This document shows positions 1 to 59,288 of a DNA stretch of 59,288 bases, in pieces. The DNA is from Clostridiales bacterium (lineage in GTDB: Bacteria > Bacillota > Clostridia > Lachnospirales > Lachnospiraceae). Every line of letters begins with the position of its first letter. Position 1 is the first letter of the stretch. A model generated the notes under the pieces. The model searched no databases and was not told the DNA's origin. It saw only the letters and a list, made by a program, of their open reading frames with translations. The DNA lies in the NCBI GenBank assembly GCA_020860715.1, contig JAJBTU010000002.1:1-59288 (forward strand), given 5' to 3'. Both the position numbers and the translations under genes were made by a program.

Positions 1-55
1 CTTTTTTCACTGCGTTTTCAAATTTGAGAAATAATTTTTCTGGAAGTTAAGGATT

Positions 56-928
56 TTGAGCTGCTGCTCGACCGTGGATCTGACAAAGGAACATCTGGAC
101 GGGAGAGAGATTCATTACACTTACATGCACTATTCTCTGGACGGCAAAGAGTATCTGGACGATCTGGGACAGACGATGCCATTTGATGAATTTTACAGAA
201 AGATGCAGGAAGGCGCCGAGACAAAGACATCACAGATCAATGCGGAGGAGTTCGTGAAGTATTTTCGCCCGTTTCTGGAACAGGGGCTGGATGTTTTGCA
301 TGTCAGTCTTTCCAGCGGGATTTCCGGGACATACAATTCCGCCTGCATAGCGCGGGACATGCTGAAAGAAGAGTTTCCGGAGCGGGAACTTCTGGTTGTA
401 GATTCTCTGGCTGCTTCCTCAGGCTACGGGCTGCTCATGGAACTGCTCGCGGATATGCGGGATGCCGGAAGCACTCTGGAAGAACTGTACGACTGGACGC
501 TGAAAAACCGACTGACGATTCATCACTGGTTTTTCTCCACGGATCTGACTTTCTTTATCAAAGGCGGGCGGATTTCAAAAACATCCGGTTTTATCGGGAA
601 CGTGCTGAATATCTGCCCGCTCATGAATGTGAATGATGAGGGCAAACTGATCCCCAGAAGCAAGATTCGCGGTAAGCGTGCGGTCATCAAAAAGCTGGTA
701 GAACAGATGAAAGAACACGCGGCAGACGGCCAGAATTACAGCGGGAAATGCTATATGTGTAATTCTGCCTGCCATGAGGACGCGAGGACAGTAGCGGATC
801 TGGTCGAGGCGGCTTTTCCGAAACTGGACGGGCCGGTGCAGATCAATGATATCGGCACGACCATCGGCAGCCATACCGGACCTGGAACGGTCGCGCTGTT
901 CTTTGTGGGGGATGTGAGGGTTCATTGA
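56..928 (+). CDS. DegV family fatty-acid-binding protein, N-terminus possibly damaged
   Basis: DegV/FakB proteins bind a long-chain fatty acid between two lobes and present it to fatty acid kinase. The lobe signatures are visible: TSQ at residues 58-60, SSGISGTYNSA at about 86-96 and KGGRISK at about 169-175. The reading frame gives 290 residues from a TTG at 56, close to the usual length. The family's first beta strand and DS(T/S)xDL motif should open the protein. Here only STVDL is in frame, while residues reading KDFELL lie just upstream in another frame (49-66). This suggests a small frameshifting deletion near 60-75, or a sequence error, so the true N-terminus is uncertain. The gene ends 10 bases before the convergent gene at 939. 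Family call is firm; the substrate is not shown. Confidence 0.85.
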   Translation: MSCCSTVDLTKEHLDGREIHYTYMHYSLDGKEYLDDLGQTMPFDEFYRKMQEGAETKTSQINAEEFVKYFRPFLEQGLDVLHVSLSSGISGTYNSACIARDMLKEEFPERELLVVDSLAASSGYGLLMELLADMRDAGSTLEELYDWTLKNRLTIHHWFFSTDLTFFIKGGRISKTSGFIGNVLNICPLMNVNDEGKLIPRSKIRGKRAVIKKLVEQMKEHAADGQNYSGKCYMCNSACHEDARTVADLVEAAFPKLDGPVQINDIGTTIGSHTGPGTVALFFVGDVRVH

Positions 929-938
929 AATGTGCTTA

Positions 939-2468
939 TCACATCCGCTGAGGCGGCACGGCGTGCTCGAGGTCTTCTCGGTCTACAATCAGTTTGATTG
1001 CCCATGGCGGCACATCGACGTCCCGGTAATCCTCGCGCAAAAAGACAAATGCGGTATCATAGGGAGGCTTTTTGACCGGGAAAGTCCCGTAGCCGTCGGT
1101 GAAATAGATCAGTCCGCGCAGCTTCGTGAAGCAGCCGCGGCACATCAGCTCCTGTACGCGGGAAAACGGCGGACGAAAGTCCGTGCCGCCGTATCCGCGG
1201 ATCGTGAAATGCTCCAGATAGTCACGCATCTCGTCCTGGTTCGTGATCAGCACATCTTCCTGTACCTGGTCGTCGCACTGCAGGATGTGGATGTGAATCT
1301 TTCGGAAAAAACTTTCGGACTCGCTTAATATGCTGCAGGTTTCTTCAAGGAAAGCAAGGAGCAGCTCCCCCTGGCAGGACATGGAGGTGTCCAGTACTAT
1401 CACAAAATCTTCTATTTTTTTGACTTCTTTTGTCTCAAGCGGTTCGATCAGCGGGATGGAGCCGTAGAGTTCCATGCCGTAATTATAATAAATATAGTCA
1501 AACGAATCCATGTCAACCTGCATTTCCTCTTTTAATACCGAAAATTTCCGGAGAAAATCCCGGTAATCATAGCGCTTGCGATTTACAGCGCAGACCTGTT
1601 CTTCCAGAACTTTTGCATCGTCGGAGGCGTCTTTTCCGAATGTTTCCATCTCTGTCTGCATGCGGTCACGGATATCATCCCACTTTTTCTTAGAATCAGA
1701 AGGGGCGGAATCGGACGGGGCGTTGGGCTGCGGCTCGTTTTTGGAGCCGCTGCTGTCGAGTCCGGAGGAGGGCTTCTGTGGCGGCATCGGCGAGGAAGAG
1801 TCAGTCTCCCAACGACTGTGATCATCAACGGCAAATTCCCGTTTCAGCTGGTCGAGCCTGGCCTGGACCGGATGAATCCGGATCAGCTGGCGGTAAATGC
1901 GCTGGGCAGTCAGAGGAGTTCCGTTATCGGAGCTGCTGCGGGAGGGAGCCTGTCTTCCAGAAGCAGATAAAACACCGGAAGCGGATTCCCTGCCGGAGGC
2001 AGACACAGCGGCGGAAGAACGTCCGGATGTGGCGGAAATATCGGTCACAGACCGATATACCTCCCGCCGAAACGCAGACATGGGACGGTGCAGCGCACGG
2101 ATATACAGCCCGTCGATCACATGTTCAGCGGCGATGTCACAGGCAAGATTCCAGTATTCCGCATCACGGTTTTCACGCGTCCAGATATGCGCAAAAAGAC
2201 AATGCAGGATGCTGTGAAGATACAGGCGGTTGACTGCTTCACGTCCCTTACGGAAGACATCCGCTATCTTGTCAGGCTGAAAATAATAAATCGTGCCGTC
2301 CGTACCTGCTGTTCGAATCTGCCCGTCTGCAAGCAGCGAGAGCGAGGAGAGCGCCACGTCCAGAAAACGCATATTCATGTATAATTCTGTCTGTGCACCG
2401 TGCAGAATATCCTGCGCGATTTCCGTGAAAGCCAGACCGCGTGCCTGTTCGTCATAGATTATACTCAT
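939..2468 (-). CDS. DUF2201-type VWA / metallopeptidase-like protein
   Basis: A 509-residue protein with the layout of the DUF2201 (COG3864) group. An N-terminal metallopeptidase-like helix region has H85, H89 and H94 (HSILH followed by LFAH). A central low-complexity Ser/Ala/Pro linker spans about residues 145-265. A C-terminal von Willebrand A-like domain has an intact MIDAS start DTSMS at 360-364. The glutamate of a canonical HExxH is Ser here, so proteolysis is doubtful. These proteins usually work with a MoxR-type AAA+ ATPase encoded next door, but no such gene is present on either side. The start ATG at 2468 has an upstream AGAAAAGAGATC stretch as a weak ribosome binding site. The biological role is unknown. 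Confidence 0.8.
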   Translation of the reverse strand: MSIIYDEQARGLAFTEIAQDILHGAQTELYMNMRFLDVALSSLSLLADGQIRTAGTDGTIYYFQPDKIADVFRKGREAVNRLYLHSILHCLFAHIWTRENRDAEYWNLACDIAAEHVIDGLYIRALHRPMSAFRREVYRSVTDISATSGRSSAAVSASGRESASGVLSASGRQAPSRSSSDNGTPLTAQRIYRQLIRIHPVQARLDQLKREFAVDDHSRWETDSSSPMPPQKPSSGLDSSGSKNEPQPNAPSDSAPSDSKKKWDDIRDRMQTEMETFGKDASDDAKVLEEQVCAVNRKRYDYRDFLRKFSVLKEEMQVDMDSFDYIYYNYGMELYGSIPLIEPLETKEVKKIEDFVIVLDTSMSCQGELLLAFLEETCSILSESESFFRKIHIHILQCDDQVQEDVLITNQDEMRDYLEHFTIRGYGGTDFRPPFSRVQELMCRGCFTKLRGLIYFTDGYGTFPVKKPPYDTAFVFLREDYRDVDVPPWAIKLIVDREDLEHAVPPQRM

Positions 2469-2704
2469 AGCTGATCTCTTTTCTGTAAGCCATTGTGATT
2501 GTATCTGCTATATTATAGGAACCTGCTGCGCAGAACCCTGTAATCAGATTGACAGGGCTGTCGCCCCTTTTATCGGCAGTTCCTTACGGAACTTCCGCTT
2601 CCCTCTTTGCCAGCCGCAGGGCAGCCCTGCGGTATGTGGTTGTGTGCATATAAATATAGCACGAACCGGGAATGAAAGGAAGCTGTAAAAACATAAAAAA
2701 GTGT

Positions 2705-2733
2705 TTGACAAATCAAAATCGCAAGTATATAAT
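2705..2733 (+). promoter_or_regulatory. Promoter of tRNA-Arg
   Basis: A near-perfect vegetative promoter: TTGACA at 2705-2710, 17-base spacer, TATAAT at 2728-2733, about 20 bases before the tRNA. The rest of 2469-2704 shows no gene that I can support, only a short GC-rich inverted stretch near 2620-2637. Confidence 0.9.
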
Positions 2734-2753
2734 AAGCGGTGCTGATGAGGCAT

Positions 2754-2827
2754 GTGTGCATAGCTCAGCTGGATAGAGCGTTTGGCTACGGACCAAAAGG
2801 CCGGGGGTTCGAATCCTCTTGCACACG
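2754..2827 (+). tRNA. tRNA-Arg (anticodon ACG)
   Basis: A 74-base cloverleaf. The acceptor arms GTGTGCA (2754-2760) and TGCACAC (2820-2826) pair perfectly, with discriminator G2827. The D arm is GCTC/GAGC, the anticodon stem TTTGG/CCAAA closes the loop CTACGGA, giving anticodon ACG, and the T loop is TTCGAAT. The 3' CCA is not encoded. It has its own strong promoter and is followed by an intrinsic terminator, so it is a single-gene transcription unit. The ACG anticodon would be deaminated to ICG and read CGU/CGC/CGA. Confidence 0.97.
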
Positions 2828-2839
2828 CTGTATAGCAGG

Positions 2840-2877
2840 ACCGCAGATCTTTGACAGGATTTGCGGTTTTTCTTTTT
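2840..2877 (+). terminator. Intrinsic terminator after tRNA-Arg
   Basis: ACCGCA (2840-2845) pairs with TGCGGT (2862-2867) across a loop and is followed by a T-rich run to 2877. Confidence 0.8.
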
Positions 2878-2903
2878 CACTTTATAAGTGCAGGGGGAAG
2901 ATC

Positions 2904-3491
2904 ATGGGGAAGATAAAAGAAGAAGCTGCGCAGGGAAAAAAGTGCAGGACTTTGCATAGAATGTATTACAATTCGCCGATCGGGAAACTTTGCCTGGAGG
3001 ACGATGGGGAAGCCCTGACCGCGTTATATCCGGCCGGGGCGTTACAGCATAATCAGGAGCCGGCAGCGTGCCGGGAATCTGAATTATTGCAGCATGCCTG
3101 CAGAGAACTGGAAGAATATTTTTCCGGCACACGGGAATTATTTGATATTCCGCTGCATCCGCAGGGGACTGATTTTCAGAAAAAAGTGTGGAACGCGCTG
3201 CGGGAAATCCCTTTCGGAGAGACAAGGAGCTACGCGGATATCGCCGGGCGGATCGGTCAGCCGCATGCCTGCCGTGCGGTTGGCGGTGCGAACAATAAGA
3301 ACCGGATTCTCATCATGATTCCCTGTCATCGTGTCATTGGAAAGGATGGAAGTATGACCGGCTTTGGCTGTGGAATCCATGCAAAGGAATATCTGCTAAA
3401 GCTGGAACGTATGCCTGCGAGGATATCTGAAAAAACGGAAGCACAGGACGAAGAGCAGATGGATATGCTCAGCGAAGCAAAGCTGATTTAA
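2904..3491 (+). CDS. ogt: Methylated-DNA--protein-cysteine methyltransferase
   Basis: A suicide DNA-repair protein that transfers the O6-alkyl group of guanine to its own cysteine. The catalytic IPCHRV motif is intact near residue 140, preceded by the helix-turn-helix region (FQKKVWNALREIPFGET, then SYADIA) that inserts an arginine finger into DNA. The protein is 195 residues; single-domain Ogt/MGMT proteins are about 160-175, the excess being a short basic N-terminus and an acidic C-terminal tail. ATG at 2904 was chosen because AGGGGGA lies 5-6 bases upstream. The frame is open further upstream but runs through the tRNA, so that part is not coding. It lies convergent with mgtE. Confidence 0.93.
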   Translation: MGKIKEEAAQGKKCRTLHRMYYNSPIGKLCLEDDGEALTALYPAGALQHNQEPAACRESELLQHACRELEEYFSGTRELFDIPLHPQGTDFQKKVWNALREIPFGETRSYADIAGRIGQPHACRAVGGANNKNRILIMIPCHRVIGKDGSMTGFGCGIHAKEYLLKLERMPARISEKTEAQDEEQMDMLSEAKLI

Positions 3492-3524
3492 TTGCGGCAG
3501 GGAATGCGCGGAATCTTTATGAAT

Positions 3525-3561
3525 ACAGAAAATCACCGGTCGGGAACCGGTGATTTTCTGT
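3525..3561. terminator. Bidirectional hairpin between ogt and mgtE
   Basis: A perfect 16-base inverted repeat (3525-3540 and 3546-3561) with loop CGGGA. The stem ends carry GAAAAT/ATTTTC, giving a U-rich 3' arm in both directions, which suits shared termination of the two convergent genes. Confidence 0.75.
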
Positions 3562-3600
3562 GGGACACGGATGAATTTGATTCGCATGCATCAGCGGCAG

Positions 3601-4992
3601 TCACCCCAGATGCATGATCTGTATCAGCAGCAGCCAGCTTAAGCTGTAATAGGTGACGACCGCAACCAGGTCGTTGATGGTGGTGATCAGCGGACCGGAA
3701 GCAACTGCCGGATCGACGTGGATCCTGTTGAAAAACAAAGGAATGCAGGTGCCGACCATTCCGGAGATCAACATGGCTACCATCAATGAGAAACCGACGC
3801 AGCCCGACACGGCAAAGGCGAAACTGGCCGTTGCTCCTTTAAAGAAAAAGATATAAAGCCCGACAACAATGACGGATATGGATCCCAGAAGAAGACCGTT
3901 GCAAAGCCCGACTTTCATCTCTTTCCAGACCAGGGAAAACTTTTGACGCCCGGTCAGATTTTCATCCATCAGCACCCGGATGGTCACAGCAAGAGACTGG
4001 GTGCCGACATTACCTGCCATGTCGAGGATCAGGGACTGGAACGCCATGATGATCGTCAGCTGGCTTACCACGGCTTCGAATGCTCCGACGACAGAGGAGA
4101 CGAGCATGCCAAGCACCAGGAGAATCGACAGCCAGGGAAGACGCTTTTTCATACTTTCTCTGAGCGGCTCATTCAGATCTTCTTCTGCGGACAGACCTGC
4201 CAGCTTTGCATAATCCTCGCCCATCTCGCTGTCGACCAGTTCTACAATGCTCTGTGAAGTGATGATTCCCAGAAGCCGATTCTCATCGCTGAGCACGGGG
4301 ATCGAGTCCTCGGAATAGTCCTTCAGCTTTTCGATACAGTCGTCGATGGAGGTATGGCCGTATACATAAGGGTACGAGGTGGCGATCAGATTCTCCAGCG
4401 GGGTGTCCCGCCGGGCGATGATCAGATCCTTCAGATCGATCGCACCGTAGAAGGTGCCGTCCTCCGCCACAGTAAACAGTGTCGTGATGTTGTCGTTTTT
4501 TTCCGCCTGTTCGATCAGTGCACTCATGGCCTGCTTGATGGTCAGGTTTTCACGGAAACTGATATAGTTGGTCGTCATACGGCTGCCGATCTCATCCTCG
4601 TCAAAAACAGAGATGATCGAGATGTCATTCCGGGCATCCTCATCCATGAGACCGACGAACAGCTGCCGCTTCTCACGGGAGATGGATTTGAGGATTTCCA
4701 CGACCGTATCGGTCTCCATCTTTGAAAGAATGCCGGCGGCCTTCTTTACATCCATCTCACTCAGGTATTTGAGTGTTTCTTCCTCATCGGTATGTTCAAA
4801 AATATCAGAGAGCATATCCTGTCCCAGAATGCGGAACAGCTTTTTCTGCTCAACACTTGAAAGTTCCAGAAGAGCCTCAGCCAGATCATTTTCGTGGTAA
4901 TCGTCCAGCTTGCTGCGCAGTACACCCGGGGAGATATCACTCCGGATGATCGCGACGATTTCTGATGTGTAATCCTGAATTTTCGGCTCCAT
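3601..4992 (-). CDS. mgtE: Magnesium transporter MgtE
   Basis: A Mg2+-gated magnesium channel of the cytoplasmic membrane, 463 residues, matching the usual 450-470. The order is the superhelical MgtE N domain (to about residue 135), two CBS domains (about 140-260, including the TSQSIVELVD segment) that sense cytosolic Mg2+, a plug helix, then five membrane helices from about 285 to the end. The permease contains the conserved SLILDMAGNVGTQSLA region of the ion pathway. ATG 4992 follows GAGGAGGGAGAACGAT. A long leader of about 280 bases separates the start from a plausible promoter at 5276-5304. The gene is monocistronic and convergent with ogt. Confidence 0.96.
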   Translation of the reverse strand: MEPKIQDYTSEIVAIIRSDISPGVLRSKLDDYHENDLAEALLELSSVEQKKLFRILGQDMLSDIFEHTDEEETLKYLSEMDVKKAAGILSKMETDTVVEILKSISREKRQLFVGLMDEDARNDISIISVFDEDEIGSRMTTNYISFRENLTIKQAMSALIEQAEKNDNITTLFTVAEDGTFYGAIDLKDLIIARRDTPLENLIATSYPYVYGHTSIDDCIEKLKDYSEDSIPVLSDENRLLGIITSQSIVELVDSEMGEDYAKLAGLSAEEDLNEPLRESMKKRLPWLSILLVLGMLVSSVVGAFEAVVSQLTIIMAFQSLILDMAGNVGTQSLAVTIRVLMDENLTGRQKFSLVWKEMKVGLCNGLLLGSISVIVVGLYIFFFKGATASFAFAVSGCVGFSLMVAMLISGMVGTCIPLFFNRIHVDPAVASGPLITTINDLVAVVTYYSLSWLLLIQIMHLG

Positions 4993-5275
4993 ATCGTTCT
5001 CCCTCCTCTCTAAATAGCGCGCACAAAAATAATGAAGAATATGTATTCTTCAAAAATTCAAACGTTGAGTCGGTTGAAAACAGGACAGGAAGCAGAATTG
5101 CGGTTAAGAGAAACAGAACAGACCACTGCTGCATTTCCACCCTGTGTCGCTACTTCGACTTCGACCGTCACCAGCGTCCATTCTGTTCACCTGCCTCTCA
5201 ATGATTTTTATAATTCAGATAGAGTGTGCCGGAAACTACAGACCATGAATATCTGCCGTTCTGCACAACAGCTTT
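4993..5275 (-). promoter_or_regulatory. Long structured 5' leader of mgtE with possible leader ORF
   Basis: The predicted mgtE transcript has a leader of about 280 bases. Its middle can form a long-range stem in which GAACAGA and TCTGTTC pair (plus-strand arms near 5114-5121 and 5182-5189). An open frame on the minus strand starts at ATG 5134, encodes a hydrophobic peptide (SVLFLLTAILLPVLF near its N-terminus) and ends at 4937, overlapping the first 56 bases of mgtE in another frame. I looked for the M-box core GGTGAGGCTC and did not find it. A Mg2+-responsive leader is inferred from position only. Confidence 0.35.
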
Positions 5276-5304
5276 ATTGTAGCAAAAGAATCGGGCGGGC
5301 GCAA
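5276..5304 (-). promoter_or_regulatory. Putative mgtE promoter
   Basis: Read on the minus strand: TTGCGC (-35, 5304-5299), 17-base spacer, TACAAT (-10, 5281-5276). The -10 is good and the -35 is imperfect. Confidence 0.5.
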
Positions 5305-5334
5305 GCGGTTTTCTGAATTTTTGCAGATTTCCGA

Positions 5335-5363
5335 TTGATTCTTTCCGCTGTGTAAATTATAAT
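5335..5363 (+). promoter_or_regulatory. Promoter of aldo/keto reductase gene
   Basis: TTGATT (5335-5340), 17-base spacer, TATAAT (5358-5363), 55 bases before the start codon at 5418 and divergent from the mgtE promoter. Confidence 0.75.
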
Positions 5364-5417
5364 GGTCGAAGTGGGTCAACCGTTGATAATCATGGCGAAG
5401 GAGGAGAACAGAGGCCT

Positions 5418-6440
5418 ATGGATACAGTAAGACTCGGAAAAACAGAGATTGTGACAAATAAAAATGGATTTGGCGCTCTGCCGATCCAGCGGGTAAGCGA
5501 TGAGGAAGCGGTGAAGATCATCCGCAGGGCTTATGACGGCGGGGTTACTTTTTTTGATACGGCAAGGTTCTATACGGACAGCGAACACAAGCTGGGGCTG
5601 GCGCTCCATGAGGTGAGGAACCATGTGTTTATTTCCTCGAAGACGGCGGCGGTGACTCCTGAGGATTTCTGGAAGGATCTGGAGACGACGCTTAAGAATC
5701 TGAAGACGGATCACCTGGACATTTATCAGTTCCACAATCCGTCTTTCTGTCCGAAGCCGGGGGATGAAAGCGGCGTTTATGAGTGTATGTTAAAAGCGAA
5801 GGAACAGGGCAAGATTTTACATATCGGTATCACGAATCATCGGCTGAAGGTGGCAAATGAGGCCATTGAGTCCGGACTTTATGAGACGCTGCAGTTTCCG
5901 TTCTGCTATCTGGCGACGGAGGAGGATGAGAAGCTGGTGGCGGACTGCAGGGCGGCAGACATGGGCTTTATCGCGATGAAAGCGCTCTCCGGCGGACTGA
6001 TTACCAATTCGGCTGCGGCTTACGCCTTTGAGGCGCAGTATGACAACGTGCTTCCCATCTGGGGTGTGCAGCGGATGAGTGAACTCGAAGAGTTCCTTTC
6101 CTATGTTGTCTGTCCGCCTGTGATGACGGATGAGATCCGCGCATTGATCGAAAAGGACCGCAAAGAACTGATGGGCGAGTTCTGCCGCGGCTGCGGCTAC
6201 TGCATGCCGTGTCCGGCCGGGATTGAGATCAACAACTGTGCGCGTATGTCCCTGATGATCCGTCGGGCGCCGTCCGCGGCTCAGCTGACACCGGAAATGC
6301 AGGCGAAGATGATGAAGATTGAGGAATGTCTGCACTGCAACAAGTGCAAATCTAAGTGCCCGTATCACCTGGATACTCCAACTCTGCTGGCGAAGAACCT
6401 GCAGGATTATAAGGAGATTCTGGCGGGTAAGGCATATTGA
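5418..6440 (+). CDS. Aldo/keto reductase with C-terminal ferredoxin-like domain
   Basis: A 340-residue oxidoreductase. The N-terminal part is the AKR TIM barrel: GGVTFFDTARFYTDSE carries the catalytic Asp and Tyr, SSKTA the catalytic Lys, and YQFHNP the His region. The C-terminal part has two cysteine clusters typical of 4Fe-4S binding, CRGCGYCMPCP (about 255-265) and CLHCNKCKSKCP (about 304-315). Such ferredoxin-tailed AKRs are common in anaerobic Clostridia and probably couple NAD(P)H or ferredoxin to carbonyl reduction; the substrate is unknown. AGGAGG lies at 5399-5404, 13 bases before ATG, somewhat far. A second paralogue lies at 11433. Confidence 0.9.
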   Translation: MDTVRLGKTEIVTNKNGFGALPIQRVSDEEAVKIIRRAYDGGVTFFDTARFYTDSEHKLGLALHEVRNHVFISSKTAAVTPEDFWKDLETTLKNLKTDHLDIYQFHNPSFCPKPGDESGVYECMLKAKEQGKILHIGITNHRLKVANEAIESGLYETLQFPFCYLATEEDEKLVADCRAADMGFIAMKALSGGLITNSAAAYAFEAQYDNVLPIWGVQRMSELEEFLSYVVCPPVMTDEIRALIEKDRKELMGEFCRGCGYCMPCPAGIEINNCARMSLMIRRAPSAAQLTPEMQAKMMKIEECLHCNKCKSKCPYHLDTPTLLAKNLQDYKEILAGKAY

Positions 6441-6479
6441 TAAGAAAATTGTTTTAGTGAGCAGTGAGGATGAAAAGCG

Positions 6480-7410
6480 ATGCTGACGGAAAGAATTGAA
6501 GCAATCAGACAGAATTATGTAAACAGCAAACCCTGCATTTCCACAGACCGGGCACGGATCTGGACGGATTCGCACAAAAGGACGGAGGGACAGCCGGTCT
6601 GCATCCTCACATATCCTCTACGCGAACCGCTATGCCGATGAGGCGGAGCGCCTTGCAGCAGCCGAGAAAGACATGACCCGGAAAGAGGAGCTTCTGCGGA
6701 TCGAGGCTGTCTGCCGCAGGGTACCGGAATATCCGCCGGAGAGTTTTTACGAGGCGATTCAGTTTGTGTGGTTTACACAGATCGGCGGGATTCTGTCTGA
6801 AAATCCACTGTCCCTCAATCCGGGACGGTTTGATCAGTATATGGATCCTTATTATGAAAAAGATCTTGCCGCGGGAACGATCACGCCGGATGAGGCGCAG
6901 GAACTGATTGACGCGCTGTGGCTGAAATATTCTGAATGGGTATGGACGATCTCCGCGAATACGGCGGATTATTTTGTCGGCTACAACCAGTTCCAGAACC
7001 TGACGGTCGGCGGCAGGACACGGGAAGGCCTGGATGCAACGAATCCGGTGATCGTGGGAGTCAACGCATTTGAGGAAAATATAGAAGCAGCCTGCGCGTT
7101 TCTGGAAGAGGTGCAGGCTTCCCATCCGGCGGATTCTTCTGTGGCGGATGGACAGGAATCCGGTGCTGCGGACATTTCACTGGAGTTTCTTCCTTATCAT
7201 CGATATGGGATGGATAAGTACGCCGCGCTTGGCATACCAGATCCGGATGCACGCTATGCGGTGTTGAGAAAGCAGATAGAAGAAGAGCAGATTGAACTGC
7301 AAACAGGATTTTTTCTGGCAGAGCGTATGGAAATCCCCTCAGAGGAATTGCTGGAAAGGTATCGGGAGATTGCGGCGGCACATCATATCCGCACGGTATC
7401 GTTTCGATAA
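6480..7410 (+). pseudogene. Decayed glycyl radical enzyme fused to remnant of its activase
   Basis: Three gene pieces are joined by deletions. 6480-6600 encodes a normal-looking N-terminus of a PFL/glycerol-dehydratase-type glycyl radical enzyme (RIEAIRQNYVNSKPCIS, then TEGQPVCI) that runs into a stop at 6639. From about 6610 another frame encodes a middle fragment (RYADEAERLA ... NPGRFDQYM ... GYNQFQNLTVGGRTREG). Near 7041 that frame continues straight into the C-terminal part of a radical SAM activating enzyme (PVIVGVNAFEENI, then EFLPYHRYG). The catalytic Cys loop, the glycyl radical domain and the activase CxxxCxxC are all missing, so neither enzyme can function. The order suggests an ancestral enzyme-activase operon. 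The substrate class cannot be read from what remains. Confidence 0.85.
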
Positions 7411-7516
7411 AGAAGGGCATGGCTCTTTGACAGGGATGGGTTTCAGAAAATCGTGCAGCCGCGAAGATACAAAACGACTGCGAACGGGAATATAAAATAA
7501 AATCGGAGTTTTCTAA

Positions 7517-8395
7517 ATGGAACAAATCATAAATATCTCTTCTCCGGTCAATGCGATGAACGAAAAAGCCAACACGGCAGAGCGGAGCATCATCAAAAAA
7601 TTTCGCCGCGAACTCTGGTGCCGCTTCACGAAAGCGGTGCAGGAGTACGAACTGATTCAGGATGGCGACCGGATTGCGGTCTGCATTTCCGGCGGCAAGG
7701 ACTCCATGCTGATGGCGAAGCTGTTTCAGGAACTTTACCGGCATGGACGGAGAAATTTCGAGCTGGTTTTTCTGGTGATGAATCCCGGCTACAATGACGC
7801 GAATTATCAGAGGATTCTTGATAACGCGCGTCTTTTAAATGTGCCGCTCACCGTATTTCAGACGGAGATTTTTGATATCGTAAATTCAGAGAAGGGCTCG
7901 CCGTGCTATCTGTGTGCCCGGATGCGCCGCGGCTACCTTTACAGTAAAGCAAAAGAACTGGGCTGCAATAAGATTGCGCTTGGACACCATTATGACGATG
8001 TGATCGAGACCATTCTGATGGGGATGCTGTACGGCGGCCAGGTGCAGACGATGATGCCGAAGCTGCACAGCATTCATTTTGAGGGCATGGAGCTGATCCG
8101 GCCAATGTATCTGATCCGGGAGAAGGATATTATTCGCTGGGCGGACTACAACGACCTGCATTTTATCCGCTGCGCGTGCCGCTTTACAGAAGCCTGCGCT
8201 TCCAGTGACGAGACGGAGATGACTTCGAAACGGGCAGAGGTGAAGCAGCTGATCGCAAAACTTGCCGAGCGTGATCCGGAGGTGGAGAGCAATATTTTCC
8301 GAAGTGTCGAAAATGTCAATCTGAATACCGTGATCGGCTGGAAACAGGACGGCGTGCGGCATCATTTTCTGGATACGTATGAAGGGGAATCCTGA
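7517..8395 (+). CDS. TtcA-like PP-loop tRNA thiolation ATPase
   Basis: A 292-residue member of the TtcA/TtuA group, which adenylates a tRNA base and replaces oxygen with sulfur. The PP-loop SGGKDS is at residues 58-63. Cys130 and Cys133 (PCYLC) plus a third Cys in CACRFTEAC (219-227) match the pattern that holds a 4Fe-4S cluster in TtcA. GHHYDD at about 157-162 is the second nucleotide-binding motif. The start ATG has a modest GGAG 9 bases upstream. TtcA itself makes 2-thiocytidine at position 32; close homologues in Clostridia are less well characterised, so the exact base is uncertain. It is followed by a MATE gene after 56 bases. Confidence 0.85.
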   Translation: MEQIINISSPVNAMNEKANTAERSIIKKFRRELWCRFTKAVQEYELIQDGDRIAVCISGGKDSMLMAKLFQELYRHGRRNFELVFLVMNPGYNDANYQRILDNARLLNVPLTVFQTEIFDIVNSEKGSPCYLCARMRRGYLYSKAKELGCNKIALGHHYDDVIETILMGMLYGGQVQTMMPKLHSIHFEGMELIRPMYLIREKDIIRWADYNDLHFIRCACRFTEACASSDETEMTSKRAEVKQLIAKLAERDPEVESNIFRSVENVNLNTVIGWKQDGVRHHFLDTYEGES

Positions 8396-8451
8396 CAGAA
8401 AATGGAAGCAAAGAAAAGCAGGATAAGATAGAAACAGGAGTCGGATTTACA

Positions 8452-9873
8452 ATGGAGAAGGACTTAACACAGGGAAGTGTAGGGAAGGTGTTGCTGCGGT
8501 TTTCGCTGCCGTACCTTCTTTCCAGCTTTTTACAGACGTTTTATGGGATGGCTGACCTGTATGTGACAGGACAGTTCAACGGTGCGGCGGCCATCTCGGC
8601 TGTATCGATCGGCAGTCAGGTCATGCATATGCTGACGGTGATGATCGTCGGGCTGGCGATGGGATCAACGGTCGGTCTGGGCGTGGCAACCGGCAGTAAA
8701 CACACGGAGCGGGCGTCGCGGATCATCGGGAACACGGTGACACTGTTTGCGGCGGGATCCGTGATCCTTGTAGCGGTGCTGATGTTCGCAAGGGACGGGA
8801 TTATTTCTGTAATGTCCGTTCCGACAGAAGCCGTCGCACAGACAAGGGAGTATCTGACGATCTGCTTTGCCGGTATCCCGTTTATCACAGCTTACAATGT
8901 AGTCAGCAGTATTTACAGAGGCATGGGCGATTCAAGGAGTCCGATGTATTTTGTCGGAGTGGCGTGCGTGCTCAACATCGCGCTGGACTTTCTGTTTATC
9001 GGCGGATTGGGGATGGGCGCGGCGGGCGCAGCCTGCGGCACGGTGATCTCACAGGCGGCGAGCGTAGTGTTCGCGCTGTTTTTCCTGAAGCGAATATCCT
9101 CCGGCGAGACACAGCATGAATCAATGAAGCATACTGGCAAAAATGTTGGCGGCGGTGCTGCAGGTAACGTGCTTCGATTTACCAAAAAGGACTTTCTGCC
9201 GGAAAAATCTGTCATTTCAGATATTCTGAATGTGGGCGTCCCGGTTGCCTTTCAGGATGGCTTTATACAGATTTCCTTTCTGGTAATCACCATGATCGCC
9301 AACCGGCGCGGCGTCGATGTGGCGGCCAGCGTCGGCATTGTCGAGAAGATCATTAGCTTCCTGTTTCTGGTGCCGTCTGCGATGCTTTCCTCTGTCTCCG
9401 CAATCGCGGCGCAGAACCGGGGAGCCGGTCAGCATGACCGCGCGAGAAAGACCCTGTATTACGCGATGCTGATATCTGTATCATTTGGCTTTATCTGCTT
9501 TGTACTGTGCCAGATTTTGCCGGAACAGTTTGTGGGGCTGTTTTCGGGCGAGGAGACGGTGCGTGTACTTGGAGGACAGTATCTGCGTTCCTATTCCGTA
9601 GACTGCATCGTCGCCAGCATCCATTTTTGCTTCAGCGGATTTTTCTGTGCTTACGGAGTGTCCGGTTTTTCCTTTGCCCACAATCTGATCTCCGTATTGC
9701 TGGTGCGGATTCCCGGAGCGTACTTTGCGACAAAACTTTTCCCGGATACTCTGTTCCCGATGGGGCTGGCGGCGCCCGCGGGTTCTGCGGTGTCTGCACT
9801 GATTTGTGTGGCACTGTTTTTGATATTCCGCGAGAAGTTTGGAAGTAAAACAATAGAACAGAAAACTGTATAA
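8452..9873 (+). CDS. MATE family efflux transporter
   Basis: A 473-residue integral membrane protein with two repeated MatE halves and about 12 membrane helices. The opening (LTQGSVGKVLLRFSLPYLLSS) and the YGMADLYVTGQF segment of helix 2 are typical of the NorM/DinF-like group in Clostridia. The second half starts near SVISDILNVGVPVAFQDG. These transporters exchange Na+ or H+ for cationic drugs or metabolites across the cytoplasmic membrane; no substrate can be read from the sequence. Ribosome binding site CAGGAG lies about 10 bases before the ATG. The gene may be cotranscribed with the TtcA-like gene upstream. Confidence 0.93.
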   Translation: MEKDLTQGSVGKVLLRFSLPYLLSSFLQTFYGMADLYVTGQFNGAAAISAVSIGSQVMHMLTVMIVGLAMGSTVGLGVATGSKHTERASRIIGNTVTLFAAGSVILVAVLMFARDGIISVMSVPTEAVAQTREYLTICFAGIPFITAYNVVSSIYRGMGDSRSPMYFVGVACVLNIALDFLFIGGLGMGAAGAACGTVISQAASVVFALFFLKRISSGETQHESMKHTGKNVGGGAAGNVLRFTKKDFLPEKSVISDILNVGVPVAFQDGFIQISFLVITMIANRRGVDVAASVGIVEKIISFLFLVPSAMLSSVSAIAAQNRGAGQHDRARKTLYYAMLISVSFGFICFVLCQILPEQFVGLFSGEETVRVLGGQYLRSYSVDCIVASIHFCFSGFFCAYGVSGFSFAHNLISVLLVRIPGAYFATKLFPDTLFPMGLAAPAGSAVSALICVALFLIFREKFGSKTIEQKTV

Positions 9874-9977
9874 AGCTGTAAAACTCTTTTCTGACTTTGG
9901 CACCGTGTTTTGAATTAATAAAAATGATCGTAATGCGAAAGTATGGAACGGTTACGAAAGAAAGGGGGAAATCTGTC

Positions 9978-11297
9978 TTGCGGGAACTTGAGATTTACAT
10001 CCATATTCCGTTCTGCGTGAAAAAATGCGCCTACTGTGATTTCCTCTCCGCACCGGCGAAAGAGGAGCAGCGGGATCTTTATGTGCGGACGCTGACAGAG
10101 GAGATTCATCATGGGCTGCCGGTGAGCGCGCCGGACGGAACTGTTTTGAAAAATGGGGTGCCACAGAAAATGACAGCACCAGGAGATCTGCATGATGAAG
10201 AATATTTAGTTACCAGCGTATTCATCGGCGGCGGTACGCCTTCACTGCTTTCAGGAGAGCAGATTGCCGCGATTCTGGAGGAACTTCGTGCACGGTTTCG
10301 GTTTTCTGAAGATGCGGAAATCACTATGGAATGCAATCCGGGAACAGTGGATGAACAGACGAAATGGAAAGAGTACCGTGCCTGCGGGGTCAATCGCCTC
10401 AGCATTGGCGTACAGTCCGCGGATGACGCGGAGTTGGCCGAACTGGGGCGGATTCATACCTGGGAGACCTTTTTGCGCTCTTATGCGGCAGCGCGGAAAG
10501 CAGGTTTTTCCAATATCAACGTGGATCTGATGTCCGCGCTGCCCGGACAGACGGCTGCCTCGTGGGAGCGGACCCTGCAGAAAATTTTAAAACTTGCGCC
10601 GGAACACATTTCGGCGTATAGTTTAATTATCGAGGAAGGAACGCCGTTTTATGACAAATACCATGAGGACGATGAGCGGCGTGCGAATGGGGATATGCCC
10701 CGCGTTCTTCCGTCAGAAGAGGAAGAACGCCGGATGTATGAACTGACAGAACAGATGCTGCAGGAAGCGGGATATGAGCATTATGAGATCTCTAATTATG
10801 CCCGCCCCGGTTATGCGTGCCGTCACAACATCGGCTACTGGCGGGGAACGGAATATATGGGATTCGGACTTGGAGCGGCATCTCTGCTGCGGTATGCGGC
10901 GCTTTCGGACGATGACTTCGCGGATGAGTATGCGGATCAGCGGAAGCTGTGCGGGACAGCAGACGGCCGGAACCGACTGGTAAGTATTCGCTGTAAGAAT
11001 CCGGAAACGCATGAGGAATACAGGAAGAAGGTGCTGATACAACACACACCGGAATATGAGATACTTTCCGTTGAAGACGAAATGTCAGAATTTATGTTTC
11101 TCGGGCTTCGCATGCTTTCCGGTGTATCCGAGCAGGACTTTTATGACCGCTTTTGCCGACCGGTCGAAGCAGTGTACAGGGCCCCCCTTGAACGTCTGCT
11201 TTCGCTGCAGCTGATAAGACGGGAGAACGGACGCATTTTTCTTACTCCGCGAGGGATGGATATCAGCAATCCTGTGATGGCGGAATTTCTTCTGTAA
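9978..11297 (+). CDS. hemW: HemW-like radical SAM heme chaperone / coproporphyrinogen oxidase homologue
   Basis: Radical SAM protein of the HemN/HemW family. The cluster motif CVKKCAYCDF puts Cys at 13, 17 and 20 when translation starts at TTG 9978. This start was chosen because AAAGGGGG sits 9 bases upstream, whereas in-frame ATGs further up have no such site. GGGTPSLL (SAM-binding) and the NVDLMSALPGQT segment are conserved, and a HemN C-terminal domain follows. At 439 residues it is longer than most HemW (about 380) because of extra loops near residues 50-75 and around 340. HemW delivers heme to respiratory enzymes rather than oxidising coproporphyrinogen; in an anaerobe its job is unclear. 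Confidence 0.88.
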   Translation: MRELEIYIHIPFCVKKCAYCDFLSAPAKEEQRDLYVRTLTEEIHHGLPVSAPDGTVLKNGVPQKMTAPGDLHDEEYLVTSVFIGGGTPSLLSGEQIAAILEELRARFRFSEDAEITMECNPGTVDEQTKWKEYRACGVNRLSIGVQSADDAELAELGRIHTWETFLRSYAAARKAGFSNINVDLMSALPGQTAASWERTLQKILKLAPEHISAYSLIIEEGTPFYDKYHEDDERRANGDMPRVLPSEEEERRMYELTEQMLQEAGYEHYEISNYARPGYACRHNIGYWRGTEYMGFGLGAASLLRYAALSDDDFADEYADQRKLCGTADGRNRLVSIRCKNPETHEEYRKKVLIQHTPEYEILSVEDEMSEFMFLGLRMLSGVSEQDFYDRFCRPVEAVYRAPLERLLSLQLIRRENGRIFLTPRGMDISNPVMAEFLL

Positions 11298-11432
11298 ATA
11301 TGATTGTTTGGTATCTTAGCAGCTTTCTCAGACAAATTATCATGGTATAGGATCAGTTATCCGGTTATTGCCGGGATGCCTTATATCAATCACAGGAAAC
11401 GATTAAAAAACATGAAACAGGAGGAACAGAAA

Positions 11433-12545
11433 ATGGGAAAATTAGGTTTTGGTCTGATGCGGCTTCCGCAGCTTAATGCGGACGACCCAAAGAGTATCGA
11501 TAAGGAGCAGGTCTGTCGGATGGCCGACCTGTTTCTGGAGCGCGGCTTTACATATTTTGATACCGCGTATATGTATCACGATCACGAGAGCGAGCGTGCG
11601 GTGAAGGATGTGATCACAAAGCGCTATCCACGGGACAGCTATACGCTGGCAACCAAGCTGCCGCTGTTTCAGCTGGAAAAAGCGGAGGATATGGAGCGCA
11701 TCTTCAATGAGCAGCTGGAGAAGACCGGTGAGGAATATTTTGACTACTATCTTCTGCATGCGCTGGGCGGAGACCGCTATGAAAGCGTGCAGCAGATGGA
11801 CTGTTTTGGTTTTATCGCGCAGAAAAAGGCGGAAGGCAGAGTGCGGCATATCGGATTTTCCTTCCATGACAAAGCGGAGGTGCTGGACCGGATCCTGACC
11901 GATCATCCGGAAGTGGAATTTGTGCAGCTGCAGCTGAACTATCTCGACTGGGAGAGCAAGGACGTGCAGTCCCGCAAATGCTACGAGACTGCGGTAAAGC
12001 ATGGGAAGAAAGTCGTTGTCATGGAGCCGGTCAAGGGCGGCACGCTTGCAAAGCTGCCTGCGAAAGCGGAAGAACTGTTAAGAAACGTTCATCCGGACTG
12101 GTCGAATGCGTCCTGGGCCATCCGCTTTGCAGCAAGTCTGAAAAACGTGATGATTGTCTTAAGCGGAATGTCGTCTATGGAACAGATGGAGGACAACAGC
12201 GGCTATATGCAGGATATGGCGCCGCTCACCGAAGAAGAGAAGCAGCTGCTTCTGCATGACGTAGTGGATATTATTCATGAGGCGGCAAAGATTCCGTGCA
12301 CAGCCTGCCGTTACTGTGTAGAAGGCTGCCCGATGAACATCGCAATTCCGGATTATTTCGCGCTTTACAACGCGGAACAGGAAGACAAGGGAGATCCGGC
12401 GCATAAGGAACGATATGCGGAGCTCTCCAAAGAGCATGGCAGGGCTTCCGACTGCGTGGAGTGCGGCCAGTGTGAGAGTGTATGTCCGCAGCATCTGCCG
12501 GTGATGGACTGGCTGAAAAAGACAGCGAAAGTATTTGAAAACTGA
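11433..12545 (+). CDS. Aldo/keto reductase with C-terminal 4Fe-4S domain
   Basis: A 370-residue AKR with a ferredoxin-like tail, paralogous in layout to the gene at 5418. The barrel has RGFTYFDTAYMYHDHESE (catalytic Asp and Tyr), TKLPL (Lys) and YYLLHALG (His region). The tail has CTACRYCVEGCP and CVECGQCESVCP, two sets of cluster-binding cysteines. ATG 11433 was preferred over the earlier in-frame ATG at 11412 because CAGGAGG ends 8 bases before it. It probably reduces small carbonyls with electrons from NAD(P)H or ferredoxin; the true substrate is unknown. Confidence 0.9.
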   Translation: MGKLGFGLMRLPQLNADDPKSIDKEQVCRMADLFLERGFTYFDTAYMYHDHESERAVKDVITKRYPRDSYTLATKLPLFQLEKAEDMERIFNEQLEKTGEEYFDYYLLHALGGDRYESVQQMDCFGFIAQKKAEGRVRHIGFSFHDKAEVLDRILTDHPEVEFVQLQLNYLDWESKDVQSRKCYETAVKHGKKVVVMEPVKGGTLAKLPAKAEELLRNVHPDWSNASWAIRFAASLKNVMIVLSGMSSMEQMEDNSGYMQDMAPLTEEEKQLLLHDVVDIIHEAAKIPCTACRYCVEGCPMNIAIPDYFALYNAEQEDKGDPAHKERYAELSKEHGRASDCVECGQCESVCPQHLPVMDWLKKTAKVFEN

Positions 12546-12652
12546 CCTGATTTTTTTTACGTTACCCGCCCGGTGTATGGATTTTGCAAAAAAGATTCGC
12601 CTGTGAAAGGCGGGAGGCAATCTGGTGATCAAATAAAGGAGGAGCAAATCAC

Positions 12653-13273
12653 ATGAAAGTTTTAATGTTAAACGGAAGTCCGCGTAAAAATGGCAATACG
12701 TCGGCAGCACTGCGGGAGATGGAGAAGGTTTTCGCAGAAGAAGGTGTGGAAACGGAAATCATTCAGGTCGGCGGGAAAGACATCCGCGGCTGCATTGCCT
12801 GTGGTACCTGTGCAAAAAAAGGGAGTTGTGTATTTGACGATGAAGTGAATCAGATCGCGCCCAGATTTGAGGCCTGCAGCGGACTGGTCGTGGCCAGCCC
12901 GGTCTATTATGCTTCTGCAAATGCAACGCTCATTGCATTGCTTGACCGGCTGTTTTACAGTACACATTTTGATAAGACGATGAAAGTCGGCGCCAGCGTG
13001 GCCGTTGCGCGGAGAGGCGGCACAAGCGCGACGTTTGATGAACTGAATAAATATTTTACGATCAGCGGTATGCCGGTCGCATCCAGTCAGTATTGGAATA
13101 GTGTACATGGCCGGCTGCCGGGGGAAGCAGAGCAGGATGAGGAAGGCTTGCAGACGATGCGGACATTGGCTCGCAATATGACATTCCTGATGAAGAGCAT
13201 TGCGCTTGGAAAGGAAGCCTATGGTCTTCCGGAGAAAGAAACCGAACAAAAGTCTACAAGTTTTATTAGATGA
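12653..13273 (+). CDS. NADPH-dependent FMN reductase / iron-sulfur flavoprotein-like
   Basis: A 206-residue flavodoxin-fold protein. The FMN phosphate loop is GSPRKNGNTSAA (residues 8-19). CIACGTCAKKGSC around residue 46-58 is the compact cysteine motif of the iron-sulfur flavoprotein branch, which may hold a 4Fe-4S cluster. SPVYYASANATL is the second flavin contact, and ARRGGTSATFDELNKYFTI is typical of the family. It is likely a cytosolic electron-transfer or quinone/nitro-reductase flavoprotein. AAAGGAGGAG lies just upstream of ATG. A terminator follows at 13328. Confidence 0.9.
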   Translation: MKVLMLNGSPRKNGNTSAALREMEKVFAEEGVETEIIQVGGKDIRGCIACGTCAKKGSCVFDDEVNQIAPRFEACSGLVVASPVYYASANATLIALLDRLFYSTHFDKTMKVGASVAVARRGGTSATFDELNKYFTISGMPVASSQYWNSVHGRLPGEAEQDEEGLQTMRTLARNMTFLMKSIALGKEAYGLPEKETEQKSTSFIR

Positions 13274-13327
13274 ATGATTCCCCTGATTTAGCGAAGACGA
13301 GGGGAAAAGATTTGATACAAAAATATT

Positions 13328-13364
13328 GGCTGCGAGCCGGACAATCCGGTTCGCAGCCGTTTTG
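13328..13364 (+). terminator. Terminator between flavoprotein gene and rplY
   Basis: GGCTGCGAGCCGGA and TCCGGTTCGCAGCC pair around a CAA loop (13328-13358), then GTTTTG. It sits between convergent genes. Confidence 0.8.
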
Positions 13365-13400
13365 TGGATGCCCTGTATTTTTTGATACGGATCAGCCTTT

Positions 13401-13985
13401 TTATGCTTCCTCGGAAGCGGTTTCGTCCTCTTTTACTGCAGACGCATGCGGCTCAGAAACAAGGACCACTACCGTATCCGGACTTGTACTCAGCTCAATA
13501 TCAGGGTTGGAGGCGATGGCGAGGTCGCCAACTTTGACAGAATCTCCCGGCCGCATTTCACCGACATCGATCTCCACCTTTTCTACCAGTGCGGATGGCA
13601 GCGCTTTATATGAAATCTCCTCAAGCGTCAGCTGGAGGATTCCCTCCTGAATTTTATCATGGTTCAGAAGGACTATTTCTGCAACAGAATGCACCTTTTC
13701 GCTGCTCACAAGTGCCTGAAAATCCACTTCTTCATATTGGTTTTTCATGGAATTGTAATGGATCTCCTTAATCAGCACATCCATTGTTTTTCCATCGACC
13801 TCCAGATTCAGCTGACTGCCCTTTTTCTTTTCTCTGAATACACGTTCCGCTTCCTGCTTGCCGATCTGAATGGGAATGGAACCGTCGATCCCGCGGCCAA
13901 ATATGTTGCCGGTCACGTAGCCTTCCCGACGAAGTTTCTTTGCTTTTACCGACATGTCTCTTTTCTCAGCTTTTAAAGTATCCAT
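13401..13985 (-). CDS. rplY: 50S ribosomal protein L25 (general stress protein Ctc type)
   Basis: A 194-residue L25/TL5-type protein that binds 5S rRNA. The N-terminal 5S-binding beta-barrel (KAEKRDMSVKAKKLRREGYV) is followed by the longer C-terminal Ctc domain (GEMRPGDSVKVGDLA ... PDTVVVLVSEP) and an acidic tail. This is the long Ctc form, not the 94-residue E. coli form. ATG 13985 was chosen because AAAGGAAGAG precedes it closely; the open frame extends 15 codons further but without a site. It is divergent from the large activase gene, with its own promoter at 14116-14143. Confidence 0.93.
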   Translation of the reverse strand: MDTLKAEKRDMSVKAKKLRREGYVTGNIFGRGIDGSIPIQIGKQEAERVFREKKKGSQLNLEVDGKTMDVLIKEIHYNSMKNQYEEVDFQALVSSEKVHSVAEIVLLNHDKIQEGILQLTLEEISYKALPSALVEKVEIDVGEMRPGDSVKVGDLAIASNPDIELSTSPDTVVVLVSEPHASAVKEDETASEEA

Positions 13986-14115
13986 ATTATCTCTTCCTTT
14001 CTTCTGGCTGATTGTTTGCAGACTTGTCATGCTGTTATAGTGAACAGCGAAAGCAGCTGTTTGCTATAAAAAAACGGATATGATAAGATCTGTAGCTTTG
14101 TTTTGTTGCATATGT

Positions 14116-14143
14116 ATTATAACACGCAAACAGAAAAAGACAA
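14116..14143 (-). promoter_or_regulatory. Putative rplY promoter
   Basis: On the minus strand TTGTCT (14143-14138), 16-base spacer, TATAAT (14121-14116). Good -10, fair -35. Confidence 0.6.
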
Positions 14144-14214
14144 CCCCAAAATTCCAGGAGAATCTTCCTGTCAGGTCTGCTGTCCTCAATCTCAGGCTGT
14201 TGCCTTGTTCGGAC

Positions 14215-14243
14215 TTGACACGAAGAGGAACATACGCTATAAC
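14215..14243 (+). promoter_or_regulatory. Promoter of acyl-CoA dehydratase activase-like gene
   Basis: TTGACA (14215-14220), 17-base spacer, TATAAC (14238-14243), 35 bases before the GTG start. Confidence 0.8.
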
Positions 14244-14277
14244 ACGCCTATAACAAAAGAAGAAAGGAAGTCTTTGA

Positions 14278-17200
14278 GTGGGAAGTACAAACAGAGAACT
14301 CCGAATAGGAATTGATGTGGGTTCCACAACAGTGAAGGCGGTGATTACGGATGCCGGGACACAGGAGATGCTGTACGCACGATATGTACGGCATAACGCG
14401 AGACAGAAGGAAACGGTTGGCAACCTGCTTGCGGAGGCGGAAAAGCAATACCCGGATCAGCGGTTCCGGGCGGCAGTCTGCGGCTCCGGAGGCCGGACGA
14501 TTGCCCAAAAGCTGGGTGTTCATTACATACAGGAAGTGGTAGCCAACTCGGCAGCGGTCCGGGCATTGTACCCACAGGTAAAAACAGCGATTGAACTTGG
14601 CGGTCAGGACGCGAAGGTCATATTTTTTTACTATGATAAACAAAAAAAGCAGCTGCAGACCTCTGACATGCGGATGAATGGAAGCTGTGCCGGCGGTACC
14701 GGCGCGTTTATTGATGAGGTGGCGGCACTTCTGAATGTGGAGACGGAGCAGTTTGAAACTCTGGCGTCGAAGGGTCAGACCGTCTATGACATCTCCGGCC
14801 GCTGCGGCGTGTTCGCAAAGACGGATATCCAGCCTCTTCTGCTTTCCGGGGCAAAGAAGGAGGATATAGCACTTTCCACGTTTCATGCCATCGCAAAACA
14901 GACCATTGGCGGTCTGGCGCAGGGGCTGGAACTGGCGCCGCCTATCATTTTTGAGGGAGGGCCGCTGACCTTTAATCCGACATTGATCGAGACCTTTGCG
15001 AAAAGGCTCGGATTAAAAGAAGGAGATATTGTGCGTCCGGAACATCCGGAAACGATTGTAGCTTATGGGACGGCTATCGCCATAGACCAGATCTTTCCGG
15101 AGACTGAGGAAGAAGCGGATACAGTCACTTTACGTGAACTGGCGAAGAGACTTGCCGTTCCGGAAAAATCTTCTCTGGAGACAGAGGACAAGGCAAAGCC
15201 TTTCTTTTGCTCACCGGAAGAAAAGGACCGGTTTTGGGAAAGACATGCCGGGGAACTGCAGGCGTTATGTACCCCGAAACCGGTAAATGGGGAGCTGCGG
15301 GTCTGGCTGGGCATTGACTCCGGCAGTACGACATCAAAGTTTGTTCTGCTGGATGAGGAAGGCCGGGTGGTTGACCGCTTTTATGCGCCCAACAGGGGAG
15401 AAGCCCTGCTGGTGGTGCGGGACGGCCTGCTTGAAATGAAACGAAACTATGACGCGCAGGGCATCCGGCTGCATATTCTGGGGCTTGGCACGACGGGCTA
15501 TGGAGAGAATCTGCTGGCGCGGGCATTTGGCGCGGACTATCATACGGTTGAGACGGTGGCGCATGCCTTGGGGTGTACCCATTACTATCCGGATACTACC
15601 TTTTTGCTGGACATCGGCGGTCAGGATATGAAAGCAATCTGGCTGGAAGATGGCATTATCACGAACATCATGCTGAACGAGGCCTGCTCGTCCGGGTGCG
15701 GCTCTTTTCTGGAAAATTTTGCCTCCAGTCTGCAGATACCGGTGGATGAGATTGCAAAGACAGCCTTTCGATCCGAATCTCCGGCAAAACTCGGCAGCCG
15801 CTGCACGGTGTTTATGAACAGTACGATCATTACGGAGCAGCGAAACGGAAAGGGTCCGGATGATATCATGGCCGGACTCTGCCGTTCCGTGATCGAGAAT
15901 GTTTTTACAAAGGTCATTCGTATTTCTGATACAGCCCAGTTGGGAAATCATGTGGTTGTGCAGGGCGGTACGTTCCGCAATCAGGCGGTGCTGCGCGCTC
16001 TGGAGGAATATCTGGGAATTGAGGTAAAGCTGGCACCTTATCCGGGCGAGATGGGGGCCATCGGCGCGGCTCTGGAGGTGAAACGTCAGATAACAGAAGC
16101 GGGCTATCCGAACGGAAAAGAATCTTCTTTTATTGGCTTTGACGCATTGGAGAAGTTTTCCTATGAGACGCGCAGCGGTGTACAGTGTACCGGCTGCGGA
16201 AACCGGTGCAGCCGCACGATCGTCAACTTTTCTACCGGGAAGAACTGGGTGTCCGGAAACCGGTGTGAGAAAGGGGCGGTGGTTGAAGAAAAAAATACGG
16301 CTGCAAAATCAAAAGAGAAGCTGACAGAAAAACCGGCAGCAAAATCAAAAGAGAGACCTGCGGATTTATTTGCAGAACGCGAAAAACTTCTTTTTGCAGA
16401 CTACCCCTTCCATCAGGCAGCACCGGATAAAGGAGAAGTGGTCGGTCTGCCCAGGGTGCTGGAATTCTGGGACAGTATGCCGTTCTGGAACACCTTTTTC
16501 CGGGCACTGGGGTATCAGACGAAGTTTTCCCACAAAAGCTCGCGGAGACTTTATGAGCAGGGGCTGCAGTACGTTGCGTCGGATACGGTCTGCTTTCCGG
16601 CAAAGCTGGTGCATGGTCATGTCATGGATCTTGCCGGGCTGGGTGTCGACCGCATCTTTTTCCCTTATGTGATGCACATGCCTCCGGAGGGCGTGGACAA
16701 GCTCAGCCCTTATGTCTGTTCTGTCCTGCAGGGATACCCGATGGTCGTGCGCAATTCGCAGAATCCGGAGAAAGAAGGAAAAGTCGTATTTGACACGCCG
16801 GTATTTCACTGGTTTGAAGAGAAAGACCGGAAAAAGCAGATCTGCCGCTATGCGGTGGAGACGCTGGGCGTGACGAAAGCAGAGGCGGCGTCGGCCTTTG
16901 CGGACGGAGAGCAGGCGCTGCTGTCTTTCCGGGAAACGCTGACGCGGCGGGGCAGTGAGATCATTCAACAGGCGCATGAGGCCGGTACATATGCGATCGT
17001 GTTGGCCGGACGGCCTTATCACACCGACCCTTTTATCTGCCACGATCTGTCCCGGCGCTTCACCGAGCGTGGTGTTCCGGTGCTGACGGTGGACAGTCTG
17101 CCCGATCTTAGTAAGCAGGATCTGAAAAATACCAGAATCGAGATTACCAATGACTTTCATACGCGGATGCTGGAGGGCGCGATGGCAGCGGCAAAAGATC

Positions 17201-18774
17201 CGGCGCTGGAGTATGTGCAGATTGTCAGCTTTGGCTGCGGACATGACGCCATCCTGTCCGATGAAATCACCCGGATTCTGGCGGAGTGCGGAAATAAATC
17301 TCCGCTGATCCTCAAGGTGGACGAGAGCGATGCCGCAGGATCTCTTGGCATTCGCATTCAGTCGTTCCTGGAGACGATAGCGATTAAGCGCAGGAATGTG
17401 TGCATCCGGGAATGCACAGAACATACGGAAATGCTCTCCACTTCGTTGCGGACGGCGGAAAATGGTACCGGACATGCAGAAAACGCTGCGTGTATGGCCG
17501 GCAATTTTCAGGGAAAACTATCAGAGCCGAGTCCTGCAAAATTCCGCAGGGACGACCGGAAACGGCGCACAATTCTGGTGCCGAATATCTCCAAAGAGGT
17601 ATCCGTGCTGCTCTCTGCCATTATGGAAAAGGAAAATTACACCGTGAAAACACTGCCTATAGGCGGGCCGGAGCAGATTGCCCTGGGGAAGAAGTATGTC
17701 CATAATGATATCTGTTTCCCGTGCCAGATGGTGATCGGGGAGCTGATCAGTGAATTGCAGAGAGGAAACTACCGGCAGGATGAGGTGGCTGTGGCCATGG
17801 TGAAATTCCAGTGTGACTGCCGGATGTCGCATTATGCGGGGTTGCTGCGGAAGGGACTGGACCGGGCCGGTTTTACCGAGGTGCCCATCGTGACAACCGA
17901 TGCGAATGACACAAAGGATATGCATCCGGGTGTGATGATTCTTGGAATCTCTGCCGTCTGGGAGGCGGTATGGACCTTTATGATGCTGGATATGCTCACG
18001 GACATCTGCCGGAAAATCCGCCCTTATGAACTGCATCCCGGGGAGACGGACGAGGTTTACAATGACTGTGTGAATCAGCTGGCCGCAGGCATTCGCAAAG
18101 GCGTCAAAAACGCCAGAGGGGTCTTTGAGATCTGCATTGACCGGATGGGGAAGATTCCCTATGACCGGAGCCATTTGAAACCGAAAGTGTTTGTCACCGG
18201 AGAATTGCTGGTGACCTATCATCCCGGTTCCAACTTCAATATTGAACGATATCTGGAGGCCAATGGCATGGAGACGGCATTTCCCAGAATTACCGATCAG
18301 CTGCGGAAGGATTTCCGTGCTACCGAATGTGAGATCAAAGATTACCATGCCAGCATCCCGCCCTATCCGCAGCTTGTGGAGGGGCTGTTCGACTATGTTC
18401 AGAAGCAGCTGGAGAAGGTCGCCGTCCGCCATCAGCTTTATGAATGCGCAAAAAAGCCGAAGGAACTGTACCAGGAAGTCAGCAGCATCATCCCCGAGAC
18501 CTTAAGCTGCGGGGAGGGCTGGCTGATGGCGGCGGAGATCGCGCACAACGCAAAAGAGGGAGTAAAGTCGTTTATCATCCTGCAGCCGTTCGGCTGTCTG
18601 CCGAACCACGTCTGCGGGCGCGGAGTCATCAAACGGCTGAAGGAAGAGTATCCGGACATCTCGATCCTGCCGCTCGACCTTGATCCCGACACCAGCTACG
18701 CGAATGTGGAGAACCGGCTGCAGATGCTGATCATGAACCACGGTCCGGAAGAACCGGACAGAAAGGTTTCATAA
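14278..18774 (+). CDS. Giant acyl-CoA dehydratase activase-related protein (double BcrAD/BadFG plus DUF2229)
   Basis: A 1498-residue cytosolic protein. It has two tandem ASKHA-fold BadF/BadG/BcrA/BcrD ATPase domains: GIDVGSTTVKAV near residue 11 with NGSCAGGTGAF and GRCGVFAKTD as cluster-ligand regions, and GIDSGSTTSKFV near residue 345 with NEACSSGCGSF and GSRCTVFMNS. Then come a four-Cys motif CTGCGNRC, a DUF2229 region (VASDTVCFPAKLVHGHV), and a C-terminal HgdB-like part with FPCQM, KFQCDCR and a conserved FGCLPNH. Single activases of this type inject ATP-driven low-potential electrons into 2-hydroxyacyl-CoA dehydratases. Fused proteins this long are widespread in Clostridia but their substrate is not established. 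GTG start with GAAAGGAAG 7 bases before. No dehydratase subunit genes are adjacent. Confidence 0.88.
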   Translation: MGSTNRELRIGIDVGSTTVKAVITDAGTQEMLYARYVRHNARQKETVGNLLAEAEKQYPDQRFRAAVCGSGGRTIAQKLGVHYIQEVVANSAAVRALYPQVKTAIELGGQDAKVIFFYYDKQKKQLQTSDMRMNGSCAGGTGAFIDEVAALLNVETEQFETLASKGQTVYDISGRCGVFAKTDIQPLLLSGAKKEDIALSTFHAIAKQTIGGLAQGLELAPPIIFEGGPLTFNPTLIETFAKRLGLKEGDIVRPEHPETIVAYGTAIAIDQIFPETEEEADTVTLRELAKRLAVPEKSSLETEDKAKPFFCSPEEKDRFWERHAGELQALCTPKPVNGELRVWLGIDSGSTTSKFVLLDEEGRVVDRFYAPNRGEALLVVRDGLLEMKRNYDAQGIRLHILGLGTTGYGENLLARAFGADYHTVETVAHALGCTHYYPDTTFLLDIGGQDMKAIWLEDGIITNIMLNEACSSGCGSFLENFASSLQIPVDEIAKTAFRSESPAKLGSRCTVFMNSTIITEQRNGKGPDDIMAGLCRSVIENVFTKVIRISDTAQLGNHVVVQGGTFRNQAVLRALEEYLGIEVKLAPYPGEMGAIGAALEVKRQITEAGYPNGKESSFIGFDALEKFSYETRSGVQCTGCGNRCSRTIVNFSTGKNWVSGNRCEKGAVVEEKNTAAKSKEKLTEKPAAKSKERPADLFAEREKLLFADYPFHQAAPDKGEVVGLPRVLEFWDSMPFWNTFFRALGYQTKFSHKSSRRLYEQGLQYVASDTVCFPAKLVHGHVMDLAGLGVDRIFFPYVMHMPPEGVDKLSPYVCSVLQGYPMVVRNSQNPEKEGKVVFDTPVFHWFEEKDRKKQICRYAVETLGVTKAEAASAFADGEQALLSFRETLTRRGSEIIQQAHEAGTYAIVLAGRPYHTDPFICHDLSRRFTERGVPVLTVDSLPDLSKQDLKNTRIEITNDFHTRMLEGAMAAAKDPALEYVQIVSFGCGHDAILSDEITRILAECGNKSPLILKVDESDAAGSLGIRIQSFLETIAIKRRNVCIRECTEHTEMLSTSLRTAENGTGHAENAACMAGNFQGKLSEPSPAKFRRDDRKRRTILVPNISKEVSVLLSAIMEKENYTVKTLPIGGPEQIALGKKYVHNDICFPCQMVIGELISELQRGNYRQDEVAVAMVKFQCDCRMSHYAGLLRKGLDRAGFTEVPIVTTDANDTKDMHPGVMILGISAVWEAVWTFMMLDMLTDICRKIRPYELHPGETDEVYNDCVNQLAAGIRKGVKNARGVFEICIDRMGKIPYDRSHLKPKVFVTGELLVTYHPGSNFNIERYLEANGMETAFPRITDQLRKDFRATECEIKDYHASIPPYPQLVEGLFDYVQKQLEKVAVRHQLYECAKKPKELYQEVSSIIPETLSCGEGWLMAAEIAHNAKEGVKSFIILQPFGCLPNHVCGRGVIKRLKEEYPDISILPLDLDPDTSYANVENRLQMLIMNHGPEEPDRKVS

Positions 18775-18825
18775 AGAAAAGGAACATGGTGTTTGTACCT
18801 CTGCAGGCATTATACGGGTGAAGAA

Positions 18826-19194
18826 ATGGATTTAAAAGGCAGAGCAAAAAAGCTGAAAGCAGATATACCGGCAGTCTTCATTGCGCTGAAAGACAGGGAT
18901 ACTCCGGTGATAGCCAGAGTGTTCGCGGGAGTCACAGTGGGAGATGCGTTATCTCCCGTTGATTTGATTCCTGACTTTATCCCTGTCCTTGGGTATCTGG
19001 ATGATATGATTTTGCTGCCGGCGCTTGTCGCGCTGACGATCCGGCTGATTCCCGCCGATGTATGGAAACGAAGCCAGGAAAAATCCGTAAATCTCTGGAA
19101 AGATGGAAAACCAGAGAAATGGTATTATGCGATTCCGATCGTTCTTTTCTGGCTTTTGGTAATCTGGCTCATTGTCAGGGCAATCTGGCTGTGA
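18826..19194 (+). CDS. YkvA/DUF1232 family small membrane protein
   Basis: A 122-residue protein with the DUF1232 core VGDALSPVDLIPDFIPVLGYLDD (given by positions about 42-64), an acidic and proline motif in a hydrophobic setting, and one C-terminal membrane helix (IPIVLFWLLVIWLIVRAIW). The family's role is unknown. ATG 18826 was chosen because GGGTGAAG lies just upstream; the earlier in-frame codons lack a site. It starts 51 bases after the activase gene and could be cotranscribed. Confidence 0.8.
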   Translation: MDLKGRAKKLKADIPAVFIALKDRDTPVIARVFAGVTVGDALSPVDLIPDFIPVLGYLDDMILLPALVALTIRLIPADVWKRSQEKSVNLWKDGKPEKWYYAIPIVLFWLLVIWLIVRAIWL

Positions 19195-19216
19195 CCGCAT
19201 CGTATGGCTATAAAAA

Positions 19217-20194
19217 TCACAATAGGGTCTGATACGCTCCGGTGGTGATCACGGAACAAATGGATTCTATGCCGCATCGAACCATGTTGGAAACAGCTGC
19301 ATCGGTATAGAACGCCATATGCTGGGTCATGACTACGTTTGGGAACTGACGCAGATAGGCCATGGAACGGTTGCTGATGATATCGTCGCGGCGGTCCAGA
19401 TGGTAAATGCCTTCTTCATTCTCAAAACAGTCAAGACCGAGAGCACCGATTTTCTTCTGCTCGATACCGGCAATCAGGGCTTCGGTATCCATCAGGCCGC
19501 CGCGCGCGCAGTTGACCAGGATCACGCCGTCCTTCATTCTGGCGAGGGTTTCGCGATTTATCATGTGGCGGCTCTGGTCGTTTAAGTTCAGATGGATGGT
19601 GATGATGTCGCTTTCACGGTAAATGGTTTTCAGATCTGTGTAAGTCAGCCAGCGGGAGGCCTTTCCGGGATTCAGGTCATATCCGAGGACGCGGCAGCCG
19701 AAGCCGGAAAGGATCTCTGCCACCTGCGTTCCGATCCGTCCTGTACCGAGAATGCCGATGGTGAGATTCCTGATTTCACGGCCATACAGCCCCTGAAGAG
19801 AGTAATCGTTCACCTGTGCGCGCCAGAGCGCCGCTTTATAATGACGGATGCACAGAAGCATCAGCATGACCGTATATTCGGCCACGCCATTCGGGTCGTA
19901 AAACGCGTTGCATACAGGCAGGCCGATCTTTTTGGCGTAAGCCACATCAATATGATCATATCCGATCGTGCGGGTACTGATGCAGCGGATTCCCATCCGC
20001 TTGTACTCATCCAGAAGCGGCTGATCGATCGTCCCCTGCCCAAGCATGGTGATGCCGTCATATCCGGCCGCTTTCGAAGCGCTTTCCAGGGTTGGAATCT
20101 CATCCGTAAAAGTCAGATCAACTCCCAGCTCTCTGGAAAAACGATCAAAATGTTCTTTTTCATCTTCCCGTACTTCATAAGCAAACAGTTTCAT
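19217..20194 (-). CDS. D-2-hydroxyacid dehydrogenase (D-lactate dehydrogenase type)
   Basis: A 325-residue NAD-dependent dehydrogenase that interconverts a 2-oxoacid and a D-2-hydroxyacid in the cytosol. The Rossmann motif GILGTGRIG (147-155) and the catalytic trio are present: Arg231 in NCARGG, Glu near 258 and His292 in QHMAFYTDAA. The last is the form seen in LdhA/HadD-like D-lactate or 2-hydroxyisocaproate dehydrogenases. ATG 20194 follows AGGAGGCATCAC. The frame extends upstream through the divergent crp-like gene, which is not coding here. It is head-to-head with a Crp/Fnr regulator and separated by only 90 bases, suggesting shared control. In anaerobes it would recycle NADH or supply 2-hydroxyacids. 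Confidence 0.92.
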   Translation of the reverse strand: MKLFAYEVREDEKEHFDRFSRELGVDLTFTDEIPTLESASKAAGYDGITMLGQGTIDQPLLDEYKRMGIRCISTRTIGYDHIDVAYAKKIGLPVCNAFYDPNGVAEYTVMLMLLCIRHYKAALWRAQVNDYSLQGLYGREIRNLTIGILGTGRIGTQVAEILSGFGCRVLGYDLNPGKASRWLTYTDLKTIYRESDIITIHLNLNDQSRHMINRETLARMKDGVILVNCARGGLMDTEALIAGIEQKKIGALGLDCFENEEGIYHLDRRDDIISNRSMAYLRQFPNVVMTQHMAFYTDAAVSNMVRCGIESICSVITTGAYQTLL

Positions 20195-20225
20195 GTGATG
20201 CCTCCTGAAAAAGTTTTTTTCTTGT

Positions 20226-20253
20226 ATTATATCCTCGGATATGGTATTTTGAA
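20226..20253 (-). promoter_or_regulatory. Promoter of D-2-hydroxyacid dehydrogenase gene
   Basis: On the minus strand TTCAAA (20253-20248), 16-base spacer, TATAAT (20231-20226). It overlaps the palindrome at 20229-20242. Confidence 0.6.
20229..20242. promoter_or_regulatory. Candidate operator palindrome
   Basis: ATATCC-TC-GGATAT, a perfect 6-base inverted repeat with a 2-base centre, lies between the divergent dehydrogenase and Crp/Fnr genes and overlaps the -10 and spacer of the dehydrogenase promoter. It is a natural candidate binding site for the neighbouring regulator, but the sequence differs from the E. coli CRP/FNR consensus. Confidence 0.4.
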
Positions 20254-20284
20254 TGTAATTTAGATGACATTTTGGAGAAAAAAG

Positions 20285-20938
20285 ATGGAAACAGTAAAAT
20301 TTTCCAATGAGGAAATGGATGTGCTTTCGAAGGTGGGATATCAGCGCCACTATGCGTGTGATGCCATCATCTATCTGGAAGGCGACGCTGCGAACATCCT
20401 GTGCGTGATTCGCAGCGGGCGTGTGCGGGTCCTGGCTGACACGCCGGATGGAGAGGAACTGACGATAGAGATTGTTGAGAAAGGGAGGCTCTTTGGTGAA
20501 TCGTCCTTTTTGAGCAAAAGTGTACGGCCGACTACAGTCAGAGCGGTCACAGAGGTTGATCTGATCTGCTGTACGATTGAACAGCTGATTCCCTGCCTGT
20601 GCCGGAATCCGGAGATTCTGACAAAAGTGCTGCAGCATTGTTCCGCCACTATGAACCACCTTTCCTATGCGCTTCATTCCTGGCGCTTTCTGGATCGTTA
20701 CCAACGGGTTGCTTCCTTTCTGCTGGAAGAAACGGAAACGGATAATCCGGACAAAGAAATTACAGAGCAGTGTCTGCCGTACTCCCATGAGGAAATTGCC
20801 ATGTGCCTTGGAATCGCCCGGCCGACTGTAAGTCAGGTACTGAAATCTTTTGAGCGGAACGGATGGACCCGGTGCGCTTATCGAAAGGTATATGTACTGG
20901 ACAGGGAGGCGCTGAAGAATCTTTGTCAGCTCCGCTGA
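20285..20938 (+). CDS. Crp/Fnr family transcriptional regulator
   Basis: A 217-residue regulator. The N-terminal cyclic-nucleotide-binding fold spans about residues 1-120 (YLEGDAANILCVIRSGRVRV, then GRLFGESSFL). A dimer helix and a Crp-type winged helix-turn-helix follow (HEEIAMCLGIARPTVSQVLK, about 170-190). It has no N-terminal cysteine cluster like FNR, and the ligand is unknown. ATG 20285 has GGAGA 8 bases upstream; an in-frame ATG at 20264 is less well placed. It is divergent from the D-hydroxyacid dehydrogenase and probably controls it. A strong hairpin follows. Confidence 0.9.
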   Translation: METVKFSNEEMDVLSKVGYQRHYACDAIIYLEGDAANILCVIRSGRVRVLADTPDGEELTIEIVEKGRLFGESSFLSKSVRPTTVRAVTEVDLICCTIEQLIPCLCRNPEILTKVLQHCSATMNHLSYALHSWRFLDRYQRVASFLLEETETDNPDKEITEQCLPYSHEEIAMCLGIARPTVSQVLKSFERNGWTRCAYRKVYVLDREALKNLCQLR

Positions 20939-20954
20939 TCTTTGAAGGGAAAGT

Positions 20955-20987
20955 GAAACACCCGGTAGGGGAGCTACCGGGTGTTTC
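20955..20987 (+). terminator. Hairpin terminator after crp-like gene
   Basis: A perfect 14-base inverted repeat (20955-20968 and 20974-20987) with loop GGGAG; the 3' arm ends GTGTTTC. There is no long U-run after the stem, so efficiency is uncertain. Confidence 0.65.
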
Positions 20988-21158
20988 GAGGGGAGTATAA
21001 ATAATTAATAAGGGGTTTTGTAAAAAAAATTGTTTGAAGGGTAAATTCTTTTTACGAGCATGATTATAATATAGTTTCCCAAAAAAAGCAATACATATTT
21101 TCAAAAATTATTGGAATACTACAAGCGTAATACAAAATAACACCAGGAGGTATTAGCA

Positions 21159-21341
21159 ATGGCTAAGAACACAACAGAAAACACGACTTCAAACACGGAG
21201 AACCAGCAGAATAGAGCGCAGAATTCGAGCCAGCAGCAGAATCAGCAGCAGAATAAATCAAAGAATTCCTCGAAAGACTGCGGCTCCAACAGCGCGTCCG
21301 AGCGGGACAGCTACGAAAAGGACTGTGACTCCAGATACTAA
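21159..21341 (+). CDS. Small Q/N/S-rich hydrophilic protein
   Basis: A 60-residue protein with no recognised domain. Residues 1-40 are almost only N, T, S, Q and K (several NQQN/QQQNQ runs); the C-terminus is charged, with two cysteines (KDCGS and KDCDSRY). A textbook AGGAGG with 8-base spacing before ATG and a terminator downstream argue that it is translated as a single-gene unit. It is predicted to be disordered and cytosolic, with no signal peptide. It could be a spore or coat-associated small protein, but nothing in the sequence proves that. Confidence 0.7.
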   Translation: MAKNTTENTTSNTENQQNRAQNSSQQQNQQQNKSKNSSKDCGSNSASERDSYEKDCDSRY

Positions 21342-21361
21342 AGAGGCGGACATTAAAACAG

Positions 21362-21419
21362 GCGCCGGGGCAACAGGGAGACCTTTCTTCACGGGATACC
21401 CCGGGTTATCTTCCGGCGC
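21362..21419 (+). other. Structured 3' region downstream of the Q/N-rich gene
   Basis: GCGCCGG (21362-21368) pairs with CCGGCGC (21413-21419), closing a 44-base interior that itself contains GGGG/CCCC pairing. It sits between the small gene's stop and its terminator at 21428, so it would be part of that mRNA or a small RNA derived from it. Confidence 0.4.
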
Positions 21420-21427
21420 ACAAGCAG

Positions 21428-21456
21428 AAAGGGATGGCATATCGCCATCCCTTTTT
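21428..21456 (+). terminator. Intrinsic terminator
   Basis: AAAGGGATGGC (21428-21438) pairs with GCCATCCCTTT (21444-21454) around ATATC, followed by TTTTT. It ends the unit of the small Q/N-rich gene. Confidence 0.9.
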
Positions 21457-21575
21457 GGCGTTTCCCGGTATTTCGCATACTATAATACTGTATAGATAAA
21501 ACGAAGCAGGATTGTCGGAAGCCCAAAAGACGGCAAAGCCGTCCGGGACAGTTTAAGGAGAGGAGGCGGGGAAAG

Positions 21576-21887
21576 ATGGAGACAATTCCGGCAAAAGAGC
21601 TGGACTGGTATGTGGATAAAAAGGGATATCTGATTGTGGACCTGCGTCCATATGAGGAGTTTGCCAGAAGTCATATCCGGAGTGCGGTCAGCGCACCGGA
21701 AGGAAAATTTGGGGCGTGGCTGCGAAAAGGCGGAGAAAAGGAAACGCTGATTTTATACTGCGACCGCGGCGCAATGAGCATGTCTGTGGCGCGGATGCTT
21801 GAAAAACAGGGCTGGAAGACCAAAACGGTGGTTGGGGGAATCCGGGCTTACCGCGGAGAGAATCTGGTTCGCATTCTTTTTCATTGA
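21576..21887 (+). CDS. Rhodanese-like domain protein
   Basis: A 103-residue single-domain rhodanese. The active-site loop YCDRGAMSMSVAR carries the catalytic Cys near residue 66; the substrate-side motif VDLRPYEEFARSHI is near residue 21-34. Single rhodaneses carry sulfur as a persulfide in the cytosol, for instance to tRNA thiolation or Fe-S assembly. GGAGAGGAGG lies upstream of the ATG. It precedes an RNA methyltransferase by 51 bases and may share its transcript. Confidence 0.9.
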   Translation: METIPAKELDWYVDKKGYLIVDLRPYEEFARSHIRSAVSAPEGKFGAWLRKGGEKETLILYCDRGAMSMSVARMLEKQGWKTKTVVGGIRAYRGENLVRILFH

Positions 21888-21938
21888 CAGAGAGCGTGTC
21901 AGCCATTAGAATTATAGAAAAAAAGATGGGTAAAACAT

Positions 21939-23105
21939 ATGAGAAAAATGATGGAACTGATGGCTCCCTGCCATTTTGGCCTGGAAGCGGTGCTGAAAAG
22001 AGAAATTCTGGATCTCGGCTATGAGATCAGCTCTGTAGAAGACGGCCGCGTTACATTTCTGGGGGACGCGGAGGCAATCGCGACGGCAAATATCTTCCTT
22101 CGCACGGCGGAGCGGATTCTTCTGAAAGCAGGCAGTGTGCATGCCGAGACATATGATGAATTATTTGAAGGTACGAAGGCAATCCCGTGGGAGGAGTACC
22201 TCCCGCGGGACGCAAAGTTTCAGGTGACCAAGGCGACCACAGTGAAAAGTAAGCTGTTCAGCCCTTCGGACATTCAGTCGATCGTAAAGAAAGCGGTAGT
22301 GGAACGATTAAAAAGCGTCTATAAGATCGACTGGTTCCCGGAGGATGGGGCGTCCTATCCGATCCGTGTGTTTTTTATGAAGGATGAGGCTGTGCTTGCG
22401 CTGGATACGACCGGAGAATCCCTGCACAAAAGGGGTTACCGGAAACTTACCGCGAAGGCGCCGATCTCTGAAACGCTGGCCGCCGCTCTGATTGCTCTGA
22501 CGCCCTGGAAGGCGGACCGGATACTTGTGGATCCGTTCTGCGGGAGCGGTACATTTCCGATTGAGGCGGCTATGATGGCCGCAAACATTGCACCAGGGAT
22601 GGAGCGCTCGTTTACGGCGGAGCACTGGCAGAATCTGATTGCGAAAAAACACTGGTATGATGCGGTCGAGGAGGCGCAGGATCTGATTCAGATGCCGGCG
22701 GAATGTGATATTCAGGGCTATGATATTGACGGGGAAGTCATAAAGGCGGCGCGGGAAAACGCCCGGCGCGCCGGTGTGGAACAGCTGATTCATTTTCAGC
22801 AGCGGCCGGTCAGCGAACTGCGGCATCCCAAAAAATATGGCTTTATTATTACGAATCCACCTTATGGGGAGCGCCTGGAAGACAAGGCGGCGCTGCCCGC
22901 TCTGTATCGTGAGATGGGGGAGGCTTTTACCAGACTGGATTCCTGGTCAGAGTATGTGATCACGTCCTATGAGGACGCGGAGAAATACATTGGAAAAAAA
23001 GCTGCGAAGAACCGGAAGATTTACAATGGCATGATCAGGGCATATTATTATCAGTTCCCGGGGCCGCGCCCGCCGAAAAGGAATGGGCCGCAAAGAACGG
23101 ATTGA
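21939..23105 (+). CDS. THUMP-domain 23S rRNA guanine-N2 methyltransferase (RlmL/YpsC-like)
   Basis: A 388-residue SAM-dependent RNA methyltransferase. The N-terminal ferredoxin-like and THUMP domains (to about 160) bind RNA. The C-terminal Rossmann fold has DPFCGSGTFPIEAA (198-211) as the SAM motif and NPPYGERL (306-313) as the catalytic motif of N2-guanine methylation. Length matches the Firmicute single-activity form (YpsC), about half of E. coli RlmL, lacking the RlmK part. The start ATG follows GATGGG and AAAACAT; the site is weak but the N-terminus aligns well with the family. Confidence 0.9.
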   Translation: MRKMMELMAPCHFGLEAVLKREILDLGYEISSVEDGRVTFLGDAEAIATANIFLRTAERILLKAGSVHAETYDELFEGTKAIPWEEYLPRDAKFQVTKATTVKSKLFSPSDIQSIVKKAVVERLKSVYKIDWFPEDGASYPIRVFFMKDEAVLALDTTGESLHKRGYRKLTAKAPISETLAAALIALTPWKADRILVDPFCGSGTFPIEAAMMAANIAPGMERSFTAEHWQNLIAKKHWYDAVEEAQDLIQMPAECDIQGYDIDGEVIKAARENARRAGVEQLIHFQQRPVSELRHPKKYGFIITNPPYGERLEDKAALPALYREMGEAFTRLDSWSEYVITSYEDAEKYIGKKAAKNRKIYNGMIRAYYYQFPGPRPPKRNGPQRTD

Positions 23106-23164
23106 TAGAAAATGGACGAGATGTAAGGACAATTCGGATGAAAACAGCAGGAAACGGCTAAATC

Positions 23165-24538
23165 ATGACAAAACAGATGTGGGAAAGAATTCAGAGAAAA
23201 AATCAGAGGGGACGGTTTGCCCGAAAAAGGATTGTGAAACTGCTCGCCGCCGGGATACTGGCGGCAGTTCTGCTGTCCTGCATTCCGTGTTCTCTTTCGC
23301 TCTGCACTGTGGATGAGCAGGAGACGTCCGGGTCTGCAGCGACAGGCGAAACAGCTGTCTCTCTTCCCTCATACTGGTATGCGGGTGATGTCGGGAAAAA
23401 ACCAACGGTCAAAGATCAGGGTTCCTACGGCACCTGCTGGGCAATCACGGCGACCTCGGCACTGGAAGCAGCTTTGCTGCCGGCGCAGCAGCTGGTGTTT
23501 TCGGCGGATCATCTGACGCGCCGGAACTCCTTTACGGCAGATGTCAATGACGGCGGCGATTACCTGATGCTGATGGCCTATCTGTGCGGCTGGCAGGGTC
23601 CGGTGACCGAGGAAGAGGATCCGTATGGAGACGAGTATTCGCCGGAAGGCCTTACAGCGGCGGTGCATGTGCAGGAGGTTCGTGTTTTTTTGGATTCCTC
23701 TATTGAAAAAATCAAGGAAACTGTGTATACTTATGGCTCTGTACAGACCTCTCTCTATATGGATCATGACACAGCCGCTGACGGAGCAGGATATTACAAT
23801 GCGTCGACTTCTTCCTATTATTATACAGAAAAGATGACGCAGAATCACGACGTCCTGATCCTGGGCTGGGACGATTCCTGGGGGGCGGATCAGTTCGCGG
23901 CCGCGCCGGATCAAAACGGCGCTTTTATCTGCCTGAATACCTGGGGAAGTGATTTCGGCGAGGATGGAATTTTCTATGTGTCCTACGCCGACCCGAATAT
24001 TGGCGCCGTGGCCGTAGCTTATACGCGGATAGAGGATACGGACAACTACGATCATCTGTATCAGTATGATCCGTGCGGATGGCAGGGGCAGCAGGGGTAT
24101 GAATCCGAAGACTGTTTCTTTTCGAATGTCTATACCGCGGACGGAGAGGAACTGCTCTCGGCGGTCGGATTTTATGCATCGGGAGAGAACACTTCCTATG
24201 AGATTTATCTGGTGCATGACTTTGACGGGACAGATTCTTTTGACCAGATGGAATATCTGCAAAGCGGCAGCTTTGAAGATATGGGATACTATACCGTGGA
24301 CCTGAACGCGGAGCAGCAGCTTACCGCCGGGGAACGGTTTGCTGTGGTGGTCAAAATACATGTTCCGGATGAGACCAATCCGGTTGCGGTTGAATATCAG
24401 TCGGATGAATATACACAGAATGTGACGACCGAAGGGAAGGAAAGCTATCTGAGCCGATACGGGACTGCCTGGGAAAATACGCAGGAAAAGTTTGGGACGA
24501 ATGTCTGCCTGAAGGTCTATACAAGGGATCAAAGCTAA
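23165..24538 (+). CDS. Secreted or anchored C1 (papain-type) cysteine peptidase
   Basis: A 457-residue protein. A basic N-terminus is followed by a hydrophobic helix (about residues 24-47), giving a signal peptide or anchor. The papain-like domain holds the catalytic Cys91 (QGSYGTCWAI), His228 (NHDVLILGWDD) and Asn258 (LNTWGSDFG), so it should be active. The C-terminal 150 residues (from about 290, DHLYQYDP) form a beta-rich domain like the lectin-like half found in clostridial C1 peptidases of this type. Probably a cell-surface or secreted protease. It is followed by rdgB after 16 bases. Confidence 0.9.
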   Translation: MTKQMWERIQRKNQRGRFARKRIVKLLAAGILAAVLLSCIPCSLSLCTVDEQETSGSAATGETAVSLPSYWYAGDVGKKPTVKDQGSYGTCWAITATSALEAALLPAQQLVFSADHLTRRNSFTADVNDGGDYLMLMAYLCGWQGPVTEEEDPYGDEYSPEGLTAAVHVQEVRVFLDSSIEKIKETVYTYGSVQTSLYMDHDTAADGAGYYNASTSSYYYTEKMTQNHDVLILGWDDSWGADQFAAAPDQNGAFICLNTWGSDFGEDGIFYVSYADPNIGAVAVAYTRIEDTDNYDHLYQYDPCGWQGQQGYESEDCFFSNVYTADGEELLSAVGFYASGENTSYEIYLVHDFDGTDSFDQMEYLQSGSFEDMGYYTVDLNAEQQLTAGERFAVVVKIHVPDETNPVAVEYQSDEYTQNVTTEGKESYLSRYGTAWENTQEKFGTNVCLKVYTRDQS

Positions 24539-24554
24539 AGAAGCAGGAGAACGT

Positions 24555-25154
24555 ATGAACAGAATATTGTTTGCCACCGGCAATGAGGACAAATTAAAAG
24601 AAATTCGCATGATTCTGCAGGATACCGGCGTGGAGGTCGTATCCATGAGGGAGGCGGGGATTCATGCGGATATTGTAGAAAATGGAGCAACGTTTGAGGA
24701 GAATGCCGCGATTAAAGCGAGGACGGTCATGGAGATTTCAGGAGAGACCGTGCTGTCAGACGATTCCGGGCTGGAGATCGATGCTCTGGACGGAGCCCCC
24801 GGTGTGCATTCCGCACGCTTTATGGGGAAAGACACTTCTTATGACATCAAAAATGCGGCGATACTTGAAAAACTGTCCGGTGTGCCGGATGAGAAGCGCA
24901 CGGCGCGGTTTGTATGCGCGGTCGTCTGCGCGCTTCCGGACGGGCGGCTCTTTACCTGCCGCAGGACAATGGAAGGAAGGATTGGCTGCGAAATCCGCGG
25001 TGGGAATGGCTTTGGCTATGACCCGATTTTTTATCTGCCGGAATACGGCTGCTATTCGGCTGAACTTTCGCCGGAGAAGAAGAATGAAATTAGCCATCGC
25101 GGCAAGGCACTGCGCGGCATGCGCGATATTTTAAAGGAAGCACATATCCTTTGA
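24555..25154 (+). CDS. rdgB: XTP/dITP diphosphatase (RdgB/HAM1)
   Basis: A house-cleaning pyrophosphatase that hydrolyses dITP, XTP and ITP to monophosphates, keeping deaminated purines out of DNA and RNA. 199 residues, the usual size. Visible motifs are FATGNEDKLKEI (5-16, triphosphate loop), SDDSGLEIDALDGAPGVHSARF (metal-binding acids, about 70-91), GFGYDPIF (155-162) and a C-terminal SHRGKALR. AGGAGAACGT precedes the ATG. It lies 16 bases after the C1 peptidase and 113 before a phosphoesterase. Confidence 0.95.
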   Translation: MNRILFATGNEDKLKEIRMILQDTGVEVVSMREAGIHADIVENGATFEENAAIKARTVMEISGETVLSDDSGLEIDALDGAPGVHSARFMGKDTSYDIKNAAILEKLSGVPDEKRTARFVCAVVCALPDGRLFTCRRTMEGRIGCEIRGGNGFGYDPIFYLPEYGCYSAELSPEKKNEISHRGKALRGMRDILKEAHIL

Positions 25155-25267
25155 GAAATAGAGAAGAGCCGCCTGCCTGAACCAGGTCTGGCCGGGGTTA
25201 CGCTATTTTTGATTCGCGGAAGGAGAGAAGACAGAAAAAGCTGCCGGGAGGGATGAGGAGAACGGTT

Positions 25268-25759
25268 ATGAAAATACTGATTGTGAGTGATACGCACGGC
25301 TATGATGAGAACCTGATTCGGGTACTGGAGAAGATCGGGCAGCCGGACTGCCTGATTCATCTGGGTGATTCCGAGGAATCTGAGGATCATATAAGAGCAC
25401 TGGCAAACTGCCCCGTTCATATGGTGTCGGGCAACTGTGATTATTTTACAAGACTGCCTGTTTCAAAGATTGCGGAACTGGACGGGAACCGGATATTTAT
25501 GACGCACGGGCACTATTACTATGTGTCCGTCGGCGTGCGGGATCTCGCGGAGGAGGCGAGGACAAACGGCTGTAATGTGGCCATGTTTGGGCACACTCAC
25601 CGTCCTTTTATTGATGAGAGCGATCCGGAACTGACAATTTTAAACCCAGGAAGCCTGTCTTTTCCACGGCAGGAAGGGCGTATGCCGAGTTACATTGTGA
25701 TGGAGACGGCGGCGGGGAAAAAGCCCGTATATCACCTCCGCTTTCTGGAGAAGGCGTGA
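25268..25759 (+). CDS. YfcE/MJ0936-type metallophosphoesterase
   Basis: A 163-residue calcineurin-like phosphodiesterase. Metal ligands are seen in order: SDTHG (7-11), HLGDSE (about 36), SGNCD (about 59), THGHYY (about 80) and FGHTHRP (about 111). It hydrolyses phosphodiesters with two metal ions; the natural substrate in bacteria is unknown. ATG 25268 was chosen with GAGGAG about 9 bases upstream over the ATG at 25253. The rdgB-phosphoesterase pair is a common neighbour arrangement in Clostridia. Confidence 0.9.
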   Translation: MKILIVSDTHGYDENLIRVLEKIGQPDCLIHLGDSEESEDHIRALANCPVHMVSGNCDYFTRLPVSKIAELDGNRIFMTHGHYYYVSVGVRDLAEEARTNGCNVAMFGHTHRPFIDESDPELTILNPGSLSFPRQEGRMPSYIVMETAAGKKPVYHLRFLEKA

Positions 25760-25784
25760 ACACGCTTGAGAGTAAAAAAAAGGC

Positions 25785-25814
25785 TTGACTTCCCTTTAGT
25801 ATGTATGATACACT
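25785..25814 (+). promoter_or_regulatory. Promoter of rpmG-secE-nusG operon
   Basis: TTGACT (25785-25790), then a GATACACT stretch (25807-25814) giving a -10 at 16-18 base spacing, about 70 bases before rpmG. Confidence 0.6.
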
Positions 25815-25882
25815 GGACAAGCGTATGGAAGAAGGCTTTTTTTTTATGCCTAAAATGCATTTATGGAAGCGAGGTGGAAGTT

Positions 25883-26032
25883 GTGCGTGTACGTATCACA
25901 TTGGCATGTACGGAATGCAAACAGCGTAATTACAACATGACAAAGGATAAAAAGACCCATCCGGACCGCATGGAGACGAAGAAATACTGCCGTTTCTGCA
26001 GGTCGCACACGCTGCATAAAGAGACAAAGTAA
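25883..26032 (+). CDS. rpmG: 50S ribosomal protein L33
   Basis: 49 residues, the usual size. It keeps the zinc-ribbon cysteines CTEC and CRFC (the C+ form), so it binds zinc. GTG 25883 is the start, with GAGGTGG 5 bases before; translation gives [12 protein letters not shown], matching the family. It opens the classical rpmG-secE-nusG block. Confidence 0.95.
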
Positions 26033-26061
26033 ACGATAGAACGAGCAAAGGAAGTGATGAT

Positions 26062-26280
26062 ATGGCTAAGGAAGAGAAAGCTGTAAAAGACTCAAAGGTC
26101 AAGAACTGGTTTAACGGCCTGAAAGCCGAGTTCAAGAAGATCATCTGGCCGGATAAGACCACATTGGCAAAACAGACCGGTACCGTCATTGTCGTTTCTA
26201 TCATACTTGGAGTGATCATTGCAATGCTGGATTTCGTTTTCCAGTATGGCATAGACATTCTGGTGAACGTTAGTTTCTGA
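26062..26280 (+). CDS. secE: Preprotein translocase subunit SecE
   Basis: 72 residues with one C-terminal membrane helix (about 40-62), preceded by the conserved amphipathic segment FNGLKAEFKKIIWPDKTTL. It clamps SecY in the SecYEG channel. AAAGGAAGTG precedes the ATG. Its place between rpmG and nusG is the standard one. Confidence 0.95.
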   Translation: MAKEEKAVKDSKVKNWFNGLKAEFKKIIWPDKTTLAKQTGTVIVVSIILGVIIAMLDFVFQYGIDILVNVSF

Positions 26281-26306
26281 GTGAAGTAAGGGCAAAGGGT
26301 GATTGT

Positions 26307-26822
26307 ATGGCAGAGGCGAGCTGGTATGTAGTTCATACTTATTCCGGGTATGAGAACAAGGTAAAAGCTAACATTGAGAAGACGATTGAAAATCGCCATC
26401 TTGAGGAGCAGATTCTGGAGGTGCGGGTACCGCTTCAGGATGTTGTGGAGATGAAGAACGGCGTCCAGAGGACCGTGCAGAAGAAGATGTTTCCGGGCTA
26501 TGTGCTTCTCAATATGGTGATGAACGATGATACCTGGTATGTCGTACGGAATACAAGAGGCGTGACAGGTTTTGTCGGTCCGGGATCCAAGCCGGTTCCG
26601 CTGACGGATGCGGAGATGTACAATCTCGGAATCCAGTCCAATGGTATTACGGTGGATTTCGAGGTGGGCGACACAGTGACCGTCGTCGGCGGCGTCTGGA
26701 AAGATACGGTTGGAGTGATCCAGTCGATGAATCAGGCGAAGCAGAGCGTTACAATCAATGTCGAGTTGTTTGGCCGGGAGACACCGGTCGAGATTAATTT
26801 TGCGGAGATCCGCAAAATGTAA
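26307..26822 (+). CDS. nusG: Transcription termination/antitermination protein NusG
   Basis: 171 residues. The NGN domain ([18 protein letters not shown], then FPGYVLL and [12 protein letters not shown]) binds the RNA polymerase clamp helices; the C-terminal KOW domain ([19 protein letters not shown]) contacts S10 or Rho. The start ATG follows AAGGGTGATTGT. It is followed by a 176-base leader that precedes rplK and carries an L1-operator-like structure. Confidence 0.96.
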
Positions 26823-26888
26823 AGCAAGAAAGGTTACGGATCCGCGGATCGGATCCATGCCAGAGAGCAAAAGCGGCAGAGCCGCAAA

Positions 26889-26981
26889 GTGGGAGGGAAA
26901 GAGAAGCCGTGCGCATCCTGCCGCGGTTTCGGCCATGGCTGATTCAGAAAGAGCCGGGCAGACATCTCCCGACATTACCAC
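26889..26981 (+). promoter_or_regulatory. L1-operator-like leader of rplK
   Basis: GTGGGAGGG (26889-26897) and ATTACCAC (26974-26981) copy the two strands of the L1 binding site in 23S rRNA helix 76 (GGUGGGAGG paired with AUACCACC). GTGG/CCAC closes the stem and GGGAG can pair with CTCCC near 26966-26970. Ribosomal protein L1 represses its own operon by binding such mRNA mimics. The AGGAGG of rplK lies 2 bases after the element, so bound L1 would hinder initiation. Confidence 0.7.
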
Positions 26982-26998
26982 ATAGGAGGTTCCTGAAA

Positions 26999-27424
26999 AT
27001 GGCAAAAAAAGTAACAGGTTATATTAAATTACAGATTCCTGCCGGCAAGGCGACGCCGGCTCCGCCTGTTGGTCCGGCACTTGGACAGCATGGCGTGAAC
27101 ATTGTCCAGTTTACCAAGGAGTTCAACGCAAGAACCGCGGATAAGGGGGATCTGATCATCCCGGTAGTGATCACGGTTTATGCGGATCGTAGTTTCAGCT
27201 TTGTTACTAAGACTCCGCCGGCGGCAGTCCTTCTCAAGAAAGCATGCAACATCAAGTCGGGTTCCGGAACGCCGAATAAGACGAAGGTTGCAACAATCTC
27301 CAAAGACAAGATTCGTGAGATCGCGGAGATGAAGATGCCGGATCTGAACGCGGGCAGCGTTGAGGCGGCCATGAGCATGATCGCCGGTACCGCGCGCAGC
27401 ATGGGTATCACGGTAGAAGAGTAA
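26999..27424 (+). CDS. rplK: 50S ribosomal protein L11
   Basis: 141 residues, the standard length. It starts [20 protein letters not shown] and includes [14 protein letters not shown] (the thiostrepton-binding N domain) and the C-terminal rRNA-binding part ending [13 protein letters not shown] 26999 follows AGGAGGTTCCTGAAA; an upstream in-frame ATG at 26909 belongs to the leader. It is preceded by an L1-operator-like structure, fitting the L11-L1 autoregulation scheme. Confidence 0.97.
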
Positions 27425-27434
27425 GCCAATGGAG

Positions 27435-27542
27435 AGCCACCGCATGCAGAATCGCCCAGAGGGCGACAAAGAAGCCACCGCATGCAGAATCGCCCAGAGG
27501 GCGACAAAGAAGCCACCGCATGCAGAATCGCCCAGAGGGCGA
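27435..27542 (+). repeat. Tandem hairpin repeat A (38 bp x 2.8)
   Basis: Three copies starting at 27435, 27473 and 27511 of a 38-base unit opening AGCCACCGCATGCAG; the third is cut at 32 bases. Each holds the hairpin TCGCCC-AGA-GGGCGA. The copies are identical where complete, so the expansion is recent. Located between rplK and the rplA leader. Confidence 0.95.
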
Positions 27543-27676
27543 TGCGGCGGCCTGCATCACAGATTCGCAAAGCGAATCTATGACATATTGCGGCGGCCTG
27601 CATCACAGATTCGCGATGCGAATCTATGACATATTGCGGCGGCCTGCGTCACAGATTCGCGATGCGAATCTATGAC
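27543..27676 (+). repeat. Tandem hairpin repeat B (46 bp x 2.9)
   Basis: Three copies starting at 27543, 27589 and 27635 of a 46-base unit opening TGCGGCGGCCTGC. Each holds a perfect hairpin AGATTCGC-(AAA or GAT)-GCGAATCT followed by ATGACA. It abuts repeat A directly and ends at the L1-operator-like element of rplA. Confidence 0.95.
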
Positions 27677-27681
27677 AAAAA

Positions 27682-27709
27682 GTGGGAGGGCATTCCCCGT
27701 AATTACCAC
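27682..27709 (+). promoter_or_regulatory. L1-operator-like leader of rplA
   Basis: GTGGGAGGG (27682-27690) and ATTACCAC (27702-27709) form a compact second copy of the 23S-like L1 site, only 28 bases long, immediately before AGGAGG of rplA. GTGG/CCAC and GGG/CCC can pair. Confidence 0.65.
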
Positions 27710-27725
27710 CAGGAGGTTATTTAAT

Positions 27726-28418
27726 ATGAAAAGAGGAAAAAAATATAAAGAGGCTGCGAAAGCGATTGATCGCTCCGCTCTCTATGATGTCGATGAGGCG
27801 ATTGCTCTGGCTAAAAAGTCAGCGGTCGCAAAGTTTGATGAGACGATTGAAGTTCATATCCGCACCGGCTGCGACGGACGTCATGCCGATCAGCAGATCC
27901 GCGGTGCGGTAGTCCTTCCGCACGGCACCGGCAAGACCGTTCGCGTACTTGTGTTTGCAAAGAATGCGAAGGCGGACGAGGCGACTGCAGCAGGAGCTGA
28001 TTTTGTCGGAGCAGAGGAACTCGTTCCGAAGATTCAGAAGGAAGGCTGGCTGGATTTTGACGTAGTGGTAGCTACGCCGGACATGATGGGCGTGGTTGGA
28101 CGCCTTGGCCGTATTCTTGGACCGAAGGGCCTTATGCCGAACCCGAAGGCCGGTACGGTAACGATGGATGTGACGAAAGCCATCAACGACATCAAAGCAG
28201 GTAAGATTGAATACAGACTCGACAAGACCAACATCATCCATGTGCCGATTGGGAAGGCTTCTTTCACAGAGGAGCAGCTCACGGACAACTTCCAGACGCT
28301 TATGGAAGCAATTATCAAGGCAAGACCTTCCGCTCTGAAAGGTCAGTTCTTAAAGAGCGTGACGATCGCGCCGACTATGGGGCCGGGCGTGAAGCTGAAC
28401 ACAGCAAAGCTGGCATAA
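27726..28418 (+). CDS. rplA: 50S ribosomal protein L1
   Basis: 230 residues, the standard length. It has the two-domain L1 fold with [24 protein letters not shown] domain I strands and the conserved [17 protein letters not shown] loop that contacts 23S rRNA (about 120-136). ATG 27726 follows AGGAGGTTATTTAAT. L1 forms the mobile stalk at the E site and is the autogenous repressor of the rplKA unit. It is followed at once by a strong terminator, with no rplJ-rplL downstream. Confidence 0.97.
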
Positions 28419-28438
28419 TTGCGGATCATAAAAATAAT

Positions 28439-28469
28439 AAAAGGAGGCTGATTTTCAGCCTCCTTTTTT
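28439..28469. terminator. Strong terminator after rplA, usable from both sides
   Basis: AAAAGGAGGCTGA and TCAGCCTCCTTTT form a 13-base stem with a 3-base loop and end in TTTTTT; the reverse direction also has a T-rich tail, serving convergent asnA. Confidence 0.9.
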
Positions 28470-28547
28470 ACGTGATACAGTGGGGATACCGTGCGCCGTA
28501 TGTTTCGGCAGCTGCTTTTGGCAAAAAGAGATGGTTTCGCGAAAACG

Positions 28548-29555
28548 TTACAGAATTTCAATCCCTGCTTCCCGGCAGGAAGCAAGTGTTTTCTCATCCC
28601 AGATACCGGCCTGCACTTCGCCGATGTGTGCTTTCTGCAGCAAAAGCATACAGATCCGGGACTGGCCGATGCCGCCGCCGATGGTCAGCGGAAGCCGGTT
28701 TTCCAGAAGCATCTGATGAAACGGAAGATTTCTTCTTTCATCACAGCCGGCTTTGGTAAGCTGCTCATCCAGAGATTTTGCGTCTACGCGAATCCCCATG
28801 GAGGATACCTCCAGAGCACACTGCAGCGGCTCGTGCCAGAAAATCAGGTCGCCATTGAGTTTCCAGTCGTCGTAGTCCGGCGCACGGCCGTCATGGCGCT
28901 GCCCGGATTTCAGCAGATCCCCGATCTGCATGATAAAGATGGTCTTTTTTTCTTTTGCATAGACATTCTCCCGCTCCTTTGGCGTGAGATCCGGATAGAG
29001 ATCTTCCAGCTCCTGTGTGGTGATAAAAGAAATATCCCGGCACAGCTCTGTATCCAGCTGCTCATAGCGATATTTGACTTCGTCCAGCGTGTTGCAGATC
29101 GATTCTACGATCCGTTTTACTATCATTTTCAGATATTCCGTATTTCTTTCCTCAGAAGTGATAATTTTTTCCCAGTCCCACTGATCGACATAAGCGGAGT
29201 GAAGATTATCCAGCTCTTCATCCCGGCGAATCGCGTTCATATCGCAGAGAAGGCCGTTTCCCACATGAAAATCATAGCGGTAAAGCGCCATTCGTTTCCA
29301 TTTGGCGAGAGAGTGAACGACCTGTACTTCCATTTGGGCATCCGGGATCTCGAATGATACCGGCCGCTCGACGCCGTTCAGATCGTCATTCAGACCGGAG
29401 GAGGGGTCGACAAAAAGCGGAGCAGTTACCCGCTTTAGCTTCAGCGCCATGCAGAGTTTGCTCTGCATCAGATTTTTGATCAGTCCGATGGCTTCCTGCG
29501 TCTCGTAACTGTTGAGGCAGGAACGATAATTGTCTGGTATCACAATTGCGCTCAT
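28548..29555 (-). CDS. asnA: Aspartate--ammonia ligase (asparagine synthetase A)
   Basis: 335 residues, like E. coli AsnA (330). It makes asparagine from aspartate, ammonia and ATP through aspartyl-AMP. Class II aminoacyl-tRNA-synthetase-like motifs are seen: VTAPLFVDPSSGLNDDLNG, WKRMALYRYDF and the C-terminal GGGIGQSRICMLLL. ATG 29555 was chosen with AAAGGAAG close upstream; the open frame extends 37 codons further without a site. It is monocistronic with its own promoter at 29651-29680. The leader is short, and I saw no T-box. Confidence 0.95.
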   Translation of the reverse strand: MSAIVIPDNYRSCLNSYETQEAIGLIKNLMQSKLCMALKLKRVTAPLFVDPSSGLNDDLNGVERPVSFEIPDAQMEVQVVHSLAKWKRMALYRYDFHVGNGLLCDMNAIRRDEELDNLHSAYVDQWDWEKIITSEERNTEYLKMIVKRIVESICNTLDEVKYRYEQLDTELCRDISFITTQELEDLYPDLTPKERENVYAKEKKTIFIMQIGDLLKSGQRHDGRAPDYDDWKLNGDLIFWHEPLQCALEVSSMGIRVDAKSLDEQLTKAGCDERRNLPFHQMLLENRLPLTIGGGIGQSRICMLLLQKAHIGEVQAGIWDEKTLASCREAGIEIL

Positions 29556-29650
29556 TTCGTAGTACTTCCTTTCTGCTGCTTTGTTTTCGCGGAGAACGGC
29601 TTCTGTATACGTCTCTCGCGACAGAGCTTTACATGATTTTGTGCATATTG

Positions 29651-29680
29651 ATTTTAACATAAGCATACGTGATGTGTAAA
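29651..29680 (-). promoter_or_regulatory. Putative asnA promoter
   Basis: On the minus strand TTTACA (29680-29675), 18-base spacer, TAAAAT (29656-29651). Confidence 0.55.
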
Positions 29681-29682
29681 CG

Positions 29683-29723
29683 AAAAAAGCAGGTGAATAC
29701 TCTGTCGGAGAATATTCCCTGCC
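29683..29723 (-). terminator. Terminator after PepSY gene
   Basis: On the minus strand GCAGG/CCTGC with an inner GAATATTCTC/GAGTATTC stem, followed by TTTTTT. It separates the PepSY unit from asnA. Confidence 0.75.
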
Positions 29724-29747
29724 TGATGGAAAAACAGCTTGCCTGCT

Positions 29748-30821
29748 TTAGTCATCCCATTCACTTTCGAATTCTACGATGGCTCCGGTGGAAGCATTGA
29801 TCGTGCATTCGTATTCCATCTGCCCCTGATAAAATTCGATTTCGTATACCATCACGCCGTCTTCCTTATCCAGCTTTGCTTTTTTGAAAGTTACAGTGGA
29901 CGCGGAAACTCCGGCTTTTTCAAGGGCAATGGATTTTGCGTCGTCCAGACTGATGCAGGAGCTGCCGGAAGCGTCTGTTGTATCGCCGGAGCCGGTTGTC
30001 CCGGAGGTGCCGGCTGAATTGTCGGCACCGGCAGTTTCGGCAGTTTCGGTAGTTTCGGCAGTTTTGGCAGTCTCGGCAATTTCAGCTGCCGGGACCGTTG
30101 TGTCGGTTGTCCCGGAGAGGGTGTTCTGCAGCAGCTCCATAGAGACGCTTAAAATGTCTCCGCTTGTTACGCTAATCTCGTATTCATACTGTGCGGTATC
30201 TGTGTAAAACTCAATATCGTATACGGAGAGTCCATCTTCATTGTCGAGTTTTTCTTCTGTGAATGTGACAGAGAAGGTGTCCTCTGCAGTGCTGTCAACT
30301 GCATTTTCAGATGCGCTTTCTGTTGTGTTTTCTGCAGTATCGTTCACCGTATTTTTCTCTTCTTGTTCCAGCAACTCCGCATCGCTTTGCGCAAGAACTT
30401 TTGCTTCCTCCAGTGAGAGAGAAGTTCCGGAGTCTGCGGCCGTATTCAGGGACACGATCAGGGAAGTGTATTCCATGGATTTCTTCAGCACGCTGCCGTC
30501 GCAGGCCTGAATCTGATATTCATACGCTGCACCGTCTGCGGTAAAGTCTACTTCATAGACAAACTGCCCGTTCTCATAATCATATTCCGTGAACACAGCT
30601 GTCGCCGATAACGGGTCAACGCCCGCGTCTGCAAAAGCAAAATTCTGTGCGGCCTCAGAGCCGATGACAGAACTGGCTGAGCTTTCGGAAGCTGTATCCG
30701 CAGTGCTTTCCGCGGCGTATGCAGTGCCGGCGCCGGAAGCGGCAAGCAGGGCAAACGAGCATAGGATGGAGAATATGGATTTCCGGGTGACCTTTGATAA
30801 ATTCTGTGTATTGTTCTTCAT
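29748..30821 (-). CDS. Secreted PepSY-domain protein (three PepSY units)
   Basis: 357 residues: a signal peptide (hydrophobic SIFSILCSFALLAASGAG ending at AYA-AES), then three PepSY-like units of about 60-80 residues each with the pattern D-E/Y-x-Y-E-V/I-x-F and a DGxVL-type turn, separated by Ser/Thr/Glu-rich linkers. The linker before the last unit is encoded by six imperfect 9-base repeats. PepSY domains are thought to sense or inhibit at the cell surface. The ATG follows CAGGAGGACACCCCT. It lies directly downstream of a two-component system on the same strand and is probably part of that operon. Confidence 0.88.
   Translation of the reverse strand: MKNNTQNLSKVTRKSIFSILCSFALLAASGAGTAYAAESTADTASESSASSVIGSEAAQNFAFADAGVDPLSATAVFTEYDYENGQFVYEVDFTADGAAYEYQIQACDGSVLKKSMEYTSLIVSLNTAADSGTSLSLEEAKVLAQSDAELLEQEEKNTVNDTAENTTESASENAVDSTAEDTFSVTFTEEKLDNEDGLSVYDIEFYTDTAQYEYEISVTSGDILSVSMELLQNTLSGTTDTTVPAAEIAETAKTAETTETAETAGADNSAGTSGTTGSGDTTDASGSSCISLDDAKSIALEKAGVSASTVTFKKAKLDKEDGVMVYEIEFYQGQMEYECTINASTGAIVEFESEWDD
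30029..30082 (-). repeat. 9-bp tandem repeat in the PepSY gene
   Basis: Six imperfect 9-base units (CGGCAGTTT type on the plus strand) encode a Glu-Thr-Ala-rich linker. They are in frame, so copy-number change would alter linker length only. Confidence 0.85.
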
Positions 30822-30935
30822 AGGGGTGTCCTCCTGTTTCTTTTTTATGGCTATACTATAGCAGGCAAAGATTAGAGGAAAATTAGAATTGCATTAAGAA
30901 TACATTAGAGGGATCCTCGGCAGCTGTCTGTGAGA

Positions 30936-32450
30936 TTACGGAACTGTTACGAACTCCACCGTAAACGTGCTTCCGCACCCGGGTCTGCTTTTTACCGATA
31001 CGGTTCCATTGTGCAAAGCGGCGATTTCTTTCACTATAGCCAGCCCAAGACCGCTGCCGCTTCCGGCGCGGGATGTGTCTGCCTGATAGAAGCGGCGGAA
31101 AATGTTTGGCTGGTCGTCTTCGGAGATGCCGATGCCGTCGTCCTGCACGGTGAGAAAGATCGAGGAGGCATTTCGAATGGCTTTCTGATCATTTCCGGAG
31201 AGAGAATCGATACTGGCAGCGTGAGTCTGTCTGTCGGCCTGAGCTGCTGTCAGACTTACGTAAATATGTCCGTCCGGATTTCCGTAGCGGTAAGCATTGC
31301 TGATCAGGTTGGTGAGAAGACGGGTCAAAAGTTCCCGGTTGCCCGGGATGTGAAGCCCCTGTTTGACACTGCAGGTGAGCGTAATATTGTTTTCACGGAT
31401 CAACGCCATATCACGGCAGACACTTTCGGTCAGCATGGACAGGTTGAGGTCTTCCCTGCCGTAGCGTTCCGGCTGCAGCTTCAGACGGGTGACGTCCAGC
31501 ATATCGCTGATCATGCGGTTCATCTTTTTGCTCTGTCGGGCAATTGTCTCCAGAGCTTCCCGATATTCCTCAGGGGCGCAGTGTTCCTCGTCGAGGACCA
31601 GTTCACACTGGGCGCGGATGACCGCGACAGGAGTGCGCAGCTCGTGGGAGGCGTCAGAGACGAACTGCTGCTGTTCCTGGAAGGAGTCCTCCAACCGGAT
31701 AAACATTTCGTTGAACTGTTCCGCAAGCCGGTGCAGTTCATCTTTCCCTTCGCCCAGTTCGATGCGTTCTTTCAGATCATCGCCCTGCCGGATGCGTGCA
31801 GCAGTGTCTGAGATGTCCTGAATGGGAGCAAGCGCGCGGCGGGCGATGACCCAGCCGCCAATGACAGCGAGAAGCACCAGCCCCGGGAGAAGGAACAGCG
31901 AAGTGCGGGAAATTGCCGACATCTCTACTTCCCCCTGCTCTTCAGAGACAATGCCGCGAAGCCAGAGCCCGTCAAGGCCATCTGCGGATGCGTTAGAATC
32001 ATCCGAACCATCTGATGTAAGCTGCCGGTCAAACACGTAATAGAGCGTCTCGTCCACCGTGACACGCTGCACTTCGGAATCCAGAAAGGAGAGGAAGGAG
32101 ACAGAAGAGGCAATCGGGTTTTCTCCGTAGATGAGTGTGCCGTCTGACTGATACAAAGCTGTATAGATGCCATTTACCTCATCCAGAAAATCATCGTCAA
32201 TCTCGATATAGCCGTCCTGATATTTTACATAATAATCAATGTCCTGACCGGTCAGAACGGAATTCAGAGAAGTGTAATATTCGACTTCATCCACATTGTC
32301 TTCCACAGCAGAGATCAGGGAGTCGCGGATGGTTTTCTGAATGGTCTGGCGGCTGACTGACAAAATGACGAAAAATGTGAGCGCCACGTTCACGATGAGA
32401 ATCGCAGAAAACCAGAGTGTTATTTTTGAGCGGATAGAGAGTTTTTTCAT
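30936..32450 (-). CDS. Two-component sensor histidine kinase
   Basis: 504 residues. Membrane helix 1 is at about 12-32 (ITLWFSAILIVNVALTFFVI), followed by an extracellular sensor of about 120 residues and membrane helix 2 (SLFLLPGLVLLAVIGGWVIA). Then come HAMP, a HisKA dimerisation domain with phospho-acceptor His in SDASHELRTP (about 268), and HATPase_c with NLISNAYRYG, DDGIGI and GSGLGLAIVK. Classic CutS/VanS-like architecture. ATG 32450 was chosen at MKKLSIRSK with AAAGGA 10 bases upstream. It follows the response regulator gene by 113 bases, a gap that contains one copy of the dispersed palindrome at 32481. Confidence 0.93.
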   Translation of the reverse strand: MKKLSIRSKITLWFSAILIVNVALTFFVILSVSRQTIQKTIRDSLISAVEDNVDEVEYYTSLNSVLTGQDIDYYVKYQDGYIEIDDDFLDEVNGIYTALYQSDGTLIYGENPIASSVSFLSFLDSEVQRVTVDETLYYVFDRQLTSDGSDDSNASADGLDGLWLRGIVSEEQGEVEMSAISRTSLFLLPGLVLLAVIGGWVIARRALAPIQDISDTAARIRQGDDLKERIELGEGKDELHRLAEQFNEMFIRLEDSFQEQQQFVSDASHELRTPVAVIRAQCELVLDEEHCAPEEYREALETIARQSKKMNRMISDMLDVTRLKLQPERYGREDLNLSMLTESVCRDMALIRENNITLTCSVKQGLHIPGNRELLTRLLTNLISNAYRYGNPDGHIYVSLTAAQADRQTHAASIDSLSGNDQKAIRNASSIFLTVQDDGIGISEDDQPNIFRRFYQADTSRAGSGSGLGLAIVKEIAALHNGTVSVKSRPGCGSTFTVEFVTVP

Positions 32451-32480
32451 TGGATGGAATTCCTTTCCAGGTCTGGTTTC

Positions 32481-32510
32481 CGTTAACTGTGAAGGTACTG
32501 AACAGTTACC
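32481..32510. repeat. Dispersed palindromic element, copy 1
   Basis: TAACTGT (32484-32490) and ACAGTTA (32502-32508) flank GAAGGTACTGA. Nearly the same 25-base core recurs at 38511-38539. This copy is intergenic, between the response regulator and kinase genes. Confidence 0.75.
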
Positions 32511-32563
32511 AATCTGAATCAACTGCGGCAAAACATCAGAAACAGCCGGAACTCAGGACTCTG

Positions 32564-33250
32564 TCAGCGCAAAGGCGAAGAGTCGTCCCGCAGCACATAC
32601 CCGCGGCCGCGGACTGTGTGGATCAGCTTATGCTCGTGTCCGTCGTCGATCTTCCGCCGTAGATAGCTGATGTAGACGTCAACGACGTTGGTACCGCCCT
32701 CGTAATCAAAATTCCAGATGTGGTTCTCTATTTTCTCGCGGGAAAGCACCAGATTTGCATTTAGCATCAGATATTCCAGCAGAGCGTATTCTTTGGCGGA
32801 GAGAATGATCTCCTGTCCGCTTCGCGTGACCCGCCCGAGCGGGCAGTCCATTTTCAGATCCCCGACGATCAGTTCGCTGCGTGCATTGCCGTGTGAGGTA
32901 CGGATCATGGCGCGTATACGTGCCGTCAGTTCTTCAAATGAAAAAGGCTTGACCAGATAATCATTTGCGCCGAGATCGAGCCCTTTTACCCGGTCGGCAA
33001 TGGAATCGCGGGCGGTAAGGAATAAAACCGGTGTTGCGTTGCCCGCGCCTCGGAGAGTACGCAGTACAGACAGGCCATCCATGTCCGGCATCATAATGTC
33101 GAGGATGGCAGCATCGTATTCCGCGCAGGTAAGAAAATCCAGCGCCTCGTTTCCGGCAAAACAGCTGTCGATACTGTAGCCTTCTGATGTGAGTTTTTTT
33201 GTAATGATGCGGTTCAGATCCCGCTCATCCTCTGCTAACAGGAGTCTCAT
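32564..33250 (-). CDS. OmpR/PhoB-family response regulator
   Basis: 228 residues. The receiver domain has the acidic pair near residues 7-9 (AEDERD), the phospho-acceptor Asp51 in AAILDIMMPDMDGL, the Thr in FLTARD and the Lys in YLVKPFSFEEL. The C-terminal winged helix (ILSAKEYALLEYLMLNANLV ... DVYISYLRRKID) binds DNA. It starts at ATG 33250 and pairs with the kinase downstream and the PepSY gene, which it may regulate. The signal is unknown. Confidence 0.95.
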   Translation of the reverse strand: MRLLLAEDERDLNRIITKKLTSEGYSIDSCFAGNEALDFLTCAEYDAAILDIMMPDMDGLSVLRTLRGAGNATPVLFLTARDSIADRVKGLDLGANDYLVKPFSFEELTARIRAMIRTSHGNARSELIVGDLKMDCPLGRVTRSGQEIILSAKEYALLEYLMLNANLVLSREKIENHIWNFDYEGGTNVVDVYISYLRRKIDDGHEHKLIHTVRGRGYVLRDDSSPLR

Positions 33251-33382
33251 GCTGTCCCTCTTCTGATATCCTTGCGGTTAAAAAAATCTGTTGGGAAAGT
33301 TTCTCTCGCGAAAGTCTGGCGGCAGATCGCAGCTGTGATCCGGAAAATACTGTGCGCTGCACGCTGCTTATGGGGAACGTGG

Positions 33383-33895
33383 TCACAGCAGTTCTTTCAG
33401 GATAAACTCGTAGATACTCTGGCTGTGTTCCCGCCAGCTGCGGCAGGCTTTTTTTGCGTGCTCTTCATTCGGCACGGTGATGGTCAGGTCGATGGGGTTG
33501 GAATATTTATCCTTTACCACACAGCGCACGGAATAGTCTCCGGTCGTGTTTTTATAGTAATCCGCAAGCACCGAGACTTCATCGTGCATCTGGATTTTGT
33601 TTTCCTGCATATACTGGTCGATCTCCTCGCGGATGGAAGAGGCGATGCGTGAGTGGAAATACTTCAGCGCCTCGGCGCCGGCCTCTGTAATGTGATAATA
33701 GGAGCAGTTGCGCACCGTCTCGACGCGCACCATCTGTCCTTCTTCCAGATCGGCGAACACGGACTGAAGAGTAAAATAGTTGGTGTAGCCTTTCTCCAGG
33801 ATAAAGTCCGAGATCTGTGCTTTTGTCAGCGGAAAATCCGTTTTATCAAGCATATACAGGACGATCAGTTTATAAAGTGAAACCGGTTCAGACAT
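33383..33895 (-). CDS. DUF4364 family winged-helix-like regulator
   Basis: 170 residues, typical of DUF4364, a Clostridia family with a PadR/MarR-like N-terminal winged helix (LIVLYMLDKTDFPLTKAQIS, then GYTNYFTLQSVFADLEEGQMV) and a C-terminal alpha/beta part ending WREHSQSIYEFILKEL. It is probably a transcriptional regulator; the target is not known. ATG 33895 follows GGAAAGGAGTACACCA. It lies upstream of the two-component genes on the same strand with a 132-base gap. Confidence 0.88.
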   Translation of the reverse strand: MSEPVSLYKLIVLYMLDKTDFPLTKAQISDFILEKGYTNYFTLQSVFADLEEGQMVRVETVRNCSYYHITEAGAEALKYFHSRIASSIREEIDQYMQENKIQMHDEVSVLADYYKNTTGDYSVRCVVKDKYSNPIDLTITVPNEEHAKKACRSWREHSQSIYEFILKELL

Positions 33896-33951
33896 TGGTG
33901 TACTCCTTTCCAGCTGTATGTTACAGGATTGGAACCTTTTGGTATGTTTCC

Positions 33952-33980
33952 AGTATATCATCGGAAAAGAATTTCGTAAA
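33952..33980 (-). promoter_or_regulatory. Promoter of the DUF4364 gene
   Basis: On the minus strand TTTACG (33980-33975), 17-base spacer, TATACT (33957-33952). Confidence 0.65.
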
Positions 33981-34054
33981 GTGACAATATCGGCGGTATT
34001 TGCGCTGTGTCTGCGCATAGAGGGAAACTTTAGAGAAAAAATAAGATAGAAAAG

Positions 34055-34083
34055 TTGAAACCTCGGAAATGTCATGCTATACT
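34055..34083 (+). promoter_or_regulatory. Promoter at the head of the polysaccharide locus
   Basis: TTGAAA (34055-34060), 17-base spacer, TATACT (34078-34083), about 85 bases before the first gene. No other convincing promoter was seen before 51 kb, so it may drive much of the locus. Confidence 0.65.
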
Positions 34084-34169
34084 TATGTCTTGGTTGAACG
34101 ACAGAGCGGTCATGGCTCCCTGAGGGCAGCCGTATTGACCACATCAGGGGAGAAAACGGGGATTAAGAT

Positions 34170-34841
34170 ATGGATGAAGAAAAGAAAACGCTAGGGCGTG
34201 CAAAGATATATACGGGAGAGACGGAGAATCAGGGAATCAGCCGGACGCAGTCCGGCACGGACGCCCGGCAGACGGCGGATCCCAAAATATCCGACAGAAC
34301 ATCATCTGGCAGAACAACTTCCGACAGAACTTCTTCCGGAAGGGGATCTTCCGGCAGAGGCGCCGACGGCTCAGCGGCCAGCGGTACGTCCGTCAAAACG
34401 GCGGCTGAGGGCGGCACGGATCATGCGGCGGCGGGCGACAGGCGCAGCCGGCGCGCGGAACCCATCGGGACAAGGCCGAAAGAGCATCTGGCGGAAGAAT
34501 CGGGGCGCAGACGGAAGGATATGGAGACTGATGCGAAGATGCGCAAACTGTGGGCGCTTTTCGGTGTGTTGGTTGTCATCCTTGTTGCCGCGATTATATA
34601 TGAGATCGTATTGGGACATGCGAATGTGGAGACCGGGTCGCAGCGCATGAATCAGGTTTCAGAGGAGACGGAACAGCCCAAGGAGACGGAACAGCCCAAA
34701 GAGACGGAACAGACCGGTGAGGCGGAGAGTGAGGAGGAGACTTCCGCGGATTCGGATTCCAATGGGGAAGACGGAAGTACCGCGGATGCGGATGTTATAT
34801 CTGTCTCCGACAGCAGCACGCTTGCGGGGCTGAACGACTGA
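34170..34841 (+). CDS. Single-pass membrane protein with low-complexity arms
   Basis: 223 residues with no recognised domain. A cytosolic N-terminal arm of about 125 residues contains imperfect SDRTSSGR-type repeats and many Arg/Gly/Ser. One membrane helix follows (LWALFGVLVVILVAAIIYEIV), then an acidic outer arm with ETEQPKETEQPKETEQ, encoded by 18-base repeats. Topology resembles that of the deacetylase gene that follows, and it opens the surface-polysaccharide locus. Possibly a scaffold or regulator for the cell envelope; function unknown. Confidence 0.7.
   Translation: MDEEKKTLGRAKIYTGETENQGISRTQSGTDARQTADPKISDRTSSGRTTSDRTSSGRGSSGRGADGSAASGTSVKTAAEGGTDHAAAGDRRSRRAEPIGTRPKEHLAEESGRRRKDMETDAKMRKLWALFGVLVVILVAAIIYEIVLGHANVETGSQRMNQVSEETEQPKETEQPKETEQTGEAESEEETSADSDSNGEDGSTADADVISVSDSSTLAGLND
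34665..34718 (+). repeat. 18-bp tandem repeat (x3) in the membrane protein gene
   Basis: Units at 34665, 34683 and 34701 of GAGACGGAACAGCCCAAG, the last diverging; it encodes ETEQPK repeats in the outer acidic arm. Confidence 0.9.
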
Positions 34842-34895
34842 CAAAATGAGAAAATCCGGGCATGGCCGGGGAAGAACGGTACTGTCTGGCTGTAA

Positions 34896-34945
34896 TGGGA
34901 AAGACTGGGAAAGACTGAGAAAGACTGGGAAAGACTGGGAAAGAC
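34896..34945 (+). repeat. 10-bp tandem repeat (x5) in front of the deacetylase gene
   Basis: Five units of TGGGAAAGAC (the third TGAGAAAGAC) from 34896 to 34945, ending 2 bases before the AAGGAGGG of the gene at 34959. It lies in the leader and could alter spacing or expression by slippage. Confidence 0.95.
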
Positions 34946-34958
34946 GAAGGAGGGACTG

Positions 34959-36662
34959 ATGGGAGATCGGGATTATAACCCGCAGGAGCGGCGCGCACAA
35001 CGGCGGAAGCATGAGCTGATTATGAAATGCGTCATTTCCGTACTGGTACTTGCTGTGGTTGTTATGCTGGCTTTGCTGGTGAAGGAAGTGGCGATTCCGG
35101 AGATTGTGAAGCTGACGGCTCATGAGAAGAACAGCTCCTCTCTGAATGAAACAGCGGATGCAGGCATTCTTTTATCTGAGACGGAAGATAAAGACGGGGC
35201 AGAGACAGAAACTCTGACCGGGAACGCGGATGGCACAGCCGGGGAGGATGCGGAGAATACAGCCACCGCCGCCGAAGGCAGTACGGAGGACTCCGGCGGG
35301 GATTCCGATACGGTTTCTTCGGCGGAAGAGATGGAGATTGACGCGGTGCTGATGGAGGCGGAGACGCTTGCGGCCATGTATGACTATGACGAAGCAGTTG
35401 CGTGTGTGCAGGCTTCCGAGTATTATGAGACAAGTGAGCTGCTCCAGCAGGCGGCGGCCAGCTACGAGAAGACAAAAGCGGACTGCGTTTCCTGGTCGCC
35501 GGATGAGGTGACGCACATCTTTTTCCATATGATTATCTGGGACGCGGCGAAAGCATTTGACGGAGACCTCTACGCAGAAGGATACAACCAGTATATGGTG
35601 ACGATGGACGAGTTCTCGGCTATCATGCAGACCATGTACGACGAAGGCTATGTGATGGTCAGCATGCACGACATGTGTGAGGTGAACGAGGACGGCACGG
35701 TGACGCGTAAGGAGATCCTGCTGCCGGAAGGGAAGACACCGTTTGTGCTTTCACAGGATGATGTGAATTATTACCATTATATGGATGGAGACGGATTTGC
35801 ATCGCGGCTGGTCCTTGACGAAAACGGCGATGTCAAGGCGGAGTACCTGGAAGATGACGGTACGGTATCAGTGGGGGATTACGATCTGGTCCCGTGGATT
35901 GATACCTTTGTGGATCTGCATCCTGATTTTACCTACCATGGGCACAAAGGTACGATTGCCCTGACCGGTTACGAGGGAGTTCTGGGTTATCGGACGGATG
36001 AAGTCTATCTGACGCGGGATGAAGACCGTCTGACGAGCTGGCAGAAAGAATATCTGGAGGAAAATCCGGATTTTGATGAGGAAGCCTGGCAGAATGAGGT
36101 GGATTCTGCTGCGGCTGTCGCGGAAGCGCTGAAAGCGGACGGATGGGAGTTCGCAAGCCATACCTGGGGGCATATCGATCCGATCGCGAAAGGACTGGAA
36201 GGCCTGCAGACGGACACGGAGCGCTGGAAGAACAATGTTGAGACGATCGTCGGGGAGACGGATATCATTGTCTTTGCCTTTGGCGCGGATATCAGCGACT
36301 GGACGGAGTATTCCGAGGACAATGAGTATTATATTTATCTGAAAGAGCAGGGATATCATATTTTCTGCTGTGTGGATTCGACCCGGTACTGGGTGCAGTT
36401 TAATGGTACTTCCATGCGTATGGGCCGCAGGGATATCGACGGCTATCGTATGTATTACAATGCGGATTTGCTTTCAGATCTGTTCAATGTCAGTGATGTG
36501 TGGGATTCCCTGCGCCCGGATACGGTGGCGGAGCTCTCCGAATACGCCGGAACCATGAGCTCAGAGTACACGTCGAACTCCGGCAGTTCAGATTCCGAAT
36601 CCGCGGATTCGGCGGCTGATGCTGAAGAGCCGTCTTCAGAAACAGAAGAAACCGTTTCCTGA
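34959..36662 (+). CDS. Membrane-anchored polysaccharide deacetylase family protein
   Basis: 567 residues. A short basic cytosolic tail and one membrane helix (about 22-42) anchor it. A disordered Thr/Glu/Ala-rich stalk (50-125) follows, then a small helical region and a NodB-like domain from about 185. The NodB motif appears as LSQDDVNYYHY with the paired Asp, and the second motif as SHTWGH with the H-x3-H metal pair, so a metal-dependent N- or O-deacetylase is plausible. Long inserts separate the motifs, as in a divergent clostridial branch. The C-terminus is again Ser/Glu-rich. AAGGAGGG precedes the ATG. It probably trims acetyl groups on the wall or the glycan of this locus. Confidence 0.82.
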   Translation: MGDRDYNPQERRAQRRKHELIMKCVISVLVLAVVVMLALLVKEVAIPEIVKLTAHEKNSSSLNETADAGILLSETEDKDGAETETLTGNADGTAGEDAENTATAAEGSTEDSGGDSDTVSSAEEMEIDAVLMEAETLAAMYDYDEAVACVQASEYYETSELLQQAAASYEKTKADCVSWSPDEVTHIFFHMIIWDAAKAFDGDLYAEGYNQYMVTMDEFSAIMQTMYDEGYVMVSMHDMCEVNEDGTVTRKEILLPEGKTPFVLSQDDVNYYHYMDGDGFASRLVLDENGDVKAEYLEDDGTVSVGDYDLVPWIDTFVDLHPDFTYHGHKGTIALTGYEGVLGYRTDEVYLTRDEDRLTSWQKEYLEENPDFDEEAWQNEVDSAAAVAEALKADGWEFASHTWGHIDPIAKGLEGLQTDTERWKNNVETIVGETDIIVFAFGADISDWTEYSEDNEYYIYLKEQGYHIFCCVDSTRYWVQFNGTSMRMGRRDIDGYRMYYNADLLSDLFNVSDVWDSLRPDTVAELSEYAGTMSSEYTSNSGSSDSESADSAADAEEPSSETEETVS

Positions 36663-36748
36663 AAGCGTGACGGATATGGAAATACGGCATGGGCCGGACA
36701 CCGGGGCCTGCTGTGCCGGACAGGATAAAAAACAGACGGAGGAATGGT

Positions 36749-37831
36749 ATGAGAACGTATCTGGTAACAGGGGGAGCCGGGTTCATCGGTTCCAATTATA
36801 TTCACTATATGTTCCGCAAATACGGAGAAGAGATCCGCATCATCAATGTGGACAAGCTGACCTACGCGGGCAATCTGGAGAATCTGCGGGATGTGGAGAA
36901 CCGGCCGAATTATACATTTATCCGTGCGGATATCTGCGATTCGGCAGCGATCAACCGCGTTTTTGAAGAGAACGACATTGATCGTGTCGTGCATTTTGCC
37001 GCGGAAAGCCATGTGGACCGGAGCATCCGTGATCCGGAGATATTTGTGAAAACGAATGTGCTCGGTACACTCGTGATGCTGAATGCGGCGAAGGCTGCCT
37101 GGGAGCTGCCGGACGGCTCATTTAAGGAAGATAAAAAATTTCTTCATGTCTCGACGGATGAGGTGTACGGCTCGCTGGAGAACGAAGGGGAATATTTTTA
37201 TGAGACGACGCCTTATGCGCCCCACAGTCCGTATTCTGCAAGCAAAGCGTCTTCGGATATGCTGGTAAAAGCCTATATGGATACCTATCATTTCCCGGCA
37301 AATATCACCAACTGCAGCAACAACTACGGCCCGTACCAGTTCCCGGAAAAGCTGATCCCGCTGATCATCAACAATGCGCTGCAGGGCAAGCCGCTCCCGG
37401 TATACGGCGACGGAAAAAATGTCCGTGACTGGCTCTATGTGGAGGATCACGCGAAAGGCATCGACATGGTGCAGGAGAAAGGCCGTCTGTTTGAGACCTA
37501 CAACATCGGCGGACATAATGAGAAGCAGAACATCCAGATCATCCATATCATTCTGGATACCCTTAAGGAGATGCTGCCGGATGATGATCCGCGGAAAGCG
37601 CACATCAATGAAGACCTGATCACCTATGTGACGGATCGCAAGGGACATGACCGCCGCTACGCGATCGCGCCGGACAAGATCCGTGCTGAGGTTGGCTGGG
37701 AGCCGGAGACGAAGTTTGAGGACGGCATTCGGCTTACTATCCGCTGGTTTTTTGAACACGAGGACTGGATGGCGAACGTGACCAGCGGCGATTACCAGAA
37801 TTATTACGACGAGATGTATAAGAACCGCTGA
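36749..37831 (+). CDS. rfbB: dTDP-glucose 4,6-dehydratase
   Basis: 360 residues, short-chain dehydrogenase fold. The NAD motif GGAGFIG is at 8-14; the catalytic STDEVYG (Thr-Asp-Glu) and YSASKASSD (Tyr-x3-Lys) are intact. It converts dTDP-glucose to dTDP-4-keto-6-deoxyglucose, step 2 of dTDP-L-rhamnose synthesis. ATG 36749 follows ACGGAGGAATGGT; the open frame extends 20 codons upstream without need. rfbC follows, but rfbA and rfbD are not in this window. Confidence 0.96.
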   Translation: MRTYLVTGGAGFIGSNYIHYMFRKYGEEIRIINVDKLTYAGNLENLRDVENRPNYTFIRADICDSAAINRVFEENDIDRVVHFAAESHVDRSIRDPEIFVKTNVLGTLVMLNAAKAAWELPDGSFKEDKKFLHVSTDEVYGSLENEGEYFYETTPYAPHSPYSASKASSDMLVKAYMDTYHFPANITNCSNNYGPYQFPEKLIPLIINNALQGKPLPVYGDGKNVRDWLYVEDHAKGIDMVQEKGRLFETYNIGGHNEKQNIQIIHIILDTLKEMLPDDDPRKAHINEDLITYVTDRKGHDRRYAIAPDKIRAEVGWEPETKFEDGIRLTIRWFFEHEDWMANVTSGDYQNYYDEMYKNR

Positions 37832-37909
37832 GAAAGGCAGAACGCAATGCGTCCGGCAACAGTGGGAAATGGATTTGAATGAGAAAAGAACAGACGGAGG
37901 AATGTGTAA

Positions 37910-38515
37910 TTGAGTACGATAAAAGCGGGAAAACTGACCGTGGAGACCTGCGTGGCTTACGGGACCGACGGAGTCGAGATCGAGGGCCTGAAGGTTATCA
38001 CACCGACCGTGTTCGGGGATGCGCGCGGTTATTTCATGGAGACTTACAACTATAACGATTTTAAGCTGGCGGGGATCGACCAGACCTTTGTGCAGGACAA
38101 TCAGTCCGCTTCCAGGAAAGGCGTGCTGCGCGGCCTTCATTTTCAGAAGCAGTTTCCGCAGGACAAGCTGGTGCGCGTGGTGAGCGGCAGGGTGTTTGAT
38201 GTGGCGGTCGATCTGAGGAAAGGTTCACCGACGTTTGGAAAATGGTTCGGCGTGGAACTTTCCGCGGAGAATAAAAAGCAGCTTTTTATTCCGAAAAATT
38301 TCGCTCACGGATTTCTGGTCCTCTCGGATCATGCGGAGTTTACTTATAAATGTACGGATTTCTACCATCCGGACGATGAGGGCGGCCTTCGCTATGATGA
38401 TCCGGAAATTGGCGTAGCATGGCCGATTCCGGAGGGAATGGAATTGATCATGACAGAGAAAGACCGCTGCTGGGGAACGCTGGCTGAATATGGAAAACAG
38501 CAGGACAGATCGTAA
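37910..38515 (+). CDS. rfbC: dTDP-4-dehydrorhamnose 3,5-epimerase
   Basis: 201 residues, cupin fold. Conserved LRGLHFQ (catalytic His region), RVVSGRVFDVAVDLRKGSPT and the tyrosine/Asp segment AEFTYKCTDFY are present. It epimerises C3 and C5 on the path to dTDP-L-rhamnose. The start is a TTG at 37910 with ACGGAGG 9 bases upstream. The N-terminus has about 25 extra residues before the conserved EGLKVITPTVFGDARGYF. The stop codon lies inside the dispersed palindrome at 38511. Confidence 0.94.
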   Translation: MSTIKAGKLTVETCVAYGTDGVEIEGLKVITPTVFGDARGYFMETYNYNDFKLAGIDQTFVQDNQSASRKGVLRGLHFQKQFPQDKLVRVVSGRVFDVAVDLRKGSPTFGKWFGVELSAENKKQLFIPKNFAHGFLVLSDHAEFTYKCTDFYHPDDEGGLRYDDPEIGVAWPIPEGMELIMTEKDRCWGTLAEYGKQQDRS

Positions 38516-38539
38516 CCGTGAAGGTACCGCACAGTTACG
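38511..38539. repeat. Dispersed palindromic element, copy 2
   Basis: GTAACCGTG (38512-38520) and CACAGTTAC (38530-38538) flank AAGGTACCG; it shares about 22 of 25 core bases with 32481-32510. It overlaps the rfbC stop codon and lies before the ABC permease gene. Confidence 0.75.
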
Positions 38540-38567
38540 ATAGAGCGCGATTAGGGGACTTGACTTT

Positions 38568-39380
38568 ATGAAGGATATACTGACACTGGCGACGGATGTG
38601 GTTCATAGCCGCCGCATGATTTTAAAGCTTGCGAAAAATGATTTTCGAAAAAAATTCGCCGGCTCCTATTTTGGCTTTGTATGGGCATTTGTGCAGCCTG
38701 TGATTACGGTCCTGGTCTACTGGTTTGTGTTCGAGGTGGGATTCCGCTCCTCAGACACCTCCCTTCCGGTACCGTTTTTGCTTTATCTGGTAGCCGGTAT
38801 CGTGCCGTGGTTCTTTTTTCAGGATGCCTGGAACGGCGGGACGAACTCCCTGATCGACTACGACTATCTGGTGAAAAAGGTCGTCTTCAATATCAGTGTG
38901 CTTCCGATCGTGAAGATGGTGTCCGCTCTGTTTGTGCATCTGTTTTTTGTCATCTTTATCATTGTGCTTTACTGTTTTTACGGACATTATCCGACGGTTT
39001 ATTATCTGCAGCTGATTTATTATACGTTTGGATTGTCTTTGCTCACGCTCGGCCTGGTCTATATGACAAGCGCTGCGGCTGTTTTTGTCCGGGATCTGAC
39101 GCAGGTCATCAATATTATCCTGCAGGTAGGCGTGTGGATGACGCCGATCATGTGGGTGGCGGAGGAACGGCTGGTAAATTATCCGCTGCTCGCGAAGATC
39201 CTGAAGCTGAATCCGATCTATTATGCGGTAGCCGGATATCGGGATGCGTTCATCTATCATCACTGGTTCTGGGAGCGGCCGCTCTGGACGCTGTACTTCT
39301 GGTGTTTCACGATTGTGGTACTGCTGGTCGGACTCTGGTTTTTCCGCAAGATGCGCGCGCTCTTTGCGGACGTACTGTAA
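38568..39380 (+). CDS. ABC polysaccharide exporter permease (Wzm/TagG type)
   Basis: 270 residues with six membrane helices of the ABC-2 export family. Starts KNDFRKKFAGSYFGFVWAFVQP, the typical interface helix and first membrane segment. VWMTPIMW and the LNPIYYAVAGYRDAFIY loop near the end are hallmark residues of the Wzm/TagG/RfbA group. It forms the channel with the ATPase at 39393 and exports a lipid-linked glycan across the cytoplasmic membrane. Gap to the ATPase gene is 12 bases. Confidence 0.94.
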   Translation: MKDILTLATDVVHSRRMILKLAKNDFRKKFAGSYFGFVWAFVQPVITVLVYWFVFEVGFRSSDTSLPVPFLLYLVAGIVPWFFFQDAWNGGTNSLIDYDYLVKKVVFNISVLPIVKMVSALFVHLFFVIFIIVLYCFYGHYPTVYYLQLIYYTFGLSLLTLGLVYMTSAAAVFVRDLTQVINIILQVGVWMTPIMWVAEERLVNYPLLAKILKLNPIYYAVAGYRDAFIYHHWFWERPLWTLYFWCFTIVVLLVGLWFFRKMRALFADVL

Positions 39381-39392
39381 AAGGAGATTATT

Positions 39393-40670
39393 TTGGAGAA
39401 TCAGGCTGCGATCTGTTTGGATCATGTAACAAAAATATACCGGCTGTATGATAAGATCACCGACCGGCTGTTTGATACGCTGGGGCTTGCGCGGAAGAAA
39501 CGCTATCGGGAGCACTATGCGCTCCGGGATGTCAGCTTTACCGTGGAAAAGGGCGAGACCATCGGCATCATCGGTACGAACGGCGCCGGAAAATCAACGA
39601 TTCTGAAGATCATTACCGGCATATCGAGCCCGACATCCGGAAAGGTAACGGTGAATGGCCGGATTTCGGCGCTGCTGGAACTGGGCGCCGGATTTAATAA
39701 AGAGTATACCGGGATTGAAAATGTTTATCTGCAGGGGACGATTGCCGGGCTTTCTGATCAGGAGATTGAAGAACGGCTGCCGGCCATTCTGGAATTTGCC
39801 GACATCGGAGAATTTGCGAATCAGCCGGTCCGCACTTATTCAAGCGGCATGTTTGTGCGCCTGGCCTTTGCTGTGGCGATCAATGTGGATCCCGAAATTC
39901 TGATCGTGGATGAAGCGCTCTCGGTCGGGGATGTCTTTTTCCAGTCAAAATGCTACCGAAAATTCGAGGACTTTAAAAAGGCGGGGAAGACGATTCTTTT
40001 TGTCAGTCATGATCTGGGCAGCGTCAGCAAATACTGTGACCGTGTGGTATTACTGGATCACGGCGATGTCGCGGGGATTGGCTCCTCCAAGGACATGATT
40101 GACCTCTATAAGCAGCTTCTCGTGCATCAGGGACCTGACACAGTACAGAAAGCCTCCCTTTTGGACGGCGGTGAGAGCGCGGACGGAGAACCGCACTGGC
40201 TGGGACTGCAGGATATGAACCCGAACGCGCTGGAATACGGCGACCGCCGTGCGGAGATGATCGGTTTTATGGTGCTGGATGAAAACGGCCTGCCGACGAC
40301 AACGATCGAGAAAGGCTCCACCTTTACCATGAAGATACGGGCCCGGTATAATGAAGATATCATCGATCCGATTTTCGCGTATACGATCAAGGACACGCGC
40401 GGAACCGAGATCACCGGTACCAATACCATGTATGAGAGAACCGCAATTTTGCCCCCGAAAAAGGGGGATGTGGACGTTGTCTCTTTTACGCAGAAAGCGG
40501 ACCTGCAGGGGGGCGAATATCTGATCTCTTTTGGACTGACCGGCTATGACGGATGCGATTTTGTCGTCTATCACCGATTGTACGATGTGTGCGGTCTGGC
40601 AGTAGTGTCCGCGAAAAATACGGTCGGCTTTTACGATATGAACTCGGAGATTACAGTCGAGCGGGAGTGA
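39393..40670 (+). CDS. ABC polysaccharide exporter ATPase with C-terminal Wzt domain
   Basis: 425 residues. The ATPase part (1-245) has Walker A GTNGAGKST (61-69), signature YSSGMFVRLAFA, Walker B ILIVDEALSVGD and the H-loop VSHDLGS. Residues about 270-420 form a beta-sandwich-like Wzt C-terminal domain (IGFMVLDENGLPTTTIEKGS, then GGEYLISFGL). In O-antigen systems such as E. coli O9a, this domain binds the modified non-reducing end of the finished chain and licenses export. TTG start at 39393 with AAAGGAGA just before. It is followed by a methyltransferase-kinase fusion, which fits that scheme. Confidence 0.93.
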   Translation: MENQAAICLDHVTKIYRLYDKITDRLFDTLGLARKKRYREHYALRDVSFTVEKGETIGIIGTNGAGKSTILKIITGISSPTSGKVTVNGRISALLELGAGFNKEYTGIENVYLQGTIAGLSDQEIEERLPAILEFADIGEFANQPVRTYSSGMFVRLAFAVAINVDPEILIVDEALSVGDVFFQSKCYRKFEDFKKAGKTILFVSHDLGSVSKYCDRVVLLDHGDVAGIGSSKDMIDLYKQLLVHQGPDTVQKASLLDGGESADGEPHWLGLQDMNPNALEYGDRRAEMIGFMVLDENGLPTTTIEKGSTFTMKIRARYNEDIIDPIFAYTIKDTRGTEITGTNTMYERTAILPPKKGDVDVVSFTQKADLQGGEYLISFGLTGYDGCDFVVYHRLYDVCGLAVVSAKNTVGFYDMNSEITVERE

Positions 40671-40680
40671 ATGTCTGCGC

Positions 40681-42564
40681 GTGTCTGCGGTGGATGTTGA
40701 GGCAGACAGCTATGGCAGAGTGACCGGAAATATGGATGTGGAGCACTGGAAAATGACATCGGAAATGATCGGCAGGGTAAAATTAAATCTTGATTTCTAT
40801 CCGGGGGAGGATCTTTACAGCGACGGCGAGATTGAGAAGAAGCTGCTGCAGCTTGTGAAGGATCATACGGAAGAAGAACTTGACCAGGTCATTCGCGAGG
40901 AGGCTGACTGGGCGGTTCTGTATCATCTTTCTCATATCCGGCAGAACATTGTCGGCGGACTGAGCCTGAATCCGGATGCCAGAGTGCTGGAGATCGGCTC
41001 CGGCTGCGGCGCGGTCACGGGCGCTCTCTCCATGCAGGCGGGAAGTGTCACCTGCGTGGATCTGTCTCTGCAAAGAAGCCGCATCAATGCTTACCGGAAC
41101 CGGGAGCGGGACAACATCGAGATTCTGGTCGGCAACTTTCAGGACATTGAAAACAGCCTGGGACAGTATGACTGCATCACGCTGATCGGCGTGTTTGAAT
41201 ACGGCGCCTCCTATATTCAGGCGGCGGATCCGTATGTGGAATTTTTGCGGATCATCAGAAAGCATCTGGCTCCGGGCGGGAAGATCGTCATGGCAATCGA
41301 GAACCGGTTTGGCATGAAATACTTTGCAGGCTGTCAGGAGGATCATTTCGGCAAATATTTTGAAAGTATCGAAGGCTATACAACGACTGCCGGTGTGAAG
41401 ACATTTTCCCGGAAAGAACTGGAGAAGATGTGCGCCGGGGCCGGTCTTGATCAGGTAAACTTCTATTATCCGTATCCGGATTATAAACTCCCGTTTCAGG
41501 TTTTTTCGGATGAGCGGCTGCCCAAAGTGGGGGAACTGACGACGAATCTGCGTAATTTTGATCGGGAACGGATGCTCCTTTTTGATGAAAAAAAAGCGTT
41601 TGACAATGTGATACGGGAGGGAATGTTCCCGTTTTTTTCTAATTCTTATCTTTTGGAAATCAAAGAAGCGCCCCATCAGGAGGATTCGGCAGCTGCGGAT
41701 GAGAATCAGAATCCGGTTATTTACAAAAAATATTCCAATGACCGAGCACGGGAGTTCTCCATCTGTACGCAGCTTTGCATGGAAAACGGGGAGCAGGTTA
41801 TCCGCAAAGAGGCAGCGTTCCCGGAAGCGATCGGGCACATCCGCAGCCTGCCGCAAAAAGGAGAGGCGCTGCGTAAGCAATATGCGGGTTCACAGCTTGT
41901 CATCTGTCCGAGCACAGAAAAGGAAGGGACTGTGATAAGTCCGTTTGTGAGCGGAAGAACGCTGGAGGAGATTGCGGATGAGGGGATTGAGACCGGACAG
42001 TATGAAAAGACGGAGACCATAATCCGCAGGCTCATTGCGCTGATCTGGGAACGAAACGCGGATCAGCCGTTCCGGATGACGGAGGCGTTTGCCGGGGTGT
42101 TCGGCCCGGCGGCGTTCACGGGAAACATGCATGCCGGCAGCGTCAGCGATATTGATATGGTACTGGGGAATATCATAGTGAATACTGCGGACACCTCTCC
42201 GGAATGGACTCTGATCGATTATGAGTGGACATTCGATTTTCCGGTGCCTACTGAATTTATTATTTACCGGATGTTGCACTATTATTTTGAGACAGCGGGA
42301 AGCCGTCAGGTTCTGAAAGACAGAGATTATCTGGAACTGTCAAAAGAGGATGAGCAGACGTTCCGGCAGATGGAGAACCATTTTCAGCAGTACATCAACG
42401 GTTCGCATGTTCCGATCCATCTGCTTTATCCGGTGATGGGAAAGCCGGCTGTTGATATGAGAGCGTTGATGGAGAGCGGAGAATTCAGGAAAACGCCCTT
42501 TCGCAGGACTCTGGGGAAGATCACATCGCCCATTTTAAGGCATTTCGCACGGGGTGCCGACTGA
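40681..42564 (+). CDS. Methyltransferase-kinase fusion, possible glycan capping enzyme
   Basis: 627 residues. An N-terminal class I SAM methyltransferase has motif I LEIGSGCGAVTG at 103-114, an acidic VDLS at 126-129 and GGKIVMAIENRFG near 199-211. From about 345 a kinase-like fold follows: VIRKEAAF with a candidate ATP-binding Lys (376), hinge-like ISPFVSGRTLEEI (419-431), catalytic-loop-like DIDMVLGN (Asp490/492, Asn497) and metal-site LIDYEW (Asp513). This order resembles WbdD, which methylates and phosphorylates the end of O9a chains, although sequence similarity cannot be tested here. GTG start; the ribosome binding site is weak. It sits directly after Wzm/Wzt. Confidence 0.75.
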   Translation: MSAVDVEADSYGRVTGNMDVEHWKMTSEMIGRVKLNLDFYPGEDLYSDGEIEKKLLQLVKDHTEEELDQVIREEADWAVLYHLSHIRQNIVGGLSLNPDARVLEIGSGCGAVTGALSMQAGSVTCVDLSLQRSRINAYRNRERDNIEILVGNFQDIENSLGQYDCITLIGVFEYGASYIQAADPYVEFLRIIRKHLAPGGKIVMAIENRFGMKYFAGCQEDHFGKYFESIEGYTTTAGVKTFSRKELEKMCAGAGLDQVNFYYPYPDYKLPFQVFSDERLPKVGELTTNLRNFDRERMLLFDEKKAFDNVIREGMFPFFSNSYLLEIKEAPHQEDSAAADENQNPVIYKKYSNDRAREFSICTQLCMENGEQVIRKEAAFPEAIGHIRSLPQKGEALRKQYAGSQLVICPSTEKEGTVISPFVSGRTLEEIADEGIETGQYEKTETIIRRLIALIWERNADQPFRMTEAFAGVFGPAAFTGNMHAGSVSDIDMVLGNIIVNTADTSPEWTLIDYEWTFDFPVPTEFIIYRMLHYYFETAGSRQVLKDRDYLELSKEDEQTFRQMENHFQQYINGSHVPIHLLYPVMGKPAVDMRALMESGEFRKTPFRRTLGKITSPILRHFARGAD

Positions 42565-42588
42565 AGAATCGATTAAGGTAAGAAGAGA

Positions 42589-44490
42589 ATGAAGAATCCG
42601 ACAAACCAGTCAATCAATAAGAGCCGGCGGGCAGATGGCAAGGCCATGCTGAAAAAGCTGCTTGCCAGAAATACGGCGACGGAGCGGTGGGGCAGGCGGC
42701 TGAATGCCTTTCGAAAGGGGGAGCGGCACTGTCTGTGGAAAAAATCTCCTCAGAAAGCGGCGGCGATCCTCTGTCCTGCAAAGGAGTTCCAAAAGCAGAG
42801 GAATACAGAATTCCCGCGCAGGATCCTTGTCAGCATCGCTGTGCCGCTTTATAATACGCCGGTGGATTATTTAAAAGAGATGATCACTTCCGTGCAGCTG
42901 CAGTCTTATGAAAACTGGGAACTGATTCTGGCGGACGGCAGCGATGAGCAGCATGGTGAGGTACAGGCTGTCTGTGAAAAGTGCATGGCGTCGGACGGAC
43001 GGATCCGCTACAAAAAGCTGTCCGAAAACCGCGGTATTTCCGGAAATACAAATGCCTGCCTTGACATGGCTTCGGGCGAATACATTGCGCTGCTTGATCA
43101 CGATGATTTTCTGCATCCCTCCGCGCTGTTTGAAGCGGTAAAAGCAATCTGTGAGCAGAATGCAGATTATGTCTATACGGACGAGGCGGCATTTCTGGAC
43201 GGCAATATATTCGATATCAGCCTCAGACACTGCAAGCCGGATTATGCCATTGATAATCTGCGCGCGAACAATTACATCTGTCATTTTTCCGTGTTTTCCG
43301 CGCAGCTTCTTAAGAAAACAGGAGGTTTCCGGACGGAGTTTGACGGCAGCCAGGATTTTGACCTGATCCTGCGCCTGACCGAACAGGCAAAAAAGGTATT
43401 CCATGTGCGGAAGATCCTGTATTTCTGGCGTTCTCATCCGGCTTCCGTGGCGTCGGACATCAGCGCCAAGCCCTATGCGGCTGACGCGGCGAGAAGGGCG
43501 GCAGAGGCACACCTTGCGAGGTGCCATATGGATGCCAGAGTGACGCGCACCGACGCCTTTCCGGCGATTTTCCGCATCCGTTACGCACTGAATGCTCACC
43601 CGAAGATTTCTATTCTCATACCGAACAGGGATCACAGCGGTGATCTGCGGACCTGCGTCCGCTCGATTCTGGAAAAATCAACTTATGACAATTATGAGAT
43701 CCTTATTATAGAGAACAACAGCGCATCAAAGGAGACGTTTGCCTGCTACCGGCAGCTTGAAAAAGAGAAACAGGTGCGCGTTCTGGAATACAGGGAAGCA
43801 GCTGTCCGCCGGAATCCGCTGGATCAGAATACAGACCCCGTTGCTGCCTGGGAGTTCAATTTTGCAAGACTCAATAATTTTGCGGCAAAAGAGGCGGCGG
43901 GAGAGTTTCTGCTGCTTTTGAATAACGATACAGAGGTTATCACGCCCGCGTGGATGGAGGAACTTCTGATGTATGGACAGCGGCCGGATGTGGCCGCGGT
44001 GGGAGCGAAACTTTACTATGGTGACGACACGGTGCAGCATGCCGGCATTGTGATCGGCCTGGGGGCGGACCGCGCGGCCGGGCACAGCCATTATGGCATG
44101 AGGCGTGAGGAGGTCGGTTATATGGGACGTCTGTGCTACGCACAGGATGTCTCCGCCGTGACCGGAGCATGCATGCTGGTCAAAAAGAGTATTTATGAGG
44201 ATCTCGGAGGCCTGGACGAGAGGTTTGCCGTGGCCTATAATGACGTTGATTTCTGTCTGAAGGCGCGTGAAAAAGGGTATCTGAATGTGTTTACACCGTT
44301 TAGTGAGCTGTATCACTATGAATCCCGCTCCAGAGGATATGAGGAAGGCGGGGAGAGAAAGAGGCGCTTTCAGCAGGAGGCGGCTTTGTTTAAAGAAAAA
44401 TGGGCGGAAGTGATTCAGAAGGGCGATCCTTATTACAGCCCGTATTTTTCTCTGGACCGCGCAGATTTTTACGTGGAAAGAAGAATTTAA
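42589..44490 (+). CDS. Tandem-domain GT2 glycosyltransferase
   Basis: 633 residues with two GT-A (GT2) domains. The first begins ILVSIAVPLYNTP (about 80) with the sugar-nucleotide DHDD at about 165-168. The second begins ISILIPNRDHSGD (about 342) with LLNNDTE, then the acceptor/QHAG region and a DVDFCLKAREKGY signature. Probably a processive or bifunctional rhamnosyl/hexosyl transferase of the rhamnan/teichuronic type, acting at the cytosolic membrane face. It is a paralogue of the next gene with the same order. The start ATG has AAGAGAATG context; AAGGTAAGAAGAG is the likely site. Confidence 0.9.
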   Translation: MKNPTNQSINKSRRADGKAMLKKLLARNTATERWGRRLNAFRKGERHCLWKKSPQKAAAILCPAKEFQKQRNTEFPRRILVSIAVPLYNTPVDYLKEMITSVQLQSYENWELILADGSDEQHGEVQAVCEKCMASDGRIRYKKLSENRGISGNTNACLDMASGEYIALLDHDDFLHPSALFEAVKAICEQNADYVYTDEAAFLDGNIFDISLRHCKPDYAIDNLRANNYICHFSVFSAQLLKKTGGFRTEFDGSQDFDLILRLTEQAKKVFHVRKILYFWRSHPASVASDISAKPYAADAARRAAEAHLARCHMDARVTRTDAFPAIFRIRYALNAHPKISILIPNRDHSGDLRTCVRSILEKSTYDNYEILIIENNSASKETFACYRQLEKEKQVRVLEYREAAVRRNPLDQNTDPVAAWEFNFARLNNFAAKEAAGEFLLLLNNDTEVITPAWMEELLMYGQRPDVAAVGAKLYYGDDTVQHAGIVIGLGADRAAGHSHYGMRREEVGYMGRLCYAQDVSAVTGACMLVKKSIYEDLGGLDERFAVAYNDVDFCLKAREKGYLNVFTPFSELYHYESRSRGYEEGGERKRRFQQEAALFKEKWAEVIQKGDPYYSPYFSLDRADFYVERRI

Positions 44491-44538
44491 CTTAAGACAG
44501 GATAATTGTGCAGAAAGGTATAGCGGGAGGCTGTCAGA

Positions 44539-46458
44539 TTGGGTACTGTGATCCGGTTTATAAAAAAACTGAATTTTTACAACATCAGCAAAGGCTTGAA
44601 GTACCTGCGCCATTTTGGCGTAAAGGAATTTCTGATCCGTCTGTCTGACCGTGTGGAGCCGGATGAGGTGCCCTACGGACCCTGGTATGAGAAACACCGG
44701 GCGAATGAGGAGGAACTCAAAAGGCAGAGCATGAGAAAGTGGAAGGATCCGGTGCTCATCAGCATTGCGGTGCCGCTTTATCGGACCCCGCCGGTCTTTC
44801 TGGAACAGATGATCGATTCTGTGAAAGCACAGTCTTACCCGTACTGGGAACTGTGTCTTGCAAACGGCAGTCCGGAGGATGAGGCGCTCACGGCGGCTCT
44901 TGCCCGGTATGAATCGGAGCCGCAGATCCGTGTACAGACACTGACGGAAAATCTGGGAATCGCCGGCAACACAAACGCGGCGATAGAGATGGCAAAAGGC
45001 GATTACATCGGCCTGCTTGACCACGATGACCTGCTTGCACCGGATGCGCTTTATGAGGTGGCGGACGCGATCACGCGGTGCGGCAAAGGCGAGGCGGGCA
45101 CGAAGCAGGGAGCAGAGAGGGCGAACAAATCGGCGGGTCATGGAGGCATCCCGGAGCTGATTTATACGGATGAGGATAAAGTGGAGTCTGATTTAAGCCG
45201 GCATTTTCAGCCGAACCTGAAGCCGGATTTTTCACCGGATCTGCTTCGCTCGAACAACTACATCTGTCATTTTCTGGTATTTGCCCGCACATTATACGAA
45301 AAAGTCGGCGGCTTCGACAGCCGGTACGATGGGGCGCAGGATCATGATTTCATCCTGCGGTGCACGGAAAAGGCGGACGGTATCTGCCACATTCCACGTA
45401 TCCTTTATCACTGGCGGGTTTCGGCAAAGTCCACGGCGGACAACCCGACAAGCAAGGAATACGCCTACGAGGCGGGGGTGCGCGCGGTGGAGGCGCATCT
45501 TGAACGCTGCGGCCTGAAGGGTGAGGTCACCCGAAAAAAGGATTTTGGCTTTTACCGCATTAAATATGAAGTGACCGGGGAGCCGCTTGTCTCCGTTGTT
45601 ATACCCAACAAAGATGAGACGGAGACCCTGAAAACATGCCTGAATTCGATTTTCGAGAAAACAGCCTGGAAGAATTTTGAGATCATCATTGTCGAAAACA
45701 ACAGCGAAACAAAGGAAATTTTTGATTATTATAAAGAAATAGATGGACGAAACGGTATTCATGTTGTATATTATGAGAAGACTGATTCGCCGAACGCTCC
45801 GGAATCTGGCGGGGGATTTAATTATTCCGCGGTCAATAATTTCGGGATCCGCCATGCGAAGGGGGATTACATCCTGTGCATGAACAATGACATGGAGGTC
45901 ATTTCCCCGGACTGGATGACGGAACTTCTGGGGCATTGCACACGTCCGGACACGGGCGTTGTGGGAGCCAGGCTGTATTATCCGGACGACACGATACAGC
46001 ATGCTGGGATCGTGATCGGTATCGGCGGGGTAAGCGGCGTGGCGGGAAATGTGTTTGTCGGCCTGAAGCGCGGGCATACCGGATATATGCACCGGGAATC
46101 CCTGCAGCAGGATTTAAGCGCTGTGACGGCGGCCTGTATGATGTTCCGCCGGGAAGCGTATGACGCGGTGGGAGGCTTTGAGGAAAAGCTGGCCGTGGCA
46201 TTTAATGATGTGGATTTCTGCCTGAAAGTGAGAGAGGCCGGATATCTGGTTGTCTACGACCCTTACGCGGAACTGTATCACTGCGAATCAAAAACGCGGG
46301 GAGCGGAGGATACAGATGTAAAGGCCAGACGCTTCCAGCGCGAACTGGAATATATGAGGACCCGCTGGATCCGGATTCTGAAGGAAGGCGATCCCTATTA
46401 TAACAGGAACCTTTCCCTGACCAAATGGAATTATTCCCTGCGGGGGGATGCGTCCTGA
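44539..46458 (+). CDS. Tandem-domain GT2 glycosyltransferase (paralogue)
   Basis: 639 residues, same architecture as the preceding gene. Domain 1 has LISIAVPLYRTPPVFLEQMI and LLDHDDLLAPDALYE; domain 2 has LVSVVIPNKDETETLKTC, CMNNDMEVISPDWM, IQHAGIVIGIGG and FNDVDFCLKVREAGY. A Lys/Gly/Glu-rich insert at about 190-205 is specific to this copy. TTG start at 44539 with GCGGGAGG 8 bases upstream. The two genes probably arose by duplication and could add alternating linkages in the repeat unit. Confidence 0.9.
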   Translation: MGTVIRFIKKLNFYNISKGLKYLRHFGVKEFLIRLSDRVEPDEVPYGPWYEKHRANEEELKRQSMRKWKDPVLISIAVPLYRTPPVFLEQMIDSVKAQSYPYWELCLANGSPEDEALTAALARYESEPQIRVQTLTENLGIAGNTNAAIEMAKGDYIGLLDHDDLLAPDALYEVADAITRCGKGEAGTKQGAERANKSAGHGGIPELIYTDEDKVESDLSRHFQPNLKPDFSPDLLRSNNYICHFLVFARTLYEKVGGFDSRYDGAQDHDFILRCTEKADGICHIPRILYHWRVSAKSTADNPTSKEYAYEAGVRAVEAHLERCGLKGEVTRKKDFGFYRIKYEVTGEPLVSVVIPNKDETETLKTCLNSIFEKTAWKNFEIIIVENNSETKEIFDYYKEIDGRNGIHVVYYEKTDSPNAPESGGGFNYSAVNNFGIRHAKGDYILCMNNDMEVISPDWMTELLGHCTRPDTGVVGARLYYPDDTIQHAGIVIGIGGVSGVAGNVFVGLKRGHTGYMHRESLQQDLSAVTAACMMFRREAYDAVGGFEEKLAVAFNDVDFCLKVREAGYLVVYDPYAELYHCESKTRGAEDTDVKARRFQRELEYMRTRWIRILKEGDPYYNRNLSLTKWNYSLRGDAS

Positions 46459-46543
46459 GGGCGCGGAAGCCGATGCGGACGGACTGTGGTTCAGCCATGC
46501 GGCGGGACATCGGACAGAGGCGGTTCCACGGGAGCTGAACGAT

Positions 46544-47566
46544 ATGCAGACTGCAACGATAGTAATACCGAATCTGAACGGGATGCGCTACTTAGGCCCG
46601 TGCCTGGATTCCCTGACACGGCAGACCCGGAAAGACTTTTCGGTAATTCTGATCGACAATGGCTCGCAGGATGAAAGTGTAGATTTTGTCAGAAAGCAGT
46701 ATCCGGAAGTGACGGTGTGCTGCTTTGATGAAAATAGAGGTTTCTGCGCCGCGGTGAATGAGGGGATCCGCCGCTCTGATACGCCGTATGTGATTCTTTT
46801 GAACAATGACACAGTCTGTGAAGAGGACTTTGTTGAAGAACTGGTGCGCGCCATGGAGACGCCGTCTCATGCTGCTTCGGCGGCAGTACGCAGCCGTGGT
46901 ATGCGCCGCCCGGCCGGTATGGGAAGGCCGGAAGTTTTTTCCTGCGCGGCGAAGATGGTGCAGATGGATGCGCCGGACCGGATGGACAATGCCGGGGATT
47001 ACTATTGCGCGCTTGGCTGGGCCTATGCCGTTGGGAAAGGAAAGCCGGCTGCGGATTATGACCGGAGAAGAGAAATCTTTTCTTCCTGTGCGGCTGCCGC
47101 GATTTACCGCCGCGAGGTATTTGACGAGATCGGCCTGTTTGATGAGACGCATTTTGCGTATCTGGAGGACACCGATATCGGATATCGGGCGCAGATAGCG
47201 GGATACCGCAATTATTACGAGCCGAAAGCGGTCGTCCGGCATGTCGGCAGCGCGACCAGCGGTTCCGTGTACAATGCGTTTAAGACCCGCTGTTCGGCCA
47301 GAAATAATCTATATCTGATCTATAAAAATATGCCCTGGGTGCAGATTGTTCTGAATTTGCCGTTTCTGCTGCCCGGATTTTTGATAAAAATGTTCTTTTT
47401 TGCGGCAAAGGGGTTTTTGAGGGAGTATGTCACGGGGCTGAAAGAAGGAGTGTCCTGCTGCCGCCGTGATAAAAAAATGAGATTTCAGTGGAGGCATTTC
47501 GGATCCTATGTCCGGATACAGCTTCTGCTGTGGGTGAATCTGTTCCGCCGGCTTGCGGATTTCTGA
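46544..47566 (+). CDS. GT2 glycosyltransferase, membrane-associated
   Basis: 340 residues. One GT-A domain: TIVIPNLNGMRYLGPCLDSL, LIDNGSQDES, FDENRGFCAAVNEGI and LLNNDTVCEEDF, with EDTDIGYRAQIAGY in the acceptor region. A hydrophobic C-terminal stretch (IVLNLPFLLPGFLIKMFFF) probably anchors it. WbbL-like rhamnosyltransferases share this layout. ATG 46544 gives the expected N-terminus; an open in-frame extension begins at 46448 inside the previous gene and was rejected as less likely. Upstream GGGAG is a weak site. Confidence 0.88.
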   Translation: MQTATIVIPNLNGMRYLGPCLDSLTRQTRKDFSVILIDNGSQDESVDFVRKQYPEVTVCCFDENRGFCAAVNEGIRRSDTPYVILLNNDTVCEEDFVEELVRAMETPSHAASAAVRSRGMRRPAGMGRPEVFSCAAKMVQMDAPDRMDNAGDYYCALGWAYAVGKGKPAADYDRRREIFSSCAAAAIYRREVFDEIGLFDETHFAYLEDTDIGYRAQIAGYRNYYEPKAVVRHVGSATSGSVYNAFKTRCSARNNLYLIYKNMPWVQIVLNLPFLLPGFLIKMFFFAAKGFLREYVTGLKEGVSCCRRDKKMRFQWRHFGSYVRIQLLLWVNLFRRLADF

Positions 47567-47663
47567 GCGGATGCCGGCAGGGGAGCAGCACCGCCGTTCG
47601 AATGCGCGCTGTTCATTCTGATGCGCTGCGCGCGGGGCGGTGTCTGGTACAGGAGGCGTTTTT

Positions 47664-49061
47664 TTGAAGGAAAATGAAAAATATTTCAACCGCCTTCAGG
47701 TGATACTGGATGCGATTGTGATTATCTTCTCCTATCTGGTGGGCTGGTATGTCATGATCTTAAGCACCAGAAAAGGCGGAGTGGGCGTACTGCCGCGTGA
47801 AATTTATATTATGGCACTTGTCGCGATTGTGCCTGTTTTTTTGCTGCTCTATTATGCGTTCAGTCTTTATGAACCCAACCGCCTTGAAGGCAGACGCCGG
47901 GAAGGCAGCAATATCTTAAAGGCCAATGCGGTGGGCGGGCTGCTTCTGATGGCGGTGCTCTTCCTGATTCGCCAGATGGATATTTCCCGTATGCTGCTTG
48001 GCGTATTTCTGACGCTGAATGTGACGCTGACGATTCTGGAGCGCAATATTATCCGGCTGCTTTTGATGCGTGCACGCAAGCTGGGCCTGAACCAGAGACA
48101 CATTCTTCTGGTCGGATACAGCCATGCTGCGGAGGAATACATTGACCGCATTGTGGCGAATCCGCAGTGGGGCTATCATGTGCTGGGGATCTTAAGCGAC
48201 GACACAAAGCCGGGCACGCTTTATAAGGGGGCGGAGATCCTGGGGCCGATCAGCTCTCTGACGGAACTTTTACAAAATCATACGCCCGATGAGATCGCGA
48301 TCACAGTGGGATTAAGTGAGTATTACAAACTGGAACGCATCGTTGCGATGTGTGAAAAATCCGGCGTCCACATTAAATTCATTCCGGACTACAGCAATAT
48401 CATTCCTACAAAACCCTATACGGAAGACATTCTGGGACTTCCTGTGATCAACATCCGTCACGTCCCTCTTTCCAATACATTTAATTCTTCAATGAAACGG
48501 ATGGTCGATATCGTCGGTTCCATCTTCTGCATTCTGCTTTTTTCACCGGTCATGCTGGTTACGGCATTTCTGATCAAAACGACGTCAAAAGGACCGCTGA
48601 TTTTTTCACAGGAGAGGGTCGGACGCCACAATAAGCCGTTCCGGATGTACAAATTCCGCTCGATGGAGCAGCAGTCGGAAGAAGACGAACAGAAAGGCTG
48701 GACCACGAGAAATGATCCGAGAGTGACCACGGTCGGGAAATTCATCCGGCGGACCAGCATTGACGAAATGCCTCAGTTTTTCAATGTCCTGAAAGGGGAC
48801 ATGTCTCTGGTCGGGCCGCGCCCGGAGCGCCCGCAGTTTGTAGAGAAATTCCGGGAGGAGATTCCGCGGTACATGGTCAAGCATCAGGTACGGCCGGGTA
48901 TGACCGGATGGGCGCAGGTGCATGGCTACCGCGGCAATACATCCATTCGAAAGAGGATTGATTATGATCTGTATTATATTGAGAACTGGACCATGAGCCT
49001 CGATATCAAGATTTTGGTAATGACGGTATTCCGGGGCTTTGTAAATAAAAACGCATACTGA
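47664..49061 (+). CDS. Polyprenyl-phosphate glycosylphosphotransferase (WcaJ/CpsE type)
   Basis: 465 residues. Four N-terminal membrane helices, a central CoA-binding-like domain (RHILLVGYSHAAEEYIDRIV), one more hydrophobic segment (MVDIVGSIFCILLFSPVML), then the cytosolic catalytic domain with GPLIFSQERVGRHNKPFRMYK, RRTSIDEMPQFFNVLKGDMS and VGPRPERP. It transfers a sugar-1-phosphate (commonly glucose) to undecaprenyl phosphate, starting the glycan. TTG 47664 was chosen with AGGAGG 7 bases upstream. Confidence 0.95.
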   Translation: MKENEKYFNRLQVILDAIVIIFSYLVGWYVMILSTRKGGVGVLPREIYIMALVAIVPVFLLLYYAFSLYEPNRLEGRRREGSNILKANAVGGLLLMAVLFLIRQMDISRMLLGVFLTLNVTLTILERNIIRLLLMRARKLGLNQRHILLVGYSHAAEEYIDRIVANPQWGYHVLGILSDDTKPGTLYKGAEILGPISSLTELLQNHTPDEIAITVGLSEYYKLERIVAMCEKSGVHIKFIPDYSNIIPTKPYTEDILGLPVINIRHVPLSNTFNSSMKRMVDIVGSIFCILLFSPVMLVTAFLIKTTSKGPLIFSQERVGRHNKPFRMYKFRSMEQQSEEDEQKGWTTRNDPRVTTVGKFIRRTSIDEMPQFFNVLKGDMSLVGPRPERPQFVEKFREEIPRYMVKHQVRPGMTGWAQVHGYRGNTSIRKRIDYDLYYIENWTMSLDIKILVMTVFRGFVNKNAY

Positions 49062-49100
49062 AAATACCAGCATGAATGAAGAAGAAAGGGGAGCAGGATT

Positions 49101-50396
49101 TTGGCAAAGAATACAAACGGAACCCGAAACCGCGGGGGTCAGGGAAGCAGCATGGACGGAAATTCATATTACGGACAACAGGGATACGACCAAAACGGCA
49201 GCTATGGCTATGGGCAGCCGGATGCGCAGGAAGGTCCGAGTTATTACGGGCCGCAGGGGAATGGTTATGGCCAGCAGGGGAATTACTACAACCAGCAGGA
49301 TAATTTTCAGGGCAGCTACGGAGGCGGATATTACGGCGCTCCGGGAGATGACCGGCAGGAAAGGAGCCGCCAGGGAGCGATGGCAAAGAAGAAGAAAAAG
49401 AAGAAACTTTTGTGGATACCGGCTATATTGATTTTGCTGATCGCGGCGGTTGGGATTTTTGGCGCGGCGATGCTTGGGAAACTGGACCGGCAGAAACTGT
49501 CGGATATTCTGATTAACAGCGGGGTGTCGGAGGACGGCTACCGGAATATCGCTATCTTTGGCGTGGATTCCCGCGAGGGTGAGCTGGAGAGCGGTACCCG
49601 GACCGATACGATCATCATTGCGAGCATCAACAAAAAGTCAGGGGATATAAAACTGGTCTCGGTATACCGGGATACGTATCTGGATAATACAGACGGCGTA
49701 TACCGCAAGGCGACGGAGGCATACGCCAACGGCGGGGCAAGTCTGTCCGTCAATATGCTGAATAAGAATCTCGATCTTGATATCGAGGATTATGTCACGG
49801 TGGATTTTGAAGCTGTAATTGAAGTGGTGGATGAGCTCGGCGGCGTGGAAGTAACGCTGGACGATGAGGAAGTATACTGGCTGAATGCGTATCTGGTGGA
49901 AACTTCGGAAGTGACCGGCCGTTCTTATACGGAAGTGACATCGGCGGGGACCCAGACGCTGACCGGCATTCAGGCGATGGCGTACTGCAGGATCCGTTAC
50001 ACAACCGGCTGGGATTATAAGAGAACCGAGCGGCAGAGAACGGTGCTGTCGCAGATTCTGGTGAAAGCGCAGCAAAAGGGTGTCACGGGAGTGATCTCCG
50101 TGGTAAATAACATGCTGCCTTATATTTACACGAGTCTGGACAATACTGAACTGATCTCTCTGGCAACCGGCATTGCAAAATACAATATCGTCGATTCCCA
50201 GGGCTTCCCGTTTGAGAATACGACGGCGATCATCTCATCCGCGGACTGCGTGGTTCCGCAGACTCTGGCGAGCAATGTAACGGAACTGCATGAGCTGCTG
50301 TATGACGATACGGATTATACCGTTTCTTCGACAGTGCAGGAGATCAGTGACTACATTTCCTCCGTGACGGGGGGTATATTAAAGGAGGCATCATGA
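49101..50396 (+). CDS. LytR-CpsA-Psr (LCP) family glycopolymer ligase with Q/G/Y-rich N-terminus
   Basis: 431 residues. Residues 1-95 are a cytosolic low-complexity arm rich in Gly, Gln, Tyr and Asn (NGYGQQGNYYNQQDNF and similar). A Lys run and one membrane helix follow (LLWIPAILILLIAAVGIFGA), then the outer LCP domain: FGVDSREGELESGTRTDTII, VYRDTYLDN and RYTTGWDYKRTERQR, whose Arg/Asp residues bind the pyrophosphate lipid. LCP enzymes attach polyprenyl-linked glycans to peptidoglycan. TTG start with AAAGGGGA before. The stop overlaps the next gene's ATG by 4 bases, so the two are translationally coupled. Confidence 0.93.
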   Translation: MAKNTNGTRNRGGQGSSMDGNSYYGQQGYDQNGSYGYGQPDAQEGPSYYGPQGNGYGQQGNYYNQQDNFQGSYGGGYYGAPGDDRQERSRQGAMAKKKKKKKLLWIPAILILLIAAVGIFGAAMLGKLDRQKLSDILINSGVSEDGYRNIAIFGVDSREGELESGTRTDTIIIASINKKSGDIKLVSVYRDTYLDNTDGVYRKATEAYANGGASLSVNMLNKNLDLDIEDYVTVDFEAVIEVVDELGGVEVTLDDEEVYWLNAYLVETSEVTGRSYTEVTSAGTQTLTGIQAMAYCRIRYTTGWDYKRTERQRTVLSQILVKAQQKGVTGVISVVNNMLPYIYTSLDNTELISLATGIAKYNIVDSQGFPFENTTAIISSADCVVPQTLASNVTELHELLYDDTDYTVSSTVQEISDYISSVTGGILKEAS

Positions 50397-51361
50397 GCCC
50401 GACGATCGATGTGGTGATTCCGACCTACAGGCCGGATGAACACTTTCGGGAAGTGCTTCAAAAGCTGATGCGCCAGAGCAGGCCGCCCCGTCAGATTCTG
50501 CTGATCAACACGGAAAAAGAGATGTTTGATGAGAAGCTGCTGGAAGGTCTGAATGATGCGGAGCCTGCGTCGTGCATCTGCGATGCACGACCTGAGATTC
50601 GGGTCGTGCACATTCGAAAGATGGAATTTGATCATGGCGGAACCCGTCACATGGCAGCCAAAATGCTGGACGGAGACATGATCCTCTTCATGACGCAGGA
50701 CGCGATGCCGGAGAACAGCCATTTAATTGAATGTCTGCTGAGACCTTTTGAGGATCCGCAGGTATGCGTATCTTACGCGCGCCAGCTTCCCGGAAAGGAC
50801 TGTACGCTGCTGGAGAGTTATACACGGAGTTTTAATTATCCGGCTCAAAGCCGCGTTAAGACAGCGAAAGACCTGGATGAACTGGGGATCAAGACTGCGT
50901 TCTGCTCCAACGTCTGTGCGATGTACCGCAGGAGTGCCTATGAAGAGTACGGCGGATTTGAGCGGCATACGATTTTTAATGAGGATATGATTTTTGCAGG
51001 GAAGCTGATCCTGGCCGGGAAAGCGGTGGCATATTGCGCGGATGCGGAAGTCATTCATTCGCACAATTACAGTGGGAGAACACAGTTTCACCGAAATTTT
51101 GATCTGGGCGTTTCCCAGGCGGAACACCCGGAGATTTTTGCCGCTGCAAGCTCGGAAAGGGAAGGCGTACGGCTGATTCAGAAGACGGCCGGATACCTGT
51201 TAAAAAAAAGAAAGCCGTGGTTTCTGGTTCCCCTGATCTGGCAGAGCGGCTGTAAATATCTGGGATATCGCCTCGGAAAGAATTTCCGGCGTTTGCCGGC
51301 CGGGATTGTGCGTGCGTGTTCTCTGAATAAGGATTACTGGAATATTCCCCATGGCAGATGA
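50393..51361 (+). CDS. GT2 glycosyltransferase (rhamnosyltransferase-like)
   Basis: 322 residues. GT-A fold with IDVVIPTYRPDEHFREVLQKL, EFDHGGTRHMAAKM, LFMTQDAMP (DxD-type) and IFNEDMIFAGKLILAGK with HSHNYSG. This pattern is shared with RfbN/RgpB-like rhamnosyltransferases. ATGA overlap with the LCP gene shows tight coupling. It uses a nucleotide sugar, plausibly the dTDP-rhamnose made partly by RfbB/RfbC here. It is the last gene of the locus; no clear terminator was seen before htrA. Confidence 0.9.
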   Translation: MSPTIDVVIPTYRPDEHFREVLQKLMRQSRPPRQILLINTEKEMFDEKLLEGLNDAEPASCICDARPEIRVVHIRKMEFDHGGTRHMAAKMLDGDMILFMTQDAMPENSHLIECLLRPFEDPQVCVSYARQLPGKDCTLLESYTRSFNYPAQSRVKTAKDLDELGIKTAFCSNVCAMYRRSAYEEYGGFERHTIFNEDMIFAGKLILAGKAVAYCADAEVIHSHNYSGRTQFHRNFDLGVSQAEHPEIFAAASSEREGVRLIQKTAGYLLKKRKPWFLVPLIWQSGCKYLGYRLGKNFRRLPAGIVRACSLNKDYWNIPHGR

Positions 51362-51531
51362 ACCTGCCGGGGCTGGCTTTTCCTTTTGCTGTTGTTGAGG
51401 ACTGATGACACACATTCGACACATTTCTCTGATAAACTGTCTCCGAAATTACAGGTTACCGCAGAAGGAGCAGCGGATGACATCAGAAATCCGGATTCCG
51501 TGTGCGGGGATCGTGTGCGGGGGAATACTTG

Positions 51532-52827
51532 ATGAATGACAGATATCGGAGAAACGGAAATCAGAATATGCAGTTCTTCGCACTGCTTTTACTGACGATC
51601 CTTGTGATTGCCGGCGGCGTTTCCATGGGGGCGAAACTGACGGGACTGCAATCAGATCAGACGGCCGCCCGTTTGTCGGAGACCGGGACGGAGGAAGAAC
51701 TCTCTGATGACGATGAGGACGGGGAAACCGTTTCAGACGGCGCCGCTTCGGATGATGCAGTCAATGTTGTGGCTGTGGTAAAAAAGGCGATGCCGACGGT
51801 GGTAGCCATCACAAATAAATCGGTGCAGGAAGTTACCTATATGTTTCGCGGCACTGTCGAGATGGAGAGTGAGAGCACCGGCTCCGGCATCATCATCGGG
51901 CAGAATGACACGGAGCTTCTGATTGCCACAAATTATCACGTAATAGAAAACGCTTCAGTCCTGACAGTCTGCTTTTCCGTGGACGTGGAAAATGGGGAGG
52001 ATGCGATTGCAGAAGCAGTGGAGAAGGGCAGTGATGAGGAATATGATCTTGCTGTGATCGCTGTGAAGCTGGAAACAATTTCGGATGAAGTCATGGAGCA
52101 GCTGGACAGTGCGGTACTTGGTTCCTCGGAGGAACTCGTGATCGGTGAGGCGGCGATTGCAATTGGCAACGCACTCGGATACGGACAGAGCGTGACTCTT
52201 GGAATCGTCAGCGCACTGAACCGTTCTGTCGAGATCGACGGTGAGATCAGAAACTATATTCAGACCGACGCCGCCATCAATGCGGGAAACAGCGGCGGCG
52301 CGCTTTTGAATGCGGATGGGGAAGTGATCGGCATCAATTCGGCTAAGGTTTCTGCGTCCGGCGTTGAGGGAATGGGATATGCGATTCCGATTGATGAAGC
52401 GAAACCGGTACTTTATACGCTGATGGAGCAGGAGACCCGGGAAAAGGCGGATGAGGATGAGCAGGGGTACCTGGGCATCTATACACAGGACGTTTCCACG
52501 GAGGCAAGAAGCCTGTATGATATTCCGAGCGGCGCATATGTTACCTATGTTGCGCCCGATTCTCCGGCGGAAAATGCGGGGATACAAAGCGGCGATATCA
52601 TCAGTAAGCTGGATGACATCACCGTTTCCTCTGCGAGCGGTTTTGAGAACCTTTTGGAATACTACCGTGCGGGTGATACGGTGACGGTTGAGATTTTTTG
52701 GTCTGATAAAGGAAGCTACACCTCGCAGACACTGGATGTGACATTCGGCGATAAGCCGGAAGAGGATGACGATCAGGCCGCACGAAATACCAGTCCCTTT
52801 GAAAGTGCGGGACCGTTTATGAGATAA
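51532..52827 (+). CDS. htrA: HtrA/DegP-type serine protease (S1C) with PDZ domain
   Basis: 431 residues. An N-terminal anchor helix (about 14-32), an acidic linker (45-70), then a trypsin-like domain with His in ATNYHVIE, Asp in EYDLAVIA and Ser in INAGNSGGALLN, so the triad is complete, and one C-terminal PDZ domain (YLGIYTQDV ... AENAGIQSGDIISKLDD). It degrades or refolds damaged proteins outside the membrane. ATG 51532 has GCGGGGG about 9 bases upstream; the open frame begins 10 codons earlier. It precedes clpX, another quality-control gene. Confidence 0.94.
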   Translation: MNDRYRRNGNQNMQFFALLLLTILVIAGGVSMGAKLTGLQSDQTAARLSETGTEEELSDDDEDGETVSDGAASDDAVNVVAVVKKAMPTVVAITNKSVQEVTYMFRGTVEMESESTGSGIIIGQNDTELLIATNYHVIENASVLTVCFSVDVENGEDAIAEAVEKGSDEEYDLAVIAVKLETISDEVMEQLDSAVLGSSEELVIGEAAIAIGNALGYGQSVTLGIVSALNRSVEIDGEIRNYIQTDAAINAGNSGGALLNADGEVIGINSAKVSASGVEGMGYAIPIDEAKPVLYTLMEQETREKADEDEQGYLGIYTQDVSTEARSLYDIPSGAYVTYVAPDSPAENAGIQSGDIISKLDDITVSSASGFENLLEYYRAGDTVTVEIFWSDKGSYTSQTLDVTFGDKPEEDDDQAARNTSPFESAGPFMR

Positions 52828-52886
52828 GGCAGAACCATATCGGATAGTCAGAAACAACGGAAATAAGGAGAATACAAAGGAGAAAA

Positions 52887-54554
52887 ATGAACAGTTCTAT
52901 GGATGATAAGAATGAATATGAAAAATTTTGTATGTTCTGCGGCCGTTCCGAAGACACTGCAGGAAAAATGATAGAGATTCCCGGCGGCATTTGTGTCTGC
53001 CGGGACTGCATTCAGAAGGCGTTTGATACCTTGAGTTCGACCGGGCTTTCGCAGGCGGATGCGCAGAGAATGGCAGAACAGTTCGTAAAGGATGCCGCCT
53101 CCTCTGTTTCCGGCGGCGGTGACGAAAATAAAAATGAAAACAAAAATGAAAATGAAAATGCCGGCGGATCTTCCGAAAACGCTGATTTGACGGTGGACGA
53201 CGGGAATGCCGAAACGGCAGATGAAAATACCGGAGCGGAGGATGAGAACTCCACGGACGATTCCGGCCGCCGGAATTTTCATATTCCTTCCATCAGCCTG
53301 ATTAATCTCGGAGACCTGTTCGGAAACTTCGGTATGCCTCGCGCACAGCAGCAGATCAGGAAAAAACCGAAAGAAAAACAGCCGCAGAAAGAACTGGACA
53401 TCGCCCATATCCCGGCTCCTCATAAAATCAAAGAGAGCCTGGATGAGTATGTGGTGGGACAGGAACACGCAAAAAAAGTGATTTCTGTGGCGGTGTACAA
53501 TCATTACAAACGGATCACTGATTTTCGTGAGCAGGAAGAACGGAAAAACCAGAAGGACAACAGGGATGACGAAGGCAACATGCTGACAGATACGCAGCTT
53601 TCGGAACGCTCTTCGGTGCTGTTTGACGACGTCGAGATTGAAAAATCCAATATGCTGCTGCTTGGACCGACCGGATGCGGCAAGACCTATCTGGTAAAGA
53701 CGCTTGCGCGTCTTCTGGATGTGCCGCTCGCAATTGCGGACGCGACTTCACTGACGGAGGCGGGCTATATCGGCGATGACATTGAGAGCGTAGTGACACG
53801 CCTTCTGACCGCGGCAGACAATGATGTCGCGCGCGCGGAGCAGGGGATTATTTTTATAGATGAGATTGACAAGATCGCCCGCAGGGAAAATGCCCATCAG
53901 CGCGATGTCAGCGGCGAGGCAGTCCAGCAGGGGATGCTGAAACTGCTCGAGGGCAGCGAGATCGAGGTGCCGGTCGGCTCGGCGAGCAAGAATGCGATGG
54001 TGCCGATGGCGACGGTGGACACCAGCAACATTCTATTTATCTGCGGCGGCGCGTTTCCGGGGCTGGAGGAAATCATTAAGGAACGTCTGAACAGGCAGGC
54101 TTCCATCGGATTTTTCTCCGATCTGAAGGATAAATATGACGATGATCCGGATCTACTTATGAAAGTTGAAGTGGAAGATTTGCGGCAGTTTGGCATGATA
54201 CCGGAATTTCTGGGACGCCTGCCGATCATCTGTTCTCTTCAGTCTCTGACGAAGGAAATGCTGGTGCGCATTCTGAAGGAGCCGCGCAACGCAATCGTTC
54301 GCCAGTATCAGAAACTGCTGGCACTTGATGAGGTGGAACTGCAGTTTGACGATGGAGCCCTGGAGGCGATTGCGGAAAAGGCGATCAAAAGGAAGACCGG
54401 AGCGCGGGCTCTGCGGGCTATTATTGAGGAATTTATGCTGGATATCATGTATGAAATTCCAAAAGATGATTCGATCGGCACTGTGCGGATTACGAGGGAA
54501 TATATTGAGCATACCGGTGGGCCGGTGATTTCGCTGCGGAATGCGGCCCAGTAG
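52887..54554 (+). CDS. clpX: ClpX-type AAA+ unfoldase with long acidic linker
   Basis: 555 residues, well above the usual 415-430. The N-terminal zinc domain has Cys15/18 and Cys38/41. A linker of about 95 residues follows that is Asn/Glu/Asp-rich (NENKNENENAGG), then the AAA+ core with Walker A GPTGCGKT (260-267), IFIDEIDK Walker B and SIGFFS, the IGF-type loop that docks on ClpP. A second insertion (about 213-245) precedes Walker A. It unfolds tagged proteins for ClpP; no clpP is in the window. AAAGGAG precedes ATG 52887. The extra linker could bind adaptors. Confidence 0.93.
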   Translation: MNSSMDDKNEYEKFCMFCGRSEDTAGKMIEIPGGICVCRDCIQKAFDTLSSTGLSQADAQRMAEQFVKDAASSVSGGGDENKNENKNENENAGGSSENADLTVDDGNAETADENTGAEDENSTDDSGRRNFHIPSISLINLGDLFGNFGMPRAQQQIRKKPKEKQPQKELDIAHIPAPHKIKESLDEYVVGQEHAKKVISVAVYNHYKRITDFREQEERKNQKDNRDDEGNMLTDTQLSERSSVLFDDVEIEKSNMLLLGPTGCGKTYLVKTLARLLDVPLAIADATSLTEAGYIGDDIESVVTRLLTAADNDVARAEQGIIFIDEIDKIARRENAHQRDVSGEAVQQGMLKLLEGSEIEVPVGSASKNAMVPMATVDTSNILFICGGAFPGLEEIIKERLNRQASIGFFSDLKDKYDDDPDLLMKVEVEDLRQFGMIPEFLGRLPIICSLQSLTKEMLVRILKEPRNAIVRQYQKLLALDEVELQFDDGALEAIAEKAIKRKTGARALRAIIEEFMLDIMYEIPKDDSIGTVRITREYIEHTGGPVISLRNAAQ

Positions 54555-54593
54555 AAGAATATCTGGAATTGAAATCCATTTTTTCGAGTTTCA

Positions 54594-54622
54594 TTGACAC
54601 GAATTGACAAAAATGGTATTGT
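54594..54622 (+). promoter_or_regulatory. rpoD promoter
   Basis: TTGACA (54594-54599), 17-base spacer, TATTGT (54617-54622), just upstream of the rpoD ribosome binding site. A second TTGACA overlaps the spacer at 54604-54609. Confidence 0.6.
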
Positions 54623-54644
54623 AAAAGGCGAAAGGAGATTGTTT

Positions 54645-55793
54645 ATGAATGAAGCACAGGAACAGTTTCTGAAAGCACTTGAAAGCCTGAAAACACTCGC
54701 CGCGTCCCGGAAAAATACGCTTATGTACGATGAGATTATAGGAGCGTTTCCGGGGATAGAGCTCACCGAAAGCAAGATGGATGTGATCCTTGATTATCTG
54801 GAGAAAAATCACATCGATGTTGTACAGGGCAAATCTCCTGATGAAGCTGCTGAGCTCCCGGAAGACAACGCGGACGATATTCTGCTGGAGCCGGATGACG
54901 ACATTCTTATGTCTGAACACGAGGAAGTCGAAAATTTAAGCGACGTGGATGTGCTTGAGGGCGTCAGTACAGAGGACCCGGTCCGCATGTATCTGAAGGA
55001 AATCGGCAATGTCCCTCTTCTCACGGGGGAGGAAGAGATTGAGCTGGCCAAAAGAGTAGAGCAGGGCGATGAAGAAGCCAAGAAAAAGCTGACCGAAGCG
55101 AATCTCCGTCTCGTAGTGAGCATTGCCAAAAAATATGTCGGAAGAGGTATGCCGTTTTTGGATCTGATCCAGGAAGGCAACATGGGCCTGATGAAGGCCG
55201 TGGATAAATTTGACTACACCAAGGGCTATAAGTTCAGTACGTATGCAACCTGGTGGATACGTCAGGCGATCACCCGCGGTATCGCGGATACAGGACGCAC
55301 GATCCGTGTCCCGGTACATATGGTGGAGACGATCAACAAGACACTGCGCATGACGCGCACGCTTCTGCAGGAACTCGGGCGTGAACCGACGCCGGAGGAA
55401 GTTGCAGACCGGCTCGGCGTTCCCGTCAGCCGTGTGCGGGAAGTTCTGAAGATTTCCAGAGATCCGGTTTCGCTCGATACGCCGATCGGAGAGGAGGACG
55501 ATTCTCATCTCGGCGATTTCATAGAGGATGATACGGCACTCTCACCTGCGGATTCCGCTGCGTTTTCGATGCTGCGCGAAGAACTCTCGACCGCTTTGGA
55601 ATCCCTGACTGATCGGGAACGGCAGGTGATAAAGCTGCGATTCGGACTGGAGGACGGACGTGCGAGAACGCTGGAAGAGGTAGGAAAGGAATTCAATGTC
55701 ACGCGGGAGCGTATCCGGCAGATTGAGGCCAAGGCTCTGCGTAAGCTGCGCCATCCTTCCAGAAGTAAGAGACTGAAGGACTTTTTGAACTGA
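54645..55793 (+). CDS. rpoD: RNA polymerase primary sigma factor RpoD/SigA
   Basis: 382 residues, as in Firmicute SigA. Region 1.1 is residues 1-60 (the segment ending [10 protein letters not shown]); 1.2 has [16 protein letters not shown]; region 2 has [22 protein letters not shown] and [15 protein letters not shown] for -10 binding; regions 3 and 4 have [18 protein letters not shown] for -35 recognition. ATG 54645 follows AAAGGAGATTGTTT. The upstream in-frame codons from 54594 lie in the promoter and are not coding. A hairpin terminator follows at 55804. Confidence 0.97.
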
Positions 55794-55803
55794 GAAGCGT
55801 CAG

Positions 55804-55848
55804 GCCGCGACGGAGCAGGAGATGAGAATCTGCTTTGCCGCGGCTTTT
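55804..55848 (+). terminator. Terminator after rpoD
   Basis: GCCGCG...GGAGCAG and CTGCTTTGCCGCGGC form a stem with two small mismatches around a GATGAGAA loop, then CTTTTG. Moderate strength. Confidence 0.6.
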
Positions 55849-55921
55849 GACAACCGGGAAAAGGCTTTGCTTTTGGCTTTTTGGCGAAAGCCGGCCTGTG
55901 ACAGAATGGGGGGAAGAGTTT

Positions 55922-56149
55922 ATGCTTAAAAGAAAGATCCGTTTAAAAACGGTGGAGGATGTGCGGGAGTTTGTGCAGACGGCAGACCGCTGCAGCTTTG
56001 ATGTGGATATTCAGAACGGCGAGACGAAGATTGACGCAAAGTCAATCATGGGTGTGATGAGTCTGGATCTCACGCGCGCGCTGGTTGTGATCTGCGAGGG
56101 AGAAGACGCGGATCTTGAGCGTGTGCTGGAACGGTTTGCGAGCGAATAA
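55922..56149 (+). CDS. HPr-like protein lacking the active-site histidine
   Basis: 75 residues, close to HPr length (85). The second half carries the HPr Ser46 region AKSIMGVMSL and the final beta-alpha elements ending LERVLERF. The His15 motif GLHARPA is absent; the matching place reads KTVEDVREFVQTA. It therefore cannot pass phosphate in the PTS but could be phosphorylated on Ser or act as a Crh-like regulator. ATG 55922 with GGGGGGAAG just upstream was chosen; the open frame from 55835 lacks support. It stops 3 bases before the helicase start, so the two are coupled. Confidence 0.8.
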   Translation: MLKRKIRLKTVEDVREFVQTADRCSFDVDIQNGETKIDAKSIMGVMSLDLTRALVVICEGEDADLERVLERFASE

Positions 56150-56152
56150 TAT

Positions 56153-58795
56153 ATGGAAGAAACACAGAATGTCCGGATATCGGTCCGGAATCTCGTAGAA
56201 TTTATTCTCCGCGAGGGTGATATTGATAACCGGAGAGGCTCTTTCAGCGAAAAGGAAGCGATGCAGGAGGGCAGCCGCATCCATCGAAAAATACAAAAAG
56301 AGATGGGCAGCGGCTACCGGGCGGAGGTACCGCTGTCCATAGATGTGAGTTGGGATTCGGATTCGCCCGCCTGCCCGGAACAGGCTGCGGAACATGCAGA
56401 TGCGGAATCCCGGGCGGAGCAGGAACCGCGGAAGGGTCCTGCTCTGATCCTGACTGTAGAGGGCCGCGCGGACGGAATATTTACGGAGAAAGATGCCCAG
56501 CCTGAACTCACATACATTGACGAGATCAAAGGCATCTATCGGAATGTGATGACTCTGGAGTGCCCGTTTTCTGTACATCTGGCGCAGGCCAAATGCTACG
56601 CGTATATTTACGGCACACAGCATCAGCTTTCACTCGTCGGCGTGCAGATGACTTACTGTAATCTGGAATCGGCAGAATCGCAGCCGCTCCAGATCCACCG
56701 GTTTCGTCAGGTGTATGAAATGCCGCAGCTGAAAGACTGGTTTATGAATGTAGCGGGCCGGTACCGCAAGTGGGCACAGCTGGAGACGGACTGGAGACGA
56801 ACCCGTCAGGCATCCATCCGGGGGCTGGAATTTCCTTATGCCTGGAGACCCGGGCAAAAAGAAGTTGCTTCCTCTGTCTATCGGACCATTATCCGCCGGA
56901 AAAAACTTTTTATACAGGCGCCGACCGGCACCGGAAAGACGCTTTCAACGGTATTTCCCGCTGTAAAAGCGGTAGGGGAAGGGAAGGCGGACCGTATTTT
57001 TTATGCGACAGCCAAGACCATCACCAGAACAGTGGCGGAAGAGGCTTTTTCTGTTCTGCGGGAGCACGGACTGCATATGAAGACCGTCACGCTGACTGCG
57101 AAGGAAAAGATCTGCTTCATGGAGGAGACGGAATGCAACCCGGACGCCTGCCCTTATGCGAAGGGACACTATGACCGGGTGAATGACGCAGTATATGAAC
57201 TGATTACCAGCTGCGAGTCAATGAATCGAAAGACCCTGGAAGAACAGGCGGAGAAATGGCATGTCTGCCCGTTTGAGATGGGACTTGACGCGGCGCTTTG
57301 GACGGATGCCGTAATCTGCGATTATAATTATATTTTTGACCCGCGCGCCCGGCTGAAACGTTTTTTTGGCGAAGGAGCGAAGGGAGACTATCTGTTTCTG
57401 ATTGATGAGGCACATAATCTGGTTGACCGCGGACGGGAAATGTTTTCTGCTTCCCTGTACAAGGAAGAGTTCCTGGCTCTGAAGAAAGAATTTCAGAACT
57501 TTGCGGCGGAAGAAACGGCGGAGAGGAGAATGCCTTCCACCGGTGGAATCATACCGGACGGCGGCAATGAGGCGGAAGGAAGAGATCACGGGCCGTCGAT
57601 TTCCCGCCGCCGGCAGCCGGGGGAACTCCTCCGTCTTGCGCGTGCCGCGGCAAGGGCGCTTGGCCGCTGCAACAAATGGTTTTTGGATAAAAAACGGGAA
57701 TCCAGTGCGGAAATCGCGGAGGAACCCGTCAGGATACTGAAAGCCGGTACGGAAAACGGAGGCCTTGACACGCTGCCGGTCCTTCTGATGAATCTGTGCG
57801 GTTTGATTGAGGACTTTCTGGAAGATTCTCTGTGTGCGGAGCTGAACACAAAGACTCTGGAACTGTATTTTCAGGTCCGGCGTTTTCTGGACACCTGCGA
57901 CCGCCTCAATGAGAATTATGTGATTTACACGGAAAACACGGCCAGCGGGCAGTTTTTGCTGCGCCTGTACTGCGTTGATATCTCAGAAAATCTTCAGGAA
58001 TGTCTGGACAAAGGGAAAAGTACGATTTATTTTTCGGCGACGCTTCTGCCGATTCAGTATTATAAAAGCCTGCTTAGTTCGGAAAAGGACAATTATGCGA
58101 TCTACGCGCAGCCGGTCTTTGATCCGGCGAAGCGTCTTGTTCTGATCGGCACGGATACAAGCAGCCGCTATAAAAACCGGTCGCCCCGGGAGTACCGCAG
58201 GATGGCAGAATATATTTTTCAGGTCATGCAGGCACGGCGGGGAAATTACATGGCGTTTTTTTCTTCTTATCAGATGATGGATGATGTGGCGGACTGCTTT
58301 GATGCGGTCTGTGCGGAGGCGGGCGAACCGATAGAGACGGTCCGGCAGATGCATCGGATGAGCGAGCAGGAGCGGGAGGATTTTTTGCGGAAATTCGAAC
58401 AGCCGCATCCGCAGGGGCTGGCCGGTTTTTGCGTGATGGGCGGTATTTTCGGGGAAGGCATTGACCTGCGGGAGGATCGCCTGATCGGAGCGATTATTGT
58501 CGGGGCGGGGCTGCCGCAGGTCTGCACCGAGCGTGAGATCCTTAAGAGGTTTTATGATGAGAGAGGGGAAGACGGCTTTTTCTATGCCTATCTCTGTCCG
58601 GGCATGAATCGTGTGCTTCAGTCTGCCGGGCGTGTGATACGTACAGAATCGGACCGGGGCGTCATACTCCTGCTTGACGAGCGTTTCGCCGCTGCCCGTT
58701 ACCGCAGCATGTTTCCGAAGGAGTGGGAACGGCCTGGTCTGTGTACTCTGGGAAATGTGGGAGAGAAAACAGCCGAATTCTGGGATAAATCCTAA
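56153..58795 (+). CDS. RecB-like nuclease fused to XPD/DinG-type DNA helicase
   Basis: 880 residues. The N-terminal 200 residues carry a full RecB/Cas4-type PD-(D/E)XK set: His44 (GSRIHRKI), Asp107 (GRADG), Glu124-x-Lys126 (DEIKG) and Gln145 (LAQAKCYAY). The helicase follows with Walker A APTGTGKT (256-263), a four-cysteine Fe-S insert (KICFMEETEC, PDACPYA, HVCPFE), DEAH in LIDEAHNLVD and C-terminal motifs GGIFGEGIDL and QSAGRVIRTESDRG. It is a superfamily 2 5'-3' helicase of the DinG/Rad3 group, probably repairing branched or damaged DNA with a built-in nuclease. It overlaps no gene and follows the HPr-like gene by 3 bases. Confidence 0.92.
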   Translation: MEETQNVRISVRNLVEFILREGDIDNRRGSFSEKEAMQEGSRIHRKIQKEMGSGYRAEVPLSIDVSWDSDSPACPEQAAEHADAESRAEQEPRKGPALILTVEGRADGIFTEKDAQPELTYIDEIKGIYRNVMTLECPFSVHLAQAKCYAYIYGTQHQLSLVGVQMTYCNLESAESQPLQIHRFRQVYEMPQLKDWFMNVAGRYRKWAQLETDWRRTRQASIRGLEFPYAWRPGQKEVASSVYRTIIRRKKLFIQAPTGTGKTLSTVFPAVKAVGEGKADRIFYATAKTITRTVAEEAFSVLREHGLHMKTVTLTAKEKICFMEETECNPDACPYAKGHYDRVNDAVYELITSCESMNRKTLEEQAEKWHVCPFEMGLDAALWTDAVICDYNYIFDPRARLKRFFGEGAKGDYLFLIDEAHNLVDRGREMFSASLYKEEFLALKKEFQNFAAEETAERRMPSTGGIIPDGGNEAEGRDHGPSISRRRQPGELLRLARAAARALGRCNKWFLDKKRESSAEIAEEPVRILKAGTENGGLDTLPVLLMNLCGLIEDFLEDSLCAELNTKTLELYFQVRRFLDTCDRLNENYVIYTENTASGQFLLRLYCVDISENLQECLDKGKSTIYFSATLLPIQYYKSLLSSEKDNYAIYAQPVFDPAKRLVLIGTDTSSRYKNRSPREYRRMAEYIFQVMQARRGNYMAFFSSYQMMDDVADCFDAVCAEAGEPIETVRQMHRMSEQEREDFLRKFEQPHPQGLAGFCVMGGIFGEGIDLREDRLIGAIIVGAGLPQVCTEREILKRFYDERGEDGFFYAYLCPGMNRVLQSAGRVIRTESDRGVILLLDERFAAARYRSMFPKEWERPGLCTLGNVGEKTAEFWDKS

Positions 58796-58842
58796 GGAAT
58801 TTAAAAGATTCGAATACAGAAATATTAAAATTTTTGAAGGTG

Positions 58843-58871
58843 TGGACAGAGGACCAAATAAATGGTAAAAT
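58843..58871 (+). promoter_or_regulatory. Promoter of the wall-binding protein gene
   Basis: TGGACA (58843-58848), 17-base spacer, TAAAAT (58866-58871), about 80 bases before the start. Confidence 0.6.
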
Positions 58872-58950
58872 AATCCAGCTGTGAAAAACCGTGGCAAACC
58901 ATAGTACATAGTCCGCCATGGGAAAAGAGCATATGAAGGAGAGAGAAACA

Positions 58951-59288
58951 ATGAAAAAGAAACTGTTTGTGTTTTTCACGATGATGATGCTTGTCAGCCT
59001 CGCGATGGGACTTGGCACAGTGACGGCGTCTGCGGCGGACACGTCCGCTTCCGCTACGCAGGTGCAGGAAGAGATTACATGGACGACGGATGCGAACGGC
59101 TATCTCTACGGCACTGTGAATGGAGAGAAGCTCGCAGGCTGGGTGATATCGGCGGACGGCGATACGTATTATTTTGCGAGAAGTTCATCTGACGTGCCGC
59201 TTGGTTCGGCAGCGGTCGGCCTGACAAAGATTGGCGGATACTGGTATTATTTCTCAGAGGATGGCGTGATGCAGACCGGCTGGCAGAC
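58951..59288 (+). CDS. Secreted cell-wall-binding repeat protein, 3' end cut by window
   Basis: Partial, 112 residues visible. Signal peptide KKKLFVFFTMMMLVSLAMGL, cut at about SAA-ADT. Then WTTDANGYLYGTVNGEKLAGW and IGGYWYYFSEDGVMQTGW match CW_binding_1-type repeats, aromatic-rich units of about 20 residues that bind choline or wall polymers. GAAGGAGAGAGAAACA precedes ATG 58951. The catalytic or other C-terminal part lies outside the window, so enzyme type is unknown. Confidence 0.85.
   Translation, partial: MKKKLFVFFTMMMLVSLAMGLGTVTASAADTSASATQVQEEITWTTDANGYLYGTVNGEKLAGWVISADGDTYYFARSSSDVPLGSAAVGLTKIGGYWYYFSEDGVMQTGWQ

Follow-up and report, generated by a model that had tools for sequence, protein, structure and literature searches.

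The closest described systems pair glycan capping with ABC export. In Escherichia coli O9a and Klebsiella O3, WbdD combines a methyltransferase with a kinase and is encoded beside Wzm and a Wzt with a reader domain; its kinase is described as eukaryote-like, its acceptor as mannose, and a coiled coil as its ruler (PMC3482155). ORF6 of Klebsiella pneumoniae O7 belongs to another ABC-transporter system, with a rhamnose chain and GT2 modules, and consists of a methyltransferase followed by an unannotated APH-type kinase; it is reported to perform phosphorylation and methylation on a single acceptor, and the same polypeptide carries an Ig-like CBM, a coiled coil again regarded as a ruler, and two GT2 modules (PMC11231755). 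Capping followed by Wzm/Wzt export has also already been proposed in a Gram-positive, for the S-layer rhamnan of Geobacillus stearothermophilus, where WsaE forms a 2-O-methyl cap, a hexose-1-phosphate primer enzyme is present, and the glycan is passed to the S-layer protein by a predicted oligosaccharyltransferase (PMC2943079). No kinase is named for that system, and we liken WsaE to the present enzyme by description.

The window (the whole 59,288-nucleotide stretch analyzed here, from a Clostridiales bacterium of the Lachnospiraceae) places a fused methyltransferase–kinase beside Wzm and a Wzt with a reader domain in a Gram-positive, as the initial annotation had observed (Table 1).

Table 1. 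Coordinates of the glycan export locus and neighboring genes in the window.
Feature	Position	Strand	Evidence
rmlB, dTDP-glucose 4,6-dehydratase	36689..37831	+	TIGR01181 485 bits (cut-off 365)
rmlC, dTDP-4-dehydrorhamnose 3,5-epimerase	37910..38515	+	PF00908 E 1.4e-73; TIGR01221 above cut-off
Wzm, ABC-2 permease of glycan exporter	38568..39380	+	PF01061 E 2.8e-11
Wzt, ATPase with C-terminal putative cap-reading domain (residues 279–416)	39393..40670	+	PF00005, PF14524 E 2.1e-37
Methyltransferase (residues ~30–332) fused to APH-type kinase (~345–600)	40681..42564	+	catalytic set D492, N497, D513
Glycosyltransferase, GT2 modules 82–201 and ~338–581, candidate polymerase part	42589..44490	+	PF00535, PF13641
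Glycosyltransferase, GT2 modules 75–181 and ~351–586, candidate polymerase part	44539..46458	+	PF00535, PF13641
GT2 glycosyltransferase	46448..47566	+	PF00535 E 2.8e-27
WcaJ-type lipid-primer hexose-1-phosphate transferase	47640..49061	+	TIGR03023 503 bits (cut-off 411)
LytR-CpsA-Psr (LCP) glycopolymer transferase, candidate ligase	49101..50396	+	PF03816 E 5.8e-35
GT2 glycosyltransferase	50393..51361	+	PF00535 E 1.4e-13

We propose, with a probability of roughly 0.7, that the window enzyme is a shortened O7-type terminator. The neighboring GT2 enzymes would build a lipid-linked glycan; the APH-like kinase half would phosphorylate its non-reducing terminal sugar, probably rhamnose, and the methyltransferase half would then add a methyl group to the terminal phosphate. 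This methyl-phosphate would halt chain growth and would be read by the Wzt C-domain, leading to export of the chain through Wzm/Wzt, after which an LCP enzyme would probably join it to the wall. The cap-and-export logic, already suggested by the initial annotation, gains support from the predicted fold, from homology to a protein of O7 layout, from gene order, and from co-occurrence with one score group of reader domains.

The homology extends through both domains: the window protein matches proteins of the O7 layout at E 2.4e-50 and 4.8e-48 over 493 and 487 columns. The link to O7 ORF6 itself is drawn from residue numbers and layout, by way of a Pseudomonas homologue that carries GT2 modules, and in which a beta-sandwich and a coiled coil were judged by eye. 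The published SAM-site and catalytic residue numbers of O7 are identical in the Pseudomonas protein, save D443 for D441 (compared with PMC11231755), and the published residues align in the window family, E112 corresponding to D127 of the window protein. Unlike O7 ORF6 as described, the window protein has the kinase as its last domain, its GT2 proteins are encoded as separate genes, and its host is a Gram-positive with LCP enzymes. The two glycosyltransferases with paired GT2 modules match the C-terminal glycosyltransferase part of the Pseudomonas terminator ORF (phmmer E 4.5e-117 and 1.1e-139, in gene order). By our evidence, the closest studied relative of the window enzyme is Klebsiella O7 ORF6 rather than E. 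coli WbdD.

Domain order and position beside Wzm/Wzt are alike in WbdD, and true orthology, with a kinase of the same lineage, would account for both. We give this hardly any weight and reject it: BLASTP against WbdD of E. coli HS yields E 0.15, hhalign aligns only 79 columns of the SAM core, and between the kinase halves it returns E 0.12 over 17 columns, that is, no detectable homology. The initial description of the protein as WbdD-like may therefore hold for function, but not for family. The hhalign alignment spans WbdD residues 52–135, and so does not include the phosphate-methylation residues Y16 and R203. It does include H132 and H133, described as needed for phosphate methylation by WbdD, and pairs them with the window residues E173 and Y174; the phosphate site would therefore differ from that of WbdD.

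The C-terminal half had been predicted to be kinase-like, and its modeled structure bears this out. It was modeled alone because fold comparison of the whole protein matched mostly methyltransferases, and it adopts an APH-type fold; the WbdD structure is not among the 50 fold matches listed for either model, which excludes nothing. No Pfam or NCBIfam model matches this half. Searches of PDB sequences with family profiles gave weak kinase signals for two profiles (JAK1, E ~9e-4 with A1 and 0.034 with A4) and none for A2; we do not take such signals as proof of a kinase. In the family alignment, D492, N497, E515, and W516 are invariant in 61/61 sequences, together with the SAM-site residues. K376 is conserved in 58/61 (R or H in the two Gram-negatives, possibly misaligned), and D513 is replaced by E in a Citrobacter sequence, whose gene has no DNA match in E. 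coli genomes.

It is conceivable that each half has a task of its own: the methyltransferase would methylate a sugar hydroxyl as in WsaE or O8 WbdD while the kinase would phosphorylate elsewhere or be silent, so that the cap would be an O-methyl group and not methyl-phosphate. The two halves are separate genes in 15/80 related loci, and in locus L056 of Roseburia hominis An869 these genes are neighbors. The WbdD histidine pair is not conserved, Geobacillus offers a described case of Wzm/Wzt export with a methyl-only cap, and the O8 Wzt reader, which serves a methyl-only cap, is not clearly outside the reader group discussed below. The joint retention of kinase and SAM-site residues in all 61 sequences and the reported action of the O7 enzyme on one acceptor nonetheless make this unlikely.

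The O7-type terminator proposed here would lack a ruler. The window protein, 627 aa long, stops ~25 residues past the kinase and has neither a coiled coil nor a beta-sandwich or Ig-like CBM in this region; by crude criteria, 61/80 relatives have a candidate Ig-like CBM motif after the kinase, and 11/80 have a coiled coil (heptad score). This bears on the initial suggestion that the locus may control glycan length by a rule similar to that of WbdD. The missing ruler would also suit an enzyme that decorates sugars along the chain, with the Wzt domain reading something else. We consider this quite improbable, since the enzyme is linked to a single reader score group and, in 71/80 loci, has a Wzt-like ORF no more than 300 bp away.

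As for conservation of the three-gene block, which the initial annotation proposed as a check, 61/80 related loci carry a similar permease together with an adjacent Wzt. rmlB or rmlC is found in 35/41 loci with full flanks. In the phylum tally, 212/299 match, mostly through a short SAM core, and 10/299, including the window's genome, reach E 1e-20.

The window Wzt C-domain scores 128.7 bits against PF14524 (cut-off 30.4), and the protein shares 38% identity with the O9 Wzt of E. coli HS over 429 columns that include the reader domain (E 7e-92), although the latter exports LPS in a Gram-negative. The capping enzyme co-occurs with one score group of Wzt reader domains, counted at 82 places in 79 genomes (84 were taken, two of them above the E limit), with score limits chosen after the scores had been seen, and leaving out weak rows and most of those that listed the kinase half of a locus separately; joint inheritance within an operon can alternatively give rise to such co-occurrence. 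In one locus (L131), the Wzt near the enzyme has a length of 258 aa, which leaves no room for a fused reader. Among low-scoring Wzt loci, 32 places lay above the cut-off, and 20 of these were retrieved. Two of them (L142 and L151) offered hardly any sequence downstream; a crude search found a methyltransferase-like next gene in 3/18 of the remainder.

In the full tree, one kinase-linked reader on a long branch (Bac_L129), which BLAST does not match to the reader of the window, falls outside the kinase-linked group, the rest of which is supported at 88/85; this and two other long-branch rows (W_L142, W_L143) were removed from later trees. Adding the O8 Wzt lowers support for the reader group to 86/78. 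Against the C-domain data, the ATPase grouping is rejected (p 0.028), but against the ATPase-domain data the kinase-linked clade of the C-domain grouping is not (p 0.316), the groups having been named only once the trees had been seen; a reader-domain swap therefore stays suggestive.

Handing the exported chain to the LCP enzyme, as initially envisaged, is compatible with the LCP gene in the window locus and with a genome that has no Wzy_C or SLH match, but LCP genes are rare in related loci. They occur in the fetched flanks of only 4/80 (1/41 among those with full flanks), and an LCP gene was not found to be a conserved part of the locus. The window has such a gene in the same stretch, as do L031, L032, L035, and L104. 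The genome has four LCP (PF03816) matches, including the one listed in Table 1. That the cap logic holds while the polymer is set free, or is anchored by a different LCP enzyme, is therefore a real possibility, albeit clearly the less probable one given the LCP gene in these stretches and the missing Wzy_C and SLH matches.

The combination had initially been thought undescribed. The Geobacillus proposal removes that claim for Gram-positive capping with Wzm/Wzt as such, but we found no description of a kinase-bearing capping enzyme in Gram-positives in the open-licence literature, and little on the termination and export of Lachnospiraceae wall-glycan chains. Members of this family are major gut commensals. 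One of their wall glycans, the glucorhamnan of R. gnavus, is described as immunologically active.

We tentatively extend the O7-type reading beyond the window, while leaning somewhat against its full breadth: methyl-phosphate may cap a wall or surface glycan in about half of the sampled Lachnospiraceae-family genera, the Wzt C-domain subtype may predict the chemistry of the cap in two phyla, also for capping enzymes that are not related to each other (O7-type and WbdD), and some lineages, including that of the window, may have dropped the ruler. If so, chain length in these lineages must be set by export kinetics or by another partner, and the ruler-less form in the window would allow one to ask whether capping by itself fixes chain length. 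A kinase missed by Pfam and NCBIfam models would then be a common end-capping enzyme in Lachnospiraceae, its rare end group may escape NMR of such glycans, and the Wzt reader domain would offer a sequence test for cap type.

The permease, the Wzt ATPase and the methyltransferase fusion, all named by Pfam, are encoded by three neighboring genes in the same direction, as the initial annotation had described. The second half of the 627-aa protein had no Pfam or NCBIfam match at the limits used. The block follows rmlB and rmlC, and beyond it come two double-GT2 proteins and a GT2, then a primer enzyme of the WcaJ type, an LCP protein, and a further GT2. The genome resembles those of Lachnospiraceae: the nearest named locus, L031 in a Lachnospiraceae MAG (76% identity in the best segment), is surrounded by a series of ORF sizes that matches the window, with an LCP match at the corresponding place. 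We conclude that the window locus is a real operon; its unannotated enzyme is of a known kind, found here in shortened form and in a new setting. L031 also has a 570-aa ORF in the position of the window's 567-aa ORF, for which a polysaccharide deacetylase-like protein would be a guess from sequence.

Coordinates of the features discussed
Feature	Sequence	Position	Strand	Remark
567-aa ORF directly 5' of rmlB	window	34959-36662	+	hydrophobic stretch near N-terminus; no Pfam/NCBIfam match
Wzm-type ABC-2 permease	window	38568-39380	+	Pfam
ABC ATPase with Wzt C-terminal domain	window	39393-40670	+	Pfam, E 2.1e-37
627-aa protein	window	40681-42564	+	class I methyltransferase in first half (Pfam)
Start region of 627-aa ORF	window	40681-40756		GTG start may be wrong; later in-frame ATGs match homolog starts better
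Second Wzm/Wzt exporter	contig C1, same genome (L132)	4554-8785		Wzt C-terminal domain of lower-scoring group
Wzt beside kinase-linked locus	L129, another Bacillota family	1970-3409		very long branch
Wzt near enzyme	L131, other Bacillota	2807-3580		258 aa, too short for fused C-domain

The enzyme had been called WbdD-like. Against the 708-aa WbdD of the E. coli HS O9 locus, our yardstick, the profile alignment covers 79 columns of the SAM core only (E 3.1e-5), the kinase halves do not align (17 columns, E 0.12), and BLASTP gives E 0.15. H132 and H133 of WbdD, both required for phosphate methylation (PMC3482155), correspond in the profile alignment to E173 and Y174. The window enzyme may therefore work as WbdD does, but these comparisons do not place it in the WbdD family; a WbdD-type terminator is described from Citrobacter youngae (PMC11127046).

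A closer likeness is to ORF6, the Klebsiella O7 terminator, called distinct from WbdD in the accessible text of the O7 study (PMC11231755). That text gives its layout as a methyltransferase, an unannotated 223-residue domain resembling the kinase AmiN, an Ig-like module (CBM), a coiled coil, and two rhamnose-adding GT2 modules; ORF6 phosphorylated a mimic of the repeat unit and methylated it in part, and D441A abolished modification. A protein search of plasmid records returned six, of which those of Citrobacter braakii pF217-3 and Pseudomonas asturiensis pCC1524 were strong; profile matches of the window family to these two proteins cover both halves (E 4.8e-48 and 2.4e-50). On pCC1524, a permease and an ATPase precede a 1457-aa protein with methyltransferase, kinase, and GT2 modules and, judged by eye, a beta-sandwich-like stretch and a coiled coil. 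The O7 SAM-site residues Y28, Y66, G91, G93, E112, and Y158 bear the same numbers in this protein, and catalytic D441 is its D443; each of these positions meets a conserved column in the window family (D or E at E112), a link made through published residue numbers and the Pseudomonas protein rather than the O7 sequence.

Some relatives of the window enzyme share the single-chain O7 layout, such as that at L032 (1356 aa; methyltransferase, kinase, beta-sandwich-like motif, coiled coil, GT2 part), whereas the window protein and its L031 counterpart have neither CBM nor coiled coil. The absence of this putative ruler leaves control of glycan length by a ruler unsupported. The combination had also been put forward as one not known from earlier work. 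Capping with Wzm/Wzt export was, however, already proposed for the Gram-positive Geobacillus stearothermophilus, where WsaE joins a methyltransferase to two GTs, the cap is 2-O-methyl rhamnose, and the role of Wzt is predicted (PMC2943079, in the portion available). Among the open-licence papers listed in our searches, none described a kinase-bearing Gram-positive terminator, and the accessible O7 text names orthologs in alphaproteobacteria, gammaproteobacteria, and cyanobacteria and a homolog in Methanoculleus, with none from Gram-positives.

Across 150 genomes of the family, some enzyme match occurs in 85 at E 1e-3 and in 79 at E < 1e-15. A scan of named genomes gave 80 loci, kept among the matches listed, and the following counts hold among those matches. 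The two halves are fused in 65/80 and are neighboring genes in the other 15; 71 have a Wzt-like ORF no more than 300 bp away (68 full length), with a permease as well in 61. Of the nine remaining loci, four start too close to the edge of their contig; the other five have upstream sequence, in which three show a Wzt at a distance of 1.5 to 2.5 kb and two showed none. Rhamnose genes occur in 35/41 fully flanked loci, and a window-type GT2 protein follows or is fused in 59/78. In a tree of 26 rows, one branch (100/100) splits the Lachnospiraceae-type form from the Gram-negative and other-Bacillota form. The methyltransferase-kinase, whole or in part, is also encoded in three records from human faeces that are filed without annotation as "Bacteriophage sp." (MT836085.1, MT839147.1, and MT836982.1), with identities of 43-44% for two and 32% for one; these are either bacterial contigs filed in error or copies carried by phage.

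Cap reading by Wzt has been described (PMC9445017), and here the enzyme and the reader domain occur together. Wzt C-terminal domain matches in the 150 genomes separate into a high group, from 120 bits up, and a lower group: all 77 high-group genomes have the enzyme, none of the 15 lower-group-only genomes does, and two (G076, G090) have it without a high-group reader (Fisher p 3.5e-41, with score limits fixed after seeing the scores and genomes that are related, though each of a different genus). At 61 of 82 enzyme places a high-group domain on the same strand ends within 700 bp upstream; at the 18 judgeable among 20 fetched of 32 lower-group places, no enzyme lies within 6 kb downstream. The second exporter of the window's own genome provides an inner contrast in cap type and reader type: its Wzt is followed by a 714-aa GT4-methyltransferase fusion, then more GT4s and a pyruvyl transferase. 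Outside its own group, the window reader scores best by BLAST with Pseudomonas (58.5 bits), Citrobacter (55.1), and O9 and the L130 locus (52.0 each); O8 follows with 44.7, and the lower group reaches at most 43.5. L129 is an exception to the pairing, its reader having no BLAST match to that of the window; L131 is possibly an enzyme without a fused reader. In the full tree, which has 47 rows, the remaining kinase-linked readers group (88/85); without three long rows, L129 included, kinase-linked readers form one side (100/99), and with the O8 reader added support is 86/78. The ATPase domains tend to a different grouping (92/92), with a kinase-linked clade not rejected (p 0.316).

The suggested hand-over of the glycan to LCP is compatible with what the genome encodes. 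The genome has four LCP matches, and searches of it for Wzy_C and SLH gave no match, which favors LCP attachment; among the matches listed, however, LCP occurs in the fetched flanks of only 4/80 loci, and in 1/41 with full flanks.

On pF217-3 (L111), an insertion sequence separates four dTDP-rhamnose genes from the permease gene wzm, behind which lie the ATPase, the terminator (649 aa), and three GTs. The plasmid is typed as conjugative, and a terminator locus on such a plasmid offers a route for moving exporter loci of this kind.
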